Positions 1 to 64,000 of a stretch of DNA of 64,000 bases are shown one piece after another. Positions within the stretch are counted from its first letter, which is position 1. Each line of letters starts with the position of its first letter. A model generated the notes under the pieces. That model searched no databases. It saw only the letters and a program-made list of their open reading frames with translations, and was not told the origin of the DNA. The stretch is from NCBI RefSeq assembly GCF_021233435.1, contig NZ_CP089468.1:1116001-1180000 (forward strand), written 5' to 3'. This DNA is from Halobacterium noricense (GTDB lineage Archaea > Halobacteriota > Halobacteria > Halobacteriales > Halobacteriaceae). Made by a program: the position numbers and the translations under genes.

Positions 1-283
1 CCGCCTCGTGCTCGATGTAGTTGTCGCCGGGCAGCGTGACGGTGTCGCCGTCGCTGGCCACGGCGTTCGGCGGCTTCAGGAAGAGCAGCGGGCGGTCGGG
101 GACTTCCTCGCCGCGCTCCTCGGCGTGCGCGGCGTAGTTCCGGCCGACGCAGACGACTTTCGACGGCTCCGCCGGCGGCAACACTTCGACGTCGTCGACG
201 TCGTACGTGCGCCCGCCGAAGGAAACGGTGCCGTCCTCGTACTCGCCGCGTCGGACTGCGCCTGCCGGGTCGCGGAAACGCAT
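1..283 (-). CDS. Fumarylacetoacetate hydrolase family protein (partial, N-terminal part)
   Basis: Only the first ~94 residues lie in the window; the gene runs off the left edge. The reverse strand reads MRFRDPAGAVRRGEYEDG, then VGRNYAAHAEERG and LLFLKPPNAV. These are the N-terminal hallmarks of the FAH / 2-keto-4-pentenoate hydratase fold, which hydrolyses or isomerises acylpyruvate-type diketo acids in aromatic or sugar-acid degradation. The metal-binding acidic residues would lie further downstream, except the E of the IEHEA motif just before the edge. An ATG three codons upstream (292) is an alternative start. The family is clear; the substrate cannot be told. Confidence 0.85.
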   Translation of the reverse strand, partial: MRFRDPAGAVRRGEYEDGTVSFGGRTYDVDDVEVLPPAEPSKVVCVGRNYAAHAEERGEEVPDRPLLFLKPPNAVASDGDTVTLPGDNYIEHEA

Positions 284-518
284 CCAGTGCATGCCCGCGG
301 CTTTCCGGGGTGGCCGCGTAAGCGTTCCGGGTGCGGCAAACGAGCGCGGGCGCTCCGTTACCTAATTCGATGTGGAGGCCCCACCTTCAAGGAGCGCCGG
401 GCTTCCGGCTCCGGCGGAAGCACGAGCGAGCAGGATGGGGAGGAAGTCGACACGGTCCTGACCAGCCACCAGACTGTTGCCTTCTATCCCCAACTATTAA
501 GCAACCACGCGTGTATAT

Positions 519-1739
519 GTGAAAACTATCGTGGAGTACCGTCGAACCGCCGTCATCAAGCTCGACACGCCCGAAGGCGCGGATATACACCTTCGAGAGA
601 CTGTCGAGCAATTCAAATACTGCGCTAACACCGCGAGCGAGTGGTGCTGGCACGGCGACGATGGCTACCACGTCACATCGAAAGCCAAGGCCGAAGGTGC
701 ACTGTACGACCAGCTACGCGAGGACACGGAGTTAACCGCGAATCTCGTCCAGAAGGGGATTCGCCAAGCTGTCGAATCAGTCAAGAGTGGCGTCGAACGG
801 CTTAAGAATGACCAAGATACGTCTCGTCCGACCTTCACGGCTGATACCGCCGTCTACGACAAGCGAAGTGCCACCTTCCACCGCGACCACGTTTCACTGT
901 CAACACCGGACGGACGAATCGAGTGCGACTACATTCTTCCCGACGACACCGAGACACCGCCAACAAAGTACGTCGCCAACGAGGACTACGAGTTTCGGCG
1001 GGCCACACTCCATCGACGCGACGGCGACTGGTATCTCCATGCGTCGATGCTCAAAGAGGACGACGACACCGACTCCACTACCGAGCACAGAACAGTCCTT
1101 GGTGTGGACCTCGGTGTGAATCAACTCGCGGTCGCTTCGACCGGACGGTTCTGGTCGGCAGACGAGTTTACCCACTGGAAACGAGAGTACGAGAAACGGC
1201 GTGGCGACCTCCAACAGTGTGGGACACGAGCCGCCCACGACGCGATAGCAGGCGTTGAGCGCAAAGAGGACGGACGCTTCGAGATATTCCTGCATCGTGT
1301 CGCCAACGAAATCGTCGCCGAAGCCCGCTCTCAGGACTGTTCGCACATCGTGTTCGAGGATTTGACCGACATTCGTGAGAGCGTCCCACAGGCGTCGTGG
1401 CACCATCTGTGGGCGTTCCGCCGTCTCTACGAGTGCGTCGCTTACAAAGCCAAAGAGCAGGGCGTCAAAGCCGTGCAAGTAGACCCACGGAACACCTCGA
1501 AGCGGTGTTCGACCTGTGGGTTTACCCACGACGACAACCGCGATGGCGAGGACTTCCAGTGTCAGAATTGCGGCTACCAGAACCACGCCGACTACAACGC
1601 CAGTAAGAATATCGGCTTGCAGTATCTCCGTCGTCGGCAAAACGCAGACGACGGAGGCTCACCCGTAGACGTGCGCTTGAATCGCGGGACGCTGAACGTG
1701 AGTGGAGAGTACAACCTTCCCGCCTCATCCGAGGCGTAG
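519..1739 (+). CDS. tnpB: RNA-guided endonuclease TnpB family protein (OrfB, IS605-type)
   Basis: 406 residues starting at GTG; the ATG two bases upstream is followed at once by a stop in its own frame. The RuvC-like triad is visible as D197 (GVDLGVN), E280 (FEDLTD) and D358 (HADYNASKN). The zinc ribbon lies between the last two as C330-x2-C333 and C348-x2-C351. All key residues and the length are intact, so the protein is probably active. TnpB uses an RNA made from the element's right end to cut DNA at the donor site and so keep the element. It sits alone between core genes. Confidence 0.9.
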   Translation: MKTIVEYRRTAVIKLDTPEGADIHLRETVEQFKYCANTASEWCWHGDDGYHVTSKAKAEGALYDQLREDTELTANLVQKGIRQAVESVKSGVERLKNDQDTSRPTFTADTAVYDKRSATFHRDHVSLSTPDGRIECDYILPDDTETPPTKYVANEDYEFRRATLHRRDGDWYLHASMLKEDDDTDSTTEHRTVLGVDLGVNQLAVASTGRFWSADEFTHWKREYEKRRGDLQQCGTRAAHDAIAGVERKEDGRFEIFLHRVANEIVAEARSQDCSHIVFEDLTDIRESVPQASWHHLWAFRRLYECVAYKAKEQGVKAVQVDPRNTSKRCSTCGFTHDDNRDGEDFQCQNCGYQNHADYNASKNIGLQYLRRRQNADDGGSPVDVRLNRGTLNVSGEYNLPASSEA

Positions 1740-1757
1740 AACGGGAGTCCACGCGAA

Positions 1758-1815
1758 AGCCCTCCCCTCAACGAGCGAGCGGGGCTATTGCCCCCGAGCG
1801 AAGTAGGGGAGGGTA
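1758..1815 (+). ncRNA. Candidate 3' scaffold of the TnpB guide RNA (reRNA/omega RNA)
   Basis: Just downstream of tnpB, ccctcccct (1760-1768) pairs with aggggaggg (1805-1813), and an inner ggggc/gcccc stem with a 4-nt loop sits between them. Haloarchaeal tnpB genes are known to carry sense-overlapping transcripts covering the 3' end of the gene and the right end of the element. The transcript would therefore start inside the tnpB reading frame, and the guide would begin at the element border near 1815. Its exact ends are not visible. Confidence 0.45.
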
Positions 1816-1817
1816 GT

Positions 1818-2855
1818 TTACCAGCGGTGGTGGACGTGTTCTTCGACGTACTTCTCGTAGACGTCGCGGGTCGCGCCGTGGGCCTGATGTTCGAGCGGGC
1901 GGGCGTTCGACGCGGCGACGTTGCTCCGGATGTGCTCGGGCGAGGTCGACCCCGGAATCACGGTGGAGACGGCGTCGAAGTCCAGGATCCAGCGGAGCGC
2001 GAACTGCGGCAGGGTGAGCATGTCGGGGACGTGCTCGCGGAGTTCGTCGACGCCCGCGACGCCCGCTTCGAGGGGGACGCCCGCGAACGTCTCGCCGACG
2101 TCGAAGGCGTCCCCCTCGCGGTTGAAGTTCCGGTGGTCGTTCTCCGGGAACGCCGTGTCCTCGTCGATGGCACCCGTGAGCAGCCCCGACGCGAGCGGCA
2201 CGCGCACGATGACGCCGACGTCCTCGCTGGCGGCGGCTTCGAGGAAGCGCTCGGCGGGCCGCTGGCGGAACGGGTTGAAGATGATCTGGACGGTCTCGAC
2301 GCCCGGATATTCGATGGCCTTCATGCCCTCCTCGACCTTCTCGACGCTGACGCCGTAGTGATCGAGTTTGCCCGCGCTCTTGAGGTCCGCGAGCGCATCG
2401 AACGTCTCCGGCTGGTAGTACGTCTTCGTCGGCGGACAGTGGAGTTGGACGAGGTCCAGGGAGTCGACGCCGAGGTTGTCGCGGGAGCGGTCGACGAACC
2501 GTTCGAGGTTCTCGTGCGTGTAGCGGTCGGCCTCGTGCGGGTCGAGGCGGCGGCCCGCCTTCGTCGCGACGATGGGGTCCTCGTCGCGGCTCGCGGCTCC
2601 ACCGCTCGCTCTGTTCGAGGCCTCCCGTTCGTCGGCCTCGCGCTCATCGAGGACCTCGCTGATGAGGCGCTCGCTGCGCCCGTCGCCGTAGACGTCCGCG
2701 GTGTCGAGGAAATTCACGCCCGCGTCCAGCGCGGCGCGCACGGCGTCCTTGCCCTCCGCTTCGCCGACGTCGCCCCAGTCGGCGCCGATTTCCCACGTGC
2801 CGAGGCTGACTTCGCTGACGTCGAACCCGGTCGAACCGAGTCGTCGCTGCTTCAT
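1818..2855 (-). CDS. Aldo/keto reductase
   Basis: 345 residues from ATG at 2855 (MKQRRLGSTG). An in-frame GTG at 2879 would add eight low-complexity residues and is less likely. AKR landmarks are in order: LGTWEIG near the N-terminus, the catalytic-site DTADVYGDG, the lysine motif VATKAG, LHCPP at the strand-4 histidine position, and the NADPH-binding C-terminal IPGSTSPEHI. An acidic insertion around residues 75-90, rich in E, R and D, is a haloarchaeal adaptation. It is a cytoplasmic NADPH-dependent carbonyl reductase of unknown substrate. The stop lies next to the TnpB element's right end. Confidence 0.9.
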   Translation of the reverse strand: MKQRRLGSTGFDVSEVSLGTWEIGADWGDVGEAEGKDAVRAALDAGVNFLDTADVYGDGRSERLISEVLDEREADEREASNRASGGAASRDEDPIVATKAGRRLDPHEADRYTHENLERFVDRSRDNLGVDSLDLVQLHCPPTKTYYQPETFDALADLKSAGKLDHYGVSVEKVEEGMKAIEYPGVETVQIIFNPFRQRPAERFLEAAASEDVGVIVRVPLASGLLTGAIDEDTAFPENDHRNFNREGDAFDVGETFAGVPLEAGVAGVDELREHVPDMLTLPQFALRWILDFDAVSTVIPGSTSPEHIRSNVAASNARPLEHQAHGATRDVYEKYVEEHVHHRW

Positions 2856-2912
2856 ACTGGACGACGAACCCGAACCCACCTAACGGTGTGGGAAAGCCGT
2901 GAGGCTGGCCGG

Positions 2913-3131
2913 TTAGTCGAAGCTCGGAGCGAGCAGTGCGAGTCCGACGACGAACGCGGGGAGGCCGACCAGCAGCGCGGACGCGTACGCCAGCACGACG
3001 AAGCCGTCGGGCGCGCCGAAACTGGCGGCGACAACGGTCAGCAGCGTCGTCTGGGCGAGGAGGAGTGCGAGCAGGCCGTCGCGGTTGCTCGCGGCGGCGG
3101 TTCCACGCGTGGACTCGCGGGTGGCGTCCAT
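2913..3131 (-). CDS. Small two-helix membrane protein, unknown function
   Basis: 72 residues: a polar N-terminus of about 20 residues, then two hydrophobic segments (LLALLLAQTTLLTVVAAS and VVLAYASALLVGLPAFVVGL) joined by a short GAPDG turn. Its start lies about 80 bp from the divergent UPF0173 gene. The base composition and codon use look haloarchaeal. No domain is recognised. It may be real but is short, so confidence is moderate. Confidence 0.6.
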   Translation of the reverse strand: MDATRESTRGTAAASNRDGLLALLLAQTTLLTVVAASFGAPDGFVVLAYASALLVGLPAFVVGLALLAPSFD

Positions 3132-3177
3132 ATCGGCGTTCGTGTCACCCTCTCGGAAGTATCTACCGGGCAGTCAG

Positions 3178-3185
3178 CTTTTATG
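3178..3185 (+). promoter_or_regulatory. TATA box of the UPF0173 gene
   Basis: The sequence cttttatg is centred about 31 bp before the ATG at 3213. This is the spacing expected for an archaeal promoter giving a leaderless transcript. Confidence 0.5.
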
Positions 3186-3212
3186 TGACGTTCGGGAGTA
3201 GTTGGGGACGCT

Positions 3213-3938
3213 ATGGAACTGACCTGGTTCGGCCACTCCACGTGGCGTGTCGAAGTCGGCGAGACGACGCTGCTCATCGACCCGTTCTTCGACAACCCCA
3301 AGACCGACACCGACCCCGAGGAGGTGGACCCCGACCACGTGCTGCTCACGCACGGCCACGCCGACCACATCGCCGACGTGGACCGATTCCGGGGCGCGCA
3401 CTTCGTCTCGACGCCCGAACTCGCGGGCTACCTCGGCGACCAGTACGACGTCGACGACGCCACCGGGATGAACCTCGGCGGCACCGTCGAACTCGGCGAC
3501 GCCTACGTGACGATGGTGCGCGCGGACCACTCCAACGGCATCGACACCGGCTACGGCACGTCCGCCGGGATGCCCGCGGGCTACGTGATCTCGGACAAGA
3601 TGCCCACGCAGGTCGCCGACGAGGACAGCGAGACGTTCTACCACGCCGGCGACACCAGCCTCCACACGGAGATGCGGGACGTCATCGCGCCGTTCCTCGA
3701 ACCCGACGCCGTCGCCGTTCCTGTCGGCGACCACTTCACGATGGGGCCGTGGCAGGCCGCCGTCGCCGTCGACTGGCTCGACGCCGACGTCGCGTTCCCG
3801 ATGCACTACGACACGTTCCCGCCGATCGAAATCGACACCGACGACTTCGTGCGCGAGGTCGAAGCTACGGGTAGCCCCGCCGACGTTGAAGTGCTCGACG
3901 GCGACGAGACGTTCGACCTCTCCGAACACTTCTACTGA
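3213..3938 (+). CDS. Metal-dependent hydrolase, UPF0173 / metallo-beta-lactamase fold
   Basis: 241 residues. The protein begins [11 protein letters not shown], the typical UPF0173 start, and carries the metallo-beta-lactamase signature HGHADHIAD (about residues 49-57). Further metal ligands are visible as [16 protein letters not shown] and the late [10 protein letters not shown]. It should bind two metal ions, but no substrate is established for the family. It is a single-gene unit with its own TATA box. Confidence 0.9.
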
Positions 3939-4029
3939 CGGCGCCGTCGCGCGGTCCAGCAGGACCGCGTCCGTGCCGGCTTCCGAAAGAACAACGCTTA
4001 CGGCGCGGGCGTGAGTTGCCTCGCACGTA

Positions 4030-4425
4030 ATGACAATCGAAGTCACCAGTACGTCCGAGGAAGGCTACGTCACGCGGTCGCGCGTCGGCGACTACGAACT
4101 GACTGTCGACGCCACCGAGGAAGAAGGCCCCGAACCGAACGGCGTTCTCCTCGCGGACTACGCGTCATGTTTCGTCCCAGCGTTCCGCGTCGGCGGCAAC
4201 AAGGAAGGCTTCGACGACCTCGGCCGAATCGACGTCGATGTCGAAGGCGACCTCGATGACGATGACGACCTTGAGGCGATTCGATTCCACCTCCTCGTCG
4301 AGGAGGATCTCGACGATGACGACTTCGACGCCATCGTTGCCCGCGCCGAGGACATCTGCCACGTCCACAGCGCGCTCCGCGAGGGCCTCCACGCCGAAAT
4401 CACCGGCGAGACCGGCGCGTTCTAA
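4030..4425 (+). CDS. OsmC family protein
   Basis: 131 residues, the usual length of a short OsmC/Ohr domain. The two redox cysteines appear as YASCFVPAFR and EDICHVHSALR, the spacing expected for thiol-dependent peroxide reduction. An acidic stretch, LDDDDDLEAI, replaces a usual surface loop. The expected role is detoxification of organic hydroperoxides in the cytoplasm. A gene for DUF5799 follows on the same strand after 69 bp. Confidence 0.88.
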   Translation: MTIEVTSTSEEGYVTRSRVGDYELTVDATEEEGPEPNGVLLADYASCFVPAFRVGGNKEGFDDLGRIDVDVEGDLDDDDDLEAIRFHLLVEEDLDDDDFDAIVARAEDICHVHSALREGLHAEITGETGAF

Positions 4426-4494
4426 ACGCGCTCCCGTCACGACTACCCGTTTTTCGTCGTAGCATACAAGCACGCCCACCGCGTAGCCGCGGCC

Positions 4495-4944
4495 ATGACC
4501 GACGATTGGCAGGACATAGTGGTCGGCGCGCGCATGGCAGTCGACACCGAATTCACGGACCGAGTACGTGGGTCCTCGCTGTCGAACTCCCAGTGGGGAC
4601 TCGTGATGACCGCCGTCGAGTTCGACATTGAGGACGCCGACGATCCCGAGAACGCACGGATCGTCGCCGACACGTCGAAGCTCGAACACGTCCTCCCGGA
4701 GATGCAGAACGTCGACAAGCAGATGGCGATGGGCGGCGGTGGCGGCCGCGAGCAGTCCAAGAGTAGTGGTGGTGTCGTCCGCGGTATCAAGGACGCGCTC
4801 GGCCTCGGCAGCGACGACAACGGCGACGAGGAACTCGAAGCGGAAGCGACGCAGCTCGCCGACGAATATGCGGATGCGCTCCAGTCCCACCTCGAAGACG
4901 AAGGCAAGTGGGAGGACGTGCGGCGCGCGGCGGCCGGCGACTAA
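4495..4944 (+). CDS. DUF5799 family protein
   Basis: 149 residues. The N-terminal half (IVVGARMAVDTEFTDRV and QWGLVMTAVEFDIE) matches a haloarchaea-specific family I recognise as DUF5799. A glycine run with polar residues (GGGGGREQSKSSGG) links to an acidic C-terminal helix. No catalytic motif is visible and the function is unknown. Its stop lies 4 bp before the stop of a convergent small gene, leaving no room for a shared terminator. Confidence 0.75.
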   Translation: MTDDWQDIVVGARMAVDTEFTDRVRGSSLSNSQWGLVMTAVEFDIEDADDPENARIVADTSKLEHVLPEMQNVDKQMAMGGGGGREQSKSSGGVVRGIKDALGLGSDDNGDEELEAEATQLADEYADALQSHLEDEGKWEDVRRAAAGD

Positions 4945-5087
4945 CCGTCCCCGGAGTGGAACAGCGTGAGCTCCTCGGCTTCATAGATGTTGAGGAGTTC
5001 CTCCACGAGTTCGTCGTAGGACTCGTCGCCCTCGCGGAGCGCGTCCAGTCGCTCGACAGTCTCCTCGCTGAGGTGGACGTCGGGCAT
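4941..5087 (-). CDS. Small antitoxin-like protein (VapB/DUF7557 type)
   Basis: 48 residues from ATG at 5087: MPDVHLSEETVERLDALREG, then DESYDELVEELLNIYEAEE. A short strand followed by two helices is the ribbon-helix-helix antitoxin pattern. In haloarchaea such proteins are widespread and often lack a toxin partner; none is adjacent here. The reading frame stays open upstream to 5534, but that extension overlaps the DUF5779 gene on the other strand and has poor codon use. Its 3' end overlaps the DUF5799 stop by four bases. Confidence 0.7.
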   Translation of the reverse strand: MPDVHLSEETVERLDALREGDESYDELVEELLNIYEAEELTLFHSGDG

Positions 5088-5163
5088 ACGCAGACCTAAG
5101 GCTACCGCCAGCATAAATCCACTGTCGGGAAGGTTTTTGCCCCGTCGCGCCCACGCTACGACC

Positions 5164-5457
5164 ATGTCTGACGGCTTCAACCTCGACCTGCGGAACGCCG
5201 AGGAGGAAATCGACGTTCCCGAGTCCTTCGACGGGAGCGTCGTCCTCGGTGTTCTGGACGGGACGACACCGGACGGTGACTGGCTCGGCGAAGTCCAGGA
5301 CGGCAACGTCCTCCTGCTCGCCGTCGACGGCGACCTCAACGACCTAGCCTCCGGGTTCGCCAGCGACGTCAAGGATGCTGGTGGGACACTCATGCACTTC
5401 CGGGAGTTCCTCGTCGTCACACCGCCTGGCGTCGGCGTGGATGCCGACCGGCTGTAA
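5164..5457 (+). CDS. DUF5779 family protein
   Basis: 97 residues from ATG at 5164 (MSDGFNLDLRNAEEEIDV). An upstream in-frame start at 5137 is less likely because it overlaps a T-rich promoter-like stretch. The body (VVLGVLDGTTPDGDW, LLLAVDGDLNDLASGF, MHFREFLVVTPPGVGV) matches a haloarchaeal family I recall as DUF5779. No active-site motif is visible and the function is unknown. Confidence 0.75.
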   Translation: MSDGFNLDLRNAEEEIDVPESFDGSVVLGVLDGTTPDGDWLGEVQDGNVLLLAVDGDLNDLASGFASDVKDAGGTLMHFREFLVVTPPGVGVDADRL

Positions 5458-5490
5458 CTAGACATACCTTGAGTGCTGCTTCTTCGACAG

Positions 5491-5838
5491 TTACGCCGCC
5501 CCTTCGAAAATCGCGTCCGCGGACGTTCGCTCACGGTTGAATGACGTTACTGTCGCTCGAATGACGTCGCCCTCCGAGAGTCGATCGGGGACGTCCTCGG
5601 TGAACAGCACGAACCCCTCGACTTTGCCGACGGCGACGCGCTCGCCGGAGTGGTGGTCCGTGAACTCCGTGATGCCGAACTCGTAGGTGTCACCGAGCTC
5701 GACGGGTGGTTCGCGTTCCTGCGCGGCCTCGTGGGCGCGCTGCGATTCGCCGCCCGACGTCAGTCGTCGCCAAATCCCCAGTACGCCGAGTACGACGACA
5801 ACTGCGCCGACGCCGCCAGCGACCAGCACGTAGTCCAT
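5491..5838 (-). CDS. Membrane-anchored TRAM domain protein
   Basis: 115 residues. One N-terminal hydrophobic helix (residues 3-24) is followed by a polar linker and a C-terminal TRAM domain of about 60 residues, with VELGDTYEFGITEFTDHHSG, VAVGKVEGFVLF and GDVIRATVTSFNRERTSADAIF. TRAM is a small beta-barrel that binds RNA; here it would face the cytoplasm from the membrane. The start at 5838 places the helix right after the initiator. It is a single gene, divergent from the MBL-like gene at 5973. Confidence 0.85.
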   Translation of the reverse strand: MDYVLVAGGVGAVVVVLGVLGIWRRLTSGGESQRAHEAAQEREPPVELGDTYEFGITEFTDHHSGERVAVGKVEGFVLFTEDVPDRLSEGDVIRATVTSFNRERTSADAIFEGAA

Positions 5839-5940
5839 GCAGTACGCCTCTCGGTCGAGGGCCTACAATCCGTCGACTGCTGGGGAGGTGTGGTTCGGCA
5901 CACGAGAACTGGCTTGCGGCGGGAATCGTGGGCGTGCCCT

Positions 5941-5950
5941 GTTTTTTGTG
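5941..5950 (+). promoter_or_regulatory. TATA-like element of the gene at 5973
   Basis: The T-run gttttttgtg lies 23-32 bp before ATG 5973 in otherwise GC-rich DNA, fitting a leaderless archaeal promoter. Confidence 0.35.
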
Positions 5951-5972
5951 ACTGGTCGTCGTACGGACGCAC

Positions 5973-6632
5973 ATGCCGATGAAAGCCACCGGGCGCGCGA
6001 CCGACTTCGCGGAGATCGACCGCTTCGACGACGGCGTCGGGTGGATTGCACACCCCGAGGAAGAGATGCAGCGGGCGAGCCACGCGCTCGCCGTGGATGA
6101 CGAGGTCTGGGTGGTCGACCCAGTAGACGCCGAGGGCATCGACGACCTGTTCGCGGAGTTCGGCGAAGTCCAGGGCGTCGTCGTGCTGATGGACCGCCAC
6201 GGACGGGACGCCGCAGCAGTCGCGGAACGGCACGACGTGCCGATTTACGTGCCGTCGTTCGTCGACCCGGACATCAACGCGCGCACGCAGCCGGTGACGG
6301 GCGAACTGCCCGGGACCGACTTCGAGGTCGTGCGGACCGTCGACTGGCCGGGCTGGGACGAGGCCGCGCTCTACGACGGCGAGACGCTCGTCGTCGGCGA
6401 CGCTGTCGGCACGGCTAAATACTTCACGACCGGCGACGAGCGTGTCGGCGTCCACCCCATGTTGCGCGTGAAGCCGCCGAAAGCGCTCGAACAATTTGAG
6501 CCGGAGCGCATCCTAGTCGGGCACGGTGAGAGCGTGATGACCGACGCCGCCAGCGCGCTGGAGTACGCTCTTGACGGAGCTCGACGACGTGCGCCGAAAG
6601 CGTGGCTGGACGCCGTGCGGTCGATGGTGTAA
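5973..6632 (+). CDS. Metallo-beta-lactamase-fold-like protein with degenerate metal site
   Basis: 219 residues. The overall pattern resembles an MBL fold: ALAVDDEVWVVDPVDAEG, then VVVLMDRHGRDAAAVAERHDVPIYVP, then LVVGDAVG and ERILVGHGESV. The usual HxHxDH signature is replaced by MDRHGRDA, so only part of the metal site remains. This variant occurs in haloarchaeal proteins of unknown role. It may have lost hydrolase activity or use a different metal site. The gene stands alone on the plus strand. Confidence 0.6.
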   Translation: MPMKATGRATDFAEIDRFDDGVGWIAHPEEEMQRASHALAVDDEVWVVDPVDAEGIDDLFAEFGEVQGVVVLMDRHGRDAAAVAERHDVPIYVPSFVDPDINARTQPVTGELPGTDFEVVRTVDWPGWDEAALYDGETLVVGDAVGTAKYFTTGDERVGVHPMLRVKPPKALEQFEPERILVGHGESVMTDAASALEYALDGARRRAPKAWLDAVRSMV

Positions 6633-6659
6633 GGTCGGAGTACGATAGGAGAGACGCGT

Positions 6660-7426
6660 TCAATCTTCGAGCCGTTCCCGGAGCCGAGTCGCGTCCTCGA
6701 ACATGTGGGTGTTGTTGAACATGACGTAGATATCGTCGGCGTCTAACTCCTGGAGTCGGTCGGCGAGGTCGTCGAGTTCGCCGTCCTCGTAGCGGTAGTC
6801 GTAGTCGTGGATGTCCCCGGTTTCGCCGTGCATCCGACAGTACGCGACGTCCGCGTCGTCGACGGGGTCACGGTGGAGCGGATTGACGACGTGTACGAGG
6901 TCGAGGTCCGTGCAGACGTCGGCGACGCGGTCCGGGTTGTCCTTCCACTCGCCGCGGGGCTCCCACGCAATCGTGTAGCCGCGGCGGTCCATGTTTGAGA
7001 AAACCCCCGAAGGTTCGACTCGTACTCCTCGGTCGGCCCGAAGCTCGGCGACGTCTGGAGGACAACGACGTCGGCGTTGGGCGCGTCCGCGCAGTTGAGC
7101 GTCGCATTCCACGCGTCGCTGACCGCTGGCGAGTCTTTGAAGTAGCCGACGTCGCCCTTGGGGAGCGCGTCGCGGTGATTGTTCCACGTTGGACTCGACG
7201 ACGGATGTGTGACCGCCTGCCACGCCTTCAGCGCAAACGTGAACTCCTCGCCCGCTTCCTGACGCCACCGCTCGGCCGTCGACACCTGGGGGAGTTCGTA
7301 GAACGTCGACTGGAGTTCCACGCTCTCGAACTCGTCGGCGAACGCCGCGAGCTTACTCTCGTACTCTTCTTTCCAGCCCTCAGGCGCGTCATAGCGGCTG
7401 TACCCGCAGGTCCCCACCGTTACCAT
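6660..7426 (-). pseudogene. DUF72 family protein, frameshifted
   Basis: Starts MVTVGTCGYSRYDAPEGWKE, the DUF72 (YecE-like, TIM-barrel) N-terminus, and continues through ELQSTFYELP and LQTSPSFGPTEEYESNLRGF. The frame then leaves the family. The neighbouring frame resumes with FSNMDRRGYTIAWEPRGEW and runs to DIYVMFNNTHMFEDATRLRERLED. The shift lies in the homopolymer run aaaaccccc at 7000-7008, where one base appears missing. Joined, the product would be about 255 residues, normal for the family. It is either a recent pseudogene or a sequencing error. The family's function is unknown. Confidence 0.85.
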
Positions 7427-7468
7427 GTACCAAGTGATGGGTGGATTGCCGAAAAGGCTACTCGCCGG

Positions 7469-8389
7469 CTACTGTTCGTCGCGGAGCCGGTCGATGCGCT
7501 GGCGCTGTTCACGGTGCAGCGAGACGATGATGTCCGAAACCACGCCGAACATGACCAACTGGACGCCTAACAAGAGCAAAACGCCCGCGACCATCGTCAG
7601 CGCCTCATGGGAGATGCCCTTGAGGAACCAGTCGTAGCCGACGTACGCCGCGAGCGCGACGCCCGCGGTCCCAAAGACGATGCCGACGCTCCCAAAGTAG
7701 AAGAGTGGATTCGACGTCTTCGCGAGGCTGTACAGCGTGAAGATAATGCGTGCGCCATCGGAGATTGGGTTGAGGTTCGTCTCTGATCCCTTAGGGCGGG
7801 CACAATACGTCGTGGGGACGACTACGACAGGAATATTATGGCGCGCGCATTCGACGGCCATCTCCGTCTCGATGCCGAATCCCTCCGCGGAGAGAAACAT
7901 CTGCTCGAACGATTTCCGGGTGAATGCCCGGTAGCCCGAGAGGATGTCGCCGTAGTCCTCGCCGTGGATGCGGTGGAACGCACGGTTGATGAGTCGGTTG
8001 CCGATTTGGTTGAGTTTCGTCATTGCCCCCGGCTGCATGTCCGCCGTGCGGTCACCGACAACGTGCTTGGCATCTCCAGAAACGAGCGGGTTGAGAAGAC
8101 GTGGAGCCTGTTCGGGTGGGTTCGTGTCGTCGCCGTCAAGCAGCAGGACATAGGGTTCGTCGATGTGCTTGACGCCCTCGCGGACAGCCTGGCCCTTGCC
8201 GGAGCCCGACTGCTGGACGACCTCGGCGTCGTGCTCGCGCGCAGTTTCTTGGGTATTATCCTCGGAGTGGCCGTCGACAACGAGAACGTGGCCGATGCCG
8301 ACATCGTAGAGGCCGTCCACGACGTCGCCGATGGTCTTCGCCTCGTTCCGCGTCGGAACGAGCGCACACACGTTCTCGTAGTCGGTCAT
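7469..8389 (-). CDS. aglJ: Dolichol-phosphate hexosyltransferase AglJ-like (GT2)
   Basis: 306 residues from ATG at 8389 (MTDYENVCALVPTRNEAKT); an open extension to 8506 is unlikely to be coding. The GT2 domain has VVDGHSEDNT, GKGQAVREG and the nucleotide-binding LLLDGDDTNPP. A later SGYRAFTRKSFEQM fits dolichyl-phosphate mannose synthase-like enzymes. Two C-terminal membrane segments (residues about 225-290) anchor it. It best matches AglJ, which in Haloferax volcanii puts the first sugar of the N-glycan on dolichol phosphate at the cytoplasmic face. It is divergent from a GT2 gene at 8516 and next to the glycan island. Family call strong; AglJ itself moderate. Confidence 0.8.
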   Translation of the reverse strand: MTDYENVCALVPTRNEAKTIGDVVDGLYDVGIGHVLVVDGHSEDNTQETAREHDAEVVQQSGSGKGQAVREGVKHIDEPYVLLLDGDDTNPPEQAPRLLNPLVSGDAKHVVGDRTADMQPGAMTKLNQIGNRLINRAFHRIHGEDYGDILSGYRAFTRKSFEQMFLSAEGFGIETEMAVECARHNIPVVVVPTTYCARPKGSETNLNPISDGARIIFTLYSLAKTSNPLFYFGSVGIVFGTAGVALAAYVGYDWFLKGISHEALTMVAGVLLLLGVQLVMFGVVSDIIVSLHREQRQRIDRLRDEQ

Positions 8390-8515
8390 TAGGTTTGCTT
8401 GGACGGGGCGGGCGCAAAAGTCGTTCGCTCTCAAGGGGGAGAGCCGACGGCACGACCTCGGGACGGAATTCTCGCACCCGCAGGGCCTAAAACAGTGCAT
8501 CTGCAACGTTAGTGT

Positions 8516-9655
8516 ATGAATTTCCTCTGGGCGGCCGTAACGCTCGCGGTGGTCACGGCAGCCCCGTATTTCGCGTATCTGGGGTTGTACGCCTGGATTC
8601 GTCCCAACGGCTCTCCAGCCCAGAAGTCAGAGTGGGAGCCCTCGGTTAGTATCGTCCTCCCAACGTATAACGAGGCAGGCATCGTCGAAACAAAGCTTGA
8701 TGACGTTCTAGCGTTCGACTACCCGATGGAGAAGGTCGAAGTCGTGGTCGTCGACTCCTCGACAGACAAGACTCGAGAGATCATTCGCGAGTTTTTCGCG
8801 GATCTCGATGAGCCAGATTTGGTGTTGCTTGAGGAAGACGAGCGGCGCGGGCTGGCGCCCGCACTCAACGACGCCTACGAGGTCGCATCGAATGAGATGG
8901 TCGTGAAGACGGACTGCGACTCGAAGGTCGCTTCGGACGCGCTTCGAGAGGCAGCCGCGAATCTCGCTGACGACGAGATCGCAGCGGTGACGGGGAGTAA
9001 TGTCGAAGTCCTTGGCGGCAGCGAAGTCGAGTCAGGCTACCGTGGCGTTCAGAGCCACATTCAACAACTCGAATCACATCTCGACTCGACGCTGATCTTC
9101 CACGGCCCATTTTCCGCGTTCGAGAACGACGCACTGTTGCCGATCGATCCGAACTCCCTCGCTGACGACACCGAGCTGGCGCTGAAGATTCGCCGTCAGG
9201 GCGGACGCGTGATTTTCGATCCCGCCGTTAAGTACATGGAGGCCTCTCACTCCCAGTTCGTCAAGCGACGCAAGCAGAAAGACCGGCGCGGGATGGGGCT
9301 GATTCGGTTGCTGGTACAGCACCGGGACGCACTCGGTGGCTACGCGAACTACGGAAAAGTGGTGCTGCCGTTCAACTGCTGGTTCATGATTATCTCGCCG
9401 TGGCTAATGACTGCTACTCTGGTGGTTGGTACGGGGGCCGCTGTTTCTATGTTCAGTATGGGCGGGGTTGCGTTCCCGCTTGCTGTTGGTGGGTTCGCAT
9501 ATCTCGGGCAGAAGGACTTGCTTGGACCGGTACAGGCTCTTTACTCGGTGTTCGATACTCAGGTGTCGCTGTTGCGGGCGAGCGTAGAATTACTTAAAGG
9601 GGAAGGTGACGGGATGTGGGACGTGGACAGCGAATTGCGGGAGGCATTCGAATAA
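8516..9655 (+). CDS. Membrane glycosyltransferase family 2 protein
   Basis: 379 residues. One N-terminal membrane helix precedes a GT2 domain with VSIVLPTYNEAGIV, VVVDSSTDKT, the DxD-like KTDCDSK and the acceptor-side ADDTELALKIRRQG. A basic FVKRRKQKDRRGM follows, where processive enzymes carry QxxRW. Two or more C-terminal membrane helices (about residues 283-335) complete it. It should transfer sugars from a nucleotide or dolichol donor onto a lipid-linked glycan at the membrane. Start codons of this gene and aglJ are 126 bp apart and divergent, so the two may share control. Product not known. Confidence 0.85.
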   Translation: MNFLWAAVTLAVVTAAPYFAYLGLYAWIRPNGSPAQKSEWEPSVSIVLPTYNEAGIVETKLDDVLAFDYPMEKVEVVVVDSSTDKTREIIREFFADLDEPDLVLLEEDERRGLAPALNDAYEVASNEMVVKTDCDSKVASDALREAAANLADDEIAAVTGSNVEVLGGSEVESGYRGVQSHIQQLESHLDSTLIFHGPFSAFENDALLPIDPNSLADDTELALKIRRQGGRVIFDPAVKYMEASHSQFVKRRKQKDRRGMGLIRLLVQHRDALGGYANYGKVVLPFNCWFMIISPWLMTATLVVGTGAAVSMFSMGGVAFPLAVGGFAYLGQKDLLGPVQALYSVFDTQVSLLRASVELLKGEGDGMWDVDSELREAFE

Positions 9656-9680
9656 TATTTCCGGGTATGGACAGTTTATG

Positions 9681-9726
9681 TTTATACTATACCCCGGGAA
9701 AAGCACTAGGTTAGTTCATAACTAAC
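9681..9726 (+). promoter_or_regulatory. AT-rich intergenic element with 7-bp inverted repeat
   Basis: A TATA-like tttatactata at 9680-9691 is followed by gttagtt-cat-aactaac (9710-9726), a perfect inverted repeat with a 3-nt centre. The 190 bp between the GT2 stop and the sulfatase-like start are much lower in GC than the DNA to the left. It could be the GT2 terminator or an operator for the island. Confidence 0.35.
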
Positions 9727-9846
9727 TGCTCTCAGCATATTGGTGGTTCGAGTGTGGACTTACCTAGTTTATGCGACTAGTGCTGTCTGTGGGGAGTTCC
9801 CTGAAGGATACTAAGGTATTTCAAAAACCGGTACCTTCACTCCGGC

Positions 9847-11307
9847 ATGAAACCTAACATTCTACTCGTCGTACTTGATACGGTTCGGGCGAAGAGCTGC
9901 TCACTCTACGGACGAGAGCGTCCAACGACACCCGCTCTTGAAGGATTAGCGAACGAGGGGGTGACATTCAATCACGCCATCGCACCCGCAACATGGACTC
10001 TCCCTAGCCATGCAGCGATGTTTACCGGGGAATATCCGACCGATATTGACGTCCATGCGAAAAACATGTTACTCTCAGACGATATAGAAACGGTGGCGGA
10101 AGCACTCCAAGCGCAGGGGTACGATACAGGTATCTTTTCGTCTAATCCTTTCCTTACCCAGGGTTCCGGACTTGATAGGGGATTCGCTCATTCTCATACT
10201 TCCAACCTCCGCGTACAGCTTTTCGACGACGGTTTCGATCCCACTCGTTACATTCGCTCTCGGGAGCATGAGGACGGCATCGCGAAGGTTCGGGAACTGT
10301 CCAAGGAGATATGGGGGACGCCCCAGAATCTATTCAAGAATATACTAAACGCCGCTTACTATAAGTACAGAACAATTACTTCCAATCCGAACCAATCGTT
10401 CGACCCATCAGAAGACGATGGGGCAACGGAGTCAATCCAGGCCTTCGAACGGTGGGTACAAACTGCAGAGGGGCCATTTTTCGGGTGTCTCAATTTCATG
10501 GAGGCTCACACGCCGTACCGTTACCGGGAGCGGTTCATCTCGTCAGATACGAGCCTTGAAGAAGTATCCGAGGTTGACCAAGACAGATGGAAGTACCTAT
10601 CAGGTGAGATAGAGCTCACCGACAGTGTGAAGTCAATCCTTCTCGCACTATATGAGGCTGAGATCCACTATCTTGACGAACAACTGACGGAGTTATGGTC
10701 GTTTCTTCGGAGGACGGACCGATGGGAGAATACGCTTGTCGTTGTTACAAGTGACCACGGCGAACTTCTTGGGGAGCATAACTTACTCTACCACGACATT
10801 AACCGGTTGTACGAACCACTAGTTCACGTCCCTCTTCTGATTAAGTACCCGAACGAGCGACACGCCGGTGAGCGGGTCAAATCCACTGTAAGCCTGACAC
10901 AGATCTCGGATACTATTCTAGCGGAGGCCCTAGAAGATGCGGACGTAAGCACCCCCTTAGGCCCAGGAGAACCAGTCCCTGACATCGTCAAAACAGACTT
11001 CGTGGGAATGAACCAAACACTTCCCGACGAACGATATGTGGACGTGTACGACGACTTCAACGCTCAATCACGTGCCGTGTACGAGGATGGGTCGAAGTAC
11101 CTTGTGTACGAGAACCGGGCAGGGAGAGTCGGTAACCTTCCACTGTCGACATCAGACCCGACCGAAATAGTTGAACAGATTGACTTGAACGACGTTCCAG
11201 CTCACATACGAGCGTTCGCTGGGCTGGATGGGGAAATTAGCCAGCAAACAGAATTTGAAGCGAACGACGTCATCAAAGATCGTCTCAACGAACTTGGATA
11301 CCGATAG
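9847..11307 (+). CDS. Sulfatase-like hydrolase (alkaline phosphatase superfamily) 1
   Basis: 486 residues. Starts MKPNILLVVLDTVRAKSCSL, with metal ligand D11, followed by TTPALEGLANEG. The nucleophile region reads TWTLPSHAAMFTG, with Thr51 where sulfatases carry the Cys or Ser that becomes formylglycine. The other metal-ligand motifs are present (FMEAHTPY and VTSDHGELLGEH), and the protein ends LNELGYR. No signal peptide is visible, so it probably acts in the cytoplasm or at the inner membrane face. It lies beside glycosyltransferases and is probably a glycan-modifying or -trimming enzyme. Annotation as sulfatase is by fold only. Confidence 0.8.
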   Translation: MKPNILLVVLDTVRAKSCSLYGRERPTTPALEGLANEGVTFNHAIAPATWTLPSHAAMFTGEYPTDIDVHAKNMLLSDDIETVAEALQAQGYDTGIFSSNPFLTQGSGLDRGFAHSHTSNLRVQLFDDGFDPTRYIRSREHEDGIAKVRELSKEIWGTPQNLFKNILNAAYYKYRTITSNPNQSFDPSEDDGATESIQAFERWVQTAEGPFFGCLNFMEAHTPYRYRERFISSDTSLEEVSEVDQDRWKYLSGEIELTDSVKSILLALYEAEIHYLDEQLTELWSFLRRTDRWENTLVVVTSDHGELLGEHNLLYHDINRLYEPLVHVPLLIKYPNERHAGERVKSTVSLTQISDTILAEALEDADVSTPLGPGEPVPDIVKTDFVGMNQTLPDERYVDVYDDFNAQSRAVYEDGSKYLVYENRAGRVGNLPLSTSDPTEIVEQIDLNDVPAHIRAFAGLDGEISQQTEFEANDVIKDRLNELGYR

Positions 11308-11379
11308 ACACCCGATTTGGCTGTGACTGACAGACCGTGACACGTGTAGGAGAGTACGACAGTGGAGCGACAGACTGAC

Positions 11380-12753
11380 TCACTCTCGTTGTTCCAGATA
11401 CCCGAGAGCCTCTAGTCGTTCCCTGTCAACGTCGCTTTCTGGCTCGCGTGGTGGCTTCACTTCACGTGTCTTTAGGGAGTGTGGGATTTCCTCGCGTAAT
11501 TTCGACGCCATATCAGGGTCCGCTTCGATTAGATTATTTTGCTCCCTTGGATCCGATTCAAGATCATACAGCTGTTGTCTATCCTCCCCCCATATCAGCT
11601 TCCACTCTTCCGTTCGGTATGCGACAGCGGGTGCGGAGTCCCCCGGTTGACCCAGTGCGAAGACATGTCTGTCAGCGTCTTCGTCTAGTGGTGTCCCCAT
11701 GAACTCATCCCGATCCTCATCAGGAAGATGTATTGAGTGAATGGTCGGCGCGATATCTAGCAATTCACGCATCTCCGTGACCCGGTCCGGGGCGTCCAGG
11801 ACTGGCGACTTCGCGAGAAGGGGAACGTGCATGAGCTCGTCGTATGGATAATTTCTGTGGAATGATCCTCCGTGTTCGTAGAACTCCTCGCCGTGGTCGC
11901 TTGAAAAGAAGATGTTGAGGTCTTTCCAAATTCCCATGTCCTTTATTGAGTTAAACAGCCGCTCAATATGGCGTGAGCAATATCGGAGGTCAGAGTCGTA
12001 AAGATCGCGAAGCAGCCCCCATTCTTCTTCCGAGACCTTTCCTGGATTCACTCCCGCTCGCTTCATTAGCCGCTTAATCTCATCCTCGTCAACCGGCGAA
12101 TCTAGATACTTCGGGTCGTCGTCGTGAACACCGTACGGACGGTGTGCCTCCATATAGTGGACCCAGAGGAAGAAGTCGTCTTCAGCATTCGATTCGATCC
12201 ACGTCGTCGCCCGATCTGTGACCTTTTCTGCGCTGGTATATCCGAGATACTGGAATCCGCTCTCATCGAAGAACACGTTGTACGGCTTCTGTAGGAGATT
12301 GTATATTGGCTCGAGGCCTTGTTGCTGGAGGAATTGGCTGATGCGTGTTGCCGGGCGGTTAATCTGATATTTAAGTTCCTCTAGCGGTGGCCGATCATTA
12401 TTCGCCTCGTCGTAGAATTTGTCTCGACCGAGGTCAATTGTTTCGTCGAATCTGTACCCTCCATTTATTAGGTCGATTCCGATTTGCGTGCCGACAACCG
12501 CAGTCAGTATATCTTCCGCAGAAAGTACAGACGCGATCGTCGGGAACTCATCAATCGCATCGTATGCGAGATGATTCGACGTCATAATAGCCGGAATCGA
12601 GATCCGTGTGTAGGAACCATTAGAGAAGGCATTCTCAAATACCGTCCCGGAGTCGGATAACGTGTTGAGGACAGGCATGGTGTCCCGTTCGTAGCCATAA
12701 TGTGCGAGATGGTCTGCTCGCAGAGAATCGACAGTGACGAGAACGGTCTGCAT
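11380..12753 (-). CDS. Sulfatase-like hydrolase (alkaline phosphatase superfamily) 2
   Basis: 457 residues. Starts MQTVLVTVDSLRADHLAHYG (metal ligand D9) and MPVLNTLSDSG. The nucleophile segment YTRISIPAIMTS has Ser52 but no following Arg, so the formylglycine signature is absent. It has HYMEAHRPYG, SSDHGEEFYEHG and a C-terminal YDLESDPREQNNL, typical of true sulfatase C-terminal domains, then LEALGYLEQRE. It is convergent with sulfatase-like gene 1. It has its own upstream TATA-like stretch and a 147-bp gap from the flippase, so it is probably transcribed separately from the long operon. Confidence 0.82.
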   Translation of the reverse strand: MQTVLVTVDSLRADHLAHYGYERDTMPVLNTLSDSGTVFENAFSNGSYTRISIPAIMTSNHLAYDAIDEFPTIASVLSAEDILTAVVGTQIGIDLINGGYRFDETIDLGRDKFYDEANNDRPPLEELKYQINRPATRISQFLQQQGLEPIYNLLQKPYNVFFDESGFQYLGYTSAEKVTDRATTWIESNAEDDFFLWVHYMEAHRPYGVHDDDPKYLDSPVDEDEIKRLMKRAGVNPGKVSEEEWGLLRDLYDSDLRYCSRHIERLFNSIKDMGIWKDLNIFFSSDHGEEFYEHGGSFHRNYPYDELMHVPLLAKSPVLDAPDRVTEMRELLDIAPTIHSIHLPDEDRDEFMGTPLDEDADRHVFALGQPGDSAPAVAYRTEEWKLIWGEDRQQLYDLESDPREQNNLIEADPDMASKLREEIPHSLKTREVKPPREPESDVDRERLEALGYLEQRE

Positions 12754-12778
12754 ACCGTGCGGTGGATTCGAGGTATTG

Positions 12779-12788
12779 TTAAAATTAC
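12779..12788 (-). promoter_or_regulatory. TATA-like element of sulfatase-like gene 2
   Basis: On the minus strand taattttaac lies about 30 bp before the ATG at 12753, the expected leaderless spacing. Confidence 0.4.
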
Positions 12789-12900
12789 TGGTCTACTCTA
12801 CCAAGTTTGTTGCTGATAAACCAGATCTTAGCGGAAACTGGGTTCTGACATAAAAGTCTCAACAAATAATGGGTCTCCCTTCCAGGAATCGAAATAACAC

Positions 12901-14358
12901 TCATATTCTGGCGATATCGCCGTAAATCGACCATAGCGTGTTCCGCGCGTGCCGGCTTACCCCCAGAAGGACACCGCCATAGAGGAGGACGCCAAAGCCG
13001 ACAAGCACGACGAGCTCGAACCAAGATCTGACAGTGACGAACAGATTGAGTGCCTCAACCCCCAGGAGCATGACACCACCGGCAATAACCTGATCAAGCA
13101 GCGGACGTGGGAGCGGTTCGATATCCGGAACAAGCTCTCGTACTGCCCGCATCGAGAACACGAGTCGGAGGAACTCCGTTAGTACGGTCGCTATGACAAC
13201 CCCGATGGCTCCGACGACGAACAACAGGGAAATTCCGACAACAAGATTGAACAGGAGCGTGGAACCGTCGATACGCAACTCCCAGTCCGGCCTGTCAATA
13301 CCGGAGAGCGTCCGCTGATAGACATCAGTCTGGGTCGTCAACACCTGATACAGGGCGAGACCAACGAGAAACTCCGCAGCCGCCGCGTAACTGCTGCCGT
13401 ACACGGTGACGACGATGTCTTGGGCAAGTGCAACTGCGCCGAAGAACAGGGGAATAGCGAGGATACTGTTGTATGAGATCGCGTTCGTGATGTCGCCAGA
13501 TATCGCCTCTCCTCGGGAGTGGAAGTTCGACACTTTCGGCATTAGCGCGCCGCCCACCGCGGCCATCATGAACGTTGCTGGGACGGTTAGCCGATACGCA
13601 ACCTGGTAATATCCAACGGTAGCAGTCGTAAGAAAAGCGCCAAGTACTATGGTATCAAAGTTTCCCGAGGCAGCCCCCAGTAGTCGGGTGAAGATACTGT
13701 ACCGTGCAAACTGCCACACGGATTTAATCGTTCCACGGGAGGGAAGGGTCGGGCGAACCCGAATGAAGAACAGTCCAACGGGTATCACCAGTAACGTCGC
13801 ACTTGCCAGTCCGTACCCCATACCGGCGGCTCCGAACCCTGCGAGAATGAATCCGATCTGGAGAGGGAGTGTCAGCATAGAACGAAGAGTATCGTTCCAG
13901 ATCTGAAATCCGGGATGACCAGCCGCACCGATGAGTTTTTGAACCAGCAGGAAGGTCCCCAGCGTAACGAACAGTAGAAAGAAAACCAAGGCGGCGTTGT
14001 CTACGTTCGTCTCGGCTGTGATAACCCCTCGAAAGAGCCACACGCCGAAGCCTGCGACGAGGAACATCGCGACATCAAACAGGACGACCGTGCCGAGAAG
14101 CTCTTCATGTGGCGCGTTGTGCTCCGAAAACCGTTTCTGGATGGCACCACCCAAACCGTCGAGCGGACGAGTCGATATCGTGACGAAGGAAAGCAAGAAG
14201 TAGAAACCGCCGAACGCCTCGGGGCCGAGAATCCGTGCAAAGAGAATCGTTCCGACGAATCCGAGAACGGCCTGTACGAACTTGGCGATCAGGCCCTTCA
14301 AAGATTCGAGACCCAGATTGATGTTGCCGGCGTTACTTCCACCCTCGTCGTTAATCAT
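12901..14358 (-). CDS. Oligosaccharide flippase family protein (MOP/Wzx type)
   Basis: 485 residues with about 12-14 hydrophobic segments, the Polysacc_synt / RfbX pattern. The N-terminus LKGLIAKFVQAVLGFVGTIL with ARILGPEAFGGFYFL is the family's most conserved part. It should flip lipid-linked glycans from the cytoplasmic to the outer face of the membrane. The start ATG at 14358 overlaps the upstream sulfatase-like stop as ATGA, so translation is probably coupled. It is the last gene of the long minus-strand operon. In Haloferax a related protein, AglR, has a flippase role. Confidence 0.88.
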   Translation of the reverse strand: MINDEGGSNAGNINLGLESLKGLIAKFVQAVLGFVGTILFARILGPEAFGGFYFLLSFVTISTRPLDGLGGAIQKRFSEHNAPHEELLGTVVLFDVAMFLVAGFGVWLFRGVITAETNVDNAALVFFLLFVTLGTFLLVQKLIGAAGHPGFQIWNDTLRSMLTLPLQIGFILAGFGAAGMGYGLASATLLVIPVGLFFIRVRPTLPSRGTIKSVWQFARYSIFTRLLGAASGNFDTIVLGAFLTTATVGYYQVAYRLTVPATFMMAAVGGALMPKVSNFHSRGEAISGDITNAISYNSILAIPLFFGAVALAQDIVVTVYGSSYAAAAEFLVGLALYQVLTTQTDVYQRTLSGIDRPDWELRIDGSTLLFNLVVGISLLFVVGAIGVVIATVLTEFLRLVFSMRAVRELVPDIEPLPRPLLDQVIAGGVMLLGVEALNLFVTVRSWFELVVLVGFGVLLYGGVLLGVSRHARNTLWSIYGDIARI

Positions 14359-15812
14359 CGGTAACCAAGCCGTTCAAGTCGTTTCTTGGTGCCTTCGTCG
14401 ACAGATCTGGCCGAATCGGTCGACCTCACCGGCTGTTGGGTGAACGACTCGAACGTCCCTGCAACGACGCCCGTGTCGGGAGACGGTACTGTCACAACCG
14501 TATTTGCGTCGAACACCCACTCAGTTGCGTGTTCGTCTTTCCACTGGAAATGTTTTCGAACGTAGTTATCCTCCGTCGGTTCGTACACCGCCCTGACAAC
14601 CTCCTCGAACGGGACTGTGTCCTCCCCAGCGTTCCTGATGCGGTCGAGAAACCCGGTATCCGGGGCGCTACCGACGGAAACGACTGGGGCATCTGAGACA
14701 AACGGATCTGACGACCCATCCACTTCCCTGTCGCGTACTGCCCGAACTACGTCGGGGAACTGCGTTAAGGAAACGGGTTCGGTGACCTGTGCCGCACGTT
14801 CCTGATTGGGATACTTCACGACTAACGGAACATGAAAGTTCACCTCATGCCCACCGATAGCGTGCCCCGCAATACGAAGCGGGCGTAGACGGCTCGGCTC
14901 GCCGAACCCATCACCGTGGTCGGCAGTGACGACGAGTAGGGTTTCTTCGAGGACGTCACGTTGTTCGAGGGTCTCGACGAGGCGGCCTATTTCGTAGTCA
15001 ACCTGCCGGATAGCACCATCGTAGAGGTGTTCCGCCACTTCACAGCGCCACATCGATCCGGGCTTGGTGTAGAAACCAGCTGGGTATGGATTGACGTCCG
15101 ATAGGACCTCCGCTATCGAGTCATCTGCCCAGCGATTGTGTTCTGCGCGTGGACTGTATGGATGATGGGCGTCCATATAGTTGATGCAAGCAGCCCATGG
15201 CTCGTCCTTCGTGGCCTCCCAGTTGAGAAAATGATCAGTGTAGCGGCTCCCTCGACTGACGCCCCCCGAGAAGCGCTGTGAGATATTATCGGGGAGGAGA
15301 GCCGGGTAATCCCAAGCCAATTTTGTCGTTAAGCCGTTAACAAGTGACCGAACTGGTTGACCACTTCCAATCGCCGCTCTGAGGAATCCGGATAGGTCAC
15401 CGCTGTACTCGTGGGGATCGGCTGCTGATGGGTAAAGCGGCTCTGTCGACTCCCCCTCCACGGTCTTGAACCCGTCTTGAAGCCCTGTATCGAGTTCGGT
15501 CAGGAATGGATTTTCCGAGAAAATACCGGTTGCATAGCCGTCCGTTTCGAGGGATGAGAACACGGAATGACCTGGTAGAAGCCGGTCCCCTTTCTGCGTT
15601 ATCCCATGTTCAGGCACTGAAAGTCCAGTGAAGAGGCTAGCATGGCTCGGGAGGCTCCATCGGCTCGGGGATCGGGCCTGCAGATACGTCGTTGCACGCT
15701 CTGCGAGTGAGTCTAGTGCCGGGGTCGTATCATGATGGTGTCCGTGCAGACTGGTGTTTCGGGCTCGTACCGAGTCAAGGACAATGAGCAAGATATTCGG
15801 CTCCCTACTCAT
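14355..15812 (-). CDS. Sulfatase-like hydrolase (alkaline phosphatase superfamily) 3
   Basis: 485 residues, close in layout to gene 1: NILLIVLDSVRARNTSLHG (D13), TTPALDSLAERA, then SRWSLPSHASLFTG with Ser53 at the nucleophile position and His in place of the sulfatase Arg. CINYMDAHHPYS and VTADHGDGFGEPS supply metal ligands; the end is LERLGYR. It overlaps the GT2 upstream and the flippase downstream by four bases each (ATGA). The position between a glycosyltransferase and a flippase suggests it acts on the lipid-linked glycan before export. Confidence 0.82.
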   Translation of the reverse strand: MSREPNILLIVLDSVRARNTSLHGHHHDTTPALDSLAERATTYLQARSPSRWSLPSHASLFTGLSVPEHGITQKGDRLLPGHSVFSSLETDGYATGIFSENPFLTELDTGLQDGFKTVEGESTEPLYPSAADPHEYSGDLSGFLRAAIGSGQPVRSLVNGLTTKLAWDYPALLPDNISQRFSGGVSRGSRYTDHFLNWEATKDEPWAACINYMDAHHPYSPRAEHNRWADDSIAEVLSDVNPYPAGFYTKPGSMWRCEVAEHLYDGAIRQVDYEIGRLVETLEQRDVLEETLLVVTADHGDGFGEPSRLRPLRIAGHAIGGHEVNFHVPLVVKYPNQERAAQVTEPVSLTQFPDVVRAVRDREVDGSSDPFVSDAPVVSVGSAPDTGFLDRIRNAGEDTVPFEEVVRAVYEPTEDNYVRKHFQWKDEHATEWVFDANTVVTVPSPDTGVVAGTFESFTQQPVRSTDSARSVDEGTKKRLERLGYR

Positions 15813-16699
15813 AGCGACGTGTCCGTGTACGAGTACGCTTTATCCGGAACGTCGGCGTCGAAACAGTTTTCCTCCACATCTGGGGGTGCGTCAAGTCTAA
15901 TGTCGTCGTACGCCCCCGATTCACAGCCCTCGTACAGTCGGTCATCGATTTCGTACGCGAGCGGGTCGTTTCGATTGAATGTTTCAACCCGGTCTTTCGA
16001 GCGAGCCCAGAGATATGTCGTCGCTATGGTTCCGGTGTCAAGTACCTTCCGCCAAATGGGGAGGTTCGATTCATAGAGGTGGCTCAGAGCGTATCGTGGC
16101 GACAAGCCGCTTCGGAACTTCTCGCGATAGTTATAAACGTACCAACGTATGGCGGTTTCTAGGTCATGCTCCACATCGATGTGCTGGGCCGTCTTCACGT
16201 CAAGCAGTCGTAGATACCCGTGCCGGAAAAATCGACGAGTCAGTTCGTTCTCCTGAAACCCGTGTGGATAAGGTCGCCAACCACCGAGTTCCTCGTGTAG
16301 TTGCTTAGGAGTTATGCGCATTCCGCGCGTGAGTAACTGAACTGGTCCCTCTGTATTGACGTAGTCAAGATAGAACGACAACAGGGAGTCAAAACAGTCC
16401 GCATAACGCATGTCGGCATCGACCTGCTCCAGAAGATACGTTCCATTCGCGGCCTCGACGCACTGTTGTCGGGCTCTCCCAAGCCCTGTTTTCCGCTGGT
16501 CAAGCACCTGCATCGGTACAGAAAGGGCCTCCCGTTGTGATTCGAGAAACTCGCGTGTCCCGTCATTAGAGCCGCCGTCGACGACGACGATTTCGTACTT
16601 CTCATCCAACTGCTGGGATACCGACTCGAAGAACTCCGCAATCGTGCCACTGTCATTATATGTACAAATACAGACAGTAAACAGCGGGCCCTGATTCAT
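15809..16699 (-). CDS. Glycosyltransferase family 2 protein
   Basis: 296 residues. The GT-A domain shows FTVCICTYNDSGTI, VVVDGGSNDGT, KTGLGRARQQC and the nucleotide-sugar site LLEQVDADMRYAD. No membrane helix is seen, so it is cytoplasmic or peripheral. A TATA-like tctttttatgc lies about 27 bp before ATG 16699, so an internal promoter may drive this gene and the two below it. The gap to the GT4 upstream is 57 bp, while the next gene overlaps by four bases. Confidence 0.85.
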   Translation of the reverse strand: MNQGPLFTVCICTYNDSGTIAEFFESVSQQLDEKYEIVVVDGGSNDGTREFLESQREALSVPMQVLDQRKTGLGRARQQCVEAANGTYLLEQVDADMRYADCFDSLLSFYLDYVNTEGPVQLLTRGMRITPKQLHEELGGWRPYPHGFQENELTRRFFRHGYLRLLDVKTAQHIDVEHDLETAIRWYVYNYREKFRSGLSPRYALSHLYESNLPIWRKVLDTGTIATTYLWARSKDRVETFNRNDPLAYEIDDRLYEGCESGAYDDIRLDAPPDVEENCFDADVPDKAYSYTDTSL

Positions 16700-16756
16700 C
16701 CGTTATACGTAGTAGAGTTCAGCATAAAAAGACCACCGTTTCCTGTAGTCTAACGC

Positions 16757-17827
16757 TTATACAATAGTGTCTACAGCGGTCTGGACTAGTTCCCTCGCAC
16801 GCTTCTGAAAGGCCTCTCGGCCCCACGGTTGGGCTGCCTCACGGATACGATCCGGATTCCAGTCTCCGTTCAGGACACGGTTAATTCCGGATCTGATCCC
16901 GTCCTCTGAGACGGCGGTGACAACGCCGGTTTCCCCGTCAACAACGTGGTTACGCAGATTTGGCTCGTCGGGAACGATAACCGGTTTGCCTGCAGCTTGA
17001 AACTCCTTCGGCGTGATACCGCAATGTTCGAGTTTGGCGAAAGCAACACCACCGATACTCCTGGCCACGACTTCCTCTAGTTCACTATCAGTTAGCCCGG
17101 GCCGAACTTCGACATTTTGGAACTCCGAAAGTTTGGACTGGAGGGGGCCAGACCCGATCACGACGAGTCGTACATCAGCGTTTGAATTCGCGAATGCCCG
17201 AGCAACCAGTTCGGGGCGTTTCATTGGGACGAGACGGCAAACCATCACGAAGTAGGGGGGTGAATCGGGTTTATCGGCATAGAAATTGTTAACACGAACC
17301 GGTGGATGGAGTACTTCTGAATTGGTCCGATAGTGGCGCTGAATACGCTGACGCGTGAACTCGCTGTTCGCGATAATTTCGTCCACGAATGTTGTGAAGT
17401 GCTGGTCTATGACACCGAGTCCTAGACTCTTCGCCCACTCAAACGGACCAGGTTTTGGGATGCCGTAGAAATGAGGCGGAGGAACGTGACAGTAATTGAT
17501 GTGTGATTGGTGGTACTTCGGTACAATCCATTTCGACATAGTTGATGTTGACAGAAGAACGTCTTCATCGAACTCAAGTCCCCCAAAGCGCTGCCCAACT
17601 CGGAACTCTGCATAGTGTTTGGGGATTTGCCTGTAGAACCAGCCTGACATGCCGTTATGAAACTCCGACTGGAACGGGAACTCGGCGTCCACATCGGACC
17701 AAAATTCTTGATCGACAGTGTGACCGACAGTTACCGGCGCGTTGAACGTCCGTGCTAGTTCCCGAGCTACTCGAGCACTACCTCCAGGCCGGATGAAACT
17801 TCCGTCATGGAGAATTCGGACATTCAT
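16757..17827 (-). CDS. Glycosyltransferase family 4 protein
   Basis: 356 residues with a GT-B fold. The N-terminal domain begins MNVRILHDGSFIRPGGSARV. The donor-binding domain has VMVCRLVPMKRPE, VVIGSGPLQ and the EX7E-like stretch KLEHCGITPKEFQAAGKPVI. It is similar in layout to the GT4 at 24060-25085 (both start with a HDG-x-PGG motif), suggesting duplication. The start overlaps the methyltransferase stop as TAATG. Donor and acceptor are unknown. Confidence 0.87.
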   Translation of the reverse strand: MNVRILHDGSFIRPGGSARVARELARTFNAPVTVGHTVDQEFWSDVDAEFPFQSEFHNGMSGWFYRQIPKHYAEFRVGQRFGGLEFDEDVLLSTSTMSKWIVPKYHQSHINYCHVPPPHFYGIPKPGPFEWAKSLGLGVIDQHFTTFVDEIIANSEFTRQRIQRHYRTNSEVLHPPVRVNNFYADKPDSPPYFVMVCRLVPMKRPELVARAFANSNADVRLVVIGSGPLQSKLSEFQNVEVRPGLTDSELEEVVARSIGGVAFAKLEHCGITPKEFQAAGKPVIVPDEPNLRNHVVDGETGVVTAVSEDGIRSGINRVLNGDWNPDRIREAAQPWGREAFQKRARELVQTAVDTIV

Positions 17828-18468
17828 TACGACACCGCCGTGAGGACATGAACGTCCTCATCCTCTATCTCGATACGGTCGTTCTCGATAGTCATCCCCC
17901 TTGATCGTAGAATTGCACGAGTCTCATCAGTAGGCGCGTCGAAGATACCATGCGTTTCGACGATGACAATTTCCGGGAGAGTTGCGTCTTCTAGGATACT
18001 CACTTCGGAACCTTCACAGTCAAGTACCAGTATATCGCAGTCTGGAAGCGACTCTGGAGGGACCCTTTCTGCGTCCTCCGAGTCGTTCCAAAGTTCCGTT
18101 GGGTCTCCAACGATAGCGTGATTGACAGTAGTGCCCGCTGCTGCTTGGTTAAGTTCGAGTGTCTCCTTGATTTGGGTGACCTGTACTGCCGCTCCTTCAA
18201 AGACGGTCACACTACCACTTAGGCCTGCACACCGTTGGGCGATGACCGTCGACACACCACGACCGCCTCCAACAATGACAACCTCATCGCCTGGGTCGAT
18301 ACGGTCCCGCATCGCCGCAATCAGAGACTCCTCGTAGTGTGGTTTGACATCAGTTGCGTCTAAGAGTTTCCCTGAGCGGACGGCGACGCCGTTATGAACA
18401 ACAATCTTTCCAGGGAGATATGGACGGATAGCGAAGTCATACAACGTCTGAAAAAGAGTCTTTATCAT
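17827..18468 (-). CDS. FkbM-like SAM-dependent methyltransferase
   Basis: 213 residues. The Rossmann SAM-binding region is GDEVVIVGGGRGVSTVI, with FEGAAVQVTQIKETLELN after it. ILVLDCEGSEVSIL is the FkbM-family D-x-E-G-x-E motif, and IVIVETHGIF follows. FkbM enzymes mostly O-methylate sugars or polyketides. Placed between glycosyltransferases, it probably methylates a sugar of the glycan. Start overlaps the gene above (ATGA) and stop overlaps the gene below (TAATG). The N-terminal 40 residues are unlike the core family and may dock to the membrane or a partner. Confidence 0.78.
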   Translation of the reverse strand: MIKTLFQTLYDFAIRPYLPGKIVVHNGVAVRSGKLLDATDVKPHYEESLIAAMRDRIDPGDEVVIVGGGRGVSTVIAQRCAGLSGSVTVFEGAAVQVTQIKETLELNQAAAGTTVNHAIVGDPTELWNDSEDAERVPPESLPDCDILVLDCEGSEVSILEDATLPEIVIVETHGIFDAPTDETRAILRSRGMTIENDRIEIEDEDVHVLTAVS

Positions 18469-19361
18469 AAGTATCCTAGGTCCTTAAGTCGGCTTTCAGC
18501 CATATTGTCTTCTATTTCTGTTGGCGGTTCCAACGTCGGTTCGTACTCGCTGTAATCTTCTGCTGTCGTCTCGCACCAGGGGACCATGCGAAGTTCTGGT
18601 ACTGCTATTTTTGCTGGATGTTCGTACATTCTGTATTCACCGAGTAAATTTCCATGATCAGAGGTTATGATGACATTCTGTGCATCCATGTTCCGCATGA
18701 GGACCGAGAGAGATTCAAGCACGTATCTGAGATTCTGGCGATATCTTCGCCAGACGGTGTTACGCTCAATCTTCCCTTCTCTTAGCAAGCCCCATGGACT
18801 CGTTGCCCCGAATCCTTCTCCGAGTGGATTTTCTACAAACGGATGATGGGGTTGCATATAATGGAGGAGCATTCTGTTAGGGTTGTGCGCCCGGTGTAGT
18901 GAGATGGCTCGGTCAGTGATTGCGTCTGGTCGTATTGTCCCCAGCGATTCATCCCACTCGTACTCCCACACTTCATCAAAGACATCAAAGTTTCGAACAG
19001 GGATACTCTCAGCGGAGTTCGGATTCCCGGTCACGTGGACAGTTCTCTCAATTTCTTCACGGTATTCCTCCGTGAAATTTCTCCGCATCCATTCCGAAGA
19101 CGAGCTTCCGACCGAGTGAAACGACTCTAATGTCTCAAGGAAGCCGTACTCGTGATATACTTCCTCCATGAGGTCGTACCGGCACGCGTCGAGAACGATC
19201 AGAACGTCCCAGTCCCGCTCGTAAATCGGTGTGCCGTTGTCGAACCAGTCGAGACGTCTGAAGGCCCCCTTCCAAAGTTGGCGTCCAGCTCGTCTCGCAC
19301 CATCAATTCCATCTGAACGCAGGTCCCCGACGGTCTGCTTAGCCCATTCCGTTGCTGTCAT
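18465..19361 (-). CDS. Short alkaline-phosphatase-superfamily protein A
   Basis: 298 residues, much shorter than the sulfatase-like neighbours. After about 45 variable residues comes RDWDVLIVLDACRYDLMEEV, the metal-ligand strand. Then GSSSSEWMRRNF sits where the nucleophile is expected, HYMQPHHPFVENP supplies a His, and TSDHGNLLGEY completes the metal site; the end is LKDLGYL. No sulfatase CxPxR is present. It is a paralogue of the next gene upstream. It probably transfers or removes a phosphoryl or sulfuryl group on the glycan, but this is inferred from fold and context only. Confidence 0.75.
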   Translation of the reverse strand: MTATEWAKQTVGDLRSDGIDGARRAGRQLWKGAFRRLDWFDNGTPIYERDWDVLIVLDACRYDLMEEVYHEYGFLETLESFHSVGSSSSEWMRRNFTEEYREEIERTVHVTGNPNSAESIPVRNFDVFDEVWEYEWDESLGTIRPDAITDRAISLHRAHNPNRMLLHYMQPHHPFVENPLGEGFGATSPWGLLREGKIERNTVWRRYRQNLRYVLESLSVLMRNMDAQNVIITSDHGNLLGEYRMYEHPAKIAVPELRMVPWCETTAEDYSEYEPTLEPPTEIEDNMAESRLKDLGYL

Positions 19362-20272
19362 GTGTATCCGAGATCGCGCAGATGGTCACGTACGCCCTCT
19401 TCTTCACTATCCGTCATAGAGGTCACGCCTTCGTCGGTTATTCGCGGTCGCTGATTACTGCTCAGTACGGCCCAGGGTACCTCAACTAACCCAGGGTGAC
19501 GGACGCCCTCCGGATGACCGTACAGTTTGACAGGGAAAGGCCACACACGCTCACCTAACAAATTCCCATGATCCGACGTCATCACCGCGCGTCCAGGTAA
19601 CTCCTGTCCCAGCTCATACGCTTCGTCGAACACAGCGTCCAGATTGGCCCGGTATAATTGCCACACGGTTTCGCGGTCAATCTCACCGTTACCCAGTGCC
19701 TCCCACGGATTGTCGGCAAATCGTTCGTTGAACCCGATATCGGATGTTATGAACGGCCGGTGTGGCTGCAAATAGTGAATGACGAGCCGCTTGTCTGGGT
19801 GGTCAGCATGCGCGGCCCGAGCCGCCTCGGTAATGTCCTTAGGCATACACGGCCCATCTGTCTCACGCCACACTTCCACAAGCTCGTGGAACGTCTCACT
19901 GGCAACATCAGACACCCAACCGTTCGAAGAGACGTAAACAGTGTCGCCGAGTTGCTCACCTTCGAAATTCTCCCGCGTCCACTCAGGCGTACGACTGCCG
20001 GGACTCTTAACACTACGATAGCTATCGAAACGAGACGTGTCCACTACTTCCTCGAATAGGTCGGAGCGACAAGCGTCCAGTACGATAAGCACGTCCCAAT
20101 CCTCTTCGAGGACGTAAGTGCTATCGGAGCGCGTCGGCCATATGTTTGTATGGAACGGGCCTACAATCCGTGCGCCAATCCGGTGGCGCCACCACATTGA
20201 GTTATTCCAGTTCTCTCGTAGCTCGCTCACAGCATAATCGATTTTCGCTCTAAGTCCAGTCCTCTCAGTCAT
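19358..20272 (-). CDS. Short alkaline-phosphatase-superfamily protein B
   Basis: 304 residues, paralogue of the gene at 18465. Shared landmarks are EDWDVLIVLDACRSDLFEEV, GSRTPEWTRENF, HYLQPHRPF and TSDHGNLLGERV, ending LRDLGYT. Aligned on EWxRxNF, the Ser/Thr before it is the likely nucleophile (T in SRTPEW, S in SSSSEW). The start is fused to the interrupted sulfatase-like gene's stop as ATGA, and the stop to the next start in the same way. Tandem duplication is likely, though the two have diverged strongly. Confidence 0.75.
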   Translation of the reverse strand: MTERTGLRAKIDYAVSELRENWNNSMWWRHRIGARIVGPFHTNIWPTRSDSTYVLEEDWDVLIVLDACRSDLFEEVVDTSRFDSYRSVKSPGSRTPEWTRENFEGEQLGDTVYVSSNGWVSDVASETFHELVEVWRETDGPCMPKDITEAARAAHADHPDKRLVIHYLQPHRPFITSDIGFNERFADNPWEALGNGEIDRETVWQLYRANLDAVFDEAYELGQELPGRAVMTSDHGNLLGERVWPFPVKLYGHPEGVRHPGLVEVPWAVLSSNQRPRITDEGVTSMTDSEEEGVRDHLRDLGYT

Positions 20273-20560
20273 TCTATGTATCCCAGTTCTCGCAGTCGAT
20301 CCTCTGTTTCCTCGTCAAGGTTCTCGTTGCTCCCAGCTCCCACGTCTGAAACGTCGGATTTTAGTTGCTCCTTCAGTGCCTCCTCAAGTTCGACCGGGTG
20401 GTCTCCCCAACAGTCGTTCCGTTCCATCGGATCGGTGGACCGGTCGTAGGCTTCCCAACTTCAGTACCTCACAAAGCATCGCCAGTTAGCCTGACCTGAG
20501 CCATCTGTTCTGTTGTGATGAGTCGTCAGTAACGGTCGAGCAACGCTGATCGAAGAGGGA

Positions 20561-20600
20561 GCTGTCGCTGTCGGCGGCAGTCAGCCGCCGACGCGACAGC
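20561..20600. terminator. Strong hairpin at the 3' end of the ISH3-family element
   Basis: gctgtcg plus tcggcggc pair with gccgccga plus cgacagc around a 5-nt loop, with small internal bulges. It lies about 35 bp beyond the transposase stop, where a terminator or a transcription block would protect the element from outside reads. Confidence 0.45.
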
Positions 20601-20636
20601 GTTGCCACTCCTGAAGGGAGCTTGCTCGGTCGGTGA

Positions 20637-21803
20637 CTACCGGTGGAACCGGTCGTCAGGTGGCCGATTCGCGGGGACGGCCCGACGCACCGCGAGGGCC
20701 GTCCACGCAGCCCGCCGAACCATATTCACGAACTCCTTGTACGGCCACCACCAGAGGCGACGCCCGCCTCGGCGCGGCGTCGCCACGTATTCGTAGTGCA
20801 GATACCGCCACGCATTCTGCAAGAGCAGACTCACCACAACGTACAGAAGTCTCACCGTCGCGTTTCGCGTCGTTGTCGTCGCTATCGCTTGCTCGGACAA
20901 GCGATAGCTTGACTCGATACCGAAGCGTTTCGAGTAATGGTATCGAGCCTGGCGTGGTGTCTCGATAAACGGCGCGTCAGCGGCGTAGCCGTGACGCGCC
21001 ACACCGTGGTCGTCGTACCGTCCGTTCAGGTACGTACAGTCGATGTAGACGGGAAACTCGACGGTCCAGCTGTGACCGTCGAGTTTCCCCGTCAGATCGT
21101 GTTGAATGACGCGACTCCACCCTTCCGCAAGTTCCTGCTGAATCGTCTTCCCCCACTGAATGATCGGGACCACGTAGGCGTAGTTGTGCGCCTGCAACAG
21201 CGTGAGACACTTGCTGTCGTAGAATCCGCGATCAAGGTAGACGGCCTTGACATCGGCGTCAAGGCCGTCGAGTACACCAAGAAACTCAGCGAGGACACTG
21301 CTGGCGGTGTCGCCGTCTTCGAGACGGCGCACCGCCAGCGTATATCGTTTGTTCTTCACACGCGCGTAGAGTGTGGCGTAGGCGTGGAATGCGGTGGTTC
21401 CACGCTTGGCTTCCGAGTGATAGAGGTTCTCCGTGTCGTCTTCATCACCGTAGTAGGGCCGCAGGTGGAGGTCTGCGCAGACCTCCACCTGCTCAGGAAG
21501 CAGTTCGACGATATCTCGTCGAAGAAGCGTGTTAGCGACTCGTTCGAGCCGTTTGGGCTCGAACTTCGTCCGGAGATGGTAGAGGATCGTGTTGGCAGCG
21601 GGGCCGTTCTGACTCGACGCACAGAGCGTAGAGACAGAGGTCCCGTCGGCGCAAGCGCCGACGAGGACCTCATAGATGCCCTCAGTAGTGATTTCAGCGT
21701 TATTGGCTAAGGAAAGCGGAACTTCCTCCTCAAGGGTGTTGACGAGAAAGTTAAGAAGCTGGTCCTCGTGAATCTCACTGTCTGCTTGCTGGGTCGTAGA
21801 CAC
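20637..21803 (-). CDS. ISH3 family transposase
   Basis: 388 residues, the usual ISH3-family length. It begins MSTTQQADSEIHEDQLLNFL. The catalytic acidic residues are plausibly in ADLHLRPYYGDED, VYLDRGFYD and the late YSKRFGIESSYRLSEQ, the Y-(2)-R-(3)-E-(6)-K/R-type signature of DDE transposases. It is full length with no frameshift. It lies in the same orientation as the interrupted host gene. It shows no relation in composition to the low-GC genes around it. Confidence 0.92.
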   Translation of the reverse strand: MSTTQQADSEIHEDQLLNFLVNTLEEEVPLSLANNAEITTEGIYEVLVGACADGTSVSTLCASSQNGPAANTILYHLRTKFEPKRLERVANTLLRRDIVELLPEQVEVCADLHLRPYYGDEDDTENLYHSEAKRGTTAFHAYATLYARVKNKRYTLAVRRLEDGDTASSVLAEFLGVLDGLDADVKAVYLDRGFYDSKCLTLLQAHNYAYVVPIIQWGKTIQQELAEGWSRVIQHDLTGKLDGHSWTVEFPVYIDCTYLNGRYDDHGVARHGYAADAPFIETPRQARYHYSKRFGIESSYRLSEQAIATTTTRNATVRLLYVVVSLLLQNAWRYLHYEYVATPRRGGRRLWWWPYKEFVNMVRRAAWTALAVRRAVPANRPPDDRFHR

Positions 21804-23013
21804 ACCTTCAGCAAGCAGACGTTCTAACTAAGCGGCTTTGTGATGTACTGAACTTTCCTCTGGGAATTCCTTCGCACCCCAGTCGCCCTCAGGGTGATAT
21901 ATCACCTTCCAATCCTCGCCTACAGCGGCAGCCATCCGTTCGCCATCTTCCATCACATTCTGAATGGTTACGACATCACGATCAACGCGTTCGTCGCTCA
22001 GTAATGAAGGGCGGGCACCTGGTCGCTCATCTGAACCAGCAATATCCAGAATAGTACTTCCGAGATCAAGTAGCGACGTAGGACCGCTTATCCGTCCGGT
22101 CTCTTCAACGTTCTCCATGACGAGTGGCACGCGCGTAACTGTATCATACATAAGTGGTCGATGTCCGTAGTTCGCATGCTCGCCAAACTCGTCGCCGTGG
22201 TCGCTATGGACAATCAGCGGTTCTTCACCGTAGCCTTCATCGGCAAGTTTCTCACGGAGTTCCTCTACAAACGCGTCCGCGTACCTGATCGTGTTATCGT
22301 ACGCGTTGATTATATTCTGACGGCGTTCACCAACCAAGGTTCGGTAGCGACGCATAGCGTAATTCCATGCATACGTCGAACGGACGCCAGGTTGCTCCCA
22401 TTCGTGATATTCTGTGGGTGGATAGTACGGGTGATGAGTGTCGATTAGCAACACCCACAGGAAGAATGGCTCTGGTGCTTCTTCTACAAATTCTGCAATA
22501 TCATCCCACATCTGCTCCCAATGTGGTGGCTCCTTCCCGCCAGCCATTCGTTTGAAATCGACGGCGAAGTTCGCTAGGTCTACTTTTTGAAGGGCTTCGT
22601 AGACGTTTTTCTTCCATCCGGAGTCTGTGCTATCATCCTCATCCCACATATGGTCCTCGTAAATATCCCATCCACGATTCCAGCCAAAGGAGGAACTTAC
22701 TAAGGCGTTGTAGTGGAACCCTCCAGTATAATACCCCTCTTCCTGTAGGTATTCTTGGATGAATTTCCGGTTTGCGTTTGCTTCTCGCCAATGTTTGGGG
22801 TTCGGGTACTCCATGCTCCCGCTCGCATGTTCCCCGGAGAACATCCCCGTGAAACTTGCAGGCGTCCCGACAGCTGGGACCTGAGGGTCATCGAACACCA
22901 ATCCATTTTCAGCTATCTGACTTAGGGTAGGAGTCGTCTCTCGGTCGTATCCGTACAGTGGTAAGTGGTCTGCACGGACGCTATCCCACGATACCAAAAT
23001 GATGTTCTGGTTT

Positions 23014-24060
23014 TCAGGCATTATTTGTTGCGTCGTATCCTAAGTCATTAAGCAGATTGGCGAACTCAAACGCGAAGGCGTCTAGCCCTGTTTTTTCGTC
23101 GAAGCCGGACCCATAATTGGAAGCACGGTGGCTGAGTTCAACTCGTTGTTCATGTGGAAGCGCAAAATACCAGTTGATCGCACGCTCCATGTCTGACGGT
23201 GTTGGGTCGGCGATGAGACGCGGGTTTACACCACGAACCAGAGCGGCTGTCCCGACGCCAGGGGTTGTGACAACCGGTAGCCCCGAGCAGAGCCCTTCTA
23301 GTGTCGCGACTGGGAATGCCCCAACCGGTGCCGGGAACACCATTAGGGATGCTGACTCGAACAACTCGATCAGTCGCTGCTCACTTACGAAGCCGTGAGT
23401 CACTATTTGCTCTGACTCTACGATGTCGGTCGTGTCTGGCCCGACGAAGTCGACTGTCACCCCAACGCTAGTTTCTGCGACAGCATCAACCAGTATATCC
23501 TGTCCGTTTTTCTCTCGATATTTCCCGACACATATAATTCGCGGGTCCTCAAGTGACGGATTCACCTCTCGTAGTTTCGAATATCGTTCGTCCTCCACGA
23601 ATGGATGTGTGACTCGGACCGGACCGTTGGTAAAACGGTCCGCAATCGTTGCAATCCGCTCACTCACTGCGAGCGTTCCATCAATAAACCGCTGTGCAAA
23701 ACGGTGGGTGAGTCGACTCAACCGACTGCGACTCGGCATCGGGTCGACTAGATCGTGGTATGTTGAGTCTGCACCAAGAGCGATAACTGGCCCAGACGTT
23801 CCAAACGCCTTCAAGACTGCTCCTTCGGCAAGTGGGACACCGCCTTCGAGAAGAACGGGACGGTTTCCGAAGTTGTGCGTTCGACCTGCGTGAACCCGGT
23901 TTGTTGGGCGACCAGTCTCACACTGCACCATCTCGGCACCTATGTAGGATGCCATCTTTTCATGAACCGGATGTGGGTCGTAGTAAAGAAAAACTGGCTG
24001 CGGCTGTATCTCATGACCCGGACAAACCATTTCGACAGTCGTACCCTGGCAAGGAGCCAT
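23014..24060 (-). CDS. Glycosyltransferase family 4 protein
   Basis: 348 residues from ATG at 24060 (MAPCQGTTVEMVC). This start is preferred over 24069 because it overlaps the upstream stop as TAATG, the same junction seen at 17827. The GT-B C-terminal domain shows IICVGKYREKNGQDILVDA, VDFVGPD and FPAPVGAFPVATLEGLCSGLPVV, where EX7E is present in modified form. The N-terminal domain contains YYDPHPVHEK. It ends LLNDLGYDATNNA and overlaps the sulfatase-like start. Cytoplasmic; donor and acceptor unknown. Confidence 0.85.
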   Translation of the reverse strand: MAPCQGTTVEMVCPGHEIQPQPVFLYYDPHPVHEKMASYIGAEMVQCETGRPTNRVHAGRTHNFGNRPVLLEGGVPLAEGAVLKAFGTSGPVIALGADSTYHDLVDPMPSRSRLSRLTHRFAQRFIDGTLAVSERIATIADRFTNGPVRVTHPFVEDERYSKLREVNPSLEDPRIICVGKYREKNGQDILVDAVAETSVGVTVDFVGPDTTDIVESEQIVTHGFVSEQRLIELFESASLMVFPAPVGAFPVATLEGLCSGLPVVTTPGVGTAALVRGVNPRLIADPTPSDMERAINWYFALPHEQRVELSHRASNYGSGFDEKTGLDAFAFEFANLLNDLGYDATNNA

Positions 24061-25085
24061 TAAAAACACACTGTTTCGATGAAACTCCGGATATCGGTGC
24101 GAAACCGCCCTGCACTATACTTTTCTGCCTTAGTTCGAATTTCTCGATGGTTCCAATCTTTCTGGACAACAGATCGAATCCCCTCCGCGACATCCTCAGG
24201 TATTGGCTTGACAAGGACCCCAGTTTCTTCATCGACCTGATTATTCGTATTTGGCTCGTCGACTCCCACAACTGGTGTCCCCGCTGCCATGTACTCGATT
24301 GGTGTGATTCCGAAATCTTCTCGTTCAGCCAGAAATACACCGGCGACACTCTCTTCGATCGTCCGTCTAAGCGTTGCGTCGTCGACGTATCCGAGAATCT
24401 CAACGTTCGATGGAGCATCACGTTCAACTTCTCCACGAAGCGGCCCATCTCCAATCAATTTGAGCGTATATTCTGGGAGCCTCCGCATCGCATCTACAGC
24501 AACCCTCGGCCGCTTTCGCTCTTCAAGTCGACCCACCATCACCAATTGGTTCTCCGTACGGTTAGCATCTGGTGAAAAGGCTGTAACGTCGACTGGTGGC
24601 GGAATTATCCGGTCTACTTCGCGGTTGTAATGCCGAAAAACCCGGGTGGCAGTCAGTTCACTATTCGCAAGTAGGTGAGGAATAGCAGAGGTTTCAACCC
24701 GATCAATCGTCTTAACGAGGTAGGAAAACAAGCCGCCGGTGAACCATAAGGATGCGAGGGGTGGGTGATGAGTGTAATGGACATGGACCTGGTCGTCGTA
24801 AGGCTGGAAGAATTTTGTTGCCGGACCACTTGTGACGACGACATCGTATTCACGCAAATCTAGGTTGAGCATCGATCGAACAGTTCGGATGTCGTTTAAT
24901 GTTCCACTTCGTGATGTAGTTCGTATAATCGAAACCTCGTTCGGGATTTTATCGGTCCACCAATCTCTATCCTTTCCGGAAAACCCCACGTAAAGATCGG
25001 CATCAAGGGCCTCGGTGGCTTCAGTTACGACTTTAACCGCCCCCCCTGGATGGATGGTTCCATCGTGAACTACTACCGCCTTCAT
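24060..25085 (-). CDS. Glycosyltransferase family 4 protein, first gene of the island operon
   Basis: 341 residues. MKAVVVHDGTIHPGGAVKVV opens the N-terminal GT-B domain. LVMVGRLEERKRPRVAVDAM, LIGDGPLRGEVER, VEILGYVDD and EREDFGITPIEYMAAGTPVV (EX7E) form the donor site. It resembles the GT4 at 16757 throughout. No gene lies upstream for about 850 bp, so the operon promoter should be just right of 25085; a gctttag stretch about 30 bp upstream is a weak TATA candidate. Confidence 0.87.
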   Translation of the reverse strand: MKAVVVHDGTIHPGGAVKVVTEATEALDADLYVGFSGKDRDWWTDKIPNEVSIIRTTSRSGTLNDIRTVRSMLNLDLREYDVVVTSGPATKFFQPYDDQVHVHYTHHPPLASLWFTGGLFSYLVKTIDRVETSAIPHLLANSELTATRVFRHYNREVDRIIPPPVDVTAFSPDANRTENQLVMVGRLEERKRPRVAVDAMRRLPEYTLKLIGDGPLRGEVERDAPSNVEILGYVDDATLRRTIEESVAGVFLAEREDFGITPIEYMAAGTPVVGVDEPNTNNQVDEETGVLVKPIPEDVAEGIRSVVQKDWNHREIRTKAEKYSAGRFRTDIRSFIETVCF

Positions 25086-25941
25086 TATTTAGATATCCGG
25101 TTCCAGTGGTGCTAAAGCCATCGGTGCCAAGAGGGAATTCGGATAAGACGGAACTGCTTACTGAAAATCACGAACGAACGCCTACAACCCTCAGCAAGAC
25201 TATGGTTATTTCGGGGCATTTGAGAAGCAGCGAATATCTTTGCTCGGGAATGCGGATTTACAGTAACGAGATTTTGAGTTGCTTAGTTCTTGGATGAGAA
25301 ATCCACACGTTGGGGCTTCTGTGTTGGACCGTCCTAATCTACGGTTCTCGACGCTGTGAGCTTAGTAGATTCGCTTAGGGTCATCAATATCTACGGTGAA
25401 GTTGTCCTTTCCAGAGGTTCGGGCGTTGCGCGTGGTATGACATGGCGTTTGTGCCTGCGATGACCACGTTCATTTGTTCGTACTGTCCTGCGGGACAGTT
25501 CTATGTGGATATTGCAGGCAATGCAAGACCTCTTGGTGACGCCCCTTTTGGAGCATTACCTAGGATCCGTGACGTACTTCTCGGGAGGTCAGATACTACG
25601 GGGGATGCCAGATGCAGTGTCGGCAAGTGATTGAACTGTATATTGAGGCAATCGAGTCATATGCCGAGCGTTAAGATTTACTCCAACCTGGTGAATCGGA
25701 TAACTACTTTGAGGCTCTGTCGGTTCCGACTGTCCACTCAAAATTACTGGTGGCTCTAGGAAGCCGTTGTACTTCCGGTAGTTAGCCCGCGCAGATACTG
25801 TCCCGGTTCTGTTTGTACCCTCTGTGACAGGCTAAATCAGCCGCTGAGTAATGCTAGCGCTGCTGCTGTCAAGCTTTGGTACGCGAAAGAAAATACGGGT
25901 GAGTTAAGTGACCGCCTTACGGGCGGTCAGGTCGTATTGCG
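25086..25941. other. Low-GC intergenic stretch between glycan operon and S-layer gene
   Basis: About 850 bp with no convincing gene. Short open frames such as 25442-25630 have no start context, poor haloarchaeal composition and no family resemblance. One frame shows a CGYCRQCK-like cysteine pattern that could be debris of a zinc-ribbon transposase, but stops break it. The operon promoter and the S-layer terminator must lie at its two ends. Confidence 0.5.
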
Positions 25942-28848
25942 TTAGTTCTGGCGGAGTGCCAGCAGGGCAGCACCGAGGACGGCGATGAGCGCGATGCCCA
26001 TGCCGAAGCCGGGGATGCCGCCGCCGGACTCGCCGGAGGGTTCCGTCGTCTCAGCTGCGGTGGTCGACGGAGCTTCCGTGGTCGACGGAGCTTCCGTGGT
26101 CGACGGAGCTTCCGTGGTCGACGGAGCTTCCGTGGTCGACGGAGCCGTCGTCGTCTCTTCGACTTCCTCGACGATCTCGATGTCCTGACGGTCGGTGTTG
26201 TCACCGTCGGAGGCTTCGAGCGTGTACTCGCCAGGTTCGACGTTCGCAAGATCCATCTCAACGGACCACTGACCGTCAGTGCCCCATTCCTCCGTGCTTG
26301 CGAGCGTCATCGAGTCACCATCCTGGTCGAGGAGCTCGACCGTGATGGTGTTGTCGTCGGGATTGCGGTTCGTCTGCCCCTCAACTGTGAGGGTCCCGCC
26401 AGCCTCGACACCATCAACCGATTCGATGGTGGTGAGACCAGACGTAAGACGGATGTTCTGGGTGACGATCAGGTCGTCGCTGGCCGTGTCGTCAACCGTA
26501 TTCGCGAGGATGCGGTCACGGACCTGATTGCCCGTGCTGGAACCGCTTCCGTAACTCTCGATCTGATCCGCGAAGTCACTCACGGTATTCTCTTCGAGAC
26601 TGTAGTCTTCACCGAAGGTGTCGTCGCGACCAGGCGAGATGAGGTGCGCGGAAACCGTCCCTTCACTCAGGGGGTTCCCGTTCCTGTCAACCAGCTGGAT
26701 GTCTTCCTTGTCGAAGGTTCCGTCGTTATCGACGGAGACCGTCTCTGCGCCCACGTTCCCGCGGGAGTCGACAAATGCGGCGACGAGAGTGTCCTGACCG
26801 GGTGCGGTCCCTTCGACGTCAATCTGGCCGTCCTCCGTCGCGATCTGGCCGTTGTACGTCGTGAACGAACCGTTCAGCTCCGTGTCAGTCACCGTCAGCG
26901 AGGACGTGCTGCTGATACCACTGTTGAAGTCGGATGTCGACAGGGTATTGTCGACCTCGCCGTCACTATCATCGTCAGTGTCGGCGTCGGTCGCGTCAAT
27001 CACGCCCAGACGGTAGGTGCCCGGGAGCGAAAGCAGGTTGTTGCCGTAGTCGCCCTCGGAGATTGTGACGTCCTCCTCTTCGAAGGTGTTGTCGCTGTCG
27101 ACTTCGATCGTCCGATCACCGTCGATGCGGACGAGCTGGAAGTCGTTGTTGTCGCGAGCGTAGATTGCGACTTCGTTGGTACCTTCGTTCGCGGTACCGT
27201 TGACGTCAACTTCAGAGCCAACGACGTACGCACCGGAGGGACTGTCAAGCGAAACGTCGCCCTCGGTCACGTCGAACGACGTATCGTCGTCGGTTTCAGC
27301 GTCAGCGAGCGGGTTGGTGCCGGAGTCGGAGAGGGTGCCGTCATCTGCGTAGCCACCGGAGGCTTCGTAGAGGTCGATGTCGACGGACGAGTCATCGAGG
27401 TACTGCGTCTCGATGGACCCGACACCGTTGCCGCCGTCAATTTCGACGATTCCGTACGTGTAGTCGATGTCGTCGATGCTATTGACACTGGAGAGGTCAT
27501 CACCAGCGGCGTAAACGTTCCCGTCAGTGTCGACGATACCGGTTTCGCTGGTGTCACCGACGTTCCGCATGATGTTCGTGATGTTACTCACGGAGACATC
27601 ACGGAAGTCGCCGGAGTCGATCGTGACTGCGTGGAAGTTGCCTTCCGGGCTGTTTTCGATGGTGTACTGGAGGTTCTCACCCTGCACGACCTCCTCAGAC
27701 GCCAGGCTCAGCGTCGATGTCTGCGAGGACGAAATCGTCACGGAAACCGTCTCCGTGGCGTCCCCGAAGTCGAGGTCGTCAGCGCCCTCGACGGTGAACG
27801 TGTACTCACCGGCGTCAACAGCATTCGGGTTGATGTCGATGCGACCGTCGCCGTTCATCGTGTCGGTGTTATCGACGATTTCGTCGGTGACATCAAGGCC
27901 GTCTTCGTCTTCGACGGTCAGCTCGATGTCTTCAGCGTTGTCGTAGTTGTACTCGACGTAAACCGAGGCGTCCTGCTGTTGCGTGTTCAGAATCCCGCCG
28001 CTGACGTCAGACTCGGCGTTGTTCTGGACTTCGAGCGTCGTCACACGCGGCGTCGAGACGGTCAGGCCGCCGTCACCGAAGGGAGACGGACCGTCGTAGG
28101 TGCCCGTCGTCTGGTCTTCGGGGATCGGCATCGCGAGCGGGACGCCCTGGTCGGCGCCGCTTGCACGCTCGAAGCTACTTGCGCTCACGTCGTTCACGAA
28201 CTCAAGGTCACCTTCACCCTGGTAGACGGTCGAGTTCGGACCGACGGTCTCGTACTTGCCGTCGCCGACGTCAACGTCGTCGGAGCGACCGTCTGCCGGG
28301 CCAGTCGACTCAATAACCGTCACCGCGCTGGAGCGGGTGGCAGAGGACGTACTGTCATCGTTTGCGCCAGAGTCTTCAACGGAAACCGTCAGGTCAGAAG
28401 AAGCACCAGCGCTAGCAGCGGACGCGTCGATGACGGCACCATCAACGGTGATCGTGCCGGCGTCGACACCACTGCTGTCGGGCTGCAGGTTGAACGTGAT
28501 TTCGCCGTCAGTGTTCACCTGCTCATTCTGGCTAATCGAGACATCGTTACTAACCTGAACCTGGTTAGCGTCACTGAATTCGAAGTTAGCGGCGTCAAGG
28601 GACACCGTGAATTCGACGGTTTGACCGGAGTTGTCCGGGTTCAGGTTGCTGATGTCGAATGTGACATCCTCTGTTTGCTTGGTTGTACTCAGATCAATGT
28701 TGTTCTGCCCACCAACCTGGATGTTCTCCGGACTGGAGGCATTTGCCGCGGCGGCAGTTCCTGTGAACGCGATGCCGGCTGCGAATACGGAGCCGATCAT
28801 CAGCGCAGTCAGGAAGACCGCGCGGAGCTTATTTGTTGTATCAGTCAT
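25942..28848 (-). CDS. csg: S-layer glycoprotein with PGF-CTERM anchor
   Basis: 968 residues from ATG at 28848; the frame is open to 29106 but the extension is not protein-like. A 34-residue signal peptide (MTDTTNKLRAVFLTALM to AAA) leaves a mature start A-N-A-S. The body has several beta-sandwich repeats with VPLAMPIPEDQTTG, SIETQYLDDSSVDIDLY and ANTVDDTASDDLIV, recalled from H. salinarum csg. A Thr/Pro-rich stalk with four PSTTEA repeats precedes GGGIPGFG, a membrane helix and RQN, the archaeosortase-processed PGF-CTERM tail. Five N-x-S/T sequons were counted (NAS, NST, NIT, NGT, NGS). It forms the outer cell envelope. Confidence 0.95.
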   Translation of the reverse strand: MTDTTNKLRAVFLTALMIGSVFAAGIAFTGTAAAANASSPENIQVGGQNNIDLSTTKQTEDVTFDISNLNPDNSGQTVEFTVSLDAANFEFSDANQVQVSNDVSISQNEQVNTDGEITFNLQPDSSGVDAGTITVDGAVIDASAASAGASSDLTVSVEDSGANDDSTSSATRSSAVTVIESTGPADGRSDDVDVGDGKYETVGPNSTVYQGEGDLEFVNDVSASSFERASGADQGVPLAMPIPEDQTTGTYDGPSPFGDGGLTVSTPRVTTLEVQNNAESDVSGGILNTQQQDASVYVEYNYDNAEDIELTVEDEDGLDVTDEIVDNTDTMNGDGRIDINPNAVDAGEYTFTVEGADDLDFGDATETVSVTISSSQTSTLSLASEEVVQGENLQYTIENSPEGNFHAVTIDSGDFRDVSVSNITNIMRNVGDTSETGIVDTDGNVYAAGDDLSSVNSIDDIDYTYGIVEIDGGNGVGSIETQYLDDSSVDIDLYEASGGYADDGTLSDSGTNPLADAETDDDTSFDVTEGDVSLDSPSGAYVVGSEVDVNGTANEGTNEVAIYARDNNDFQLVRIDGDRTIEVDSDNTFEEEDVTISEGDYGNNLLSLPGTYRLGVIDATDADTDDDSDGEVDNTLSTSDFNSGISSTSSLTVTDTELNGSFTTYNGQIATEDGQIDVEGTAPGQDTLVAAFVDSRGNVGAETVSVDNDGTFDKEDIQLVDRNGNPLSEGTVSAHLISPGRDDTFGEDYSLEENTVSDFADQIESYGSGSSTGNQVRDRILANTVDDTASDDLIVTQNIRLTSGLTTIESVDGVEAGGTLTVEGQTNRNPDDNTITVELLDQDGDSMTLASTEEWGTDGQWSVEMDLANVEPGEYTLEASDGDNTDRQDIEIVEEVEETTTAPSTTEAPSTTEAPSTTEAPSTTEAPSTTAAETTEPSGESGGGIPGFGMGIALIAVLGAALLALRQN
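26062..26145 (-). repeat. 18-bp tandem repeats coding the Thr-rich S-layer stalk
   Basis: Plus-strand unit ggtcgacggagcttccgt occurs four times without a mismatch (26062-26133) and a fifth partial copy follows. It encodes APSTTE repeats. Identical DNA units in a coding region suggest recent slippage and variable stalk length. Confidence 0.85.
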
Positions 28849-29236
28849 GTGTTGTCTTCGTGACTGGATCGGTTCCAGTCGGACCAGACGACAGCTTCCA
28901 CCTGATTCCGCCGAAACGGTGAATCGGGGGTTTTCACAGCCGCCGTTCGGGTAGGGGTACCCGAATCTAAGTGCATCCGTTGGTAAATGCTTTCTGTATT
29001 CTGCAGTCGCCGTAGCTACGACATGAAGAGGATCCGAGGCAGTATCGGCGAACACTCGACGCCATCGAATGCGGTGTAGTGACCTCATGTGCGCCAATAT
29101 CCACATAGTGGCACTGCTTCCTTGCTACTCCTCTTGTCAGTTAGTATGTTTTCCCGTTCGCGTGCGAAGCATCCCATACTCATGACCGCGACCTAATACA
29201 TAGTTTCAATGTGGATGCGAGTCAACCCAGCCTATA
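28849..29236. promoter_or_regulatory. S-layer gene upstream region with hairpin
   Basis: Holds the S-layer promoter and leader. At 28946-28965 ttcgggta-gggg-tacccgaa is a perfect 8-bp inverted repeat about 100 bp before the S-layer start, either an operator or a 5'-leader hairpin. No unambiguous TATA box was found. The right part also serves the divergent gene at 29237. Confidence 0.45.
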
Positions 29237-30871
29237 ATGGGACGCATGAACGCGGGACTTCTGCGTATCTTCCCGGTTATTGCCTGCTTGTTCGTGGTTG
29301 CGGCGGGGATTCCAGCAGTTGGGGCGGCACCCCCAGCCCAGGCAATCGAACACTCAGAGCAGGCAACCGAGCACGAAGTTGATGCGGGCGCGCACGTGAA
29401 CAACCAGCAGTCGACCTCCCCAAATATCTCTGTGACGGTGGCTGGGACGCAGCTCCCCGCTGGGGGTGAGCGCACAACGACGAATAACCCGCAGTTACAC
29501 TTGGATGTCACGGGTGATGCACCGATTGAAATTATTTCCGTTCGTATCGATGACGAGACCCGCCGGTCGTACGTGCCGAATGCTAGTTCATTTACTGAGC
29601 AAACGACACTCAACTTGGATTCCGGGACGCACGACCTCTCCATCGTCATGCGAACGACGACCGGGACGACGACGTATTCCGCGACCGTTACAGAAGATTC
29701 GGCAGCGCCACTCTTGACGTTCGAATCACCGATCTCTGCAGGATTCGTCGGTGAAAACGGAAGCTATGAGCAGTTAAACAACTCATACACGCTAAATCAA
29801 TCTAGCGTTGAGCTGAACGCGAAGATACACGACCAGTCAGACGTCTCTCGTGTTATAATTGAGCAGCGGTACAGCTATCAGTATGGTGGCAGCCCAGAAG
29901 ATTCGACGACTCGCATCGAGATCACAGAGCCTAACGAAACTCTCTCGCAACATCTCCGTCTCGGCCCGGTCCAGCCGGATGTGGGTAGTGGTGTGAATAC
30001 GCTGCGAATCGAACTTCGTGACGAATATGGCCACATTCGTGAGTACGAAACGCAGATCCGTGTAGAGGATGATGCACCACCAAATATTTCGGTGCTTGAG
30101 CACCACCCGGTTGCAACGCGTTCCGCCGTTCGAATCAACGCCACAGCCCAAGACCGAGTCGGCTTAGCGTCAGTCGGGTACCGCGCTGGTCCGAAGAATG
30201 GCTCCGGGCAACAGTATTTATACACAGAACGACAGCCGACTAAACAAGCCGTCAATCGGATCGTTACTCCGACAGTAGAGGTCCGTGATGGGACGAAGAA
30301 TATCACGCTTATCGCTACCGACCACGCTGGCAACACAGCGATGCAAGAAACATCAGTTAACTATACAGAGCTTGTCACACCTGAAATCCGGTTTAACCGG
30401 TCGCAGTCCGGATCAGTTGGTCCCCGGACGATTCAAGCTGCAGGCGAGGTCTATGATGGACAAATCTCCCGCGTGCGCGTAGAAACGTTAACACCAGATG
30501 GCGACACGATCGATATCAACTCCGTCTACAGCGGCGGCGTGACCGAGGCTGTCTCCTTCGAGGAACACCTTGATGCTGAATCCTACCCCGCAGCGGTTCG
30601 CGTTCGCGTTCTCGATACAACAGGCACTGAGCATACGAAGACCATCGAATTATCACAATCCGAGCCGATTGACGACCCCGCCCAACAAGAGGAAACAGAG
30701 ACGGCGACAGTCGGTTCAGTTTCGTCTCCCGACCCAATTGCCCCCGTTCCATCACAATCCGGCTCACTCCCGCAGCGCGTTCTCTCATTCATCAGCCAGC
30801 ACGCTCTCGCACTCGCCCTGCTAATCTCGCTGTTGGCCGCTGTTTTCGCCTTCCAGCAACGACGAAACTAG
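29237..30871 (+). CDS. Secreted, C-terminally anchored beta-sandwich surface protein
   Basis: 544 residues; ATG at 29246 is an alternative start. A signal peptide (FPVIACLFVVAAGIPAVGA) is followed by several Ig/cadherin-like modules with the recurring DDAPPNISVLEHH, AQDRVGLASVGYR and DHAGNTAMQ pattern. There are many N-glycosylation sequons (for example NAS, NGS, NNS, NQS, NET, NIS and NIT). A Glu/Thr-rich linker leads to a single C-terminal helix (LALALLISLLAAVFAF) and QQRRN. It is divergent from the S-layer gene. Function unknown; probably a cell-surface structural or adhesion protein. Confidence 0.78.
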   Translation: MGRMNAGLLRIFPVIACLFVVAAGIPAVGAAPPAQAIEHSEQATEHEVDAGAHVNNQQSTSPNISVTVAGTQLPAGGERTTTNNPQLHLDVTGDAPIEIISVRIDDETRRSYVPNASSFTEQTTLNLDSGTHDLSIVMRTTTGTTTYSATVTEDSAAPLLTFESPISAGFVGENGSYEQLNNSYTLNQSSVELNAKIHDQSDVSRVIIEQRYSYQYGGSPEDSTTRIEITEPNETLSQHLRLGPVQPDVGSGVNTLRIELRDEYGHIREYETQIRVEDDAPPNISVLEHHPVATRSAVRINATAQDRVGLASVGYRAGPKNGSGQQYLYTERQPTKQAVNRIVTPTVEVRDGTKNITLIATDHAGNTAMQETSVNYTELVTPEIRFNRSQSGSVGPRTIQAAGEVYDGQISRVRVETLTPDGDTIDINSVYSGGVTEAVSFEEHLDAESYPAAVRVRVLDTTGTEHTKTIELSQSEPIDDPAQQEETETATVGSVSSPDPIAPVPSQSGSLPQRVLSFISQHALALALLISLLAAVFAFQQRRN

Positions 30872-30905
30872 TCTCGTCGTCAAGAAACGTGCAGGATGCG
30901 GCGGG

Positions 30906-32048
30906 TCAGCCCCGAAGCGCCTCAACAGGCGAATCATTCGCTGCTTTCCACGCGGGGTAGAGGCCACTGATCACACTCGCACCAACCGCGAACGCGAATC
31001 CGTACAGGAGATACCGAGAACTCTCCCACGCCAACACGGCCATCGCGTCGCCAGTGAGCACACGAAACAGGAGGAAACCAACGCCTAGCGAGCCGAGTGC
31101 GCCGACCAGTCCACCGAGTACACCGAGGAATGCGGCCTCAGTCAGAATCATGCGGAGGACCTCGCCACGACGAATGCCGACCGCCCGAAGTACACCGATC
31201 TCACCGCGTCGTTCGATCGTACTCATTAACATCACGTTCAAGATCGCGACGCTCGCGACGAACAACGAGATTGACCCGATTCCGAGGAGTGCCAACTCAA
31301 GCGTATTCATGAACGTGGTGATGCCACCCTGGATATCAGCGCTTGTCTGGATGCTCAGCAGTTCTTCTTCATTCCGCCCGTCCGTGTTGAAATGGGCGTC
31401 AAGCCGATCACCGATCGACGTGACTGCGTCGCCGCCTGCCGCGACAACCGTCACCGAATCATACTGGTCTTGATCAGACAGTGCTGACAGCGGCAACACG
31501 AGCTGCCCACCACCGAATCCAAAGCCACCGTCAGACTCAATCAATCCCCGAATCCGATAGAGCTGGCCATCGTACTCGACTGGGTCGCCAAGTTCAAGCC
31601 CCAGTTCTTGGGCCGTACTATTCGAGAGTAAGGCTCCGGTCTGCAATCGGTCTGGGACCTCACCCGAGGAGACGTCATAGAGTTCGCTCGCCTCCGTCAC
31701 TCCTGTGACGCTCACCCGGACGTCCTCCCCTCTCGAAGAGACGTCGGTGTCGTTTGTTTTCTGCTCGACGACCGCGGCATCGGTGACAAGACTCTCTATT
31801 TCGTCGAGCTGTGCCTGCGTGACGCCGTCCTCGGGACTGTCATCGCCGGCCGTGATCGTTACCTCGTTGGCGATGTCCCCCAACTGGGAGGTTGCCTGTT
31901 GGTTGATCGCGACACCAGCCATGCCCAGCGACGCGATCGAAATCACACCGATGACGATGCCGAGTGCCGCGAGGGCGGTTCGAACGCGATTTCGGCCGAG
32001 GTTGCGCCACGCCATCAACACGCTCGGAAATCGCGACAGCAGACTCAT
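30906..32048 (-). CDS. ABC transporter permease, MacB/FtsX type
   Basis: 380 residues. An N-terminal helix (ALAALGIVIGVISIASLGMAG) is followed by a large MacB-type extracellular domain, then an FtsX domain with three helices: NTLELALLGIGSISLFVASVAI, RGEIGVLRAVGIRRGEVLRM and the final FAFAVGASVISGLYPAWKAA with SPVEALRG. This four-helix layout is typical of lipoprotein or efflux permeases. The start overlaps the ATPase stop (ATGA). It works with the next two upstream genes as one exporter. Confidence 0.92.
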   Translation of the reverse strand: MSLLSRFPSVLMAWRNLGRNRVRTALAALGIVIGVISIASLGMAGVAINQQATSQLGDIANEVTITAGDDSPEDGVTQAQLDEIESLVTDAAVVEQKTNDTDVSSRGEDVRVSVTGVTEASELYDVSSGEVPDRLQTGALLSNSTAQELGLELGDPVEYDGQLYRIRGLIESDGGFGFGGGQLVLPLSALSDQDQYDSVTVVAAGGDAVTSIGDRLDAHFNTDGRNEEELLSIQTSADIQGGITTFMNTLELALLGIGSISLFVASVAILNVMLMSTIERRGEIGVLRAVGIRRGEVLRMILTEAAFLGVLGGLVGALGSLGVGFLLFRVLTGDAMAVLAWESSRYLLYGFAFAVGASVISGLYPAWKAANDSPVEALRG

Positions 32049-32710
32049 GACTGAATCACGCCATCCACGATGCGAACGACTCGGTCTGAATACTGCTCTA
32101 GCTGCTTGTCGTGGGTGATTGCAACGATCGCGATGTTTTCCTCGTCTTTGAGCCGCGTCATCTCCTCAAGAATTGTCCGCCCCGTATCTTGGTCGAGGTT
32201 GCCGGTTGGCTCGTCAGCGAGCAGAATATCGGGCTGGTTGATGAGCGAGCGGGCGATTGCCACGCGTTGTTTCTGGCCACCAGAGAGCTGTTTTGGCGTA
32301 TGATCGAGCCGATCACCAAGACCAACCCGCTTCAACAACTCGATTGCGCGATCATGGCGGTCAACGGACGTATCCCACATCGAGGGGAGCTCGACGTTCT
32401 CGACGGCCGTCAGCATCGGGAGTAAGTGGAACGACTGGAAGATGAAGCCCAGTTCCGCTCGTCGTTCCTCCGTGCGTTCGTCCTCACTGAAGTCAGTAAC
32501 ATCCCGCCCATCAAGGAATACAGATCCGGCGGTTGGTGAATCCAGTAACCCGATCATGTTGAGCATCGTGCTCTTTCCGGAGCCGGATGGACCGACAACA
32601 GTAACCATCTCCCCCCGATCGGCGTGGAAGTCGATGCCCTTCAGGGCGTCGACGGTTTCAGCGCCACTCTGATAGCGCTTGACGACATCCTCCAGCTGAA
32701 TCACACTCAT
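32045..32710 (-). CDS. ABC transporter ATP-binding protein, MacB/LolD type
   Basis: 221 residues from ATG at 32710 (MSVIQLEDVVKRYQ), chosen because it overlaps the upstream stop as ATGA. Walker A GPSGSGKSTM, Q-loop FIFQSFHLLPMLT, signature LSGGQKQRVAIARSL and Walker B ILLADEPTGNLD are all intact. It energises the permease at 30906 by mechanotransmission across the membrane. Confidence 0.95.
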   Translation of the reverse strand: MSVIQLEDVVKRYQSGAETVDALKGIDFHADRGEMVTVVGPSGSGKSTMLNMIGLLDSPTAGSVFLDGRDVTDFSEDERTEERRAELGFIFQSFHLLPMLTAVENVELPSMWDTSVDRHDRAIELLKRVGLGDRLDHTPKQLSGGQKQRVAIARSLINQPDILLADEPTGNLDQDTGRTILEEMTRLKDEENIAIVAITHDKQLEQYSDRVVRIVDGVIQS

Positions 32711-33882
32711 TGGACACGCCAACGGTAGATAACTGCCGCCAGCCCAACGAGGAGGAGTGCCCCGACCGCAAGAACCGTCACCGGGAGGCCACCTGACGTA
32801 TCGTTTTGCGGCGGCTGCTGGCGGGCCGCATTTCTATCGCTGCTCACGCGTTCGGACACATCAACGGGAACCACCTCCGAGAATTGCTCCCCATCGACGG
32901 AATAGTTGACTTGCACCGGGAGTTCGTCAACAGTTGATTCGGCAGTAACCGTTACTTCGAACGTCGCGAACTCGCTGGTTTCGATGGAGCCGACGAAGTA
33001 ACCCCCGTTTGAGGACAACCCCTCAGTAGGCGCAACATTGATGAGTACGGAGTTTGCATCACCACTCCCTAGATTTGATGCATCACCACTAATCGTGTAT
33101 GCCGTTCCCTGAGCAGTGGTCTCAATCCCGGTTAACGCCATCTCCGCGGCTCGCTGTGGATTATACCGCAGAGTTGTATCCGTCGTTCGGGGCTGCTGTT
33201 CGTCGGTAAGCCGATACTGTGCACGAACCGTGACCGCTCCCGCGGGGATATCACCGCCTTCGAAGGAGACTGTCTGTGACTGGCTCCCGGAGATGTTTGA
33301 CACCGGTGCGCGATCGACAATTTCGCCATCGGCACGCACCTGTACCTCACCGGATTCAATCGCCACAGTCCCATACTGCGTAACCGTTGCTGCAATTCCC
33401 GTTGAACCGTTCACCGATTGCGCTTTGGCCGTGACCCCGACGTCGGTTGCACGTTCTTCGACCGTAATGTAGACCGATTTCTGAACGACGAACACGCTAC
33501 TGTCCGGATTAGTGCCACGGGCCGTGACCACAACTCGGTGTGTCCCAGGATCTTCGAAGGTGTGTGAAAGCGGCACTTCAATCGAGTCGCCACCGCCGAG
33601 CCGGCCGAGATTATCTGCAGAATTGAGCTTGGACTGGCCACGAACACTCACTTCAGTTAATCTCGCATTCCCACCGGCCGACTCAGAGTTCGTAACGGTC
33701 GGCGTGATAATAACTTCTGCATCAGTGGTCGGTTCATTCGGGGCAACTGTAATCTCACCAATCGTGACTGATGCATCGGAATTGGGTGTCGATTGAGCCG
33801 CTGTTATCGGAGCAAACGCTGCTGTCGAGAGTAGCACAACTATCGCGACGAGAACTCCCATCCGGTGGGCCTTGTCAATCAT
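32707..33882 (-). CDS. Exported membrane-anchored CARDB-like partner of the ABC exporter
   Basis: 391 residues. A signal peptide (MGVLVAIVVLLSTAAFAP then ITAAQ) is followed by three or four beta-sandwich modules of the COG1361/CARDB kind (GEITVAPNEPTTDAEVIITPTVTN, VGVTAKAQSV, LTGIETTAQGTAYTISG). One C-terminal helix (LPVTVLAVGALLLVGLAAVIY) and RWRVQ follow. It is the first gene of the ABC operon, so it plausibly plays the MacA-like extracytoplasmic role, though it shares no recognisable MacA sequence. Confidence 0.8.
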   Translation of the reverse strand: MIDKAHRMGVLVAIVVLLSTAAFAPITAAQSTPNSDASVTIGEITVAPNEPTTDAEVIITPTVTNSESAGGNARLTEVSVRGQSKLNSADNLGRLGGGDSIEVPLSHTFEDPGTHRVVVTARGTNPDSSVFVVQKSVYITVEERATDVGVTAKAQSVNGSTGIAATVTQYGTVAIESGEVQVRADGEIVDRAPVSNISGSQSQTVSFEGGDIPAGAVTVRAQYRLTDEQQPRTTDTTLRYNPQRAAEMALTGIETTAQGTAYTISGDASNLGSGDANSVLINVAPTEGLSSNGGYFVGSIETSEFATFEVTVTAESTVDELPVQVNYSVDGEQFSEVVPVDVSERVSSDRNAARQQPPQNDTSGGLPVTVLAVGALLLVGLAAVIYRWRVQ

Positions 33883-34046
33883 GCATGCACCTCACGGGGG
33901 TATCCTCGTTTCGGGAGGTGGGCGGGACCAACATACGCTGTTTACGTAGTTCCCACTGAAATGTATTGTTCAACCTCACCCAAGCATTAGCGTGCCGTAC
34001 GATTGGGGCATTAACGCACCAAATGAAGATAATCCTATAATTCAGT

Positions 34047-34688
34047 CTAGTGTTGCCCAGTTCCTCCTTCAAGAAGAGTTTCACGGAGATATGCGTGAGT
34101 CGCTTTGCGAACCGGCTCTAAATCGATTGTTGTCGTGACTCGACGGAGCAGCACTCCCGTAGCAAGCGTCGTGAGCACCGCTGCAACATGGTCTGCATTC
34201 ACGTCACGAAACGCGCCCTCGTCAATCCCACGCTGGATGATATCCGCAATATGGTTCTGGTGGAGCTGGTCGATCTTCGTGACCTTCGCTTGGTATGCTT
34301 GGGTGTGGGCAGCCTGTGCTCGGATTTGAATGAAGACTTGAATCGTCGCTTCGGACGGTGGCGATAACGTTGGCGACTCCGTCGACGTCTCCTGTCCGAA
34401 GACGACTTGGTCGATAAATCGCTGCAGTTGCTGCAGTGGCTCCGTGCCATCTGGCTGAACCGTTCGATATTTGATTTCCTCGATAACGTAATCGACGAGC
34501 GCCAGGAGGAGACTGTCTTTGTCCGAGTAGTGGTGGTATACAGATGCCTTTTGGAGGCCGACTTCGTCCGCAATTCGGTTCATGGACAGGCCACTATAGC
34601 CGTGTTGCTGGAGAACAAGAAAGGCCGCTCGGAGAATTTCCTCTCGGGTGTCTTCGGGAGGTCCCTCGAATGGACTCTCGATATCCAT
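34047..34688 (-). CDS. TetR/AcrR family transcriptional regulator
   Basis: 213 residues. The N-terminal HTH is clear: TREEILRAAFLVLQQHGYSGLS, RIADEVGLQKASVYHHYSDKD. The C-terminal helical half binds an unknown ligand. It sits between the ABC exporter operon (minus) and the MMPL operon (plus), the usual place for a repressor of efflux genes. A 10-bp palindrome lies about 75 bp upstream of its own start, so autoregulation is likely. Confidence 0.92.
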   Translation of the reverse strand: MDIESPFEGPPEDTREEILRAAFLVLQQHGYSGLSMNRIADEVGLQKASVYHHYSDKDSLLLALVDYVIEEIKYRTVQPDGTEPLQQLQRFIDQVVFGQETSTESPTLSPPSEATIQVFIQIRAQAAHTQAYQAKVTKIDQLHQNHIADIIQRGIDEGAFRDVNADHVAAVLTTLATGVLLRRVTTTIDLEPVRKATHAYLRETLLEGGTGQH

Positions 34689-35116
34689 AGCTGGATTTTG
34701 CGTAGCGTAGTCTTTGGGCTTGTGGGTTGGAAGAGATGAGAAGATTGATTGTCTCCCGACCGTTCGGTAGGCATGGGTTTGATGAGAACTGTACTGTAAC
34801 TCAGTAAGTACGATCCGTCGATTGTAGCGTCATGCGAGTGTATTTCAGGTAGCCTGCATTGTAATGAAGGGCCGCACGAACTACAGAGGGATCCTCACAG
34901 GGTGGGAGGTAGCAACATATCTGTTGGATCGTCGAGCCGAGCATACGTATGGAAGCATTAGTGACGATGAGTATAACCGAACACCGCAGACCAGTAGGTT
35001 GATAATCGCCCACTGGGGACTGATTAAATGATTAGTCAACAGCAGTCGTGTTTGACCAACACATTCGCCCACGAATTACTACCAATGAAATCCATTCAAA
35101 CCACCAGAGTTAGCCC
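34689..35116. promoter_or_regulatory. Intergenic control region with TetR-type operator
   Basis: At 34759-34768 accgttcggt has perfect ACCG/CGGT arms about a TT centre, within cccgaccgttcggtagg. This kind of palindrome is typical of TetR operators. The rest up to 35116 shows no gene; the MMPL operon promoter should lie in its last 40 bp. Confidence 0.5.
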
Positions 35117-36742
35117 ATGAGTACGAATCGATTCACAACTGTCATCGTCGTCGCACTCACGATTAGCTCCGTCCTGATTGCGGGGGTTCCTGGCGCGGTA
35201 AGCGCCCAAGAATCCGGCCAAGTAATCGGCCAGCCAGACATCTCCTTCGCAACGGCAACTGGCGAAGTCACAGCTGGCACAACTGACCAGCTCAGTGTTT
35301 CGGTGACAAACCGTGGTTCCATCGATAAAGGCGGCCCATCCCAATACGAAAACCGCGTAACAACTGCCCGTGGGATGACGATGAGCTTTGACGACAGCAA
35401 CGCACCGATCGATGTCCAAGCCGGTGAACTCTCAATCGGCAACGTCCCAACTGGATCCAGCCAAGTAGATGTCCCTATCACGATCGCCGAGGATGCTGAC
35501 CCTGGCACATACACGATCCCGGTAGAATACGAATACCAGTTCTCTCGGTCCGTGGACTATGACGCATCCGGCGCGGATTACAGTGACTTCACGCGAACGC
35601 GTACCGGGTCAATTACGGTCGCGGTAACTGACGACGCCCGCTTCGAAGTGGTCGACATCAGCGGCACGGCCCAAATCGGCGATGACAGTGACGTCTCAAT
35701 GACGCTACGAAACACGGGCGCAGAAATTGCTCGCGGAGCAACGGTCGGGGCAACCTCTCGTAGCAACGCATTAACCTTCGATTCCGGGGGTCCAAGCGCA
35801 ACGTCCTATGTCGGTGACTGGGAAGCCGGCGAGACACGGAACGTGACCTACGGGATCTCCCTCGCGCCTGATGCGGCGCAACGTGGGTACACGCTCGACC
35901 TCACGGTCGAATACGAGGACACGAACGGAATCAGCCAGTCATCAGAACCGATGACAGCCGGCGTTGACGCTATCGACGAACAAGCATTCGCGTTCAGTGA
36001 GGTGGAAACCTCACTTCGTGTCGGTGAGGACGGCGAAATCACTGGAACCGTCACGAACCAGGGCCCACAGCCAGCAAATAGTATCGTCGTCCGCTACGCC
36101 GACGAGTCCACGACGATGGTTCCGATCGAAGAGTCTGTTGCAGTTGGGTCGCTTGACGCGGGCGAGTCCGCATCGTTCCGACTGCCGATCGAAGTCACGA
36201 GTAGCGCTGAAGCAAGCCCGAACTTGGTTGACTTCGCCGTTGACTACCGGAACGCCGATGGTGACCGGCGAACGTACGATAAGCTCAACGTCCGTGCTGA
36301 TGTCGCGCCCGAACGCGACCAGTTCACCGTTGAGCTCGCCGAACAGACGATCGAGGCGGGTGGCTCACGGACGATCTCCGTCGACGTGACGAACAACCTG
36401 AACGAGACCGCGACCGACGTTGAGGCGCGGCTGTTCGCCGACGACCCACTCGATACCGGTACTGCAGACACCGGCTACATCCAGTCTATGGAGCCGGGCG
36501 AAACCGTCACGGTGTCCTTCGAGCTGACGGCGGCGTCCTCGGCGACACCGGATAAGACCTACCCGATCTCCTTCGACTTCCGGTACGACGACCAGCGCGG
36601 GAACAGCCAGTTGACGGACACCATGCGCGTCCCGATCGACGTCGTGGAGAGTAGTGGTGGCGGTCTTCCGATACCGCTAATCGTCGGTGCAGTCGTCCTT
36701 GTCGGGGGGGCTGCAGCAGTGCTGTGGTACCGGAGGCAGTAA
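35117..36742 (+). CDS. Exported COG1361-type surface protein, partner of the MMPL exporter
   Basis: 541 residues. A signal peptide ends near GAVSAQ. Four or more beta-sandwich modules follow, with the NEW3/CARDB pattern: TDQLSVSVTNRGS, DSDVSMTLRNTGAEI, DGEITGTVTNQGPQPAN and SRTISVDVTNNLNETATDVEARLF. A C-terminal helix (PLIVGAVVLVGGAAAVLWY) and RRQ anchor it. The MMPL gene starts 3 bp after its stop, so the two proteins probably act together at the outer face of the membrane. Confidence 0.82.
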   Translation: MSTNRFTTVIVVALTISSVLIAGVPGAVSAQESGQVIGQPDISFATATGEVTAGTTDQLSVSVTNRGSIDKGGPSQYENRVTTARGMTMSFDDSNAPIDVQAGELSIGNVPTGSSQVDVPITIAEDADPGTYTIPVEYEYQFSRSVDYDASGADYSDFTRTRTGSITVAVTDDARFEVVDISGTAQIGDDSDVSMTLRNTGAEIARGATVGATSRSNALTFDSGGPSATSYVGDWEAGETRNVTYGISLAPDAAQRGYTLDLTVEYEDTNGISQSSEPMTAGVDAIDEQAFAFSEVETSLRVGEDGEITGTVTNQGPQPANSIVVRYADESTTMVPIEESVAVGSLDAGESASFRLPIEVTSSAEASPNLVDFAVDYRNADGDRRTYDKLNVRADVAPERDQFTVELAEQTIEAGGSRTISVDVTNNLNETATDVEARLFADDPLDTGTADTGYIQSMEPGETVTVSFELTAASSATPDKTYPISFDFRYDDQRGNSQLTDTMRVPIDVVESSGGGLPIPLIVGAVVLVGGAAAVLWYRRQ

Positions 36743-36745
36743 CTG

Positions 36746-39214
36746 ATGGGAACCGGAGACCGGATTGAGGCGGCGACGAGACGCCTCAACGACACGATTG
36801 TCTCCCGCCCGCGGGCAGTCGTGTTAGCGTTTCTCGTCGTCACAGCCATGTTTGTCGGTGGCTTCGGGCTGATCTCGACTGAAACCGATTCGACCGAATC
36901 GTTCACTGACGGTCTTGAAGCACAACAGGCGCTCGATGCGGTCAACGCGGAGTTCGAGGACCCATTCCAGCCGGAAATGGAGTCCACGCAGCTCATCCAC
37001 ACCGGGGATAATGTCCTCACAAAGGAGGCGCTCGTTCGAAACATTCGCCTCCTCGAAGAGATCGAAACCCGCGAAGACCTCCGAATGGCGTCGGCTACCG
37101 GCCCCGCAACGGTTGTCGCTCAAACGATCGACCCCTCAGCGACCACCGTCGCTGACCAGCGCCGCGTCCTCGAAACAGCATCGGCAACCAAAATCCGGCA
37201 AACGATCCGCAGCCTTTCAGGCAATTCCCGGTTCACGGGCGTGATCTCGGAGGACTTCAATCCGACATCCGTGTCCGCGACAGCGTCAATCACATCCGTC
37301 TCCCACGACGTCCCCCCGGGGTACACGGATGATGATCTGACTGCGACCCAGATGTCCATCCAGTCGCTTGCAAGTAGTGAACCCGGGGATATTCGCGCGT
37401 TCGGGACCGGAATCACGAACGCGGAGATGAGCAACGTCATCGGCGACTCGCTAATTATCGTGATGCCGGTCGTCGTCATTCTCCTGTTGGTCTTCCTGAT
37501 CGTCGCCTATCGCGACCCGATTGACCTGCTGTTGGGGTTGTTTGCCCTGTTGATGACTATCATCTGGACGTTTGGGTTCCTCGGCTACTCCGGAATTCCA
37601 TTCAATCAACAGATGATCTCCGTCCCCGTGTTACTGCTTGCAGTCGGGGTCGACTTCGGGATTCACATCATCAACCGCTACCGTGAGGAAACCGTCCAGG
37701 GCTTCGAACCGGTTGAGGCGATGCGGACAGCGAACAACCAGTTGATGATCGCGTTCGTGATCGTCACTGTGACGACCGTGTTCGGGTTCGGCGCGAACGT
37801 GATCTCGGATCTCGGCCCGATTCGGAACATGGGCATCGCGTCAAGTGCAGGGATCATTTTCACGTTCCTCATTTTCGGCCTGTTCCTTCCTGCGGCAAAG
37901 CTTGAAGTGGACAAACTCCGGGATCGGTGGGGCGTTCCCGAGTTCAATTCGAACCCGATTGCGTCGGAAGGCTCTGCGCTCGGCCGTGCACTGTCGCTGC
38001 CGGCTGTTGTAAGCCGGTACGCGCCAACAGCATTCGTCCTCGTCTTACTCTTAACGGGCGGTGTTGCCGCGACGTACGGTGCCGGCGTCGACACGTCCTT
38101 CGAGACGGAGGACTTCCTTCCACCCGAGGAACAACCAGGGTATGTGACAGTGTTACCGGAGCCGTTCGCGCCCAGTGATTACACTGTCGCGGAAACAACG
38201 AACTTACTCGAAGAGAAATTCGCAACGAACCAAGACCAATCGGTGACAATATACTTCGAGGGGTCATTTGAGGAAGATCACGCGCTCGAAGCGCTTGCCA
38301 GCCCGAATGATGAGCCACCCGAAGAGCTCGCCGTCGGCCCTGGTGGCGGGGCACAAGCACAAAGCATTCTCACCGTTATTCGATCCCACGCCCAGCAGAA
38401 CCCCGAATTTGCCAAACTCATCGCACGAAACGACCAGAATGATAACGGCATTCCGGATCAGAACCTCGAGCGGATCTATGATGTGCTGTTTGCGTCCAGC
38501 GCCAGCGAACAAGCATCACGGTATCTGACTGAAGACCGACAAGCAGCCCAAGTCGTCTATTCGATCGACTCCGACGCCTCACAGTCAGCAGCTGCCGATG
38601 CAACCCGGCAGTTTGCCGAGGACTTCCGGTATCCCGCAACGGCGACCGGACAAGTTGTCGTGTTCGATGCCGTGACGGGGATCATCTTCGCATCCGCGAT
38701 CGAGGGATTGGTGCTTGCTATCGGCTTAACAGCGATCTTCCTCGTGATTGCCTACGGGGTGTTAGAGCGGAAGCCGATGCTTGGCGTTGTGAACGTGTTC
38801 CCCATCCTCATCTCGATTGCGTACCTAATTGGGACCATGCGATATCTCGGCATGGCGCTGAACGCGTTAACAGCGACCATCCTCTCGATCTCAATCGGGC
38901 TCGGAATTGCGTATTCCGTCCACACGACGCATCGGTTTATCGACGAATTCAACGAAAGTGCCGACGCACACATGGCGATGGTGCGCACGCTTTCGGGGAC
39001 TGGTGGTGCGCTGTTAGGCAGCATGCTAACCACCTCTCTCGGTACGGGTGCGCTTGCACTCGCCATCACACCCGTTCTCGGTGACTTCGGGCTTCTGATG
39101 GCGATCAGTGTCGCGTACTCGTTCATCTTCTCCATCGTCGCACTCCCGCCCGCAGTGCTGCTATGGTCGCGGTACCGCAACAGCGAGCCACTGGCAATAC
39201 TGCGATCCCAGTAA
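36746..39214 (+). CDS. MMPL/RND superfamily transporter (HAE3-like)
   Basis: 822 residues with two repeats, each with one leading helix, a large outer domain and five helices. Signature motifs are GVDFGIHIINRYREE and GLGIAYSVHTTHRF, the proton-relay segments of MMPL/SSD proteins. Such transporters export hydrophobic compounds or lipids by proton or ion motive force. The gene pairs with the secreted protein upstream; a TetR regulator lies nearby. Substrate unknown; surface lipids or toxic hydrophobics are possible. Confidence 0.9.
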   Translation: MGTGDRIEAATRRLNDTIVSRPRAVVLAFLVVTAMFVGGFGLISTETDSTESFTDGLEAQQALDAVNAEFEDPFQPEMESTQLIHTGDNVLTKEALVRNIRLLEEIETREDLRMASATGPATVVAQTIDPSATTVADQRRVLETASATKIRQTIRSLSGNSRFTGVISEDFNPTSVSATASITSVSHDVPPGYTDDDLTATQMSIQSLASSEPGDIRAFGTGITNAEMSNVIGDSLIIVMPVVVILLLVFLIVAYRDPIDLLLGLFALLMTIIWTFGFLGYSGIPFNQQMISVPVLLLAVGVDFGIHIINRYREETVQGFEPVEAMRTANNQLMIAFVIVTVTTVFGFGANVISDLGPIRNMGIASSAGIIFTFLIFGLFLPAAKLEVDKLRDRWGVPEFNSNPIASEGSALGRALSLPAVVSRYAPTAFVLVLLLTGGVAATYGAGVDTSFETEDFLPPEEQPGYVTVLPEPFAPSDYTVAETTNLLEEKFATNQDQSVTIYFEGSFEEDHALEALASPNDEPPEELAVGPGGGAQAQSILTVIRSHAQQNPEFAKLIARNDQNDNGIPDQNLERIYDVLFASSASEQASRYLTEDRQAAQVVYSIDSDASQSAAADATRQFAEDFRYPATATGQVVVFDAVTGIIFASAIEGLVLAIGLTAIFLVIAYGVLERKPMLGVVNVFPILISIAYLIGTMRYLGMALNALTATILSISIGLGIAYSVHTTHRFIDEFNESADAHMAMVRTLSGTGGALLGSMLTTSLGTGALALAITPVLGDFGLLMAISVAYSFIFSIVALPPAVLLWSRYRNSEPLAILRSQ

Positions 39215-39330
39215 CCCCCGTCTGGGATTCACCGCACGCGAAGAGCTCACGAACATCTGAACGCGATTCAACGCAGTCGCGACGCGCCCTTACGCCGTAG
39301 AGTGAGATTGCGAATATGTTGAGCACAAGC

Positions 39331-39683
39331 GTGAGTGCGAAAGCTCTCACTTTATGGCGGTCCAATAGGGCCACGACGAAAGCTGCCAGTGTAGCGTCGA
39401 AACCGAGAAGCTACGCCGAGTGCGTGAACGTCCCCGTCTCGGCTATGGGTTCGAGGCTGACAGAGACGCAACCGCGACATGGAACATGCTTGTTCGTGAA
39501 CTCATCGATATCGGTGGAATACTCCGAAAACCTGCGGTTGTCTCTATAAAACACGTCCACCAAGAAGCTCTGCTTCGCAGAGCCGCCAAAGTCGTGAGCG
39601 TGCGGGAACCGTTCGCAGTTCAAACGGGGTGGGATTTTGAACGCAGGCGGAAGCGTGAGTCCCTACGAACGCCTTACTGCTAG
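39331..39683 (+). pseudogene. Remnant of a TnpB gene (C-terminal end)
   Basis: The frame reads LRRVRERPRLGYGFEADRDATATWNM. This aligns with the TnpB zinc-ribbon and final catalytic Asp segment (CxxCGFEADRDxxATWN), but the cysteines are gone. Further on, PFAVQTGWDFERRRKRES matches the tail region typical of haloarchaeal TnpB. The 5' part is absent. It is an old relic of a TnpB different from the one at 519. Confidence 0.6.
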
Positions 39684-40939
39684 AGATTAGTAGTTGATGT
39701 AGACGCGGATCCAGGTGGCCGCACTGTTCCAGGGATCGGCCGCGCGGTGACGTTGACTTCAAGCGTCGTGCCGTCGTGCATCGTTGTGACACTGTACTCG
39801 CCGGCTGGACTCAACAGCCAGAGCCGGCCGTCATTGCCAGTGTTGCCGAGGGCTGTCCCGTTTAGCAATACGGTCGTATCCAACGGGTCGCCGCGCTCAT
39901 TCTCAACCTGCACGAGTAGCGGGCCGCCGGCGTAGGTTCGGGACGTAGACAGCATCGCGCTGGTTGTGGCATGTTGGCCTTCGATCTCGATGGGAAGTTG
40001 GGCGAGCGTCTGCCGGTGGTTCTCCGCGTAGACGCGCTCGGTCGTCGTGTCAATATACGATGAAATCTGGCCGTGGCCGTAGTTCGCCGTGTAGTAGAAG
40101 GCGTACCCGCTGCCGCGGGTCTCGATGCTTGTCGATGTCGAGTGATTCGACACCCATGGGTACTGTCGCTGGATGACCGACGGCGCGTCGGAGATGTCGC
40201 CGCCGAGGGTCTCCTCAACGTTGTCAGGGCGGACGGTCTCGCGGATGTAACTGCCATCGTCGATTGTCGAGAGCATGACGCCGTCGCCTGCAGTCACGTG
40301 GACGCGAATCCGATCCCGGTTGCCTTGTAGGACGTCCGCGACGCGCTCGCGAACCGGTCCCTCGACGGTCGCCAACTGCGCTCGGAGGCGGTACACTTGG
40401 ATGCCAAGTTCGGAGAACCCGTCGTCGTAGGCGTACGTGTACAACGATTGTAGCGTGGATGACCCACCGAGTGATGCAGAGAGGCTACCGGCTTCTGCGT
40501 GAATCACGCCTAATCTGCGGACGTATTCGTCGGCCGTGATGTCACCGTTGATGTACGCCCGTTGGGCGGTCGTCGCACGAGCACGGAGCGCGTCGACGTG
40601 GTTGGCGGCCTCACTGATGGCATTCTTGAGGATGGTGCGGCGAGCGGACCGGTTGTCGGTTGAGTCGAGTCGCTGCGCAACTGTCCTGCGTTGAAGGTCG
40701 AGGGAAAGTGCTGTGTGGCCCGTCTGGAGCGTGCTCATCACGGACGTGTTCGGTTCACTGTATTCCGCTGCGTCCGCCTCGGCCAACAGGAGGACGCGGG
40801 CGGAATTAGGAGACGTGCCGACGACCGGGTCATCACCAGGTTCAACGGGTGCGGCAACGCCACCACCGACGGCGAGCGACGCCGTCGCGGCGGTAACCAC
40901 GAGGAGGACGGCGGCGAGGGCGGGGCGGACGCGGGACAT
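39680..40939 (-). CDS. Secreted haloarchaeal protein of unknown function
   Basis: 419 residues. A signal peptide (LAAVLLVVTAATASLAVGGG) is followed by NSARVLLLAEADAAEY and a long helical region (residues about 75-160, RRTVAQRLDSTDNRSARRTIL and ALRARATTAQRAYI). A mixed domain and a C-terminal carboxypeptidase-regulatory-like segment follow (GGPLLVQVENERGDPLDTTVLLNGT, GRLWLLSPAGEYSVTT). No C-terminal anchor is visible. I recognise the architecture as a haloarchaeal family without known function. It is divergent from the mini S-layer-like gene at 41157. Confidence 0.7.
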   Translation of the reverse strand: MSRVRPALAAVLLVVTAATASLAVGGGVAAPVEPGDDPVVGTSPNSARVLLLAEADAAEYSEPNTSVMSTLQTGHTALSLDLQRRTVAQRLDSTDNRSARRTILKNAISEAANHVDALRARATTAQRAYINGDITADEYVRRLGVIHAEAGSLSASLGGSSTLQSLYTYAYDDGFSELGIQVYRLRAQLATVEGPVRERVADVLQGNRDRIRVHVTAGDGVMLSTIDDGSYIRETVRPDNVEETLGGDISDAPSVIQRQYPWVSNHSTSTSIETRGSGYAFYYTANYGHGQISSYIDTTTERVYAENHRQTLAQLPIEIEGQHATTSAMLSTSRTYAGGPLLVQVENERGDPLDTTVLLNGTALGNTGNDGRLWLLSPAGEYSVTTMHDGTTLEVNVTARPIPGTVRPPGSASTSTTNL

Positions 40940-41156
40940 AGGAACGCGTTCGCCCCCGGTCGATAAAAACGATGCGGAGCGACTATTCTCGCCCTTTGGC
41001 AGGATGGTTTTGGTTGGGCATTTGTCTCCCTGTTCACGGAGCCATAATTCAGGCGCGAGAGTTTGGGCGCCAGCAGTGCCGGGAGTGATGTCCGGGCGTG
41101 AGATTGTGCCTTGTCCGCCCGTAAGAATATCAGCCCCAGCGCTCCACCACCCAGAT

Positions 41157-42242
41157 ATGCACGTCCAAAGGCGTCAAGCTGCCCTCGTCAGTCTCGTGGT
41201 GATCGGAACGGCGATAGCTGGGGCAGGTCTGCTGGCAGTGCAAGCGACGGCAAGCCAGCCAACGCCGCAGGTGGTGGACGTCGCTGCACAGTCGACGAAT
41301 ATTTCCGATAAAGCGCCGCGTGGACGGTGGAATCCGGCAACAGGCTCAGGGGAACTGATTCTGGACAATCGGAGCTATTACACCGTGTTTCAGGGTGAAG
41401 ATGATATCGAGGTCTGGCGGAACACGGAAGGCGAAGTAGTCTCGGGCACGCTGCTTGAGGGGGAGTCGGGAGCGAGTGAAGGTGAACTGCTTAATCTCGC
41501 CAGTTCTATTCCAACTGACCAGACCGTCGGGCGGTACTCGTCGTCGGACCTTACAGTTCGTGTTCAAGAGCCTCGCATTTCGGAGGTGACGCTACGGAAC
41601 CAGAATGGGGTTGAGATGGGTGCGGATGCCGCGATTCCAACCAATAACCCCGTGCTGGTGACTGCGGATTGGAATTATGCGCAAGCTGAGGATATTCAGA
41701 TCGACGTGGTCAACCAGCGCGAAGGCATCACGATTGAGCACGAAGTGCTGTCCTCTTCGCCGTCGGACGCCCAAGCGGCTGAAATCCCTGAAGGCGTTCC
41801 AGAAACGACCCTCAGCAGAGAGACCCAAGGTCTTGGCACGACAGGCAACGACACTGCCTACTGGCTCTTGGACTTCGAGAATGTGGATGATGGAATTTAC
41901 ACGGTCCGCATTAGCGGTGTGGACAGCTTGACCGCCGACGATGCCAGCTGGACGACTGGACTGCATGTCAGTGGAACTACATCCTCCACGACGACGGTTG
42001 CTCGGACATCAACGACACAACAGCCGGAACCGACACCGGCAGAAACAACGCTTACAAGCACCTCTGCACCCGAGCCAACCCCCGAAACGTCCACGGAAAC
42101 AATCTCCACACCAATCAGCGAGACACCGACAGCAGCGACCTCGCAGACCACGACGGACGTAGATGGACCCGGGTTTGGTCTGACTGTCGGCCTCATAGCC
42201 GTTCTTGTCGCCGTGACCGCCACAATCTTCAGTCGACAGTGA
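41157..42242 (+). CDS. Miniature S-layer-like glycoprotein with PGF-CTERM tail
   Basis: 361 residues from ATG at 41157; the open frame upstream to 40713 is GC-skewed shadow. A signal peptide is followed by a domain paralogous to the N-terminal part of the S-layer protein: YYTVFQGEDDIEVW versus STVYQGEGDLEFV, and RISEVTLRNQNG versus RVTTLEVQNNA. NYAQAEDIQIDVVNQREGI also matches NYDNAEDIELTVEDEDGL. A Thr-rich stalk of about 70 residues and DGPGFGLTVGLIAVL then IFSRQ follow, the archaeosortase tail. The rest of the S-layer body is missing. Role unknown; it could cap or fill the lattice. Confidence 0.8.
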   Translation: MHVQRRQAALVSLVVIGTAIAGAGLLAVQATASQPTPQVVDVAAQSTNISDKAPRGRWNPATGSGELILDNRSYYTVFQGEDDIEVWRNTEGEVVSGTLLEGESGASEGELLNLASSIPTDQTVGRYSSSDLTVRVQEPRISEVTLRNQNGVEMGADAAIPTNNPVLVTADWNYAQAEDIQIDVVNQREGITIEHEVLSSSPSDAQAAEIPEGVPETTLSRETQGLGTTGNDTAYWLLDFENVDDGIYTVRISGVDSLTADDASWTTGLHVSGTTSSTTTVARTSTTQQPEPTPAETTLTSTSAPEPTPETSTETISTPISETPTAATSQTTTDVDGPGFGLTVGLIAVLVAVTATIFSRQ

Positions 42243-42521
42243 CTTCTCCACGACTCCAGTCGTGGGCGTTCTCCGTACCGGGTTCGTAAGCTTCCCCCGC
42301 TCTATGGGCAGGTTTTTGGGGATTGTCCGTTTCAGTTGATGGGCGTTCCACAGGCGAGTCGCCCAAAGTATTTACCCAACCAAATACTCCAATCAACTAA
42401 TCAACTGGGGAGCAAGGTGGAAGTTAGGCGTCCACACCGGAGATGGACAACGACAAGTATTCGGCTACAGTACTCCGGCTAACGTCCTTACTGTGGACGC
42501 CCACCGCCCCGTCTCCGAACT
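42243..42521. other. Intergenic segment with several inverted repeats (possible MITE)
   Basis: Holds ccacgac-tcca-gtcgtgg right after the upstream stop, a good terminator hairpin. A nested pair follows, ggcgtccaca (42427-42436) with tgtggacgcc (42492-42501), and inside it ccggag with ctccgg. The long second stem covers about 75 bp just before the gene at 42522. The block could be a small non-autonomous element or a structured leader. Confidence 0.4.
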
Positions 42522-44519
42522 ATGATACGTGACACACTGCGACCGGTAAACGCGTCCACGATTTTCGTCGCAATACTCCTAACCACCGCGCTTTGTCTCC
42601 CATTCGTCGGGGCCGCATCAGCAACGATCACGCCGGCAGCCACGCCTTCGGACTCGTCGACGGCGACCCAACAGAAGCAAGCAGCCAGTCAGGCGGTGGC
42701 CCAGCCGCCAATTAAATCTATTGCTTCCCGCCAACCGATCATCGCTGGCGCTACGCGTGATAATCACTCAGGAATGGGTTGGAGCCAAGACACCTACGAA
42801 CAGCCAGCCGGTGATATCGTCACCCTCACGCTTAATCTGACAACTGCAGGGTCTGCAACTGGGAACACTTCTTCAGGTCCCGCGGTCCGTAACGACGCTT
42901 ACGTCCAACTCGGGAGCGTCACAACCGGATTCATTGACGTGCTCCACGTAGTCGACAGCGATAACGACGGGGAAGTTACCCTCGCGATTAACACGCGAAC
43001 GCTCGGAACGAGTGATAGTCTAAGTGCCACAAATACCGAGCTTGTGTACCACAGTGAGGGCGATCAAGTTCAGAGCGCCGTCCACGGTCGCTTGCCTGAT
43101 GGCGAGGCTGCACCGACATTTCTCGACCGGGACGGTGCCCAACTTGGAGGGTTTAACGCGTACCTCGAAGCGCTCGGTCTTATCGATGGCCAGACAAACG
43201 ATCGTGGAATCAACCAACTACAACAACCACTACAGCCAGGAGCATATCCGGTTGTTGCGAGTACGGGCGGCGAGTTCCAGGTCAATGACACGGAGCAAGC
43301 ACCAACGACGGCAACAGAGCCAGCGGTCGTGTCAAAGTCGATCTCGCCCAAGCTTGGCGAGGCAACGATCACGTTAACGAAACCGGGTATTGATGGCGTC
43401 ACAGTTCAGGCGGCACCAGCGGGACCCGCAAATGGTGTAAGTAACCAGACTGCACTGGCGCAATCGCTCACCGAACAATCCTCCATTACGACCGCGGATC
43501 GCCTAGTGATCACCGCCGACGCAACGGGCATCTACGGTCATCTTGTCGCGATCGAAGGCGAGTTTGACGCGCTCACGACTGGTATGTCCCCGCGTACGCT
43601 CTCACAACTAGAAACACGGACGGGCGAGGGGGTACAGTTCGCGATAGAAGCACGCGAAGGCAGCGTCGTTCAGGGACCCGGCACGAGAGACAGTATTGAG
43701 TCGCCACTCGAAGTGGTCGATCTTTCAGCCGTCGATCCATCGGCCGTGTCCGTGTACGCAAACCAGTCCGCCGGCACCCTCTACGTGGTCGTGGATCCAC
43801 GAGCGATAAATGACCTCAGCGTCGGCGAGGCCGAAGGCCGAGCCTTCTCCGCATCACTCGCGTACGAGACAGATGCATCGGAGCCGTTCCGATTCGACCG
43901 GGAAGACCGGAATATCCAGACGTACTACAGGGGGTTACTCGGCGGAGCCGGCGGGGACGTTAACGAACCAGCGTTCCCGTATCTCGCTCCGGGTGAACAG
44001 GCTGCCGGGACGACATCATTCACCCTAACGAGGCCACAGGCCCGCTTTGCGAGCAATCGGAGTGATACGTCCGCCGACCGACTGCTGCTCGAGCGGTCCG
44101 CTAACGTCACGATCCGCGGAACGACCAATATTGCACCGGGTACAGAAGCGACACTACAGGTTAGATCCTCAGCGTCGAACACCGCGTTATCCTACATTCG
44201 GGAGTCTACCGTAACCGTCGCAGCCAATCACACATTCGCCGGTACAGTCGACGTGTCAGCGTCTGCTGTTGGTGATACGATCTCCGTCTCGTTACTCGCT
44301 GATGACGCGCAAATCGCTTCGACGACCGCGGAAATTGTCGCGCCACAGAGTCCGACCGGAATGAACATGACAACCGGTGAACGGACGGCGTCCGAGACGG
44401 AGACTGATGCGACGGCAGAATCTGGTGGCGGTGTGCCAGGGTTCACACCGTTGGTTTCACTAGCTGCGATTGTCGCGCTCCTCCTCGGTCTCTGTGTGCT
44501 GCACCGAGCGGACCGTTAA
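42522..44519 (+). CDS. Large secreted surface glycoprotein with PGF-CTERM tail (DUF7827/BGTF-like)
   Basis: 665 residues. A signal peptide of about 32 residues (VAILLTTALCLPFVGAASA) precedes a Ser/Thr/Gln-rich stretch. Beta-rich modules follow: GDIVTLTLNLTTAGSATG, then ISPKLGEATITL and related repeats around residues 80-600. The end is ESGGGVPGFTPLVSLAAIVALLLGL and HRADR, a PGF-CTERM tail. I recognise the layout of haloarchaeal surface proteins with DUF7827 / BGTF surface domains. Many sequons point to N-glycosylation. Function unknown. Confidence 0.75.
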   Translation: MIRDTLRPVNASTIFVAILLTTALCLPFVGAASATITPAATPSDSSTATQQKQAASQAVAQPPIKSIASRQPIIAGATRDNHSGMGWSQDTYEQPAGDIVTLTLNLTTAGSATGNTSSGPAVRNDAYVQLGSVTTGFIDVLHVVDSDNDGEVTLAINTRTLGTSDSLSATNTELVYHSEGDQVQSAVHGRLPDGEAAPTFLDRDGAQLGGFNAYLEALGLIDGQTNDRGINQLQQPLQPGAYPVVASTGGEFQVNDTEQAPTTATEPAVVSKSISPKLGEATITLTKPGIDGVTVQAAPAGPANGVSNQTALAQSLTEQSSITTADRLVITADATGIYGHLVAIEGEFDALTTGMSPRTLSQLETRTGEGVQFAIEAREGSVVQGPGTRDSIESPLEVVDLSAVDPSAVSVYANQSAGTLYVVVDPRAINDLSVGEAEGRAFSASLAYETDASEPFRFDREDRNIQTYYRGLLGGAGGDVNEPAFPYLAPGEQAAGTTSFTLTRPQARFASNRSDTSADRLLLERSANVTIRGTTNIAPGTEATLQVRSSASNTALSYIRESTVTVAANHTFAGTVDVSASAVGDTISVSLLADDAQIASTTAEIVAPQSPTGMNMTTGERTASETETDATAESGGGVPGFTPLVSLAAIVALLLGLCVLHRADR

Positions 44520-44626
44520 CCGCAGCCAGCACAACCTAGTAAGAACGTTCGCTGTGCTACTCGCTAGTGATCAGGGAACCACTGAGGGAATTTTGAGAGG
44601 GGGTTCACCAAACGACTCGGCATTCA

Positions 44627-47626
44627 CTACTGATTATCTCGGCGTCGAGCTGCAAGGACGGTAGCTGCGATAAACGCGAGAATCGGCAGACTTACCGGAA
44701 TACCGAATAACTCGCCGAATGGCATTTCGACGTTGTGCGTCGGTCGGCCCTGGCTGGGAGTCGTTGTGGCGTTCGTCGGTGTCGTGGTCGATTCCTGCGC
44801 TGTTTTCGTCGCGGGAGCTCCTGAATTAGCGTCCGTTGTCGTTGTTGGGGCCGTTGGCGGTGTCGTTGTTTGGGAGTCTGTGGCTGTTGCAGTCGGGACT
44901 AACAAACCACCGGAGCCTCCGCCGCCAGACGAACCGCCGCCGATAGGCGAAGTCGTTGACGATTCCGTTGTGCGCTTATTGGACTCAACAGTCACGGTAA
45001 GGGCGTCCGTTCCTACATTTCCAGCGGCGTCCGTGACCGCGAGACGGACCGTATAGTCCCCCGGTTCCGCAAACGCTGTCGTCACGTTCTCGCCACTCCG
45101 CTGCGCCCCGGCAACCACCCATTCGTAATCGACGATTCGCGTCGTCGGTTCAGCGACGTGCATCGGGCTGAAGGACACATTCGAACCCGCGTCAGCAGTC
45201 TGATTCTCCCCAACATCAACAGCGGGCGGTTCCGTATCAATAACGACCTCGTTGGTCGTGTCGCTGGCTACGCGACCCGACACACCCGAGACGGTCACGT
45301 GGACGCGTCGCTGCTCGGTCACGTTACTGACCGTAACGTCAATCGTCGCTTCGTACGTCGAAGCATCGATTGCGTTGAGGGCAACCGATCCTGCGCCGAA
45401 CGCCGACGCATCTGCGGTAACGGAGTCGGCGGCCGAAGAGACCTCCGCCGTAATTGTGACGCGATCAGTCTCGTTAACGATCGCGTTCTGATCGGTTGTA
45501 TCCGTCAGTGTCGCGTTCGTCAGCAGTGGCTCAAGTGTCGCATTCGCTGTGAGGGTATCGTCGTGGATCTGGTCGTCAGTGGCCGTCGCGTCGGTGAGCG
45601 TCACGTTGTAGTTCCCTGTTGTGTTCGCCTCATAGCGGCCAGTGTACGTGTACGTCGGGGCGGATTCGTTTGTTGAGAACGCATCGACGGTGAGGGTATC
45701 GGTTTCCGCGCCCGCAATCTCGACTGTGACGGCATCCAGCGTATGCGTTGTATCGAACGAGAGGTTTAGGTCGCCGTTTCGCGCAGTTGCTGTGAGGTTC
45801 GTGACGTCGAAGGGGTCACCGAGCGTCGCATTCGCAGTAAGATCGGGCGTGGCAACATCACCGTCCGTGGACTCGGCGCGCTCGAGTGTACCGTTGTATG
45901 TGCCGATTTCGGTGGTCTCGTACGTTGTCTCATAGGTGTAATCGTCGCCAGCCACGTTTTCTGTGAAGTTCCCGTAGTTGAGCGTCGTATTCGGTGGTCC
46001 GTCGATGTCGACAGTAGTTCCACCCAGTTGTTCGCTCGCGTTGAAGGCGACGTGGATACCATCCGTCTCGTTCGTCAGCGTGAAGTTCCACACGTCCAGT
46101 GGTTCGTCTGCGATTGCCGAGTCGGTGAGATTCTCGTCGTCAACCTGGTCATCGTCGGAGGTCGCCTGCGTGAGCGTGACGTTGTACTCGCCCGCTGTAC
46201 TCGCGTTGTACGTACCCGTGTACACGTATGGAGAGTCCGAACTAGACGTCGAGAAGTTATTGAGATCGAGAGTGTCGTTTTCGGCGCCGCCAATATCGAC
46301 GGAGGCTCCTGAGAGTTGGTCGGTGGCGTTAAACGAGATATTGATAGCGAAGCCGTTTGCGGTCGCATTCAGGTCGGTGACGTTGAATCGTGTGTCGATG
46401 GTCGCATTATCCGTATACTCGGGAGTTGCGGTGTCGCCATCAGTGGCGGTCGCAGAGTTGAGGATGGCCGTGTAGTTGCCATCCATACCCGGGCGGTAAT
46501 CGCCAGTATAGGTGTAGCGGCCATCAGTAGTGTTCTCGGTAAAATCAGTCAAGTTGAGCGATTCACTGTCGGGGCCGTCGATCGTAACATCCAGCGAACT
46601 GAGGTCGCTACTCGAGTTAAATGATGCTTGTAACGTGCCCGAGTCATTCACGAGGGTGAAGTTTGAGAGCACAAGTGGGGCATCCTGCACCCAAGCGACG
46701 CCCGCCTCGGCGTCTGCCGTTCCACTCACAGCATCAATCGGCCCGGTCGATTTGTCGAGCGTTACATAGTACGGTTCGTCGTTCTGGCTCGAATTCAAGA
46801 ACAGGACTTCTAGGTTAGAACCATTCACCCAGTCGACCGCTGCTACCGGCGATTTTGCTGCACTTCCGTCCTGCATGAGTGTTTCTGGGCTGCCACTCCC
46901 GTCGACAAGCGCCACGTTATTGCTACCCGTAACGATCGGAATCCGCGCAGTCCCGTCGCCATCGAGGTCCCGTGGCGCACCGATACCATGTCCATCACTG
47001 CTTCCAACTCCATTCGTGTAGAAACTATTCTCGACACCGGATTGGTTGTAATACCCGATGTTCGAGCCATCGGTGTAGACGACTTCCGGCGTTCCATCAC
47101 CAGTGACGTCCCCAACGCCAGCGACAGCTTTCGTCGCGGTGTCCGCACCATCCAGTATTCTGGTTGTGTTGTCTACGATGTTGGCGGCCTTCAGCACGCC
47201 GTCCGGCGTGGAGTAGTAGACGCTGTCTTCGCCGTCTTCGTCGTGATCACCGATTGCAACCTTCGCTTTCGATTTGTCAGCGTCCGTTGTCAACGTCATC
47301 ATCTCACCAGTCTTATCGACGATCTTCAGGTGATTATTGCTCGTCACGTACGGAATTTCAACGTATCCATCACCATCGACGTCCTTCCCAGCGCCGATTG
47401 CGTTAGCGTTGACACCGAGATTGATCTCACTTCCAGCCTTCGTGACGAGCGTTAGATTCTCACCGTTCACGTACGCGAACGTTACCGTTGAGTTAGTGTC
47501 CCCCGACTGTGCTGACGCGCCAGCGACTGTTGACGCCTGTAGCCCAGCTCCAACCGCTAACGCAGTGATGACCGAAAGTACCCCCAGGATGACCGCTGAT
47601 TTTCGAAGACACCCACCCACTCGCAT
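44627..47626 (-). CDS. Giant adhesin-like surface protein: propeller-like head, four Ig-like repeats, PKD domain, C-terminal anchor
   Basis: 999 residues. After a signal peptide (ILGVLSVITALAVGAGL) come FG-GAP-like blades (KDVDGDGYVEIPYV, GDVTGDGTPEVVYTD, RDLDGDGTARIPIV) over about residues 40-320. Four repeats of about 95 residues follow, each NFTL- or NVTDL-led with Y-TGxY-xxxGxYNxTL. Next is a domain of NETDRVTITAEVSS type and a PKD domain (VDVGENQTADAGSNVSF, PGDYTVRLAVTD). A Gly/Thr-rich stalk leads to FGIPVSLPILAFIAATVLA and RRRDNQ, an archaeosortase-like tail. Dozens of sequons. Probably a highly glycosylated adhesin. Confidence 0.8.
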   Translation of the reverse strand: MRVGGCLRKSAVILGVLSVITALAVGAGLQASTVAGASAQSGDTNSTVTFAYVNGENLTLVTKAGSEINLGVNANAIGAGKDVDGDGYVEIPYVTSNNHLKIVDKTGEMMTLTTDADKSKAKVAIGDHDEDGEDSVYYSTPDGVLKAANIVDNTTRILDGADTATKAVAGVGDVTGDGTPEVVYTDGSNIGYYNQSGVENSFYTNGVGSSDGHGIGAPRDLDGDGTARIPIVTGSNNVALVDGSGSPETLMQDGSAAKSPVAAVDWVNGSNLEVLFLNSSQNDEPYYVTLDKSTGPIDAVSGTADAEAGVAWVQDAPLVLSNFTLVNDSGTLQASFNSSSDLSSLDVTIDGPDSESLNLTDFTENTTDGRYTYTGDYRPGMDGNYTAILNSATATDGDTATPEYTDNATIDTRFNVTDLNATANGFAINISFNATDQLSGASVDIGGAENDTLDLNNFSTSSSDSPYVYTGTYNASTAGEYNVTLTQATSDDDQVDDENLTDSAIADEPLDVWNFTLTNETDGIHVAFNASEQLGGTTVDIDGPPNTTLNYGNFTENVAGDDYTYETTYETTEIGTYNGTLERAESTDGDVATPDLTANATLGDPFDVTNLTATARNGDLNLSFDTTHTLDAVTVEIAGAETDTLTVDAFSTNESAPTYTYTGRYEANTTGNYNVTLTDATATDDQIHDDTLTANATLEPLLTNATLTDTTDQNAIVNETDRVTITAEVSSAADSVTADASAFGAGSVALNAIDASTYEATIDVTVSNVTEQRRVHVTVSGVSGRVASDTTNEVVIDTEPPAVDVGENQTADAGSNVSFSPMHVAEPTTRIVDYEWVVAGAQRSGENVTTAFAEPGDYTVRLAVTDAAGNVGTDALTVTVESNKRTTESSTTSPIGGGSSGGGGSGGLLVPTATATDSQTTTPPTAPTTTTDANSGAPATKTAQESTTTPTNATTTPSQGRPTHNVEMPFGELFGIPVSLPILAFIAATVLAARRRDNQ

Positions 47627-47867
47627 ATTAATTAAATTGGACTAGAACACGGAAAGGCGTTATCGCCGAAAACACCTGTTTAAAGACTTGTGGCCGGCAA
47701 ATACAGGGTTTCTACAGTCTCGGTTAACATCCTGAATACAGAGGAGACGTACCGGAAATATCGCTACTTATCCCTCCACATTGCGGTGAAAAACCTAGTG
47801 TTGGTGCTCTATTCGACTGTGGCGCAGTCGAAACACCTTAGCCCACTCGTCGGTGTTTGCCTTACTA

Positions 47868-50183
47868 ATGACCGACGTGCGCGAGGAGACAGCCGCCCTC
47901 CTCGACAACCGACCGGGGCTCGCCGACGACCTCCGGACACTCGTGGACGTCGATCGCGAGCAAGATGTGTGGACGTTCGACGAGACGCCACTCGACTCCG
48001 GAACATTCGGGGAGCTCGTCTCCCGTGGCATCGCTACCGAATCCGAGAATGGGTATCGCCTCGCGGACCGTCACGCCGTTCGCGTTGCGCTCGGTGACGC
48101 CGAACCCGAACGAACGCCCGACAGCGCGACTGCGGGCCTTCGGGAACGATTCGCCGTCTCGAATATCCCGGGGCATGTGCTTGCGGCCGTTGTTGGCTGC
48201 CTGCTCGTTGTCGTCGCATTCCGCGTATTTGTCTACCCTCGCGTATTCCGTGGGGAACACGTCGTCCTGCTTGGAAACGACCCGTACTACTATCGGTACC
48301 TCGTCTTCTCGATGCTGGACTCCGGTGCCGGCACCCTCGATGTCCCGGCGCAAATTGCGACCGGCGAACCCCTGCTTGTCGCGCTTCTCGTCGCCGTTAC
48401 GCGAGCGTTCGGTGGAAGCACAAGTGTCGCGGAACTTGTGCTCGCCTGGTATCCTGTCTTTGCCGCAGTTGGGAGCGCGATTATTTGCTATTTCCTTGCG
48501 GTAACCCTCTCTCGTGACCGCCGGGTCGGCCTCGCATCACTACTCATTCTTGCGGTGTTACCTGTCCACGGCTACCGGACTGCGCTCGGCTTCGCCGACC
48601 ACCACGCACTGGACTTCCTCTGGCTTGGCGTCGTCGCACTCGCTGCCGTCCGCACACTCCCCGCGAGGACGAAGTTCGAGTGGCGGTCGCAGCTCCCGTG
48701 GGCTGCTGTCCTGGCGGCTGGGATCGCTGCCCAAGCACATTCGTGGAACGCTGCGCCACTGTTGTTCGTGCCGTTCGTCGCCTATGCGGTCGTGCGGAGC
48801 GCAGCTCTCGTCCGCTCCGGGGATTCGCTACGTGCGGACATCCTCCTCATCGTGGGCGTCGGTACCGGGGGACTGCTCGCTGTTGCCGGCCACTTGGTGC
48901 TTGGCTGGCAGTCCCCCAACATCGTCGTGCCGCCGATCCTTGCGGCTGCAGCGATGGCGTTTGCAGTCGGAATGGCAGCGCTCACACGCCGACTCGACTG
49001 GCCTGCCTGGGTGGCTTCCGTCCTAGCGGCCGGGAGTGGAGTGCTCACGCTCGGAGTTGTCGTCATGATTGAACCGTCGTTCGGGGCCGAACTCAGCCAG
49101 GAGTTCTCCCGGCTCGTCGGAATGTCTGGCAGCAACATCGTTGAGACCCGGTCGTTATTCAGTACTGACTACGGACTGTTGGCGGGCCCAATCTTCTTCT
49201 ATGGAACCGCGTTGTTGTTCGCGCTCCCTGCGGGCGCGTGGGCGTTCTACGTAAAATTCGACAACCCGCGATGGTTGCTCACCGCGTCGTACGGCCTGGT
49301 GTTGTTCGGACTTGCGGTGACGCAAGTCCGGTTCACGGGTGAACTCTCGCTGTTCGTCGCGGTGTTCGCTGGATTCGCCTTCGTCTACTTCCTCGCTGTC
49401 GTCGACATTACGGACCCACCGCAGCTATTCGCCGACAGCACCCCCCGCGAAGCCGATGACCGTGCCTTGCGCTCGTTCACGCTACCTGAGCGCCGCACGC
49501 TCGTCTCACTTGGGTTGGCGTTCCTGCTGGTCGGTGGGCTTGGGACGATGATGACGCCCCTTCGCACGAACACGATCGTACCAGCTGACGACACCTACGA
49601 GGCGGCGGCGTGGATGGAAGACGAAGTTCAGTCCCCGGAGTGGACGAGCGACCAGCAGTACGTGTTTAGCACATGGGGACAGAACCGTCTCTATAACGCG
49701 TTCGTCTCCGGCGACTCCCGGAGCTACGGGTATGCACGAACGAACTACGAGCAGTTCCTCAACGCAACGAATAGCCGAGGGTGGTATGAACGGCTGCGTA
49801 ACCGGGCAGCCTTCATCGTGGCTGACGAAGACTACGCGAGCGGGTATGACGCAGCGAAGCTGGCTTCGCGGCTCGCTGACTGGGGGAGCGGTACTGGGCA
49901 CTACCAGGCGGTGTGGGCTGGCGGCTCGAAAACGGTCTACACGCTCGTCCCGGGCGCGACCATCCGTGGGACGACTGACGCGAACGCCACAGTAACTGTT
50001 ACGCACGAGGGGGCGGTGTCAGGGCAGCCGTTTACGTATGAACGGACGACAACAGCGGCGGCGAACGGCACATACACCGTGCGCGTTCCCTACGCTGGCG
50101 AGTACGATATAGCCGGAACGGCGGTCGAAGTCCCTGAGGACGCAGTTCAGAACGCGCGACAAGTAAACGTATCCGCGGCCTGA
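47868..50183 (+). CDS. Divergent STT3/AglB-family oligosaccharyltransferase with N-terminal small domain
   Basis: 771 residues from ATG at 47868; an upstream in-frame GTG at 47853 is less likely. Residues 1-75 form a small soluble domain (DVWTFDETPLDSGTFGELVSRG) of winged-helix look. A polytopic GT-C region follows with GNDPYYYRY (Asp138, first catalytic motif) and FADHHALDF (D244-H-H). In the periplasmic domain the sequon-reading WWDYG is replaced by TWGQN (602-606). A C-terminal beta domain (GTTDANATVTVTHEGA) ends it. It should move glycans from dolichol onto protein at the outer face. It faces glmS, whose stop is 6 bp away. Confidence 0.82.
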   Translation: MTDVREETAALLDNRPGLADDLRTLVDVDREQDVWTFDETPLDSGTFGELVSRGIATESENGYRLADRHAVRVALGDAEPERTPDSATAGLRERFAVSNIPGHVLAAVVGCLLVVVAFRVFVYPRVFRGEHVVLLGNDPYYYRYLVFSMLDSGAGTLDVPAQIATGEPLLVALLVAVTRAFGGSTSVAELVLAWYPVFAAVGSAIICYFLAVTLSRDRRVGLASLLILAVLPVHGYRTALGFADHHALDFLWLGVVALAAVRTLPARTKFEWRSQLPWAAVLAAGIAAQAHSWNAAPLLFVPFVAYAVVRSAALVRSGDSLRADILLIVGVGTGGLLAVAGHLVLGWQSPNIVVPPILAAAAMAFAVGMAALTRRLDWPAWVASVLAAGSGVLTLGVVVMIEPSFGAELSQEFSRLVGMSGSNIVETRSLFSTDYGLLAGPIFFYGTALLFALPAGAWAFYVKFDNPRWLLTASYGLVLFGLAVTQVRFTGELSLFVAVFAGFAFVYFLAVVDITDPPQLFADSTPREADDRALRSFTLPERRTLVSLGLAFLLVGGLGTMMTPLRTNTIVPADDTYEAAAWMEDEVQSPEWTSDQQYVFSTWGQNRLYNAFVSGDSRSYGYARTNYEQFLNATNSRGWYERLRNRAAFIVADEDYASGYDAAKLASRLADWGSGTGHYQAVWAGGSKTVYTLVPGATIRGTTDANATVTVTHEGAVSGQPFTYERTTTAAANGTYTVRVPYAGEYDIAGTAVEVPEDAVQNARQVNVSAA

Positions 50184-50189
50184 AGCCGG

Positions 50190-51992
50190 CTATTCGACGG
50201 TGACGCTCTTCGCAAGGTTTCGCGGCTTGTCGATGGGCCGTCCTTTCTCGTTAGCGACGTGGTAGGCGAACAGTTGGAGGGCGACGTTTGCGACGACCGG
50301 TTCCATCGGTCCACAGTCGGGGACGTCGAATGTCGCGTCGACGTGTGCAGTCGCGTCCGGGTCACTCGCCACACCGATAACCGGTGCGCCCCGTGATTTT
50401 ACCTCTTTGACGTTGTTCAGCGTCTTCTTGCGCGCGGTCTCGCTCGTGAGGAGGGCGATGACCGGCGTGTCGGAGGTGACGAGTGCGAGCGGGCCGTGCT
50501 TGAGTTCTCCCGCGGCGAACCCTTCGGCGTGGTCATAGGAAATCTCCTTGAGTTTGAGCGCGCTCTCCAAGGCGACGGGATAGCCGGCGCGCCGCCCCAC
50601 GTAGAAGAACGCGTCACTGTCCGCGTACTCCTGTGCGATCTCCTTGATGTGGGCTTCCTGGTCGAGGACTTGCTGGACCGCGCCGGGGAGGTCACGCAGG
50701 CTTTCGAGGAGTTCCGACGCGACTTCCGTCGACATCTTGTTGCGTACCTGGCCGAGGTGGACGGCAAGGAGCGCTGCGGTGGCGACCTGTGAGACGAACG
50801 TCTTCGTCGCAGCCACCCCGATTTCGGGACCCGCACGAATGAAGACCGTATCGTCGGCCTCCCGCGTGACCGTACTGCCGAGCGTGTTCGTGAGTGCAAG
50901 CGTTCGCGTGCCGGCGCGCGACGCCTCGCGGAGCGCGGAGAGTGTGTCCGCGGTTTCGCCGCTCTGCGTGATGGCGACGACGAGTGTCCGCCACGGGTCG
51001 CGGCCACCCTGGAAGTCGTACTCGCTGGCCACGTGGACGGTGACGCGGACGTCCGCTTTGGCTTCGAGAAGTTCCTTCGCGAACAACCCCGCGTGATAGG
51101 AGGTGCCGCAGGCGACGATCTGGATCTCCTCGACGGATTGGGGATATTCCGCGGGCAGGTCGACGTCGAGGTCAACGCCCGTCGAGAGTTCATCGATGCG
51201 CCCGGAGATGGCTTGCCGGAGCGCCCGCGGCTGCTCGTGAATCTCCTTGAGCATGTAGTGGTCGTAGCCACTTTTGCCCGCGGCGTCGGCATCCCAGTCG
51301 AGCGTCTCGGTCGTCCGTTCGACGTGGTTGCCGTCGTTGAAAATGTCGACGCCGTCCTTGGTGATGTGTGCGATGTCGCCGTTCTCGAGGTACGTTACGC
51401 GGTTCGTGTGCTCAATGAACGCGGTGGCGTCGCTCCCGATGAACGTCTCGCCGTCCGCGTGGCCGAGCAGGAGCGGACTGTCCTCCCGCGCGACGACAAT
51501 CCCGTCGTGGCCAACCGCCGTCACCGCAATCGCGTAACTTCCTTCGAGGCGACTCGTGGCGCGCTTGACGGCGGTGAGCAGGGAGACATCGTCCGCGAGG
51601 TGCGTCTCGATGAGGTGTGGGATGACTTCGGTGTCGGTGTCGCTACGGAAGACGTGGTCGTCGCGGAGCTCGGCTTTGAGGTCGTCGTAGTTCTCCACGA
51701 TGCCGTTGTGGACGACTGCAACCTCGCCCGTGCAGTCGGTGTGTGGGTGGGCGTTCTCCTCGGTCGGCTCGCCGTGCGTACTCCAGCGCGTGTGGCCGAT
51801 GCCACAAATGACGCCGTTGCGGGAGGGAACGGGGAGATCGCCGACCTCACCCTCGGTTTTGTGAATCGTGAGGCCGTCGCCGTTGAGTGCGATGCCCGCG
51901 GAGTCGTAGCCGCGGTATTCGAGATTCTGCAGTCCCTGGTGGACGATTTTGCCCGTTGCGTCGGTGCCGATGTAGCCGGTGATTCCACACAT
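50190..51992 (-). CDS. glmS: Glutamine--fructose-6-phosphate aminotransferase (isomerizing)
   Basis: 600 residues. The N-terminal glutaminase starts MCGITGYIG with the nucleophile Cys2, and EYRGYDSAGI and GHTRWSTHG follow. Two SIS domains (ACGTSYHAGLFAKELLE with GETADTLSALREA, and YVGRRAGYPVALESALKLKE) and the terminal KPRNLAKSVTVE complete it. It makes glucosamine-6-phosphate, the first step to UDP-GlcNAc. It starts 2 bp after the GlmU-like stop, so it is the third gene of a glmU-glmU-glmS operon. Confidence 0.97.
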   Translation of the reverse strand: MCGITGYIGTDATGKIVHQGLQNLEYRGYDSAGIALNGDGLTIHKTEGEVGDLPVPSRNGVICGIGHTRWSTHGEPTEENAHPHTDCTGEVAVVHNGIVENYDDLKAELRDDHVFRSDTDTEVIPHLIETHLADDVSLLTAVKRATSRLEGSYAIAVTAVGHDGIVVAREDSPLLLGHADGETFIGSDATAFIEHTNRVTYLENGDIAHITKDGVDIFNDGNHVERTTETLDWDADAAGKSGYDHYMLKEIHEQPRALRQAISGRIDELSTGVDLDVDLPAEYPQSVEEIQIVACGTSYHAGLFAKELLEAKADVRVTVHVASEYDFQGGRDPWRTLVVAITQSGETADTLSALREASRAGTRTLALTNTLGSTVTREADDTVFIRAGPEIGVAATKTFVSQVATAALLAVHLGQVRNKMSTEVASELLESLRDLPGAVQQVLDQEAHIKEIAQEYADSDAFFYVGRRAGYPVALESALKLKEISYDHAEGFAAGELKHGPLALVTSDTPVIALLTSETARKKTLNNVKEVKSRGAPVIGVASDPDATAHVDATFDVPDCGPMEPVVANVALQLFAYHVANEKGRPIDKPRNLAKSVTVE

Positions 51993-51994
51993 GG

Positions 51995-53158
51995 TTAGCC
52001 TCGCGTGACGTGACTGCCGTCCTCGATGCGGCCCTTGACCAGCGTTGCGCTGTCGACGGTCGCGTCGTTGCCGACGATCGAACCAGGTGCGATTGTGACG
52101 TTCGCGCCGATGTCGACGTTGTCGCCGGTCAATCCGCCGAACCTGACATCCTGATAGACCGTATCGTCGAGCACTACATCAGCTGTCCCACCCTCGACGG
52201 TGGTGTTCGGGCCGATGGACGCGTTCGCGCCGACGATACAGTCGTTCACTATTGCCCCAGACTCTATCGTGCAATCTGATAAGAGTATCGCGTTTTTCAC
52301 TACTGCGCCGGCACCGATGCTTACGTTATCGCCGAGTGTTACGCCCCCGAGAATCGTCGCTTGTGGGTGGACGACGACGCCGTCACCGAACACGGTGGCG
52401 TCGGCGATAACCGCTGAATCGTCGATAGCTGCGTTCTGTGGTGGCTGCGGTTCTCGATCCTTGATGAGTGCGTTGTTGACGGTGAGGAGGTCCCACGGCT
52501 CGGAGACATCGAGCCAGCGGCCACGGTACCTGACCGCGCGAATCCGCTGGTCGTCGAGCCGCGTCGAGAGCGTGTCCGTCAGTGCCTGCTCACCGTAACT
52601 ATCTGTCTGGCGAATTGCCGCGAAGATACTGGGATCGAACGCGTAGACGCCCGCGTTGATGAAGTTCGATTTTGCGAGTTCCGCGATAGGCTGCTCTTCG
52701 ATGCCGGTGACGGTTTCGCCGTCGAGTTCGACGACGCCGTAATGGCTTGGCTTCTCGACCTGTGTCACGCCCATCGCCGGGTCGCCGGTCTCTTGGTGGC
52801 GCTCCCACACGTCCTCGATAATCGACGCGTCGATGATGCGGTCGCCGTTAACCGCAATGAACGACTCACCAACCTGTGATTCCGCTTGGAGAAGCGCATG
52901 TCCCGTTCCAAGCTGTGGGTCTTGGATGGCATAGGAGATATCAACGCCCCACGCGTCGCCGTTCTCGAAGTGCCGCTGCACGCGTTCGCGATTCGACCCA
53001 ACGACGAGAACGATCTCGGAGACGCCAGCGTCGACGAGCGCGTCAACGATATGCTCTAGGAGAGGGCGGTTCGCGACGGGGATCATCGGTTTCGGGCGAT
53101 TCTCGGTGAGCGGCCACAGCCGCTCACCTTTCCCCGCCGCGAGCACGACAGCCTGCAT
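51995..53158 (-). CDS. Bifunctional sugar-1-phosphate nucleotidylyltransferase/acetyltransferase (GlmU-like) 1
   Basis: 387 residues. N-terminal nucleotidylyltransferase: VVLAAGKGERLWPLTENRPKP, FIAVNGDRII and VEKPSHYGVVEL. The C-terminal left-handed beta-helix (about residues 235-387) has hexapeptide repeats VFGDGVVVHPQATIL, LGDNVSIGAGAVVKNAIL and VDIGANVTIAPGSIVG. It should turn GlcN-1-P plus acetyl-CoA and UTP into UDP-GlcNAc, as archaeal GlmU-like enzymes do. It lies 13 bp downstream of a paralogue and 2 bp upstream of glmS. Confidence 0.9.
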   Translation of the reverse strand: MQAVVLAAGKGERLWPLTENRPKPMIPVANRPLLEHIVDALVDAGVSEIVLVVGSNRERVQRHFENGDAWGVDISYAIQDPQLGTGHALLQAESQVGESFIAVNGDRIIDASIIEDVWERHQETGDPAMGVTQVEKPSHYGVVELDGETVTGIEEQPIAELAKSNFINAGVYAFDPSIFAAIRQTDSYGEQALTDTLSTRLDDQRIRAVRYRGRWLDVSEPWDLLTVNNALIKDREPQPPQNAAIDDSAVIADATVFGDGVVVHPQATILGGVTLGDNVSIGAGAVVKNAILLSDCTIESGAIVNDCIVGANASIGPNTTVEGGTADVVLDDTVYQDVRFGGLTGDNVDIGANVTIAPGSIVGNDATVDSATLVKGRIEDGSHVTRG

Positions 53159-53171
53159 TACTTGTTTCGTG

Positions 53172-54365
53172 TCACTCCCGGTTCTTATCAGTTCCTACGC
53201 GCTCGCCGAGATCCGTCCGCGTCTCCGTCCCGAGCGTCACGCCCGCGTTGAGACTCGTATTAATGCCGGTCTTCGTGTCATCACCGACGACCACACCGAA
53301 CTTCCGGCGACCAGTATCCACCATCTCACCTTTCACCTGAACGTGGACGGTATCCTCGTCATGGCGGAGGTTGGCGACCTTCGTCCCTGCGCCGAAGTTC
53401 ACGTCCGCGCCGAGCACGCTGTCCCCAACGTACGCGTGATGGCTCACGGCCGTTCCAGCCATCAGAATCGAGTTCTTGATTTCGACGGCGTTCCCGACGC
53501 GGACATCCGGCCCGATGACCGTCGACCCACGGACGTACGCGTTCGGCCCAACGTCTGCACCGGCCTGAATTCGAACTGGTCCTTCGATGTACGCGCCATC
53601 CCGAACCCGTGCGCCCTCTTCGACGACAACGGGCCCCTTGAGTGTCGCGCCGTCTTCGACTTCGCCCCGAATGTCTCGGTCGAGGTCATCGAGGAGGTAG
53701 CTGCTCGCTCCCAGGAGCTCCCACGGCCGCCCAATGTCCAGCCAGGGGCCATCGTATTCGACGGCAGTCACGCCATCGTCCAGCGCCATCTCAAGGGCGT
53801 CCGTGAGTTCGTACTCGCCGCGCTCGCTGAGTTCCGTCCGCTTGATGTACTCGAAGATTTTGGGCGTGAACCGGTACAGCCCGAGATTCGCGAGATTCGT
53901 CGGTGGGTCTGTCGGCTTCTCCACGATGCTCGTCACTCGGTCTCCATCGAGTTCGACGACGCCGTACGAACGCGGGTTCTCGACGGGCATCACGGCCATC
54001 GCTGTGCCGGTCTGTGCTGCCAGATCCTCGACGAGTGCGTCCGTGACGTAGACATCCCCATTCAGCACGAGCACGTCCTCATCCACGTACGGTTCGGCCT
54101 GCCCAACAGCGTGTGCGGTCCCGAGCTGTTCGGCCTGTTCGGCGTATTCAACGGGAAGTCCTTGATACGTCTCGCCGATCTGATTCCGTATTTGGTCGCC
54201 CTCGTAGCCGACGACTACAACGTAGCTGTCGACGTACGGCGCAGCGACGTTGAGGACGTGTTCGAGAATCGGCTTTCCCGCGACCGGGAGTAGCGGCTTT
54301 GGCCGCCCGTCTGTTAACGGCCCCATGCGTGTTCCCTGGCCGGCAGCGACGACGATAGCCTGCAT
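53172..54365 (-). CDS. Bifunctional sugar-1-phosphate nucleotidylyltransferase/acetyltransferase (GlmU-like) 2
   Basis: 397 residues, paralogue of the gene at 51995. It has VVAAGQGTRMGPLTDGRPKP, LVLNGDVYV, VENPRSYGVVEL and VEKPTDPPTNLANLGLY, then a beta-helix with GPVVVEEGARVRDGAYIEGP and VNFGAGTKVANLRHD. The latter motif resembles the acetyl-CoA site of GlmU. The two enzymes may share the steps of UDP-GlcNAc synthesis or serve different sugars such as GalNAc. A palindromic cttaag 31-36 bp before its ATG is a plausible TATA element. Confidence 0.9.
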   Translation of the reverse strand: MQAIVVAAGQGTRMGPLTDGRPKPLLPVAGKPILEHVLNVAAPYVDSYVVVVGYEGDQIRNQIGETYQGLPVEYAEQAEQLGTAHAVGQAEPYVDEDVLVLNGDVYVTDALVEDLAAQTGTAMAVMPVENPRSYGVVELDGDRVTSIVEKPTDPPTNLANLGLYRFTPKIFEYIKRTELSERGEYELTDALEMALDDGVTAVEYDGPWLDIGRPWELLGASSYLLDDLDRDIRGEVEDGATLKGPVVVEEGARVRDGAYIEGPVRIQAGADVGPNAYVRGSTVIGPDVRVGNAVEIKNSILMAGTAVSHHAYVGDSVLGADVNFGAGTKVANLRHDEDTVHVQVKGEMVDTGRRKFGVVVGDDTKTGINTSLNAGVTLGTETRTDLGERVGTDKNRE

Positions 54366-54450
54366 CGTTTCTACCGTACCGTTACTCGTCGCGCGCTTAA
54401 GCTTACAGGAACCCTCGCTAGTGTTCGACCGGCGAGCCTGTCAAAGTCGG

Positions 54451-54460
54451 AGTATTTAAC
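54451..54460 (+). promoter_or_regulatory. TATA box of the sugar transferase gene
   Basis: agtatttaac is centred about 28 bp before ATG 54484, standard for a leaderless haloarchaeal transcript. The GlmU-like operon diverges on the other side. Confidence 0.6.
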
Positions 54461-54483
54461 CCTGCTGGCCCCACAAACGAGAG

Positions 54484-55911
54484 ATGATGAACGGGGGTTG
54501 GCGGTACCGCGTTGGCAGCGCCCTCGGCGTCGCGGCGCTGACCGCGCTAGCGGTCACGGTCGCGAACAGCCCCGCCATTCAGAGCATTCTGGGTACGCTT
54601 CCCCTCATCGGGCAGCTTTCCGTCGACCCCCCAGCGGGCGCGGAGGGGATTCTCGAAACCGCGACGACCGTCGTCGTCGTGACGGCCGTATTCGTGCCAC
54701 TCTACAAGCCCCGGCCGCGCCGCATTCTCGACGTGGTCGTATTCGCACAGAAGCGCGTCCTCGTCGCGATGCTCACGCTCGCCGCAATCGGCTACTTCGA
54801 CTACACGTACCGGCTTCCACGGGCGACACTGCTCGCGGTCACGCCGGTGTTACTCGGCGCGCTCCCTGCGTGGTTCGTCTGGATTCGCCGCCTGCCAAGT
54901 AATGACGCCGAGCGCGCGATCGTCGTCGGTGACGACCCGGAGGAAATTGAGAGCCTCGCTGGCGACGTTGACATCCCGATTCTGGGCTATCTCTGTCCGA
55001 CGAGTGCGTTCGACCGCGTCGCAAGCGCGTCACCACCGTCGGCAATCGTCGCAGATGGCGGATTCACGCTCCACGGCATGGAACGCCTCGGCGGCCTCTC
55101 CCGCATCGAGGACGTACTCGTCGAGTACGATATCGATACGGTGGTGCTCGCGTTCACACACACCGACCGCGCGGAGTTCTTCGGCGCCCTCGACGCCTGC
55201 TACGAACACGGCGTCGACGCGAAAGTCCACCGCGACCACGCCGACCAGGTGTTGACCTCCGATAGTGATGTCGGGACACTCGTCGACGTCGATGTCGAAC
55301 CATGGGACATCCAGGACTACGTGCTCAAGCGCGGCTTCGACCTCGCCTTCTCGACGGTTGGGCTGGTCGCGTTGAGCCCCATCATTCTCGCAATTACGGT
55401 GGCGATCAAGCTCGATGATGGTGGTTCCGTGCTGTACAAGCAGGAACGGACGGCTGTCTTCGGCGAGACGTTCGACGTGTACAAGTTCCGGTCGATGGTC
55501 GAGAACGCCGAAAACCAGACTGGCGCAACGATCAGCGATGAGGACGCGGGTGGTGTCGATCCGCGCGTCACGCGAGTCGGGCGCATCCTTCGGGAGACAC
55601 ACCTTGACGAGATTCCGCAGCTGTGGGCAGTTCTGAAAGGCGACATGAGCGTGGTCGGCCCACGACCCGAGCGGCCGGAACTGGATTCGGACATTCAGAC
55701 TGGCGTCATCGATTGGCGAAAGCGCTGGTTCGTCAAACCCGGACTGACGGGGCTCGCCCAAGTGAACGATGTGACTGGTGCGGAACCGGCAGAGAAGATT
55801 CGCTACGACCTCCAGTACGTCAAACAGCAGTCGTTCTGGTTCGACATGAAACTCGTCATCCGTCAAGTGTGGAAAGTGGTCGTGGACGCCGTCGAAGCAT
55901 TCTGGAACTAA
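54484..55911 (+). CDS. Polyprenyl glycosylphosphotransferase (bacterial sugar transferase family)
   Basis: 475 residues. The first third has four membrane segments, then a Rossmann-like middle (ERAIVVGDDPEEIESL). A further helix (FDLAFSTVGLVALSPIILAITVAIKL) leads into the catalytic domain: LYKQERTAVFGETFDVYKFRSM, RVGRILRETHLDEIPQLW, VLKGDMSVVGPRPE and KPGLTGLAQVND. It should transfer a sugar-1-phosphate from a nucleotide sugar to a polyprenyl phosphate and so start a glycan. This is a second possible initiation route besides the AglJ-like enzyme. No gene follows for over 300 bp. Confidence 0.93.
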   Translation: MMNGGWRYRVGSALGVAALTALAVTVANSPAIQSILGTLPLIGQLSVDPPAGAEGILETATTVVVVTAVFVPLYKPRPRRILDVVVFAQKRVLVAMLTLAAIGYFDYTYRLPRATLLAVTPVLLGALPAWFVWIRRLPSNDAERAIVVGDDPEEIESLAGDVDIPILGYLCPTSAFDRVASASPPSAIVADGGFTLHGMERLGGLSRIEDVLVEYDIDTVVLAFTHTDRAEFFGALDACYEHGVDAKVHRDHADQVLTSDSDVGTLVDVDVEPWDIQDYVLKRGFDLAFSTVGLVALSPIILAITVAIKLDDGGSVLYKQERTAVFGETFDVYKFRSMVENAENQTGATISDEDAGGVDPRVTRVGRILRETHLDEIPQLWAVLKGDMSVVGPRPERPELDSDIQTGVIDWRKRWFVKPGLTGLAQVNDVTGAEPAEKIRYDLQYVKQQSFWFDMKLVIRQVWKVVVDAVEAFWN

Positions 55912-56254
55912 CTACGTGTTTCGAAACCCCTCAGCCAATAGTATATACTTTGAGTATTCAGATGTAAGAGCAACTGTAGAGCGTTCTACTCCGCAAAGAA
56001 CTTGCGCCCGTCCGTAACGGTGCGCGCTGACGAGAAGGATGAGCTTCGGGACGCCGTCCAGACGGTCAAGGTACGCTCTGAAATAATCCCGCTAATCTCA
56101 CACCAAAGACCGCGAGCCGGAAGGCGATCGCGTTACAGTCGGCTGCGCCCATCGGAACCAACAAGTTCAGGGGGTCATCTATTGTGCTTGGTGGCGTCAT
56201 GGGTGCGCTGTTGATGTCCCCACAGTAGGCGACAATTCTTGAAGAGGGCAGAGG
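55912..56254. other. Gene debris left of the origin
   Basis: Two short stretches look once-coding: TVRADEKDELRDAVQTVKV (about 56010-56080) and, in another frame, SIVLGGVMGALLMSPQ then stop (ending 56228). The latter resembles the hydrophobic C-terminal end of a lost protein. Stops and frame changes break both. No intact gene is visible. Confidence 0.4.
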
Positions 56255-56575
56255 TTGAGTTCGGAGTCCTTCGAGCACGCCAAAAGCGAGGCGATTCTCG
56301 ACCAGTGTGCGGTCAAACAGTTCCACCGATTGGACGGGATGGACGAGCAGTGGGCCAAGGAGTTCGGGTTGAACTACGCCCAGATGCGGTTTGTACAGGA
56401 TGCCGTCCCAGGGAACGAGGATGCTGGATTTTCGGAGGCGTTAGTTGATGGTGAGTGGCGTGGGATTACAGTGGAGGCGATGCCGAAGGAGAAACAGGTT
56501 ATTGACGTCGACTCGACTGAGCAGGAACGGTCGTCGCTGCCCGGTGCAGAAAACGAGCGTAGTACGACGTCTTAG
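56255..56575 (+). CDS. Hypothetical protein, possibly 5'-truncated
   Basis: 106 residues if TTG at 56255 is used; there is no ATG or GTG near the beginning and the frame is closed by a stop four codons earlier. The sequence (CAVKQFHRLDGMDEQWAKEF, LNYAQMRFVQDAVPGNED, LVDGEWRGITVEAMPKE) has haloarchaeal composition and looks like a real protein core. No family is recognised. It may be the remainder of a gene cut by an old rearrangement near the origin. Confidence 0.4.
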   Translation: MSSESFEHAKSEAILDQCAVKQFHRLDGMDEQWAKEFGLNYAQMRFVQDAVPGNEDAGFSEALVDGEWRGITVEAMPKEKQVIDVDSTEQERSSLPGAENERSTTS

Positions 56576-56645
56576 GAAAACCATGTCGATGAATGACTGA
56601 GTCAAGCTAGCGGGCGGGTCGTCTCAATGGTGGCACGTATTCTGG

Positions 56646-56690
56646 TCTTAACCAACACAATGTGGGATCTGTGGATGGTGTTGGTTAAGA
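56646..56690. repeat. 13-bp perfect inverted repeat beside the origin
   Basis: tcttaaccaacac (56646-56658) and gtgttggttaaga (56678-56690) are exact inverse copies with 19 nt between them. It lies 45 bp left of the first origin box. It does not follow a clear gene, so it is more likely a protein site or unwinding-linked element than a terminator. Confidence 0.7.
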
Positions 56691-56734
56691 ACTGAGCCGG
56701 GGTGGGTTGAGCCGTCGCGTCTGTTCTTCCCCAA

Positions 56735-56832
56735 CACCCCACCGTGTCGAGTGTTCTTCGAATGCCCCTGCTGCCGATTCGGTCTGTTTCCCACTTGGTG
56801 ATCAGTCGCCCACCCCACTGTGTCGAATGTTC
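56735..56832 (-). repeat. Left origin recognition boxes (two, reverse)
   Basis: 56735-56756 ends TGTCGAGTGTTC and 56811-56832 ends TGTCGAATGTTC; both begin CACCCCAC. They differ at two positions and are 54 bp apart. Confidence 0.85.
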
Positions 56833-56963
56833 TCCGACGAAGCTAGCTCTGCTCCCCGCCGACTCTCTGCAGTCATTTAGCGCATAGAACGTCTAAAATT
56901 CATGAATTCGTCCGTTTCTCGATGAGGTAGTTTTGCTTCCTGTTTCTCGAATATTTTCACATG

Positions 56964-56991
56964 ACGCACTCGACACGCTGGTTTTATATTG
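56964..56991 (+). promoter_or_regulatory. Degenerate origin box overlapping the orc1 promoter
   Basis: acgcactcgacacgctgg (56964-56981) keeps the CACTCGACAC core of the origin box. It is followed at once by the TATA-like ttttatatt, which is about 31 bp before the orc1 ATG at 57018. Orc1 binding here could repress its own gene. Confidence 0.5.
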
Positions 56992-57017
56992 TGGTCCGAA
57001 CAACGAGCGAGTAACGG

Positions 57018-58238
57018 ATGGCGACCTTCACTCGCGATGAACACATCTTTCGCGACGAGGATATGCTTCGGGACGACTACCAGCCGGATTCGATCACGGC
57101 TCGTGAGTCGGAACTGAGTTCGTACCAGACCGCACTCCAGCCAGTTATCAACGGCGCCCAACCGCGGAACATCTTCCTCTACGGGAAAACGGGCGTCGGA
57201 AAAACAGCTGTCTCCCGCTACATCCTCGAACAACTGCAGTACGACTCGAACCAGTACGACGATGTCTCCCTTTCGGTGTTCTGGCTCAACTGCACGAATC
57301 TCTCTTCGTCCTACCAAGTGGCAGTCAACCTCGTCAACACGCTGCGACCGGACGACGACCAGATTAGTACAACTGGCTACCCACAACAGCGCGTCTTCGA
57401 CCTCTTGTACAGCGAACTCGACGCAATTGGCGGGACGGTCCTGATTGTACTCGACGAGATCGATCACATTGGCAACGACGACGAGATTCTCTATGAGATT
57501 CCGCGAGCACGCTCGAACGGCTACCTCACTGAAACGAAGCCCGGCGTCATCGGTATCAGCAACGATTTCGGCTTCCGCGACGACCTCTCCCCAAAAGTGA
57601 AAGACACCCTCTGCGAGGAAGAAATTCACTTCTCACCGTATAACGCGCCTGAGCTGGAAGCCATCCTCGAACGTCGTGCGGAGGGCGCCCTCTACGAGGA
57701 TGCAACGGAATCAGGCGTGCTCTCGCTGTGTGCCGCAATCGCTGCACAGGACTCAGGTAGTGCGAGACAGGCGCTCGACCTGCTGTATCAGGCCGGCGAA
57801 CTCGCACGCGCGGCAAAGCGTGAACAGATCAACGAAGACGACGTTCACGCGGCCCGGAACAAACTCGAACGAAGCCAGGTCGAACACGGCATGCGCGAAC
57901 TCACCCGCCACGGACATCTTTCGTTAGTCGCCGTCCTGCACCTAGCTCTTGAATCCGCAGGGCCGTTCCGCGTTCGAGATATCTATCCACGCTATCGGAC
58001 GATCGCCGAACAGTCAGATATCGATCCCCTCGTTCGCCGTCGGATGCACGACCACCTTGCGGATCTCGCGATGCTCGGGATCCTTGATCGCCACTCCCGG
58101 AACGAGGGTCGCTCCGGTGGCCAGTACTATGAGTACGAGTTCGCTGTCGACCTCGACCTAGTTGCTAATGTGGTTAGCGACTTCGAGGGACTCATCCTAC
58201 CCCGGCGCGTCGTTGAACTGACGCAGTCGATCGAGTGA
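57018..58238 (+). CDS. Orc1/Cdc6 family replication initiator
   Basis: 406 residues, the usual length. AAA+ motifs are Walker [13 protein letters not shown], Walker [16 protein letters not shown] and sensor 1 IGISNDFGF. The lid ([18 protein letters not shown]) follows, and the C-terminal winged helix runs over about residues 300-400 with [14 protein letters not shown] and [12 protein letters not shown]. It binds the flanking origin boxes and loads MCM. All motifs are intact, so the origin is probably functional. Haloarchaea carry many Orc genes, so the paralogue number cannot be given from this window. Confidence 0.95.
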
Positions 58239-58287
58239 ATCGTTGCGGGGTCTGTAGGATCGTTGTTGGTTACTTAACGCTCGTCGA

Positions 58288-58446
58288 GAACACTCGACAG
58301 GGTGGGGTGTGGGAGGAGGACACTGGACTGTTTCACAGGGAACACTCGACACCGTGGAGTGCTGGTTCGACCGGTTCAGGCCAGTGCTGTGAACATTCGA
58401 CGTCGTGGGGTGGCTCACTGCCCGGAACACTCGACACAGTGGGGTG
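58288..58446 (+). repeat. Right origin recognition boxes (four, forward)
   Basis: Copies at 58288-58309, 58340-58361, 58391-58412 and 58425-58446. The first half is GAACACTCGACA in three and GAACATTCGACG in one; the G-rich half is GTGGGGTG in three and GTGGAGTG in one. Start-to-start distances are 52, 51 and 34 bp, the first two about five helical turns. Confidence 0.87.
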
Positions 58447-58667
58447 TCGGGAGTGATTCCCATTCAAAACTCGTCGTAGTGGTGTCTACCCGTCAGTTTG
58501 TCGGACTGGCAGACACTCCACTACTGCAAGTCAACCGCCTCGGGGTCAAGCCCCGCGGCATCCGCCTCGTCTCCCCTGTGAAGCGGGTAGGCTTGCCACT
58601 ACCAATCGCGCGTTGTGGTCGTGTTTCAAGCAGTGCTTGGTTGCGTACTGTCGCTCTCGAACCTCTG
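58447..58667. other. Gene-free stretch right of the origin
   Basis: No gene seen. A compact hairpin cgggg-tcaag-ccccg (58541-58555), extended by imperfect cct/cgg pairs, sits in the middle. Such a hairpin is often left by TnpB-type elements in haloarchaea, but nothing else of an element is present. Confidence 0.4.
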
Positions 58668-59960
58668 TTACCAGGTGAGCCCCTCGTACGTGAGGCCATC
58701 ACGGCGCTCGATAATGCGTCGGCCGTCGACGACGACTCGTGTTTCCATGGCATCGAACTCCTCGTCGAGTACAGCGAACTCGTCCCAGTCAGTACAGACG
58801 ACACACGCGCTTGCACCCGCAAGTGCATCCTGTGGTGCGTCAGTATACTCGATGTCTGGGAAGTGCGTGCGCATGTTCTCGGCGGCGACTGGGTCGTAGG
58901 CAGCGACGTTTGCACCACGCTCTTGAAGGCTATTGATAACGGGAATCGCCCTGGAGTCCCGGACGTCGTCAGTGCCGGGTTTGAACGCAAGCCCAAGCAC
59001 GGCGACGTGCTCGCTCTCGACGGCGACGTGTTTGTCAAGGAGCGAGAGAAGGCGTTCGGGTTGGCGGTCGTTGACCTCAACGGCGGCTTCGAGCATCGCC
59101 GGCTCGTAGCCAGTCTCTTTGGCCGCGTTGATGATGGCGTTCGTGTCTTTCCCGAAGCAGCTACCGCCCCAGCCAAGACCACTACGGAGGAAGCGCTCAC
59201 CGATGCGGTCGTCGAGACCGATCGCGTCAGCGACCTCGTAGGCGTCGACGCCGAACTCCTTGCAGATATTTCCAATATCGTTGATGAGGCTGACCTTCGA
59301 CGCGAGGAAAGCGTTGTTCGCGTACTTGATCATCTCCGCTTCCTCGACACCAGTCTCGACGACAGTTGCGTTAGATGCCTCGATGAGGGGCTCGAAGATC
59401 TCCTGGAGGGTATCGATGGCAGTCTCGCTACCGCTGCCGAAGACGACTTTGTCCGGGTTTTGGAAGTCCTCGACGGCCGTGCCCTCGCGGAGGAACTCCG
59501 GATTCATCGCGACGTGGAGGTCCTCGCCGAGCTGCTTGCCCGAGGTATCTGCGAGAATCGGCGCGAGTGTCTCCGTGGTCGTCGTTGGGATGACCGTGCT
59601 CTTCGTGACGACAACGTGATCACCGGCTTTCTTGCGAAGAGTGTCACCGAGCGTTTCGGTGGCTGCTTCGATGATTGACGTGTCGATGCTGCCGTCTTCT
59701 CTGGAGGGCGTTGGAAGCGCGAGGAACGTGACGTCGGTGTCGAGGATATCCTCGTAGTCTGTAGTTGCCGTGAGTGTGTCGCCACCATGGGTCGCAAGTA
59801 GGTCGTCGAGCCCAGGTTCGTGAATTGGCGACTGCCCCGCGTTGATCGTGTCGACGATGTCTTGGTCGATGTCGACGTTGACGACGTCGTGGCCCATATC
59901 GGCGAAACACGTGGCGACAGTCGTGCCAACATAGCCGCTGCCGACAATACTCACTCGCAT
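58668..59960 (-). CDS. aglM: UDP-glucose 6-dehydrogenase AglM
   Basis: 430 residues. The NAD-binding start is [19 protein letters not shown], followed by [36 protein letters not shown] and the catalytic-cysteine motif [14 protein letters not shown] mark the UDP-sugar dehydrogenase core. [16 protein letters not shown] and [10 protein letters not shown] end the C-terminal domain. It oxidises UDP-glucose to UDP-glucuronate, the acid sugar used in haloarchaeal N-glycans. It is divergent from aglF, which supplies UDP-glucose; the two act in sequence in Haloferax. Confidence 0.93.
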
Positions 59961-60047
59961 TACCTATCGATTTGTGGGACGCCGCTTCAGGGTTTGGTTC
60001 AGTAAGTCAACAGACCTATGACCATGTACGGCTATCCTTCGGACAAT

Positions 60048-60776
60048 ATGAAAGCGGTCGTGCTGGCTGCCGGTGAGGGGACGCGCCTTCGGCCACTCAC
60101 GGAGGACAAGCCCAAGGGCATGGTTGAGATCAACGGGAAGCCGATTCTCACGCACTGCTTCGAGCAGCTCGCAGCGCTCGGTGCTGACGGACTCGTCGTG
60201 GTCGTCGGCTACCGGAAGCAGGACATCATTGAGCACTACGGCGACGAATTCGAGGGCATTCCGATCACGTACGCCCATCAGCGCGAACAGAAGGGGCTAG
60301 CACACGCGCTGCTGCAAGTCGAGGATGATATTGATGATGACTTCATGCTGATGCTCGGCGACAACATCTTCCAGGCGAATCTCGAGGACGTTGTTCGTCG
60401 CCAGCAAGAGGATCGGGCTGACGCAGCGTTCCTCGTCGAGGAAGTTGAGTGGGATGAAGCAAGCCGGTATGGCGTCTGTGACACCAACAAGTACGGCGAA
60501 GTGACGGACGTCGTGGAGAAGCCCGACGACCCGCCTTCTAATCTAGTGATGACTGGCTTCTACACGTTCAGTCCGGCTATCTTCCACGCCTGTCATTTGG
60601 TTCAGCCGTCGAACCGAGGCGAGTACGAGATCTCGGAAGCGATTGACCTATTGATTCAGAGCGGGCGAACGATTGATGCGATTGGGTTGGAGGGCTGGCG
60701 CGTCGACGTCGGGTATCCCGAGGATCGGGAGGAGGCGGAGGAGCGCCTGGCTGAAGCAGAAGACGCTGTGGCGTAA
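60048..60776 (+). CDS. aglF: UTP--glucose-1-phosphate uridylyltransferase AglF
   Basis: 242 residues from ATG at 60048 (MKAVVLAAGEGTRLRPL); in-frame ATGs at 60018 and 60024 would add 8-10 residues. DKPKGMVEINGKPILTHCFE, YAHQREQKGLAHALL, MLMLGDNIFQAN and the terminal GWRVDVGYPEDREEAEERL match AglF of Haloferax closely, as I recall it. It makes UDP-glucose, the substrate of the divergent aglM product. Cytoplasmic. Start ambiguity matters only for the N-terminus. Confidence 0.92.
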   Translation: MKAVVLAAGEGTRLRPLTEDKPKGMVEINGKPILTHCFEQLAALGADGLVVVVGYRKQDIIEHYGDEFEGIPITYAHQREQKGLAHALLQVEDDIDDDFMLMLGDNIFQANLEDVVRRQQEDRADAAFLVEEVEWDEASRYGVCDTNKYGEVTDVVEKPDDPPSNLVMTGFYTFSPAIFHACHLVQPSNRGEYEISEAIDLLIQSGRTIDAIGLEGWRVDVGYPEDREEAEERLAEAEDAVA

Positions 60777-60826
60777 CGCTGTCGCTTATCTATTTCCGCC
60801 TTCTTACTCTCGCCAACTTAGTAGGC

Positions 60827-61747
60827 TTATAGATAGTAATTCGCAGTCCGTTCTAATCCCTCCTCGAAGGAAAGCTGTGGTTCCCAGCCGAGTGCTTCGA
60901 TTTTGCTGGTGTCGAGTGCGTACCGTTGATCGTGGCCCGCGCGGTCATCGACAAACTCGATGAGGTCTTTGGATGCATCAGCCTCGTCGAGAATTCTTCT
61001 CGTCACCTCGATGTTCTGTAACTCGATTCCGCTTCCAATATTATACGCTTGCCCGACAACTCCCTCGCGTAGAACCGTATCAATCGCCCGGCAGTTATCC
61101 GTAACGTAGATCCACTCGCGGACGTTTTCCCCGTCGCCATACACCGGCAGAGACCTTTCCTCACTCGCCCGCTTGAGGAATTTCGGGATGAGCTTCTCCG
61201 GATGCTGGCGAGGTCCAAAGTTGTTCGACGATCGCGTAATCACGACAGGGACATCATGGGTTGTGTAGTAGCTCTGCGCAAGTAGATCAGCACCGGCTTT
61301 GGTCGCCGCGTACGGGTTTCGCGGATTAAGTGTGTCCTCCTCGCTGAACTCGCCGTCCTCAATCTCGCCGTACACCTCGTCCGTCGATATCTGGATGAAT
61401 CGCTCAATATTGGCGTCATTCGCGGCGTCGAGGAGCGTCTGCGTTCCCTGTACGTTCGTGGAGACGAATGGCTCCGCGCCTTCGATGGAACGGTCAACGT
61501 GCGATTCGGCAGCGAAGTTCACGATTGCATCAACATCAGCGACCAATTGGTCGACGAGCTCTCGGTCCCGGATGTCGCCCTCGACGAACTCGTGACGTGA
61601 ATGGTCGAGGACTCCCTCGAGGTTCTTCTTCGAGCCAGCATAGGTGAGCGCGTCGAGCGTGACGACAGAATCGTCCGTATTCTCGACGAGATGGTGAACG
61701 AAGTTCGAGCCGATGAAGCCGGCACCGCCAGTAACGAGAACGCGCAT
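60827..61747 (-). CDS. rfbB: dTDP-glucose 4,6-dehydratase
   Basis: 306 residues of extended SDR type. The NAD-binding start is VLVTGGAGFIGSNFVHHLVE, followed by NFAAESHVDRSIEGAEPFVSTN. The catalytic motif region ISTDEVYGEIEDG and YAATKAGADLLAQSY carries Y-x3-K. RSSNNFGPRQHPEKLIP is specific for RmlB. It turns dTDP-glucose into the 4-keto-6-deoxy intermediate on the way to dTDP-rhamnose. A single TATA-like block is shared with the divergent rfbD at 61801. Confidence 0.95.
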   Translation of the reverse strand: MRVLVTGGAGFIGSNFVHHLVENTDDSVVTLDALTYAGSKKNLEGVLDHSRHEFVEGDIRDRELVDQLVADVDAIVNFAAESHVDRSIEGAEPFVSTNVQGTQTLLDAANDANIERFIQISTDEVYGEIEDGEFSEEDTLNPRNPYAATKAGADLLAQSYYTTHDVPVVITRSSNNFGPRQHPEKLIPKFLKRASEERSLPVYGDGENVREWIYVTDNCRAIDTVLREGVVGQAYNIGSGIELQNIEVTRRILDEADASKDLIEFVDDRAGHDQRYALDTSKIEALGWEPQLSFEEGLERTANYYL

Positions 61748-61768
61748 TATCGAAGCCGTGGTGACAAC

Positions 61769-61780
61769 GATTATTTATCC
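61769..61780. promoter_or_regulatory. Shared, centred TATA element of rfbB and rfbD
   Basis: gattatttatcc lies midway between the divergent starts at 61747 and 61801, about 27 bp from each. Read from either strand it gives an AT-rich TATA-like block (attatttat / ataaataat), so one sequence may serve two promoters. Confidence 0.55.
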
Positions 61781-61800
61781 TTTCTTCTCCTGGCACAGGC

Positions 61801-62694
61801 ATGGACGTTTTCGTCGTCGGTGCGGGCGGGCTCCTCGGGAGTAATGTGGTCAAGACGGCGGTCAATCGAGGTCTATCCGTAGCCGGCTCGTATCATTCGA
61901 CCCGAGCGGACTTCGAAATCCCGCTTCGCGAACTCGACGTTCGGGCGTCCGAGGGCTTTGAGGAGCTATTGACTGAGTTCAGTCCCTCGGTCGTCGTCAA
62001 CTGTGCCGCGATGACTGACGTCGACGAGTGTGAGAAGCGGCCCGAGCTTGCTCACAAGATTAACGCGGACGCACCAGAAGCGATGGCTCGCCGGTGTTCT
62101 GACCGCGGAATCGGGTTTGTCCACGTCTCGACGGACTACGTCTTCGACGGCGAAACGGACGAGCAATACGGCGAGGAGAGTGAACCGAACCCACTACAGG
62201 TGTACGGCCAGTCGAAGCTGGCTGGCGACCGGAACGTCCGTTCGGCTCACGACTCCCCGCTTGTCGTGCGACCGTCGTTCGTATACGGTGTCAATCGAGC
62301 GCACGAGACAGCGGAACTAGACGGATTCCCGGTGTGGGTGCGTTCGCGCCTTACGGCCGGTCAGGCCGTTCCCCTGTTCACGGACCAGTACGTGACGCCA
62401 AGCCGCGCTGGTTCGACAGCGGAGACGCTACTGGATTTAATCGACGACGGGGCGTCCGGAACGTACCACGTCGCCGCTCGGTCCTGTGTGACACCGTACG
62501 AGTTTGGTCGCATAATCGCATCCACGATGGGTGTCGAGACTGATGCACTCGACAAAGGCTCGCAAAGCGACGTTGACCGGCCAGCAGCGCGTCCTTCAAA
62601 TACGTGTCTCGACGTCGAGAAAGTCGAAGCACGATTCGGTCGTTCCCAGCCGACGCTGCAACAAGATGTTGATGCGATTGCGTCGTACTTCTAG
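61801..62694 (+). CDS. rfbD: dTDP-4-dehydrorhamnose reductase-like SDR protein
   Basis: 297 residues. The NAD-binding start VFVVGAGGLLGSNVVKTAV is followed by VVNCAAMTDVDECEKRP, FVHVSTDYVFDGETDEQYGEES and the active-site YGQSKLAGDRNV, all typical of RmlD. DLIDDGASGTYHVAARS marks the C-terminal substrate part. It reduces the 4-keto sugar to dTDP-L-rhamnose or a related 6-deoxy sugar. The stop overlaps the stop of a convergent zinc-ribbon gene by three bases. Confidence 0.88.
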   Translation: MDVFVVGAGGLLGSNVVKTAVNRGLSVAGSYHSTRADFEIPLRELDVRASEGFEELLTEFSPSVVVNCAAMTDVDECEKRPELAHKINADAPEAMARRCSDRGIGFVHVSTDYVFDGETDEQYGEESEPNPLQVYGQSKLAGDRNVRSAHDSPLVVRPSFVYGVNRAHETAELDGFPVWVRSRLTAGQAVPLFTDQYVTPSRAGSTAETLLDLIDDGASGTYHVAARSCVTPYEFGRIIASTMGVETDALDKGSQSDVDRPAARPSNTCLDVEKVEARFGRSQPTLQQDVDAIASYF

Positions 62695-62870
62695 ATCTGG
62701 TACTTGCCGCGACTGTCGAGGAAGAATTCTTGTTCTTCCTCGGAGAGGTCGTCGAAGCGGAGAACTTCCTGACAGTCCTCGCGTGGGCACTTCATTACGC
62801 GGTTGTCTTCGAGTTCGTTCGCTGCGACGACGGTCCCGCACTCCGGGCACGAGTGAGTGATGATGCGCAT
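62691..62870 (-). CDS. Small zinc-ribbon protein (59 residues)
   Basis: MRIITHSCPECGTVVAANE opens, followed by KCPREDCQEVLRFDDL and a helix SEEEQEFFLDSRGKYQI. Two CxxC/CxxxxC pairs (C8-x2-C11 and C28-x4-C33) can bind one zinc. It is placed between rfbD and rfbA, starting 2 bp after the rfbA stop, so it is co-transcribed with rfbA. It could be a regulator or a partner of the nucleotide-sugar enzymes. No functional family is recognised. Confidence 0.8.
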   Translation of the reverse strand: MRIITHSCPECGTVVAANELEDNRVMKCPREDCQEVLRFDDLSEEEQEFFLDSRGKYQI

Positions 62871-62872
62871 CG

Positions 62873-63946
62873 TTAGAGGTGTAACTGGGAGTTCTCGCCG
62901 ACGACCATGCGGCGGCCTTCCGGGAGCATGCCTTCGGCGCTCTCGACCTGTGCTGCACGACCGATGAGACTATCGATGATACGGCCGTTCGTAGTCACTT
63001 CTGACTCGCCGACGATAACCGTATTCTCGATGTGGGGGCCGGCGATTCGTGTATTCTCACCGATGGACGTGTACGGGCCGACGTAACTGCCATCCTCTAT
63101 TGTCACGTCGTCCGCAATGGAGACGGGCCCGCGGACGACTGCGCCGCTTTCGATTGTCGCCGATCTGGCCAGCTGGACGCGGCCGTTTACTTCTGCACCC
63201 TCCTCGACTGTTCCGTCGAGGGAGCGCTTCTGGCTCTCGAGCACGAGGCGGTTCGCTTCAAGGATATCCCCGGGTTTGCCGGTGTCTTTCCACCAGCCTT
63301 CGACGACGTGTGAGTCAATCTTATAGCCGTCCTCAAGGAGCAGCTGGATCGCATCTGTGATTTCGAGTTCGCCGCGCCAGGATGGTTCGAGCCGGTCGAT
63401 TGCATCGAAGACGGCTGGCGAGAACACGTAGATGCCGATAAGCGCAAGGTCACTCGGCGGGTCGTCGGGCTTCTCAACGAGTCCCTCGACGTTTCCGTCG
63501 ACATCGACGTCCGCGATGCCGAACTGCTGTGGGTTGTCGACGTGTTGGAGAGAGATTCCCGCGCCGTAGTCGCCCGCCTTGAAACTCTCGACGAGCTCCG
63601 AAATACCCTGGTTCAGGATGTTGTCGCCGAGGTACATCACGAAGTCGTCGTCGCCGACGAACTCTCGCGCGCAGCCCGCGGCGTGGGCGAGTCCGAGCGG
63701 GTTCCCTTGGACGATGTACGTGACGTCAACGCCGTACTTCGACCCGTCACCGACGAGGTTCTGAATCTCCTCGCGGCCGACGTTCCCGAGGATAATCCCG
63801 ATTTCAGTAATGCCGGCTTCCTTGAGGTCTTCGATAGCGTACTCGAGAACCGGTTTGTTCGCGACGGGGACGAGCTGCTTCGGTCCGGTGTGCGTAATCG
63901 GACGGAGGCGTGTTCCCGTCCCACCCGAGAGAATGACGCCTTTCAT
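62873..63946 (-). CDS. rfbA: Glucose-1-phosphate thymidylyltransferase, long form with beta-helix
   Basis: 357 residues. The nucleotidylyltransferase begins VILSGGTGTRLRPITHTGPKQ and continues with GNPLGLAHAAGCARE, VMYLGDNILNQG and VVEGWWKDTGKPGDILEANRL, matching RmlA. The last ~110 residues form a left-handed beta-helix (VQLARSATIESGAVVRGPVS, SYVGPYTSIGENTRIAGP), seen in archaeal long-form enzymes. It makes dTDP-glucose for rfbB. It starts 2 bp after the upstream partial gene's stop. Confidence 0.93.
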   Translation of the reverse strand: MKGVILSGGTGTRLRPITHTGPKQLVPVANKPVLEYAIEDLKEAGITEIGIILGNVGREEIQNLVGDGSKYGVDVTYIVQGNPLGLAHAAGCAREFVGDDDFVMYLGDNILNQGISELVESFKAGDYGAGISLQHVDNPQQFGIADVDVDGNVEGLVEKPDDPPSDLALIGIYVFSPAVFDAIDRLEPSWRGELEITDAIQLLLEDGYKIDSHVVEGWWKDTGKPGDILEANRLVLESQKRSLDGTVEEGAEVNGRVQLARSATIESGAVVRGPVSIADDVTIEDGSYVGPYTSIGENTRIAGPHIENTVIVGESEVTTNGRIIDSLIGRAAQVESAEGMLPEGRRMVVGENSQLHL

Positions 63947-63948
63947 CG

Positions 63949-64000
63949 TCAGTGAGTCTCTTCATCCCAGTCCATAGGAATTTCGTCTGTATCCGGCGGC
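63949..64000 (-). CDS. C-terminal end of an upstream gene, possibly rfbC (partial)
   Basis: Only the last 16 residues are in the window (PPDTDEIPMDWDEETH then stop), acidic as expected for a haloarchaeal protein. The stop lies 2 bp before the rfbA start, so it belongs to the same operon. In dTDP-rhamnose clusters the missing partner is rfbC, the 3,5-epimerase, but the fragment is too short to prove this. Confidence 0.4.
   Translation of the reverse strand, partial: PPDTDEIPMDWDEETH

Follow-up and report, generated by a model that had tools for sequence, protein, structure and literature searches.

A haloarchaeal STT3 paralogue family that has lost the sequon pocket and kept the catalytic centre: a candidate second oligosaccharyltransferase, possibly for Asn-2 of the S-layer glycoprotein

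N-glycosylation is regarded as governed universally by the sequon Asn-X-Ser/Thr. In the catalytic subunits of oligosaccharyltransferases (OSTs) generally, the +2 Ser/Thr is received by a pocket built of the WWD element and the DK or MI motif (PMC3703281, PMC8342417), and roles are likewise described for the metal-binding Asp, the TIXE Glu and the phosphate-site Arg, R426 of Archaeoglobus fulgidus AglB (AfAglB; PMC8342417). AglB of Halobacterium salinarum uses Dol-P glycans (PMC8674786, PMC11980604). The repeat-unit glycan, which is linked through GalNAc to Asn-2 of the S-layer glycoprotein (PMC2952790), has Dol-PP as its carrier (PMC8674786); bacitracin stops it and not the other N-glycan, and glycosylation of Asn-2 persists when the +2 Ser is changed to Val, Leu or Asn (PMC2952790). 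The role of AglB at Asn-2 was unclear as of 2019 (PMC6591318), and a 2010 review put the number of OST genes in the H. salinarum genome sequence at one (PMC2952790).

The window analysed here, a stretch of 64,000 nucleotides from Halobacterium noricense, encodes a protein of the same fold beside a set of sugar-metabolism genes (Table 1). Its reading frame opens at the ATG at 47868, the start used across the family, and the protein matches the Pfam families STT3 (1.8e-8) and AglB_L1 (4.1e-8), both above cut-off. The archaeal STT3 model TIGR04154, whose cut-off of 450 bits no match of this paralogue reaches in 59 genomes, scores the protein at 133 bits, and none of the other NCBIfam models names this family. 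We found no description of the family in the papers searched; a 2020 AglB phylogeny cited in PMC13308652 may include it among AglB paralogues. Between the window gene and a 78% orthologue, codon positions 1, 2 and 3 differ 124, 79 and 384 times, showing that the protein is held under selection. A PDB search with the single sequence gave nothing useful, and a profile search matched AfAglB; the AlphaFold2 model computed with the family alignment (mean pLDDT 91, pTM 0.85) retrieves only AglB, STT3 and PglB structures at ranks 1-18, headed by A. fulgidus AglB 7e9s, followed by DPY19, ArnT and PMT.

Table 1. Features of the window around the STT3 paralogue and the S-layer gene
Feature	Position	Strand	Basis or remark
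STT3/AglB-fold second oligosaccharyltransferase-like protein, 771 aa	47868..50183	+	Pfam, AF2, PDB matches
N-terminal soluble domain, aa 1-79, common to haloarchaeal EMC3/TMCO1-like (PF01956) proteins	47868..48104	+	hhalign
Gly-Asn-Asp138, first DXD motif, metal ligand (= D47 of AfAglB)	48273..48281	+	profile match to 3waj/5gmy
Asp244-His-His246, second DXD motif (= D161/H163 of AfAglB)	48597..48605	+	
Asn-Ile-Val-Glu426, TIXE motif, external loop 5 (= T-I-A-E360)	49134..49145	+	aligned to AfAglB TIXE
Arg488 (QVRF), phosphate-site Arg (= R426 of AfAglB)	49329..49331	+	alignment
S-T-W-G-Q-N-R-L-Y-N (aa 601-610) replacing S-W-W-D-Y-G-H	49668..49697	+	hhalign register
Variable aa 646-674, short; the DK-motif helix and ~40 residues occupy this place in canonical AglB	49803..49889	+	alignment columns
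C-terminal AglB_L1 peripheral beta domain, aa 696-757	49953..50138	+	Pfam PF18079
GlmS, glutamine-fructose-6-phosphate aminotransferase	50190..51992	-	TIGR01135 779 bits; conserved neighbour
GlmU-like sugar-1-phosphate nucleotidylyltransferase/acetyltransferase 1	51995..53158	-	TIGR03992 292.6 bits, borderline (cut-off 292.1)
GlmU-like sugar-1-phosphate nucleotidylyltransferase/acetyltransferase 2	53172..54365	-	TIGR03992 549 bits
Polyprenyl glycosylphosphotransferase (PF02397), proposed Dol-PP glycan starter	54484..55911	+	PF02397 3e-61
999-aa PKD-domain surface protein, divergent neighbour	44627..47626	-	conserved in CBA1126 (64%)
FtsX permease, ABC ATPase, CARDB protein	30906..33882	-	
S-layer glycoprotein (TIGR04216), precursor start MTDTTNKLRAV	25942..28848	-	984.6 bits / 983 bits
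Glycosyltransferases, sulfatase-family proteins, flippase, FkbM-like methyltransferase by S-layer gene	8516..25085	.	

An earlier note on this DNA, made from the letters alone, had seen Asp138 (GNDPY), D244-H-H and S-T-W-G-Q-N-R-L-Y-N, and had placed TWGQN where other family members have WWDYG. In the translation GND138PYYYRY, D244-H-H246 and S601-T-W-G-Q-N-R-L-Y-N610 indeed stand at the positions given. The note's register proved right by profile-profile alignment: with profiles of 58 paralogue relatives and 21 canonical haloarchaeal AglB proteins, hhalign sets S601-T602-W603-G604-Q605 on S658-W659-W660-D661-Y662 of the canonical AglB of the same genome (probability 100, E 3.4e-44). The second Trp of WWDYG is retained as W603; its first Trp and its Asp have been lost. 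The alignment across haloarchaea that the note had proposed finds the change family-wide, with WWD in none of 79 members and a consensus of S-x-W-G-x-N-R-[MV]-Y-N in its place. W603, R607 and N610 are invariant in all 58 aligned full-length relatives; among 21 further members gathered by another route W603 is present in 20, and R607 and N610 in all, W603 being retained in 78 of the 79 overall. The presence of the signature in 79 members rules out a one-off substitution or sequencing error. Nor did the outcome that the note had named as refuting it, another segment supplying WWDYG, find support at the level of sequence: the protein has no WWD anywhere, and the alignment shows no further conserved W-W-D block.

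The alignment columns of paralogue versus canonical proteins further place a deletion at the DK-motif segment: the paralogue passes from a strand RVGYVV through ~15 variable residues to RLHxxxGS, whereas canonical proteins have VDWQM..KFxAP and ~40 more residues, and the paralogue has no conserved Lys or Met/Ile there. D138, E426 and R488, on the other hand, are conserved in 79/79 members. The second metal motif is mostly DHH, with EHR in 22 of the 79 and DHQ in 2; the EHR replacement may alter metal binding. In a Natrialba-type subclade (for example loci L030, L043, L050-L055 and L072) GFLEHR takes the place of GFxDHH, and the first Asp, the TIXE Glu and the Arg are intact. Judged by these alignments, the family has lost both elements of the Ser/Thr pocket and kept the catalytic centre. 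The loss of DK and the retention of E426 and R488 are additions to the earlier reading, which had proposed a transferase whose acceptor choice is relaxed or different; the family-wide pattern of lost pocket and kept catalytic elements bears out its sequence side, and the transferase itself may be inferred from that pattern. That the acceptor is chosen independently of a +2 Ser/Thr appears fairly probable.

The N-terminal domain, a small helical/winged unit, is as unusual for the family as had been noted, canonical AglB having no counterpart of aa 1-79. Its relative, which the note did not give, is found at the N-terminal end of an EMC3/TMCO1-like protein from haloarchaea (PF01956 at 1.4e-44), to which the domain aligns with an hhalign probability of 98.6, E 7.8e-16 and 30% identity; an example of such a protein lies at L008:1492-2358. 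Across 12 genomes the domain is restricted to these two families, and since it precedes the first transmembrane helix in both, it is probably cytosolic. Archaeal EMC3-like proteins contact ribosomes. At the other end, two ~1000-aa members (L046, L056) carry a fused C-terminal Laminin_G_3/ConA-like lectin domain.

The genome-wide count of AglB homologues that had been suggested turned up one canonical AglB with intact WWDYG, 140 kb from the paralogue. Across the class, canonical AglB is found in 59/59 genomes and the paralogue additionally in 35/59, so the paralogue is an addition, and its standing as an AglB replacement is ruled out. About half of haloarchaea carry it, in each case along with a canonical AglB. 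A profile match at 1e-10 occurs in 275 of 391 genomes, about 210 being full-length by count of the matches listed, and 62 loci in named genomes encode relatives, nearly all haloarchaeal. One of these loci, a paralogue fragment, lies on a contig labelled as a Bacteroidetes MAG (L070, PXTV01000149.1), probably a misbinned haloarchaeal contig. Within Halobacterium an intact paralogue is present in 4 of 13 genomes, one of which has a distant one only.

Phosphoglycosyltransferases of the PF02397 type make polyprenyl-PP-sugars, and a homologue of the one in the window accompanies the paralogue closely. Among the 59 genomes 34 have both, one the paralogue only, four the enzyme only (38/59 have the enzyme) and 20 neither, with a Fisher p of 7e-11 that, as it ignores kinship and related genomes are not independent, overstates the evidence. 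The pair is separated by no more than 10 kb in 16 and by no more than 50 kb in 28 of the 34 genomes; canonical AglB comes within 50 kb of the enzyme in none of the 34. By locus, the enzyme is near 50/82 paralogues and 0/20 canonical AglB genes, several neighbour clusters in this comparison having been set aside as antisense ORFs. A flank count of 45/61 with the enzyme refers to loci found through the query's own peptide patterns; in an independent set of paralogues it is within 8 kb in 7/20 only, and the whole-genome co-occurrence was therefore tested instead. Mere clustering in any glycosylation island is ruled out as the source of the linkage by the canonical AglB neighbourhoods (0/20 and 0/34). 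In Halobacterium the enzyme is present in exactly three genomes, those with an intact, close paralogue. An OST-type transferase working with a phosphoglycosyltransferase pathway is a likely reading of the family.

In these three Halobacterium species (H. salinarum DSM 3754, CBA1126 and that of the window) the PF02397 enzyme, GlmS and GlmU adjoin the paralogue in 3/3, and the shared core includes the S-layer gene, which in the window is 19 kb away. In DSM 3754, the type strain, the order on one contig is S-layer gene (926644-928983), CARDB, ABC, FtsX, STT3 paralogue (932302-934614), GlmS, GlmU1, GlmU2 and phosphoglycosyltransferase. A fourth species (G002) has paralogue and GlmU fragments between two S-layer genes (C1:214034-214499; L076, L102), indicating that the operon decayed there. 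An S-layer gene above the TIGR04216 cut-off is found in 5/13 Halobacterium genomes; four of the five have the paralogue, and the remaining eight all lack it (p 0.007, overstated by kinship in the same way); the genome with the S-layer gene and no paralogue is G008. As a general neighbour of the paralogue the S-layer gene is ruled out beyond Halobacterium, where sugar genes are found instead.

The surroundings hold further genes. At least four sulfatase-family proteins stand among the glycosyltransferases near the S-layer gene (9847-23021); folds of this family also include phospho-sugar transferases. Within the same cluster a 388-aa frame at 20637-21803, for which a polymerase was considered and rejected, is an ISH3-family transposase, and a TnpB-like gene occupies the left end of the window (519-1739). 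Genes for a CARDB protein and for a transporter of the MMPL family (35117-39214) recur adjoining STT3 paralogues elsewhere (L104, L058, L039).

The acceptor might be sought in the S-layer protein itself. With signal cleavage put after AAA or AVA, by alignment and by the published mature protein, the predicted mature N-termini are ANASS in the window, ANAD in DSM 3754, ANAS in G002 and QAGN in CBA1126; the second copy in the window's genome (G000, contig C3:30564-32894, L092; TIGR04216 963 bits) gives A-N-E-V, with Asn at position 2 and no sequon, the second copy of G002 gives AGDI, and the paralogue-free G008 gives ASNP. The NAS sequon at Asn-2 thus occurs in 2 of the 7 N-termini examined, and among the operon-bearing species the window and DSM 3754 have Asn at position 2 and CBA1126 does not. 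Asn-2 with a +2 residue of Ser, Val or Asp agrees with a transferase free of the sequon, within a small and related sample in which CBA1126 is a misfit. The earlier suggestion that the paralogue is possibly the Asn-2 transferase stands in part: linkage to the S-layer gene, GlmS/GlmU and the phosphoglycosyltransferase in three species, with canonical AglB elsewhere, speaks for it, and the N-terminus of CBA1126 and the lack of a nearby S-layer gene in most members outside Halobacterium speak against it. The paralogue is the best candidate seen for this transferase, and the chance that Asn-2 is its acceptor in Halobacterium may be put at about even.

These patterns can be brought together if the paralogue serves as catalytic subunit in a separate, second route of protein glycosylation with Asn-2 as main acceptor, an explanation that we consider somewhat better than even. 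The PF02397 enzyme would load an amino-sugar phosphate onto dolichyl phosphate, the amino sugar coming via GlmS and the GlmU-type enzymes; glycosyltransferases would lengthen the glycan, a flippase would turn it outward, and the paralogue would move it from dolichyl pyrophosphate to asparagine, with D138, D244/H246, E426 and R488 acting as in AglB. As the +2 Ser/Thr pocket of WWD and DK helix is gone, the acceptor would be chosen without a hydroxyl at +2, being picked by the new S-x-W-G-x-N-R-[MV]-Y-N surface, with nearness to the N-terminus of the chain as a possible further guide, and in Halobacterium it would mainly be Asn-2 of the S-layer glycoprotein. More speculatively, the N-terminal domain might serve to attach the enzyme to the ribosome or translocon. 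The N-terminus of CBA1126, the confinement of the S-layer linkage to Halobacterium, EHR in 22/79 members and the single OST gene of PMC2952790 weigh against this explanation.

The new invariant set at the place of WWDYG, with W603 kept in 78/79, could also belong to a second N-OST that still reads Asn-X-Ser/Thr, holding the +2 hydroxyl by W603, R607 and N610 and specialised by donor rather than acceptor. Its donor-side genes, unlike those of AglB, and the two NAS N-termini would agree with this; yet the first Trp and the Asp of WWD are gone with the whole DK segment, described STT3/AglB/PglB enzymes retain WWDYG and DK or MI (PMC3703281), and Asn-2 of H. salinarum is independent of Ser (PMC2952790), which makes a sequon-reading enzyme unlikely. 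The acidic residues that grip the acceptor carboxamide in OSTs (D138 and the TIXE E426) are present in 79/79, and they argue against an OST-fold enzyme acting on something other than asparagine, such as Thr/Ser of surface proteins or, as a surface-polysaccharide ligase, a polysaccharide or lipid. That folds with other acceptors (DPY19, ArnT, PMT) are the next structural matches, that the neighbours resemble exopolysaccharide genes (a TIGR03025-like phosphoglycosyltransferase) and that some members bear the Laminin_G_3/lectin domain leaves such an enzyme a slightly smaller share still.

Least probable of all, and rather improbable in itself, is a degenerate STT3 relative that transfers nothing and serves as scaffold, regulator or chaperone. 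EHR for DHH in 22/79, the lost pocket and an N-terminal domain common to an insertase-like family might be expected of it; the strictness of D138, E426 and R488 in 79/79, the purifying selection and the near-obligate pairing with a glycan-initiating enzyme are hard to reconcile with it.

Returning to the separate glycosylation route, a wider generalisation may be offered with more reserve, as something short of an even chance: a widespread second class of archaeal OST, paired with a phosphoglycosyltransferase of bacterial type, sequon-free and guided by position or by a new surface, tied to export through the EMC3/TMCO1-like domain and serving Asn-2. If true, it would mean that an OST independent of the sequon exists in nature, one that might be put to use in glycoengineering. 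It also puts forward a gene for the decades-old puzzle of Asn-2 in H. salinarum, a site glycosylated in the absence of the Ser and from another lipid carrier.

Among known systems, haloarchaeal AglB (VNG1068G type; TIGR04154) shares with the paralogue the STT3 fold, GND and DHH, the TIXE Glu, the QxRF Arg and the C-terminal AglB_L1, whereas the paralogue lacks WWD and the DK segment, has a much shorter C-terminal globular domain and an extra N-terminal one, and is partnered by a phosphoglycosyltransferase and GlmS in place of the agl Dol-P cluster. The best structural match, aligned over its full length with a TM of 0.67, is A. fulgidus AglB-L (3waj, 5gmy, 7e9s), in which, unlike the paralogue, WWDYG and a variant DK motif (E613/K618, PMC3703281) form the Ser/Thr pocket. 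PglB and eukaryotic STT3 have the same catalytic residues and a pyrophosphate donor, as proposed for the paralogue, but they possess WWDYG with MI/DK, need the sequon and are only 10-15% identical. The DPY19 C-mannosyltransferase parallels it in joining an OST-like fold to a changed acceptor, but uses Dol-P-Man and Trp acceptors and is outranked by nearly all OSTs in the structural comparison. Finally, a second OST has been hypothesised for H. salinarum Asn-2 and for H. volcanii (PMC6591318, PMC2952790), and the traits predicted for it, that it be apart from AglB, use a Dol-PP donor and not need the +2 Ser, are those that the candidate paralogue would fit.
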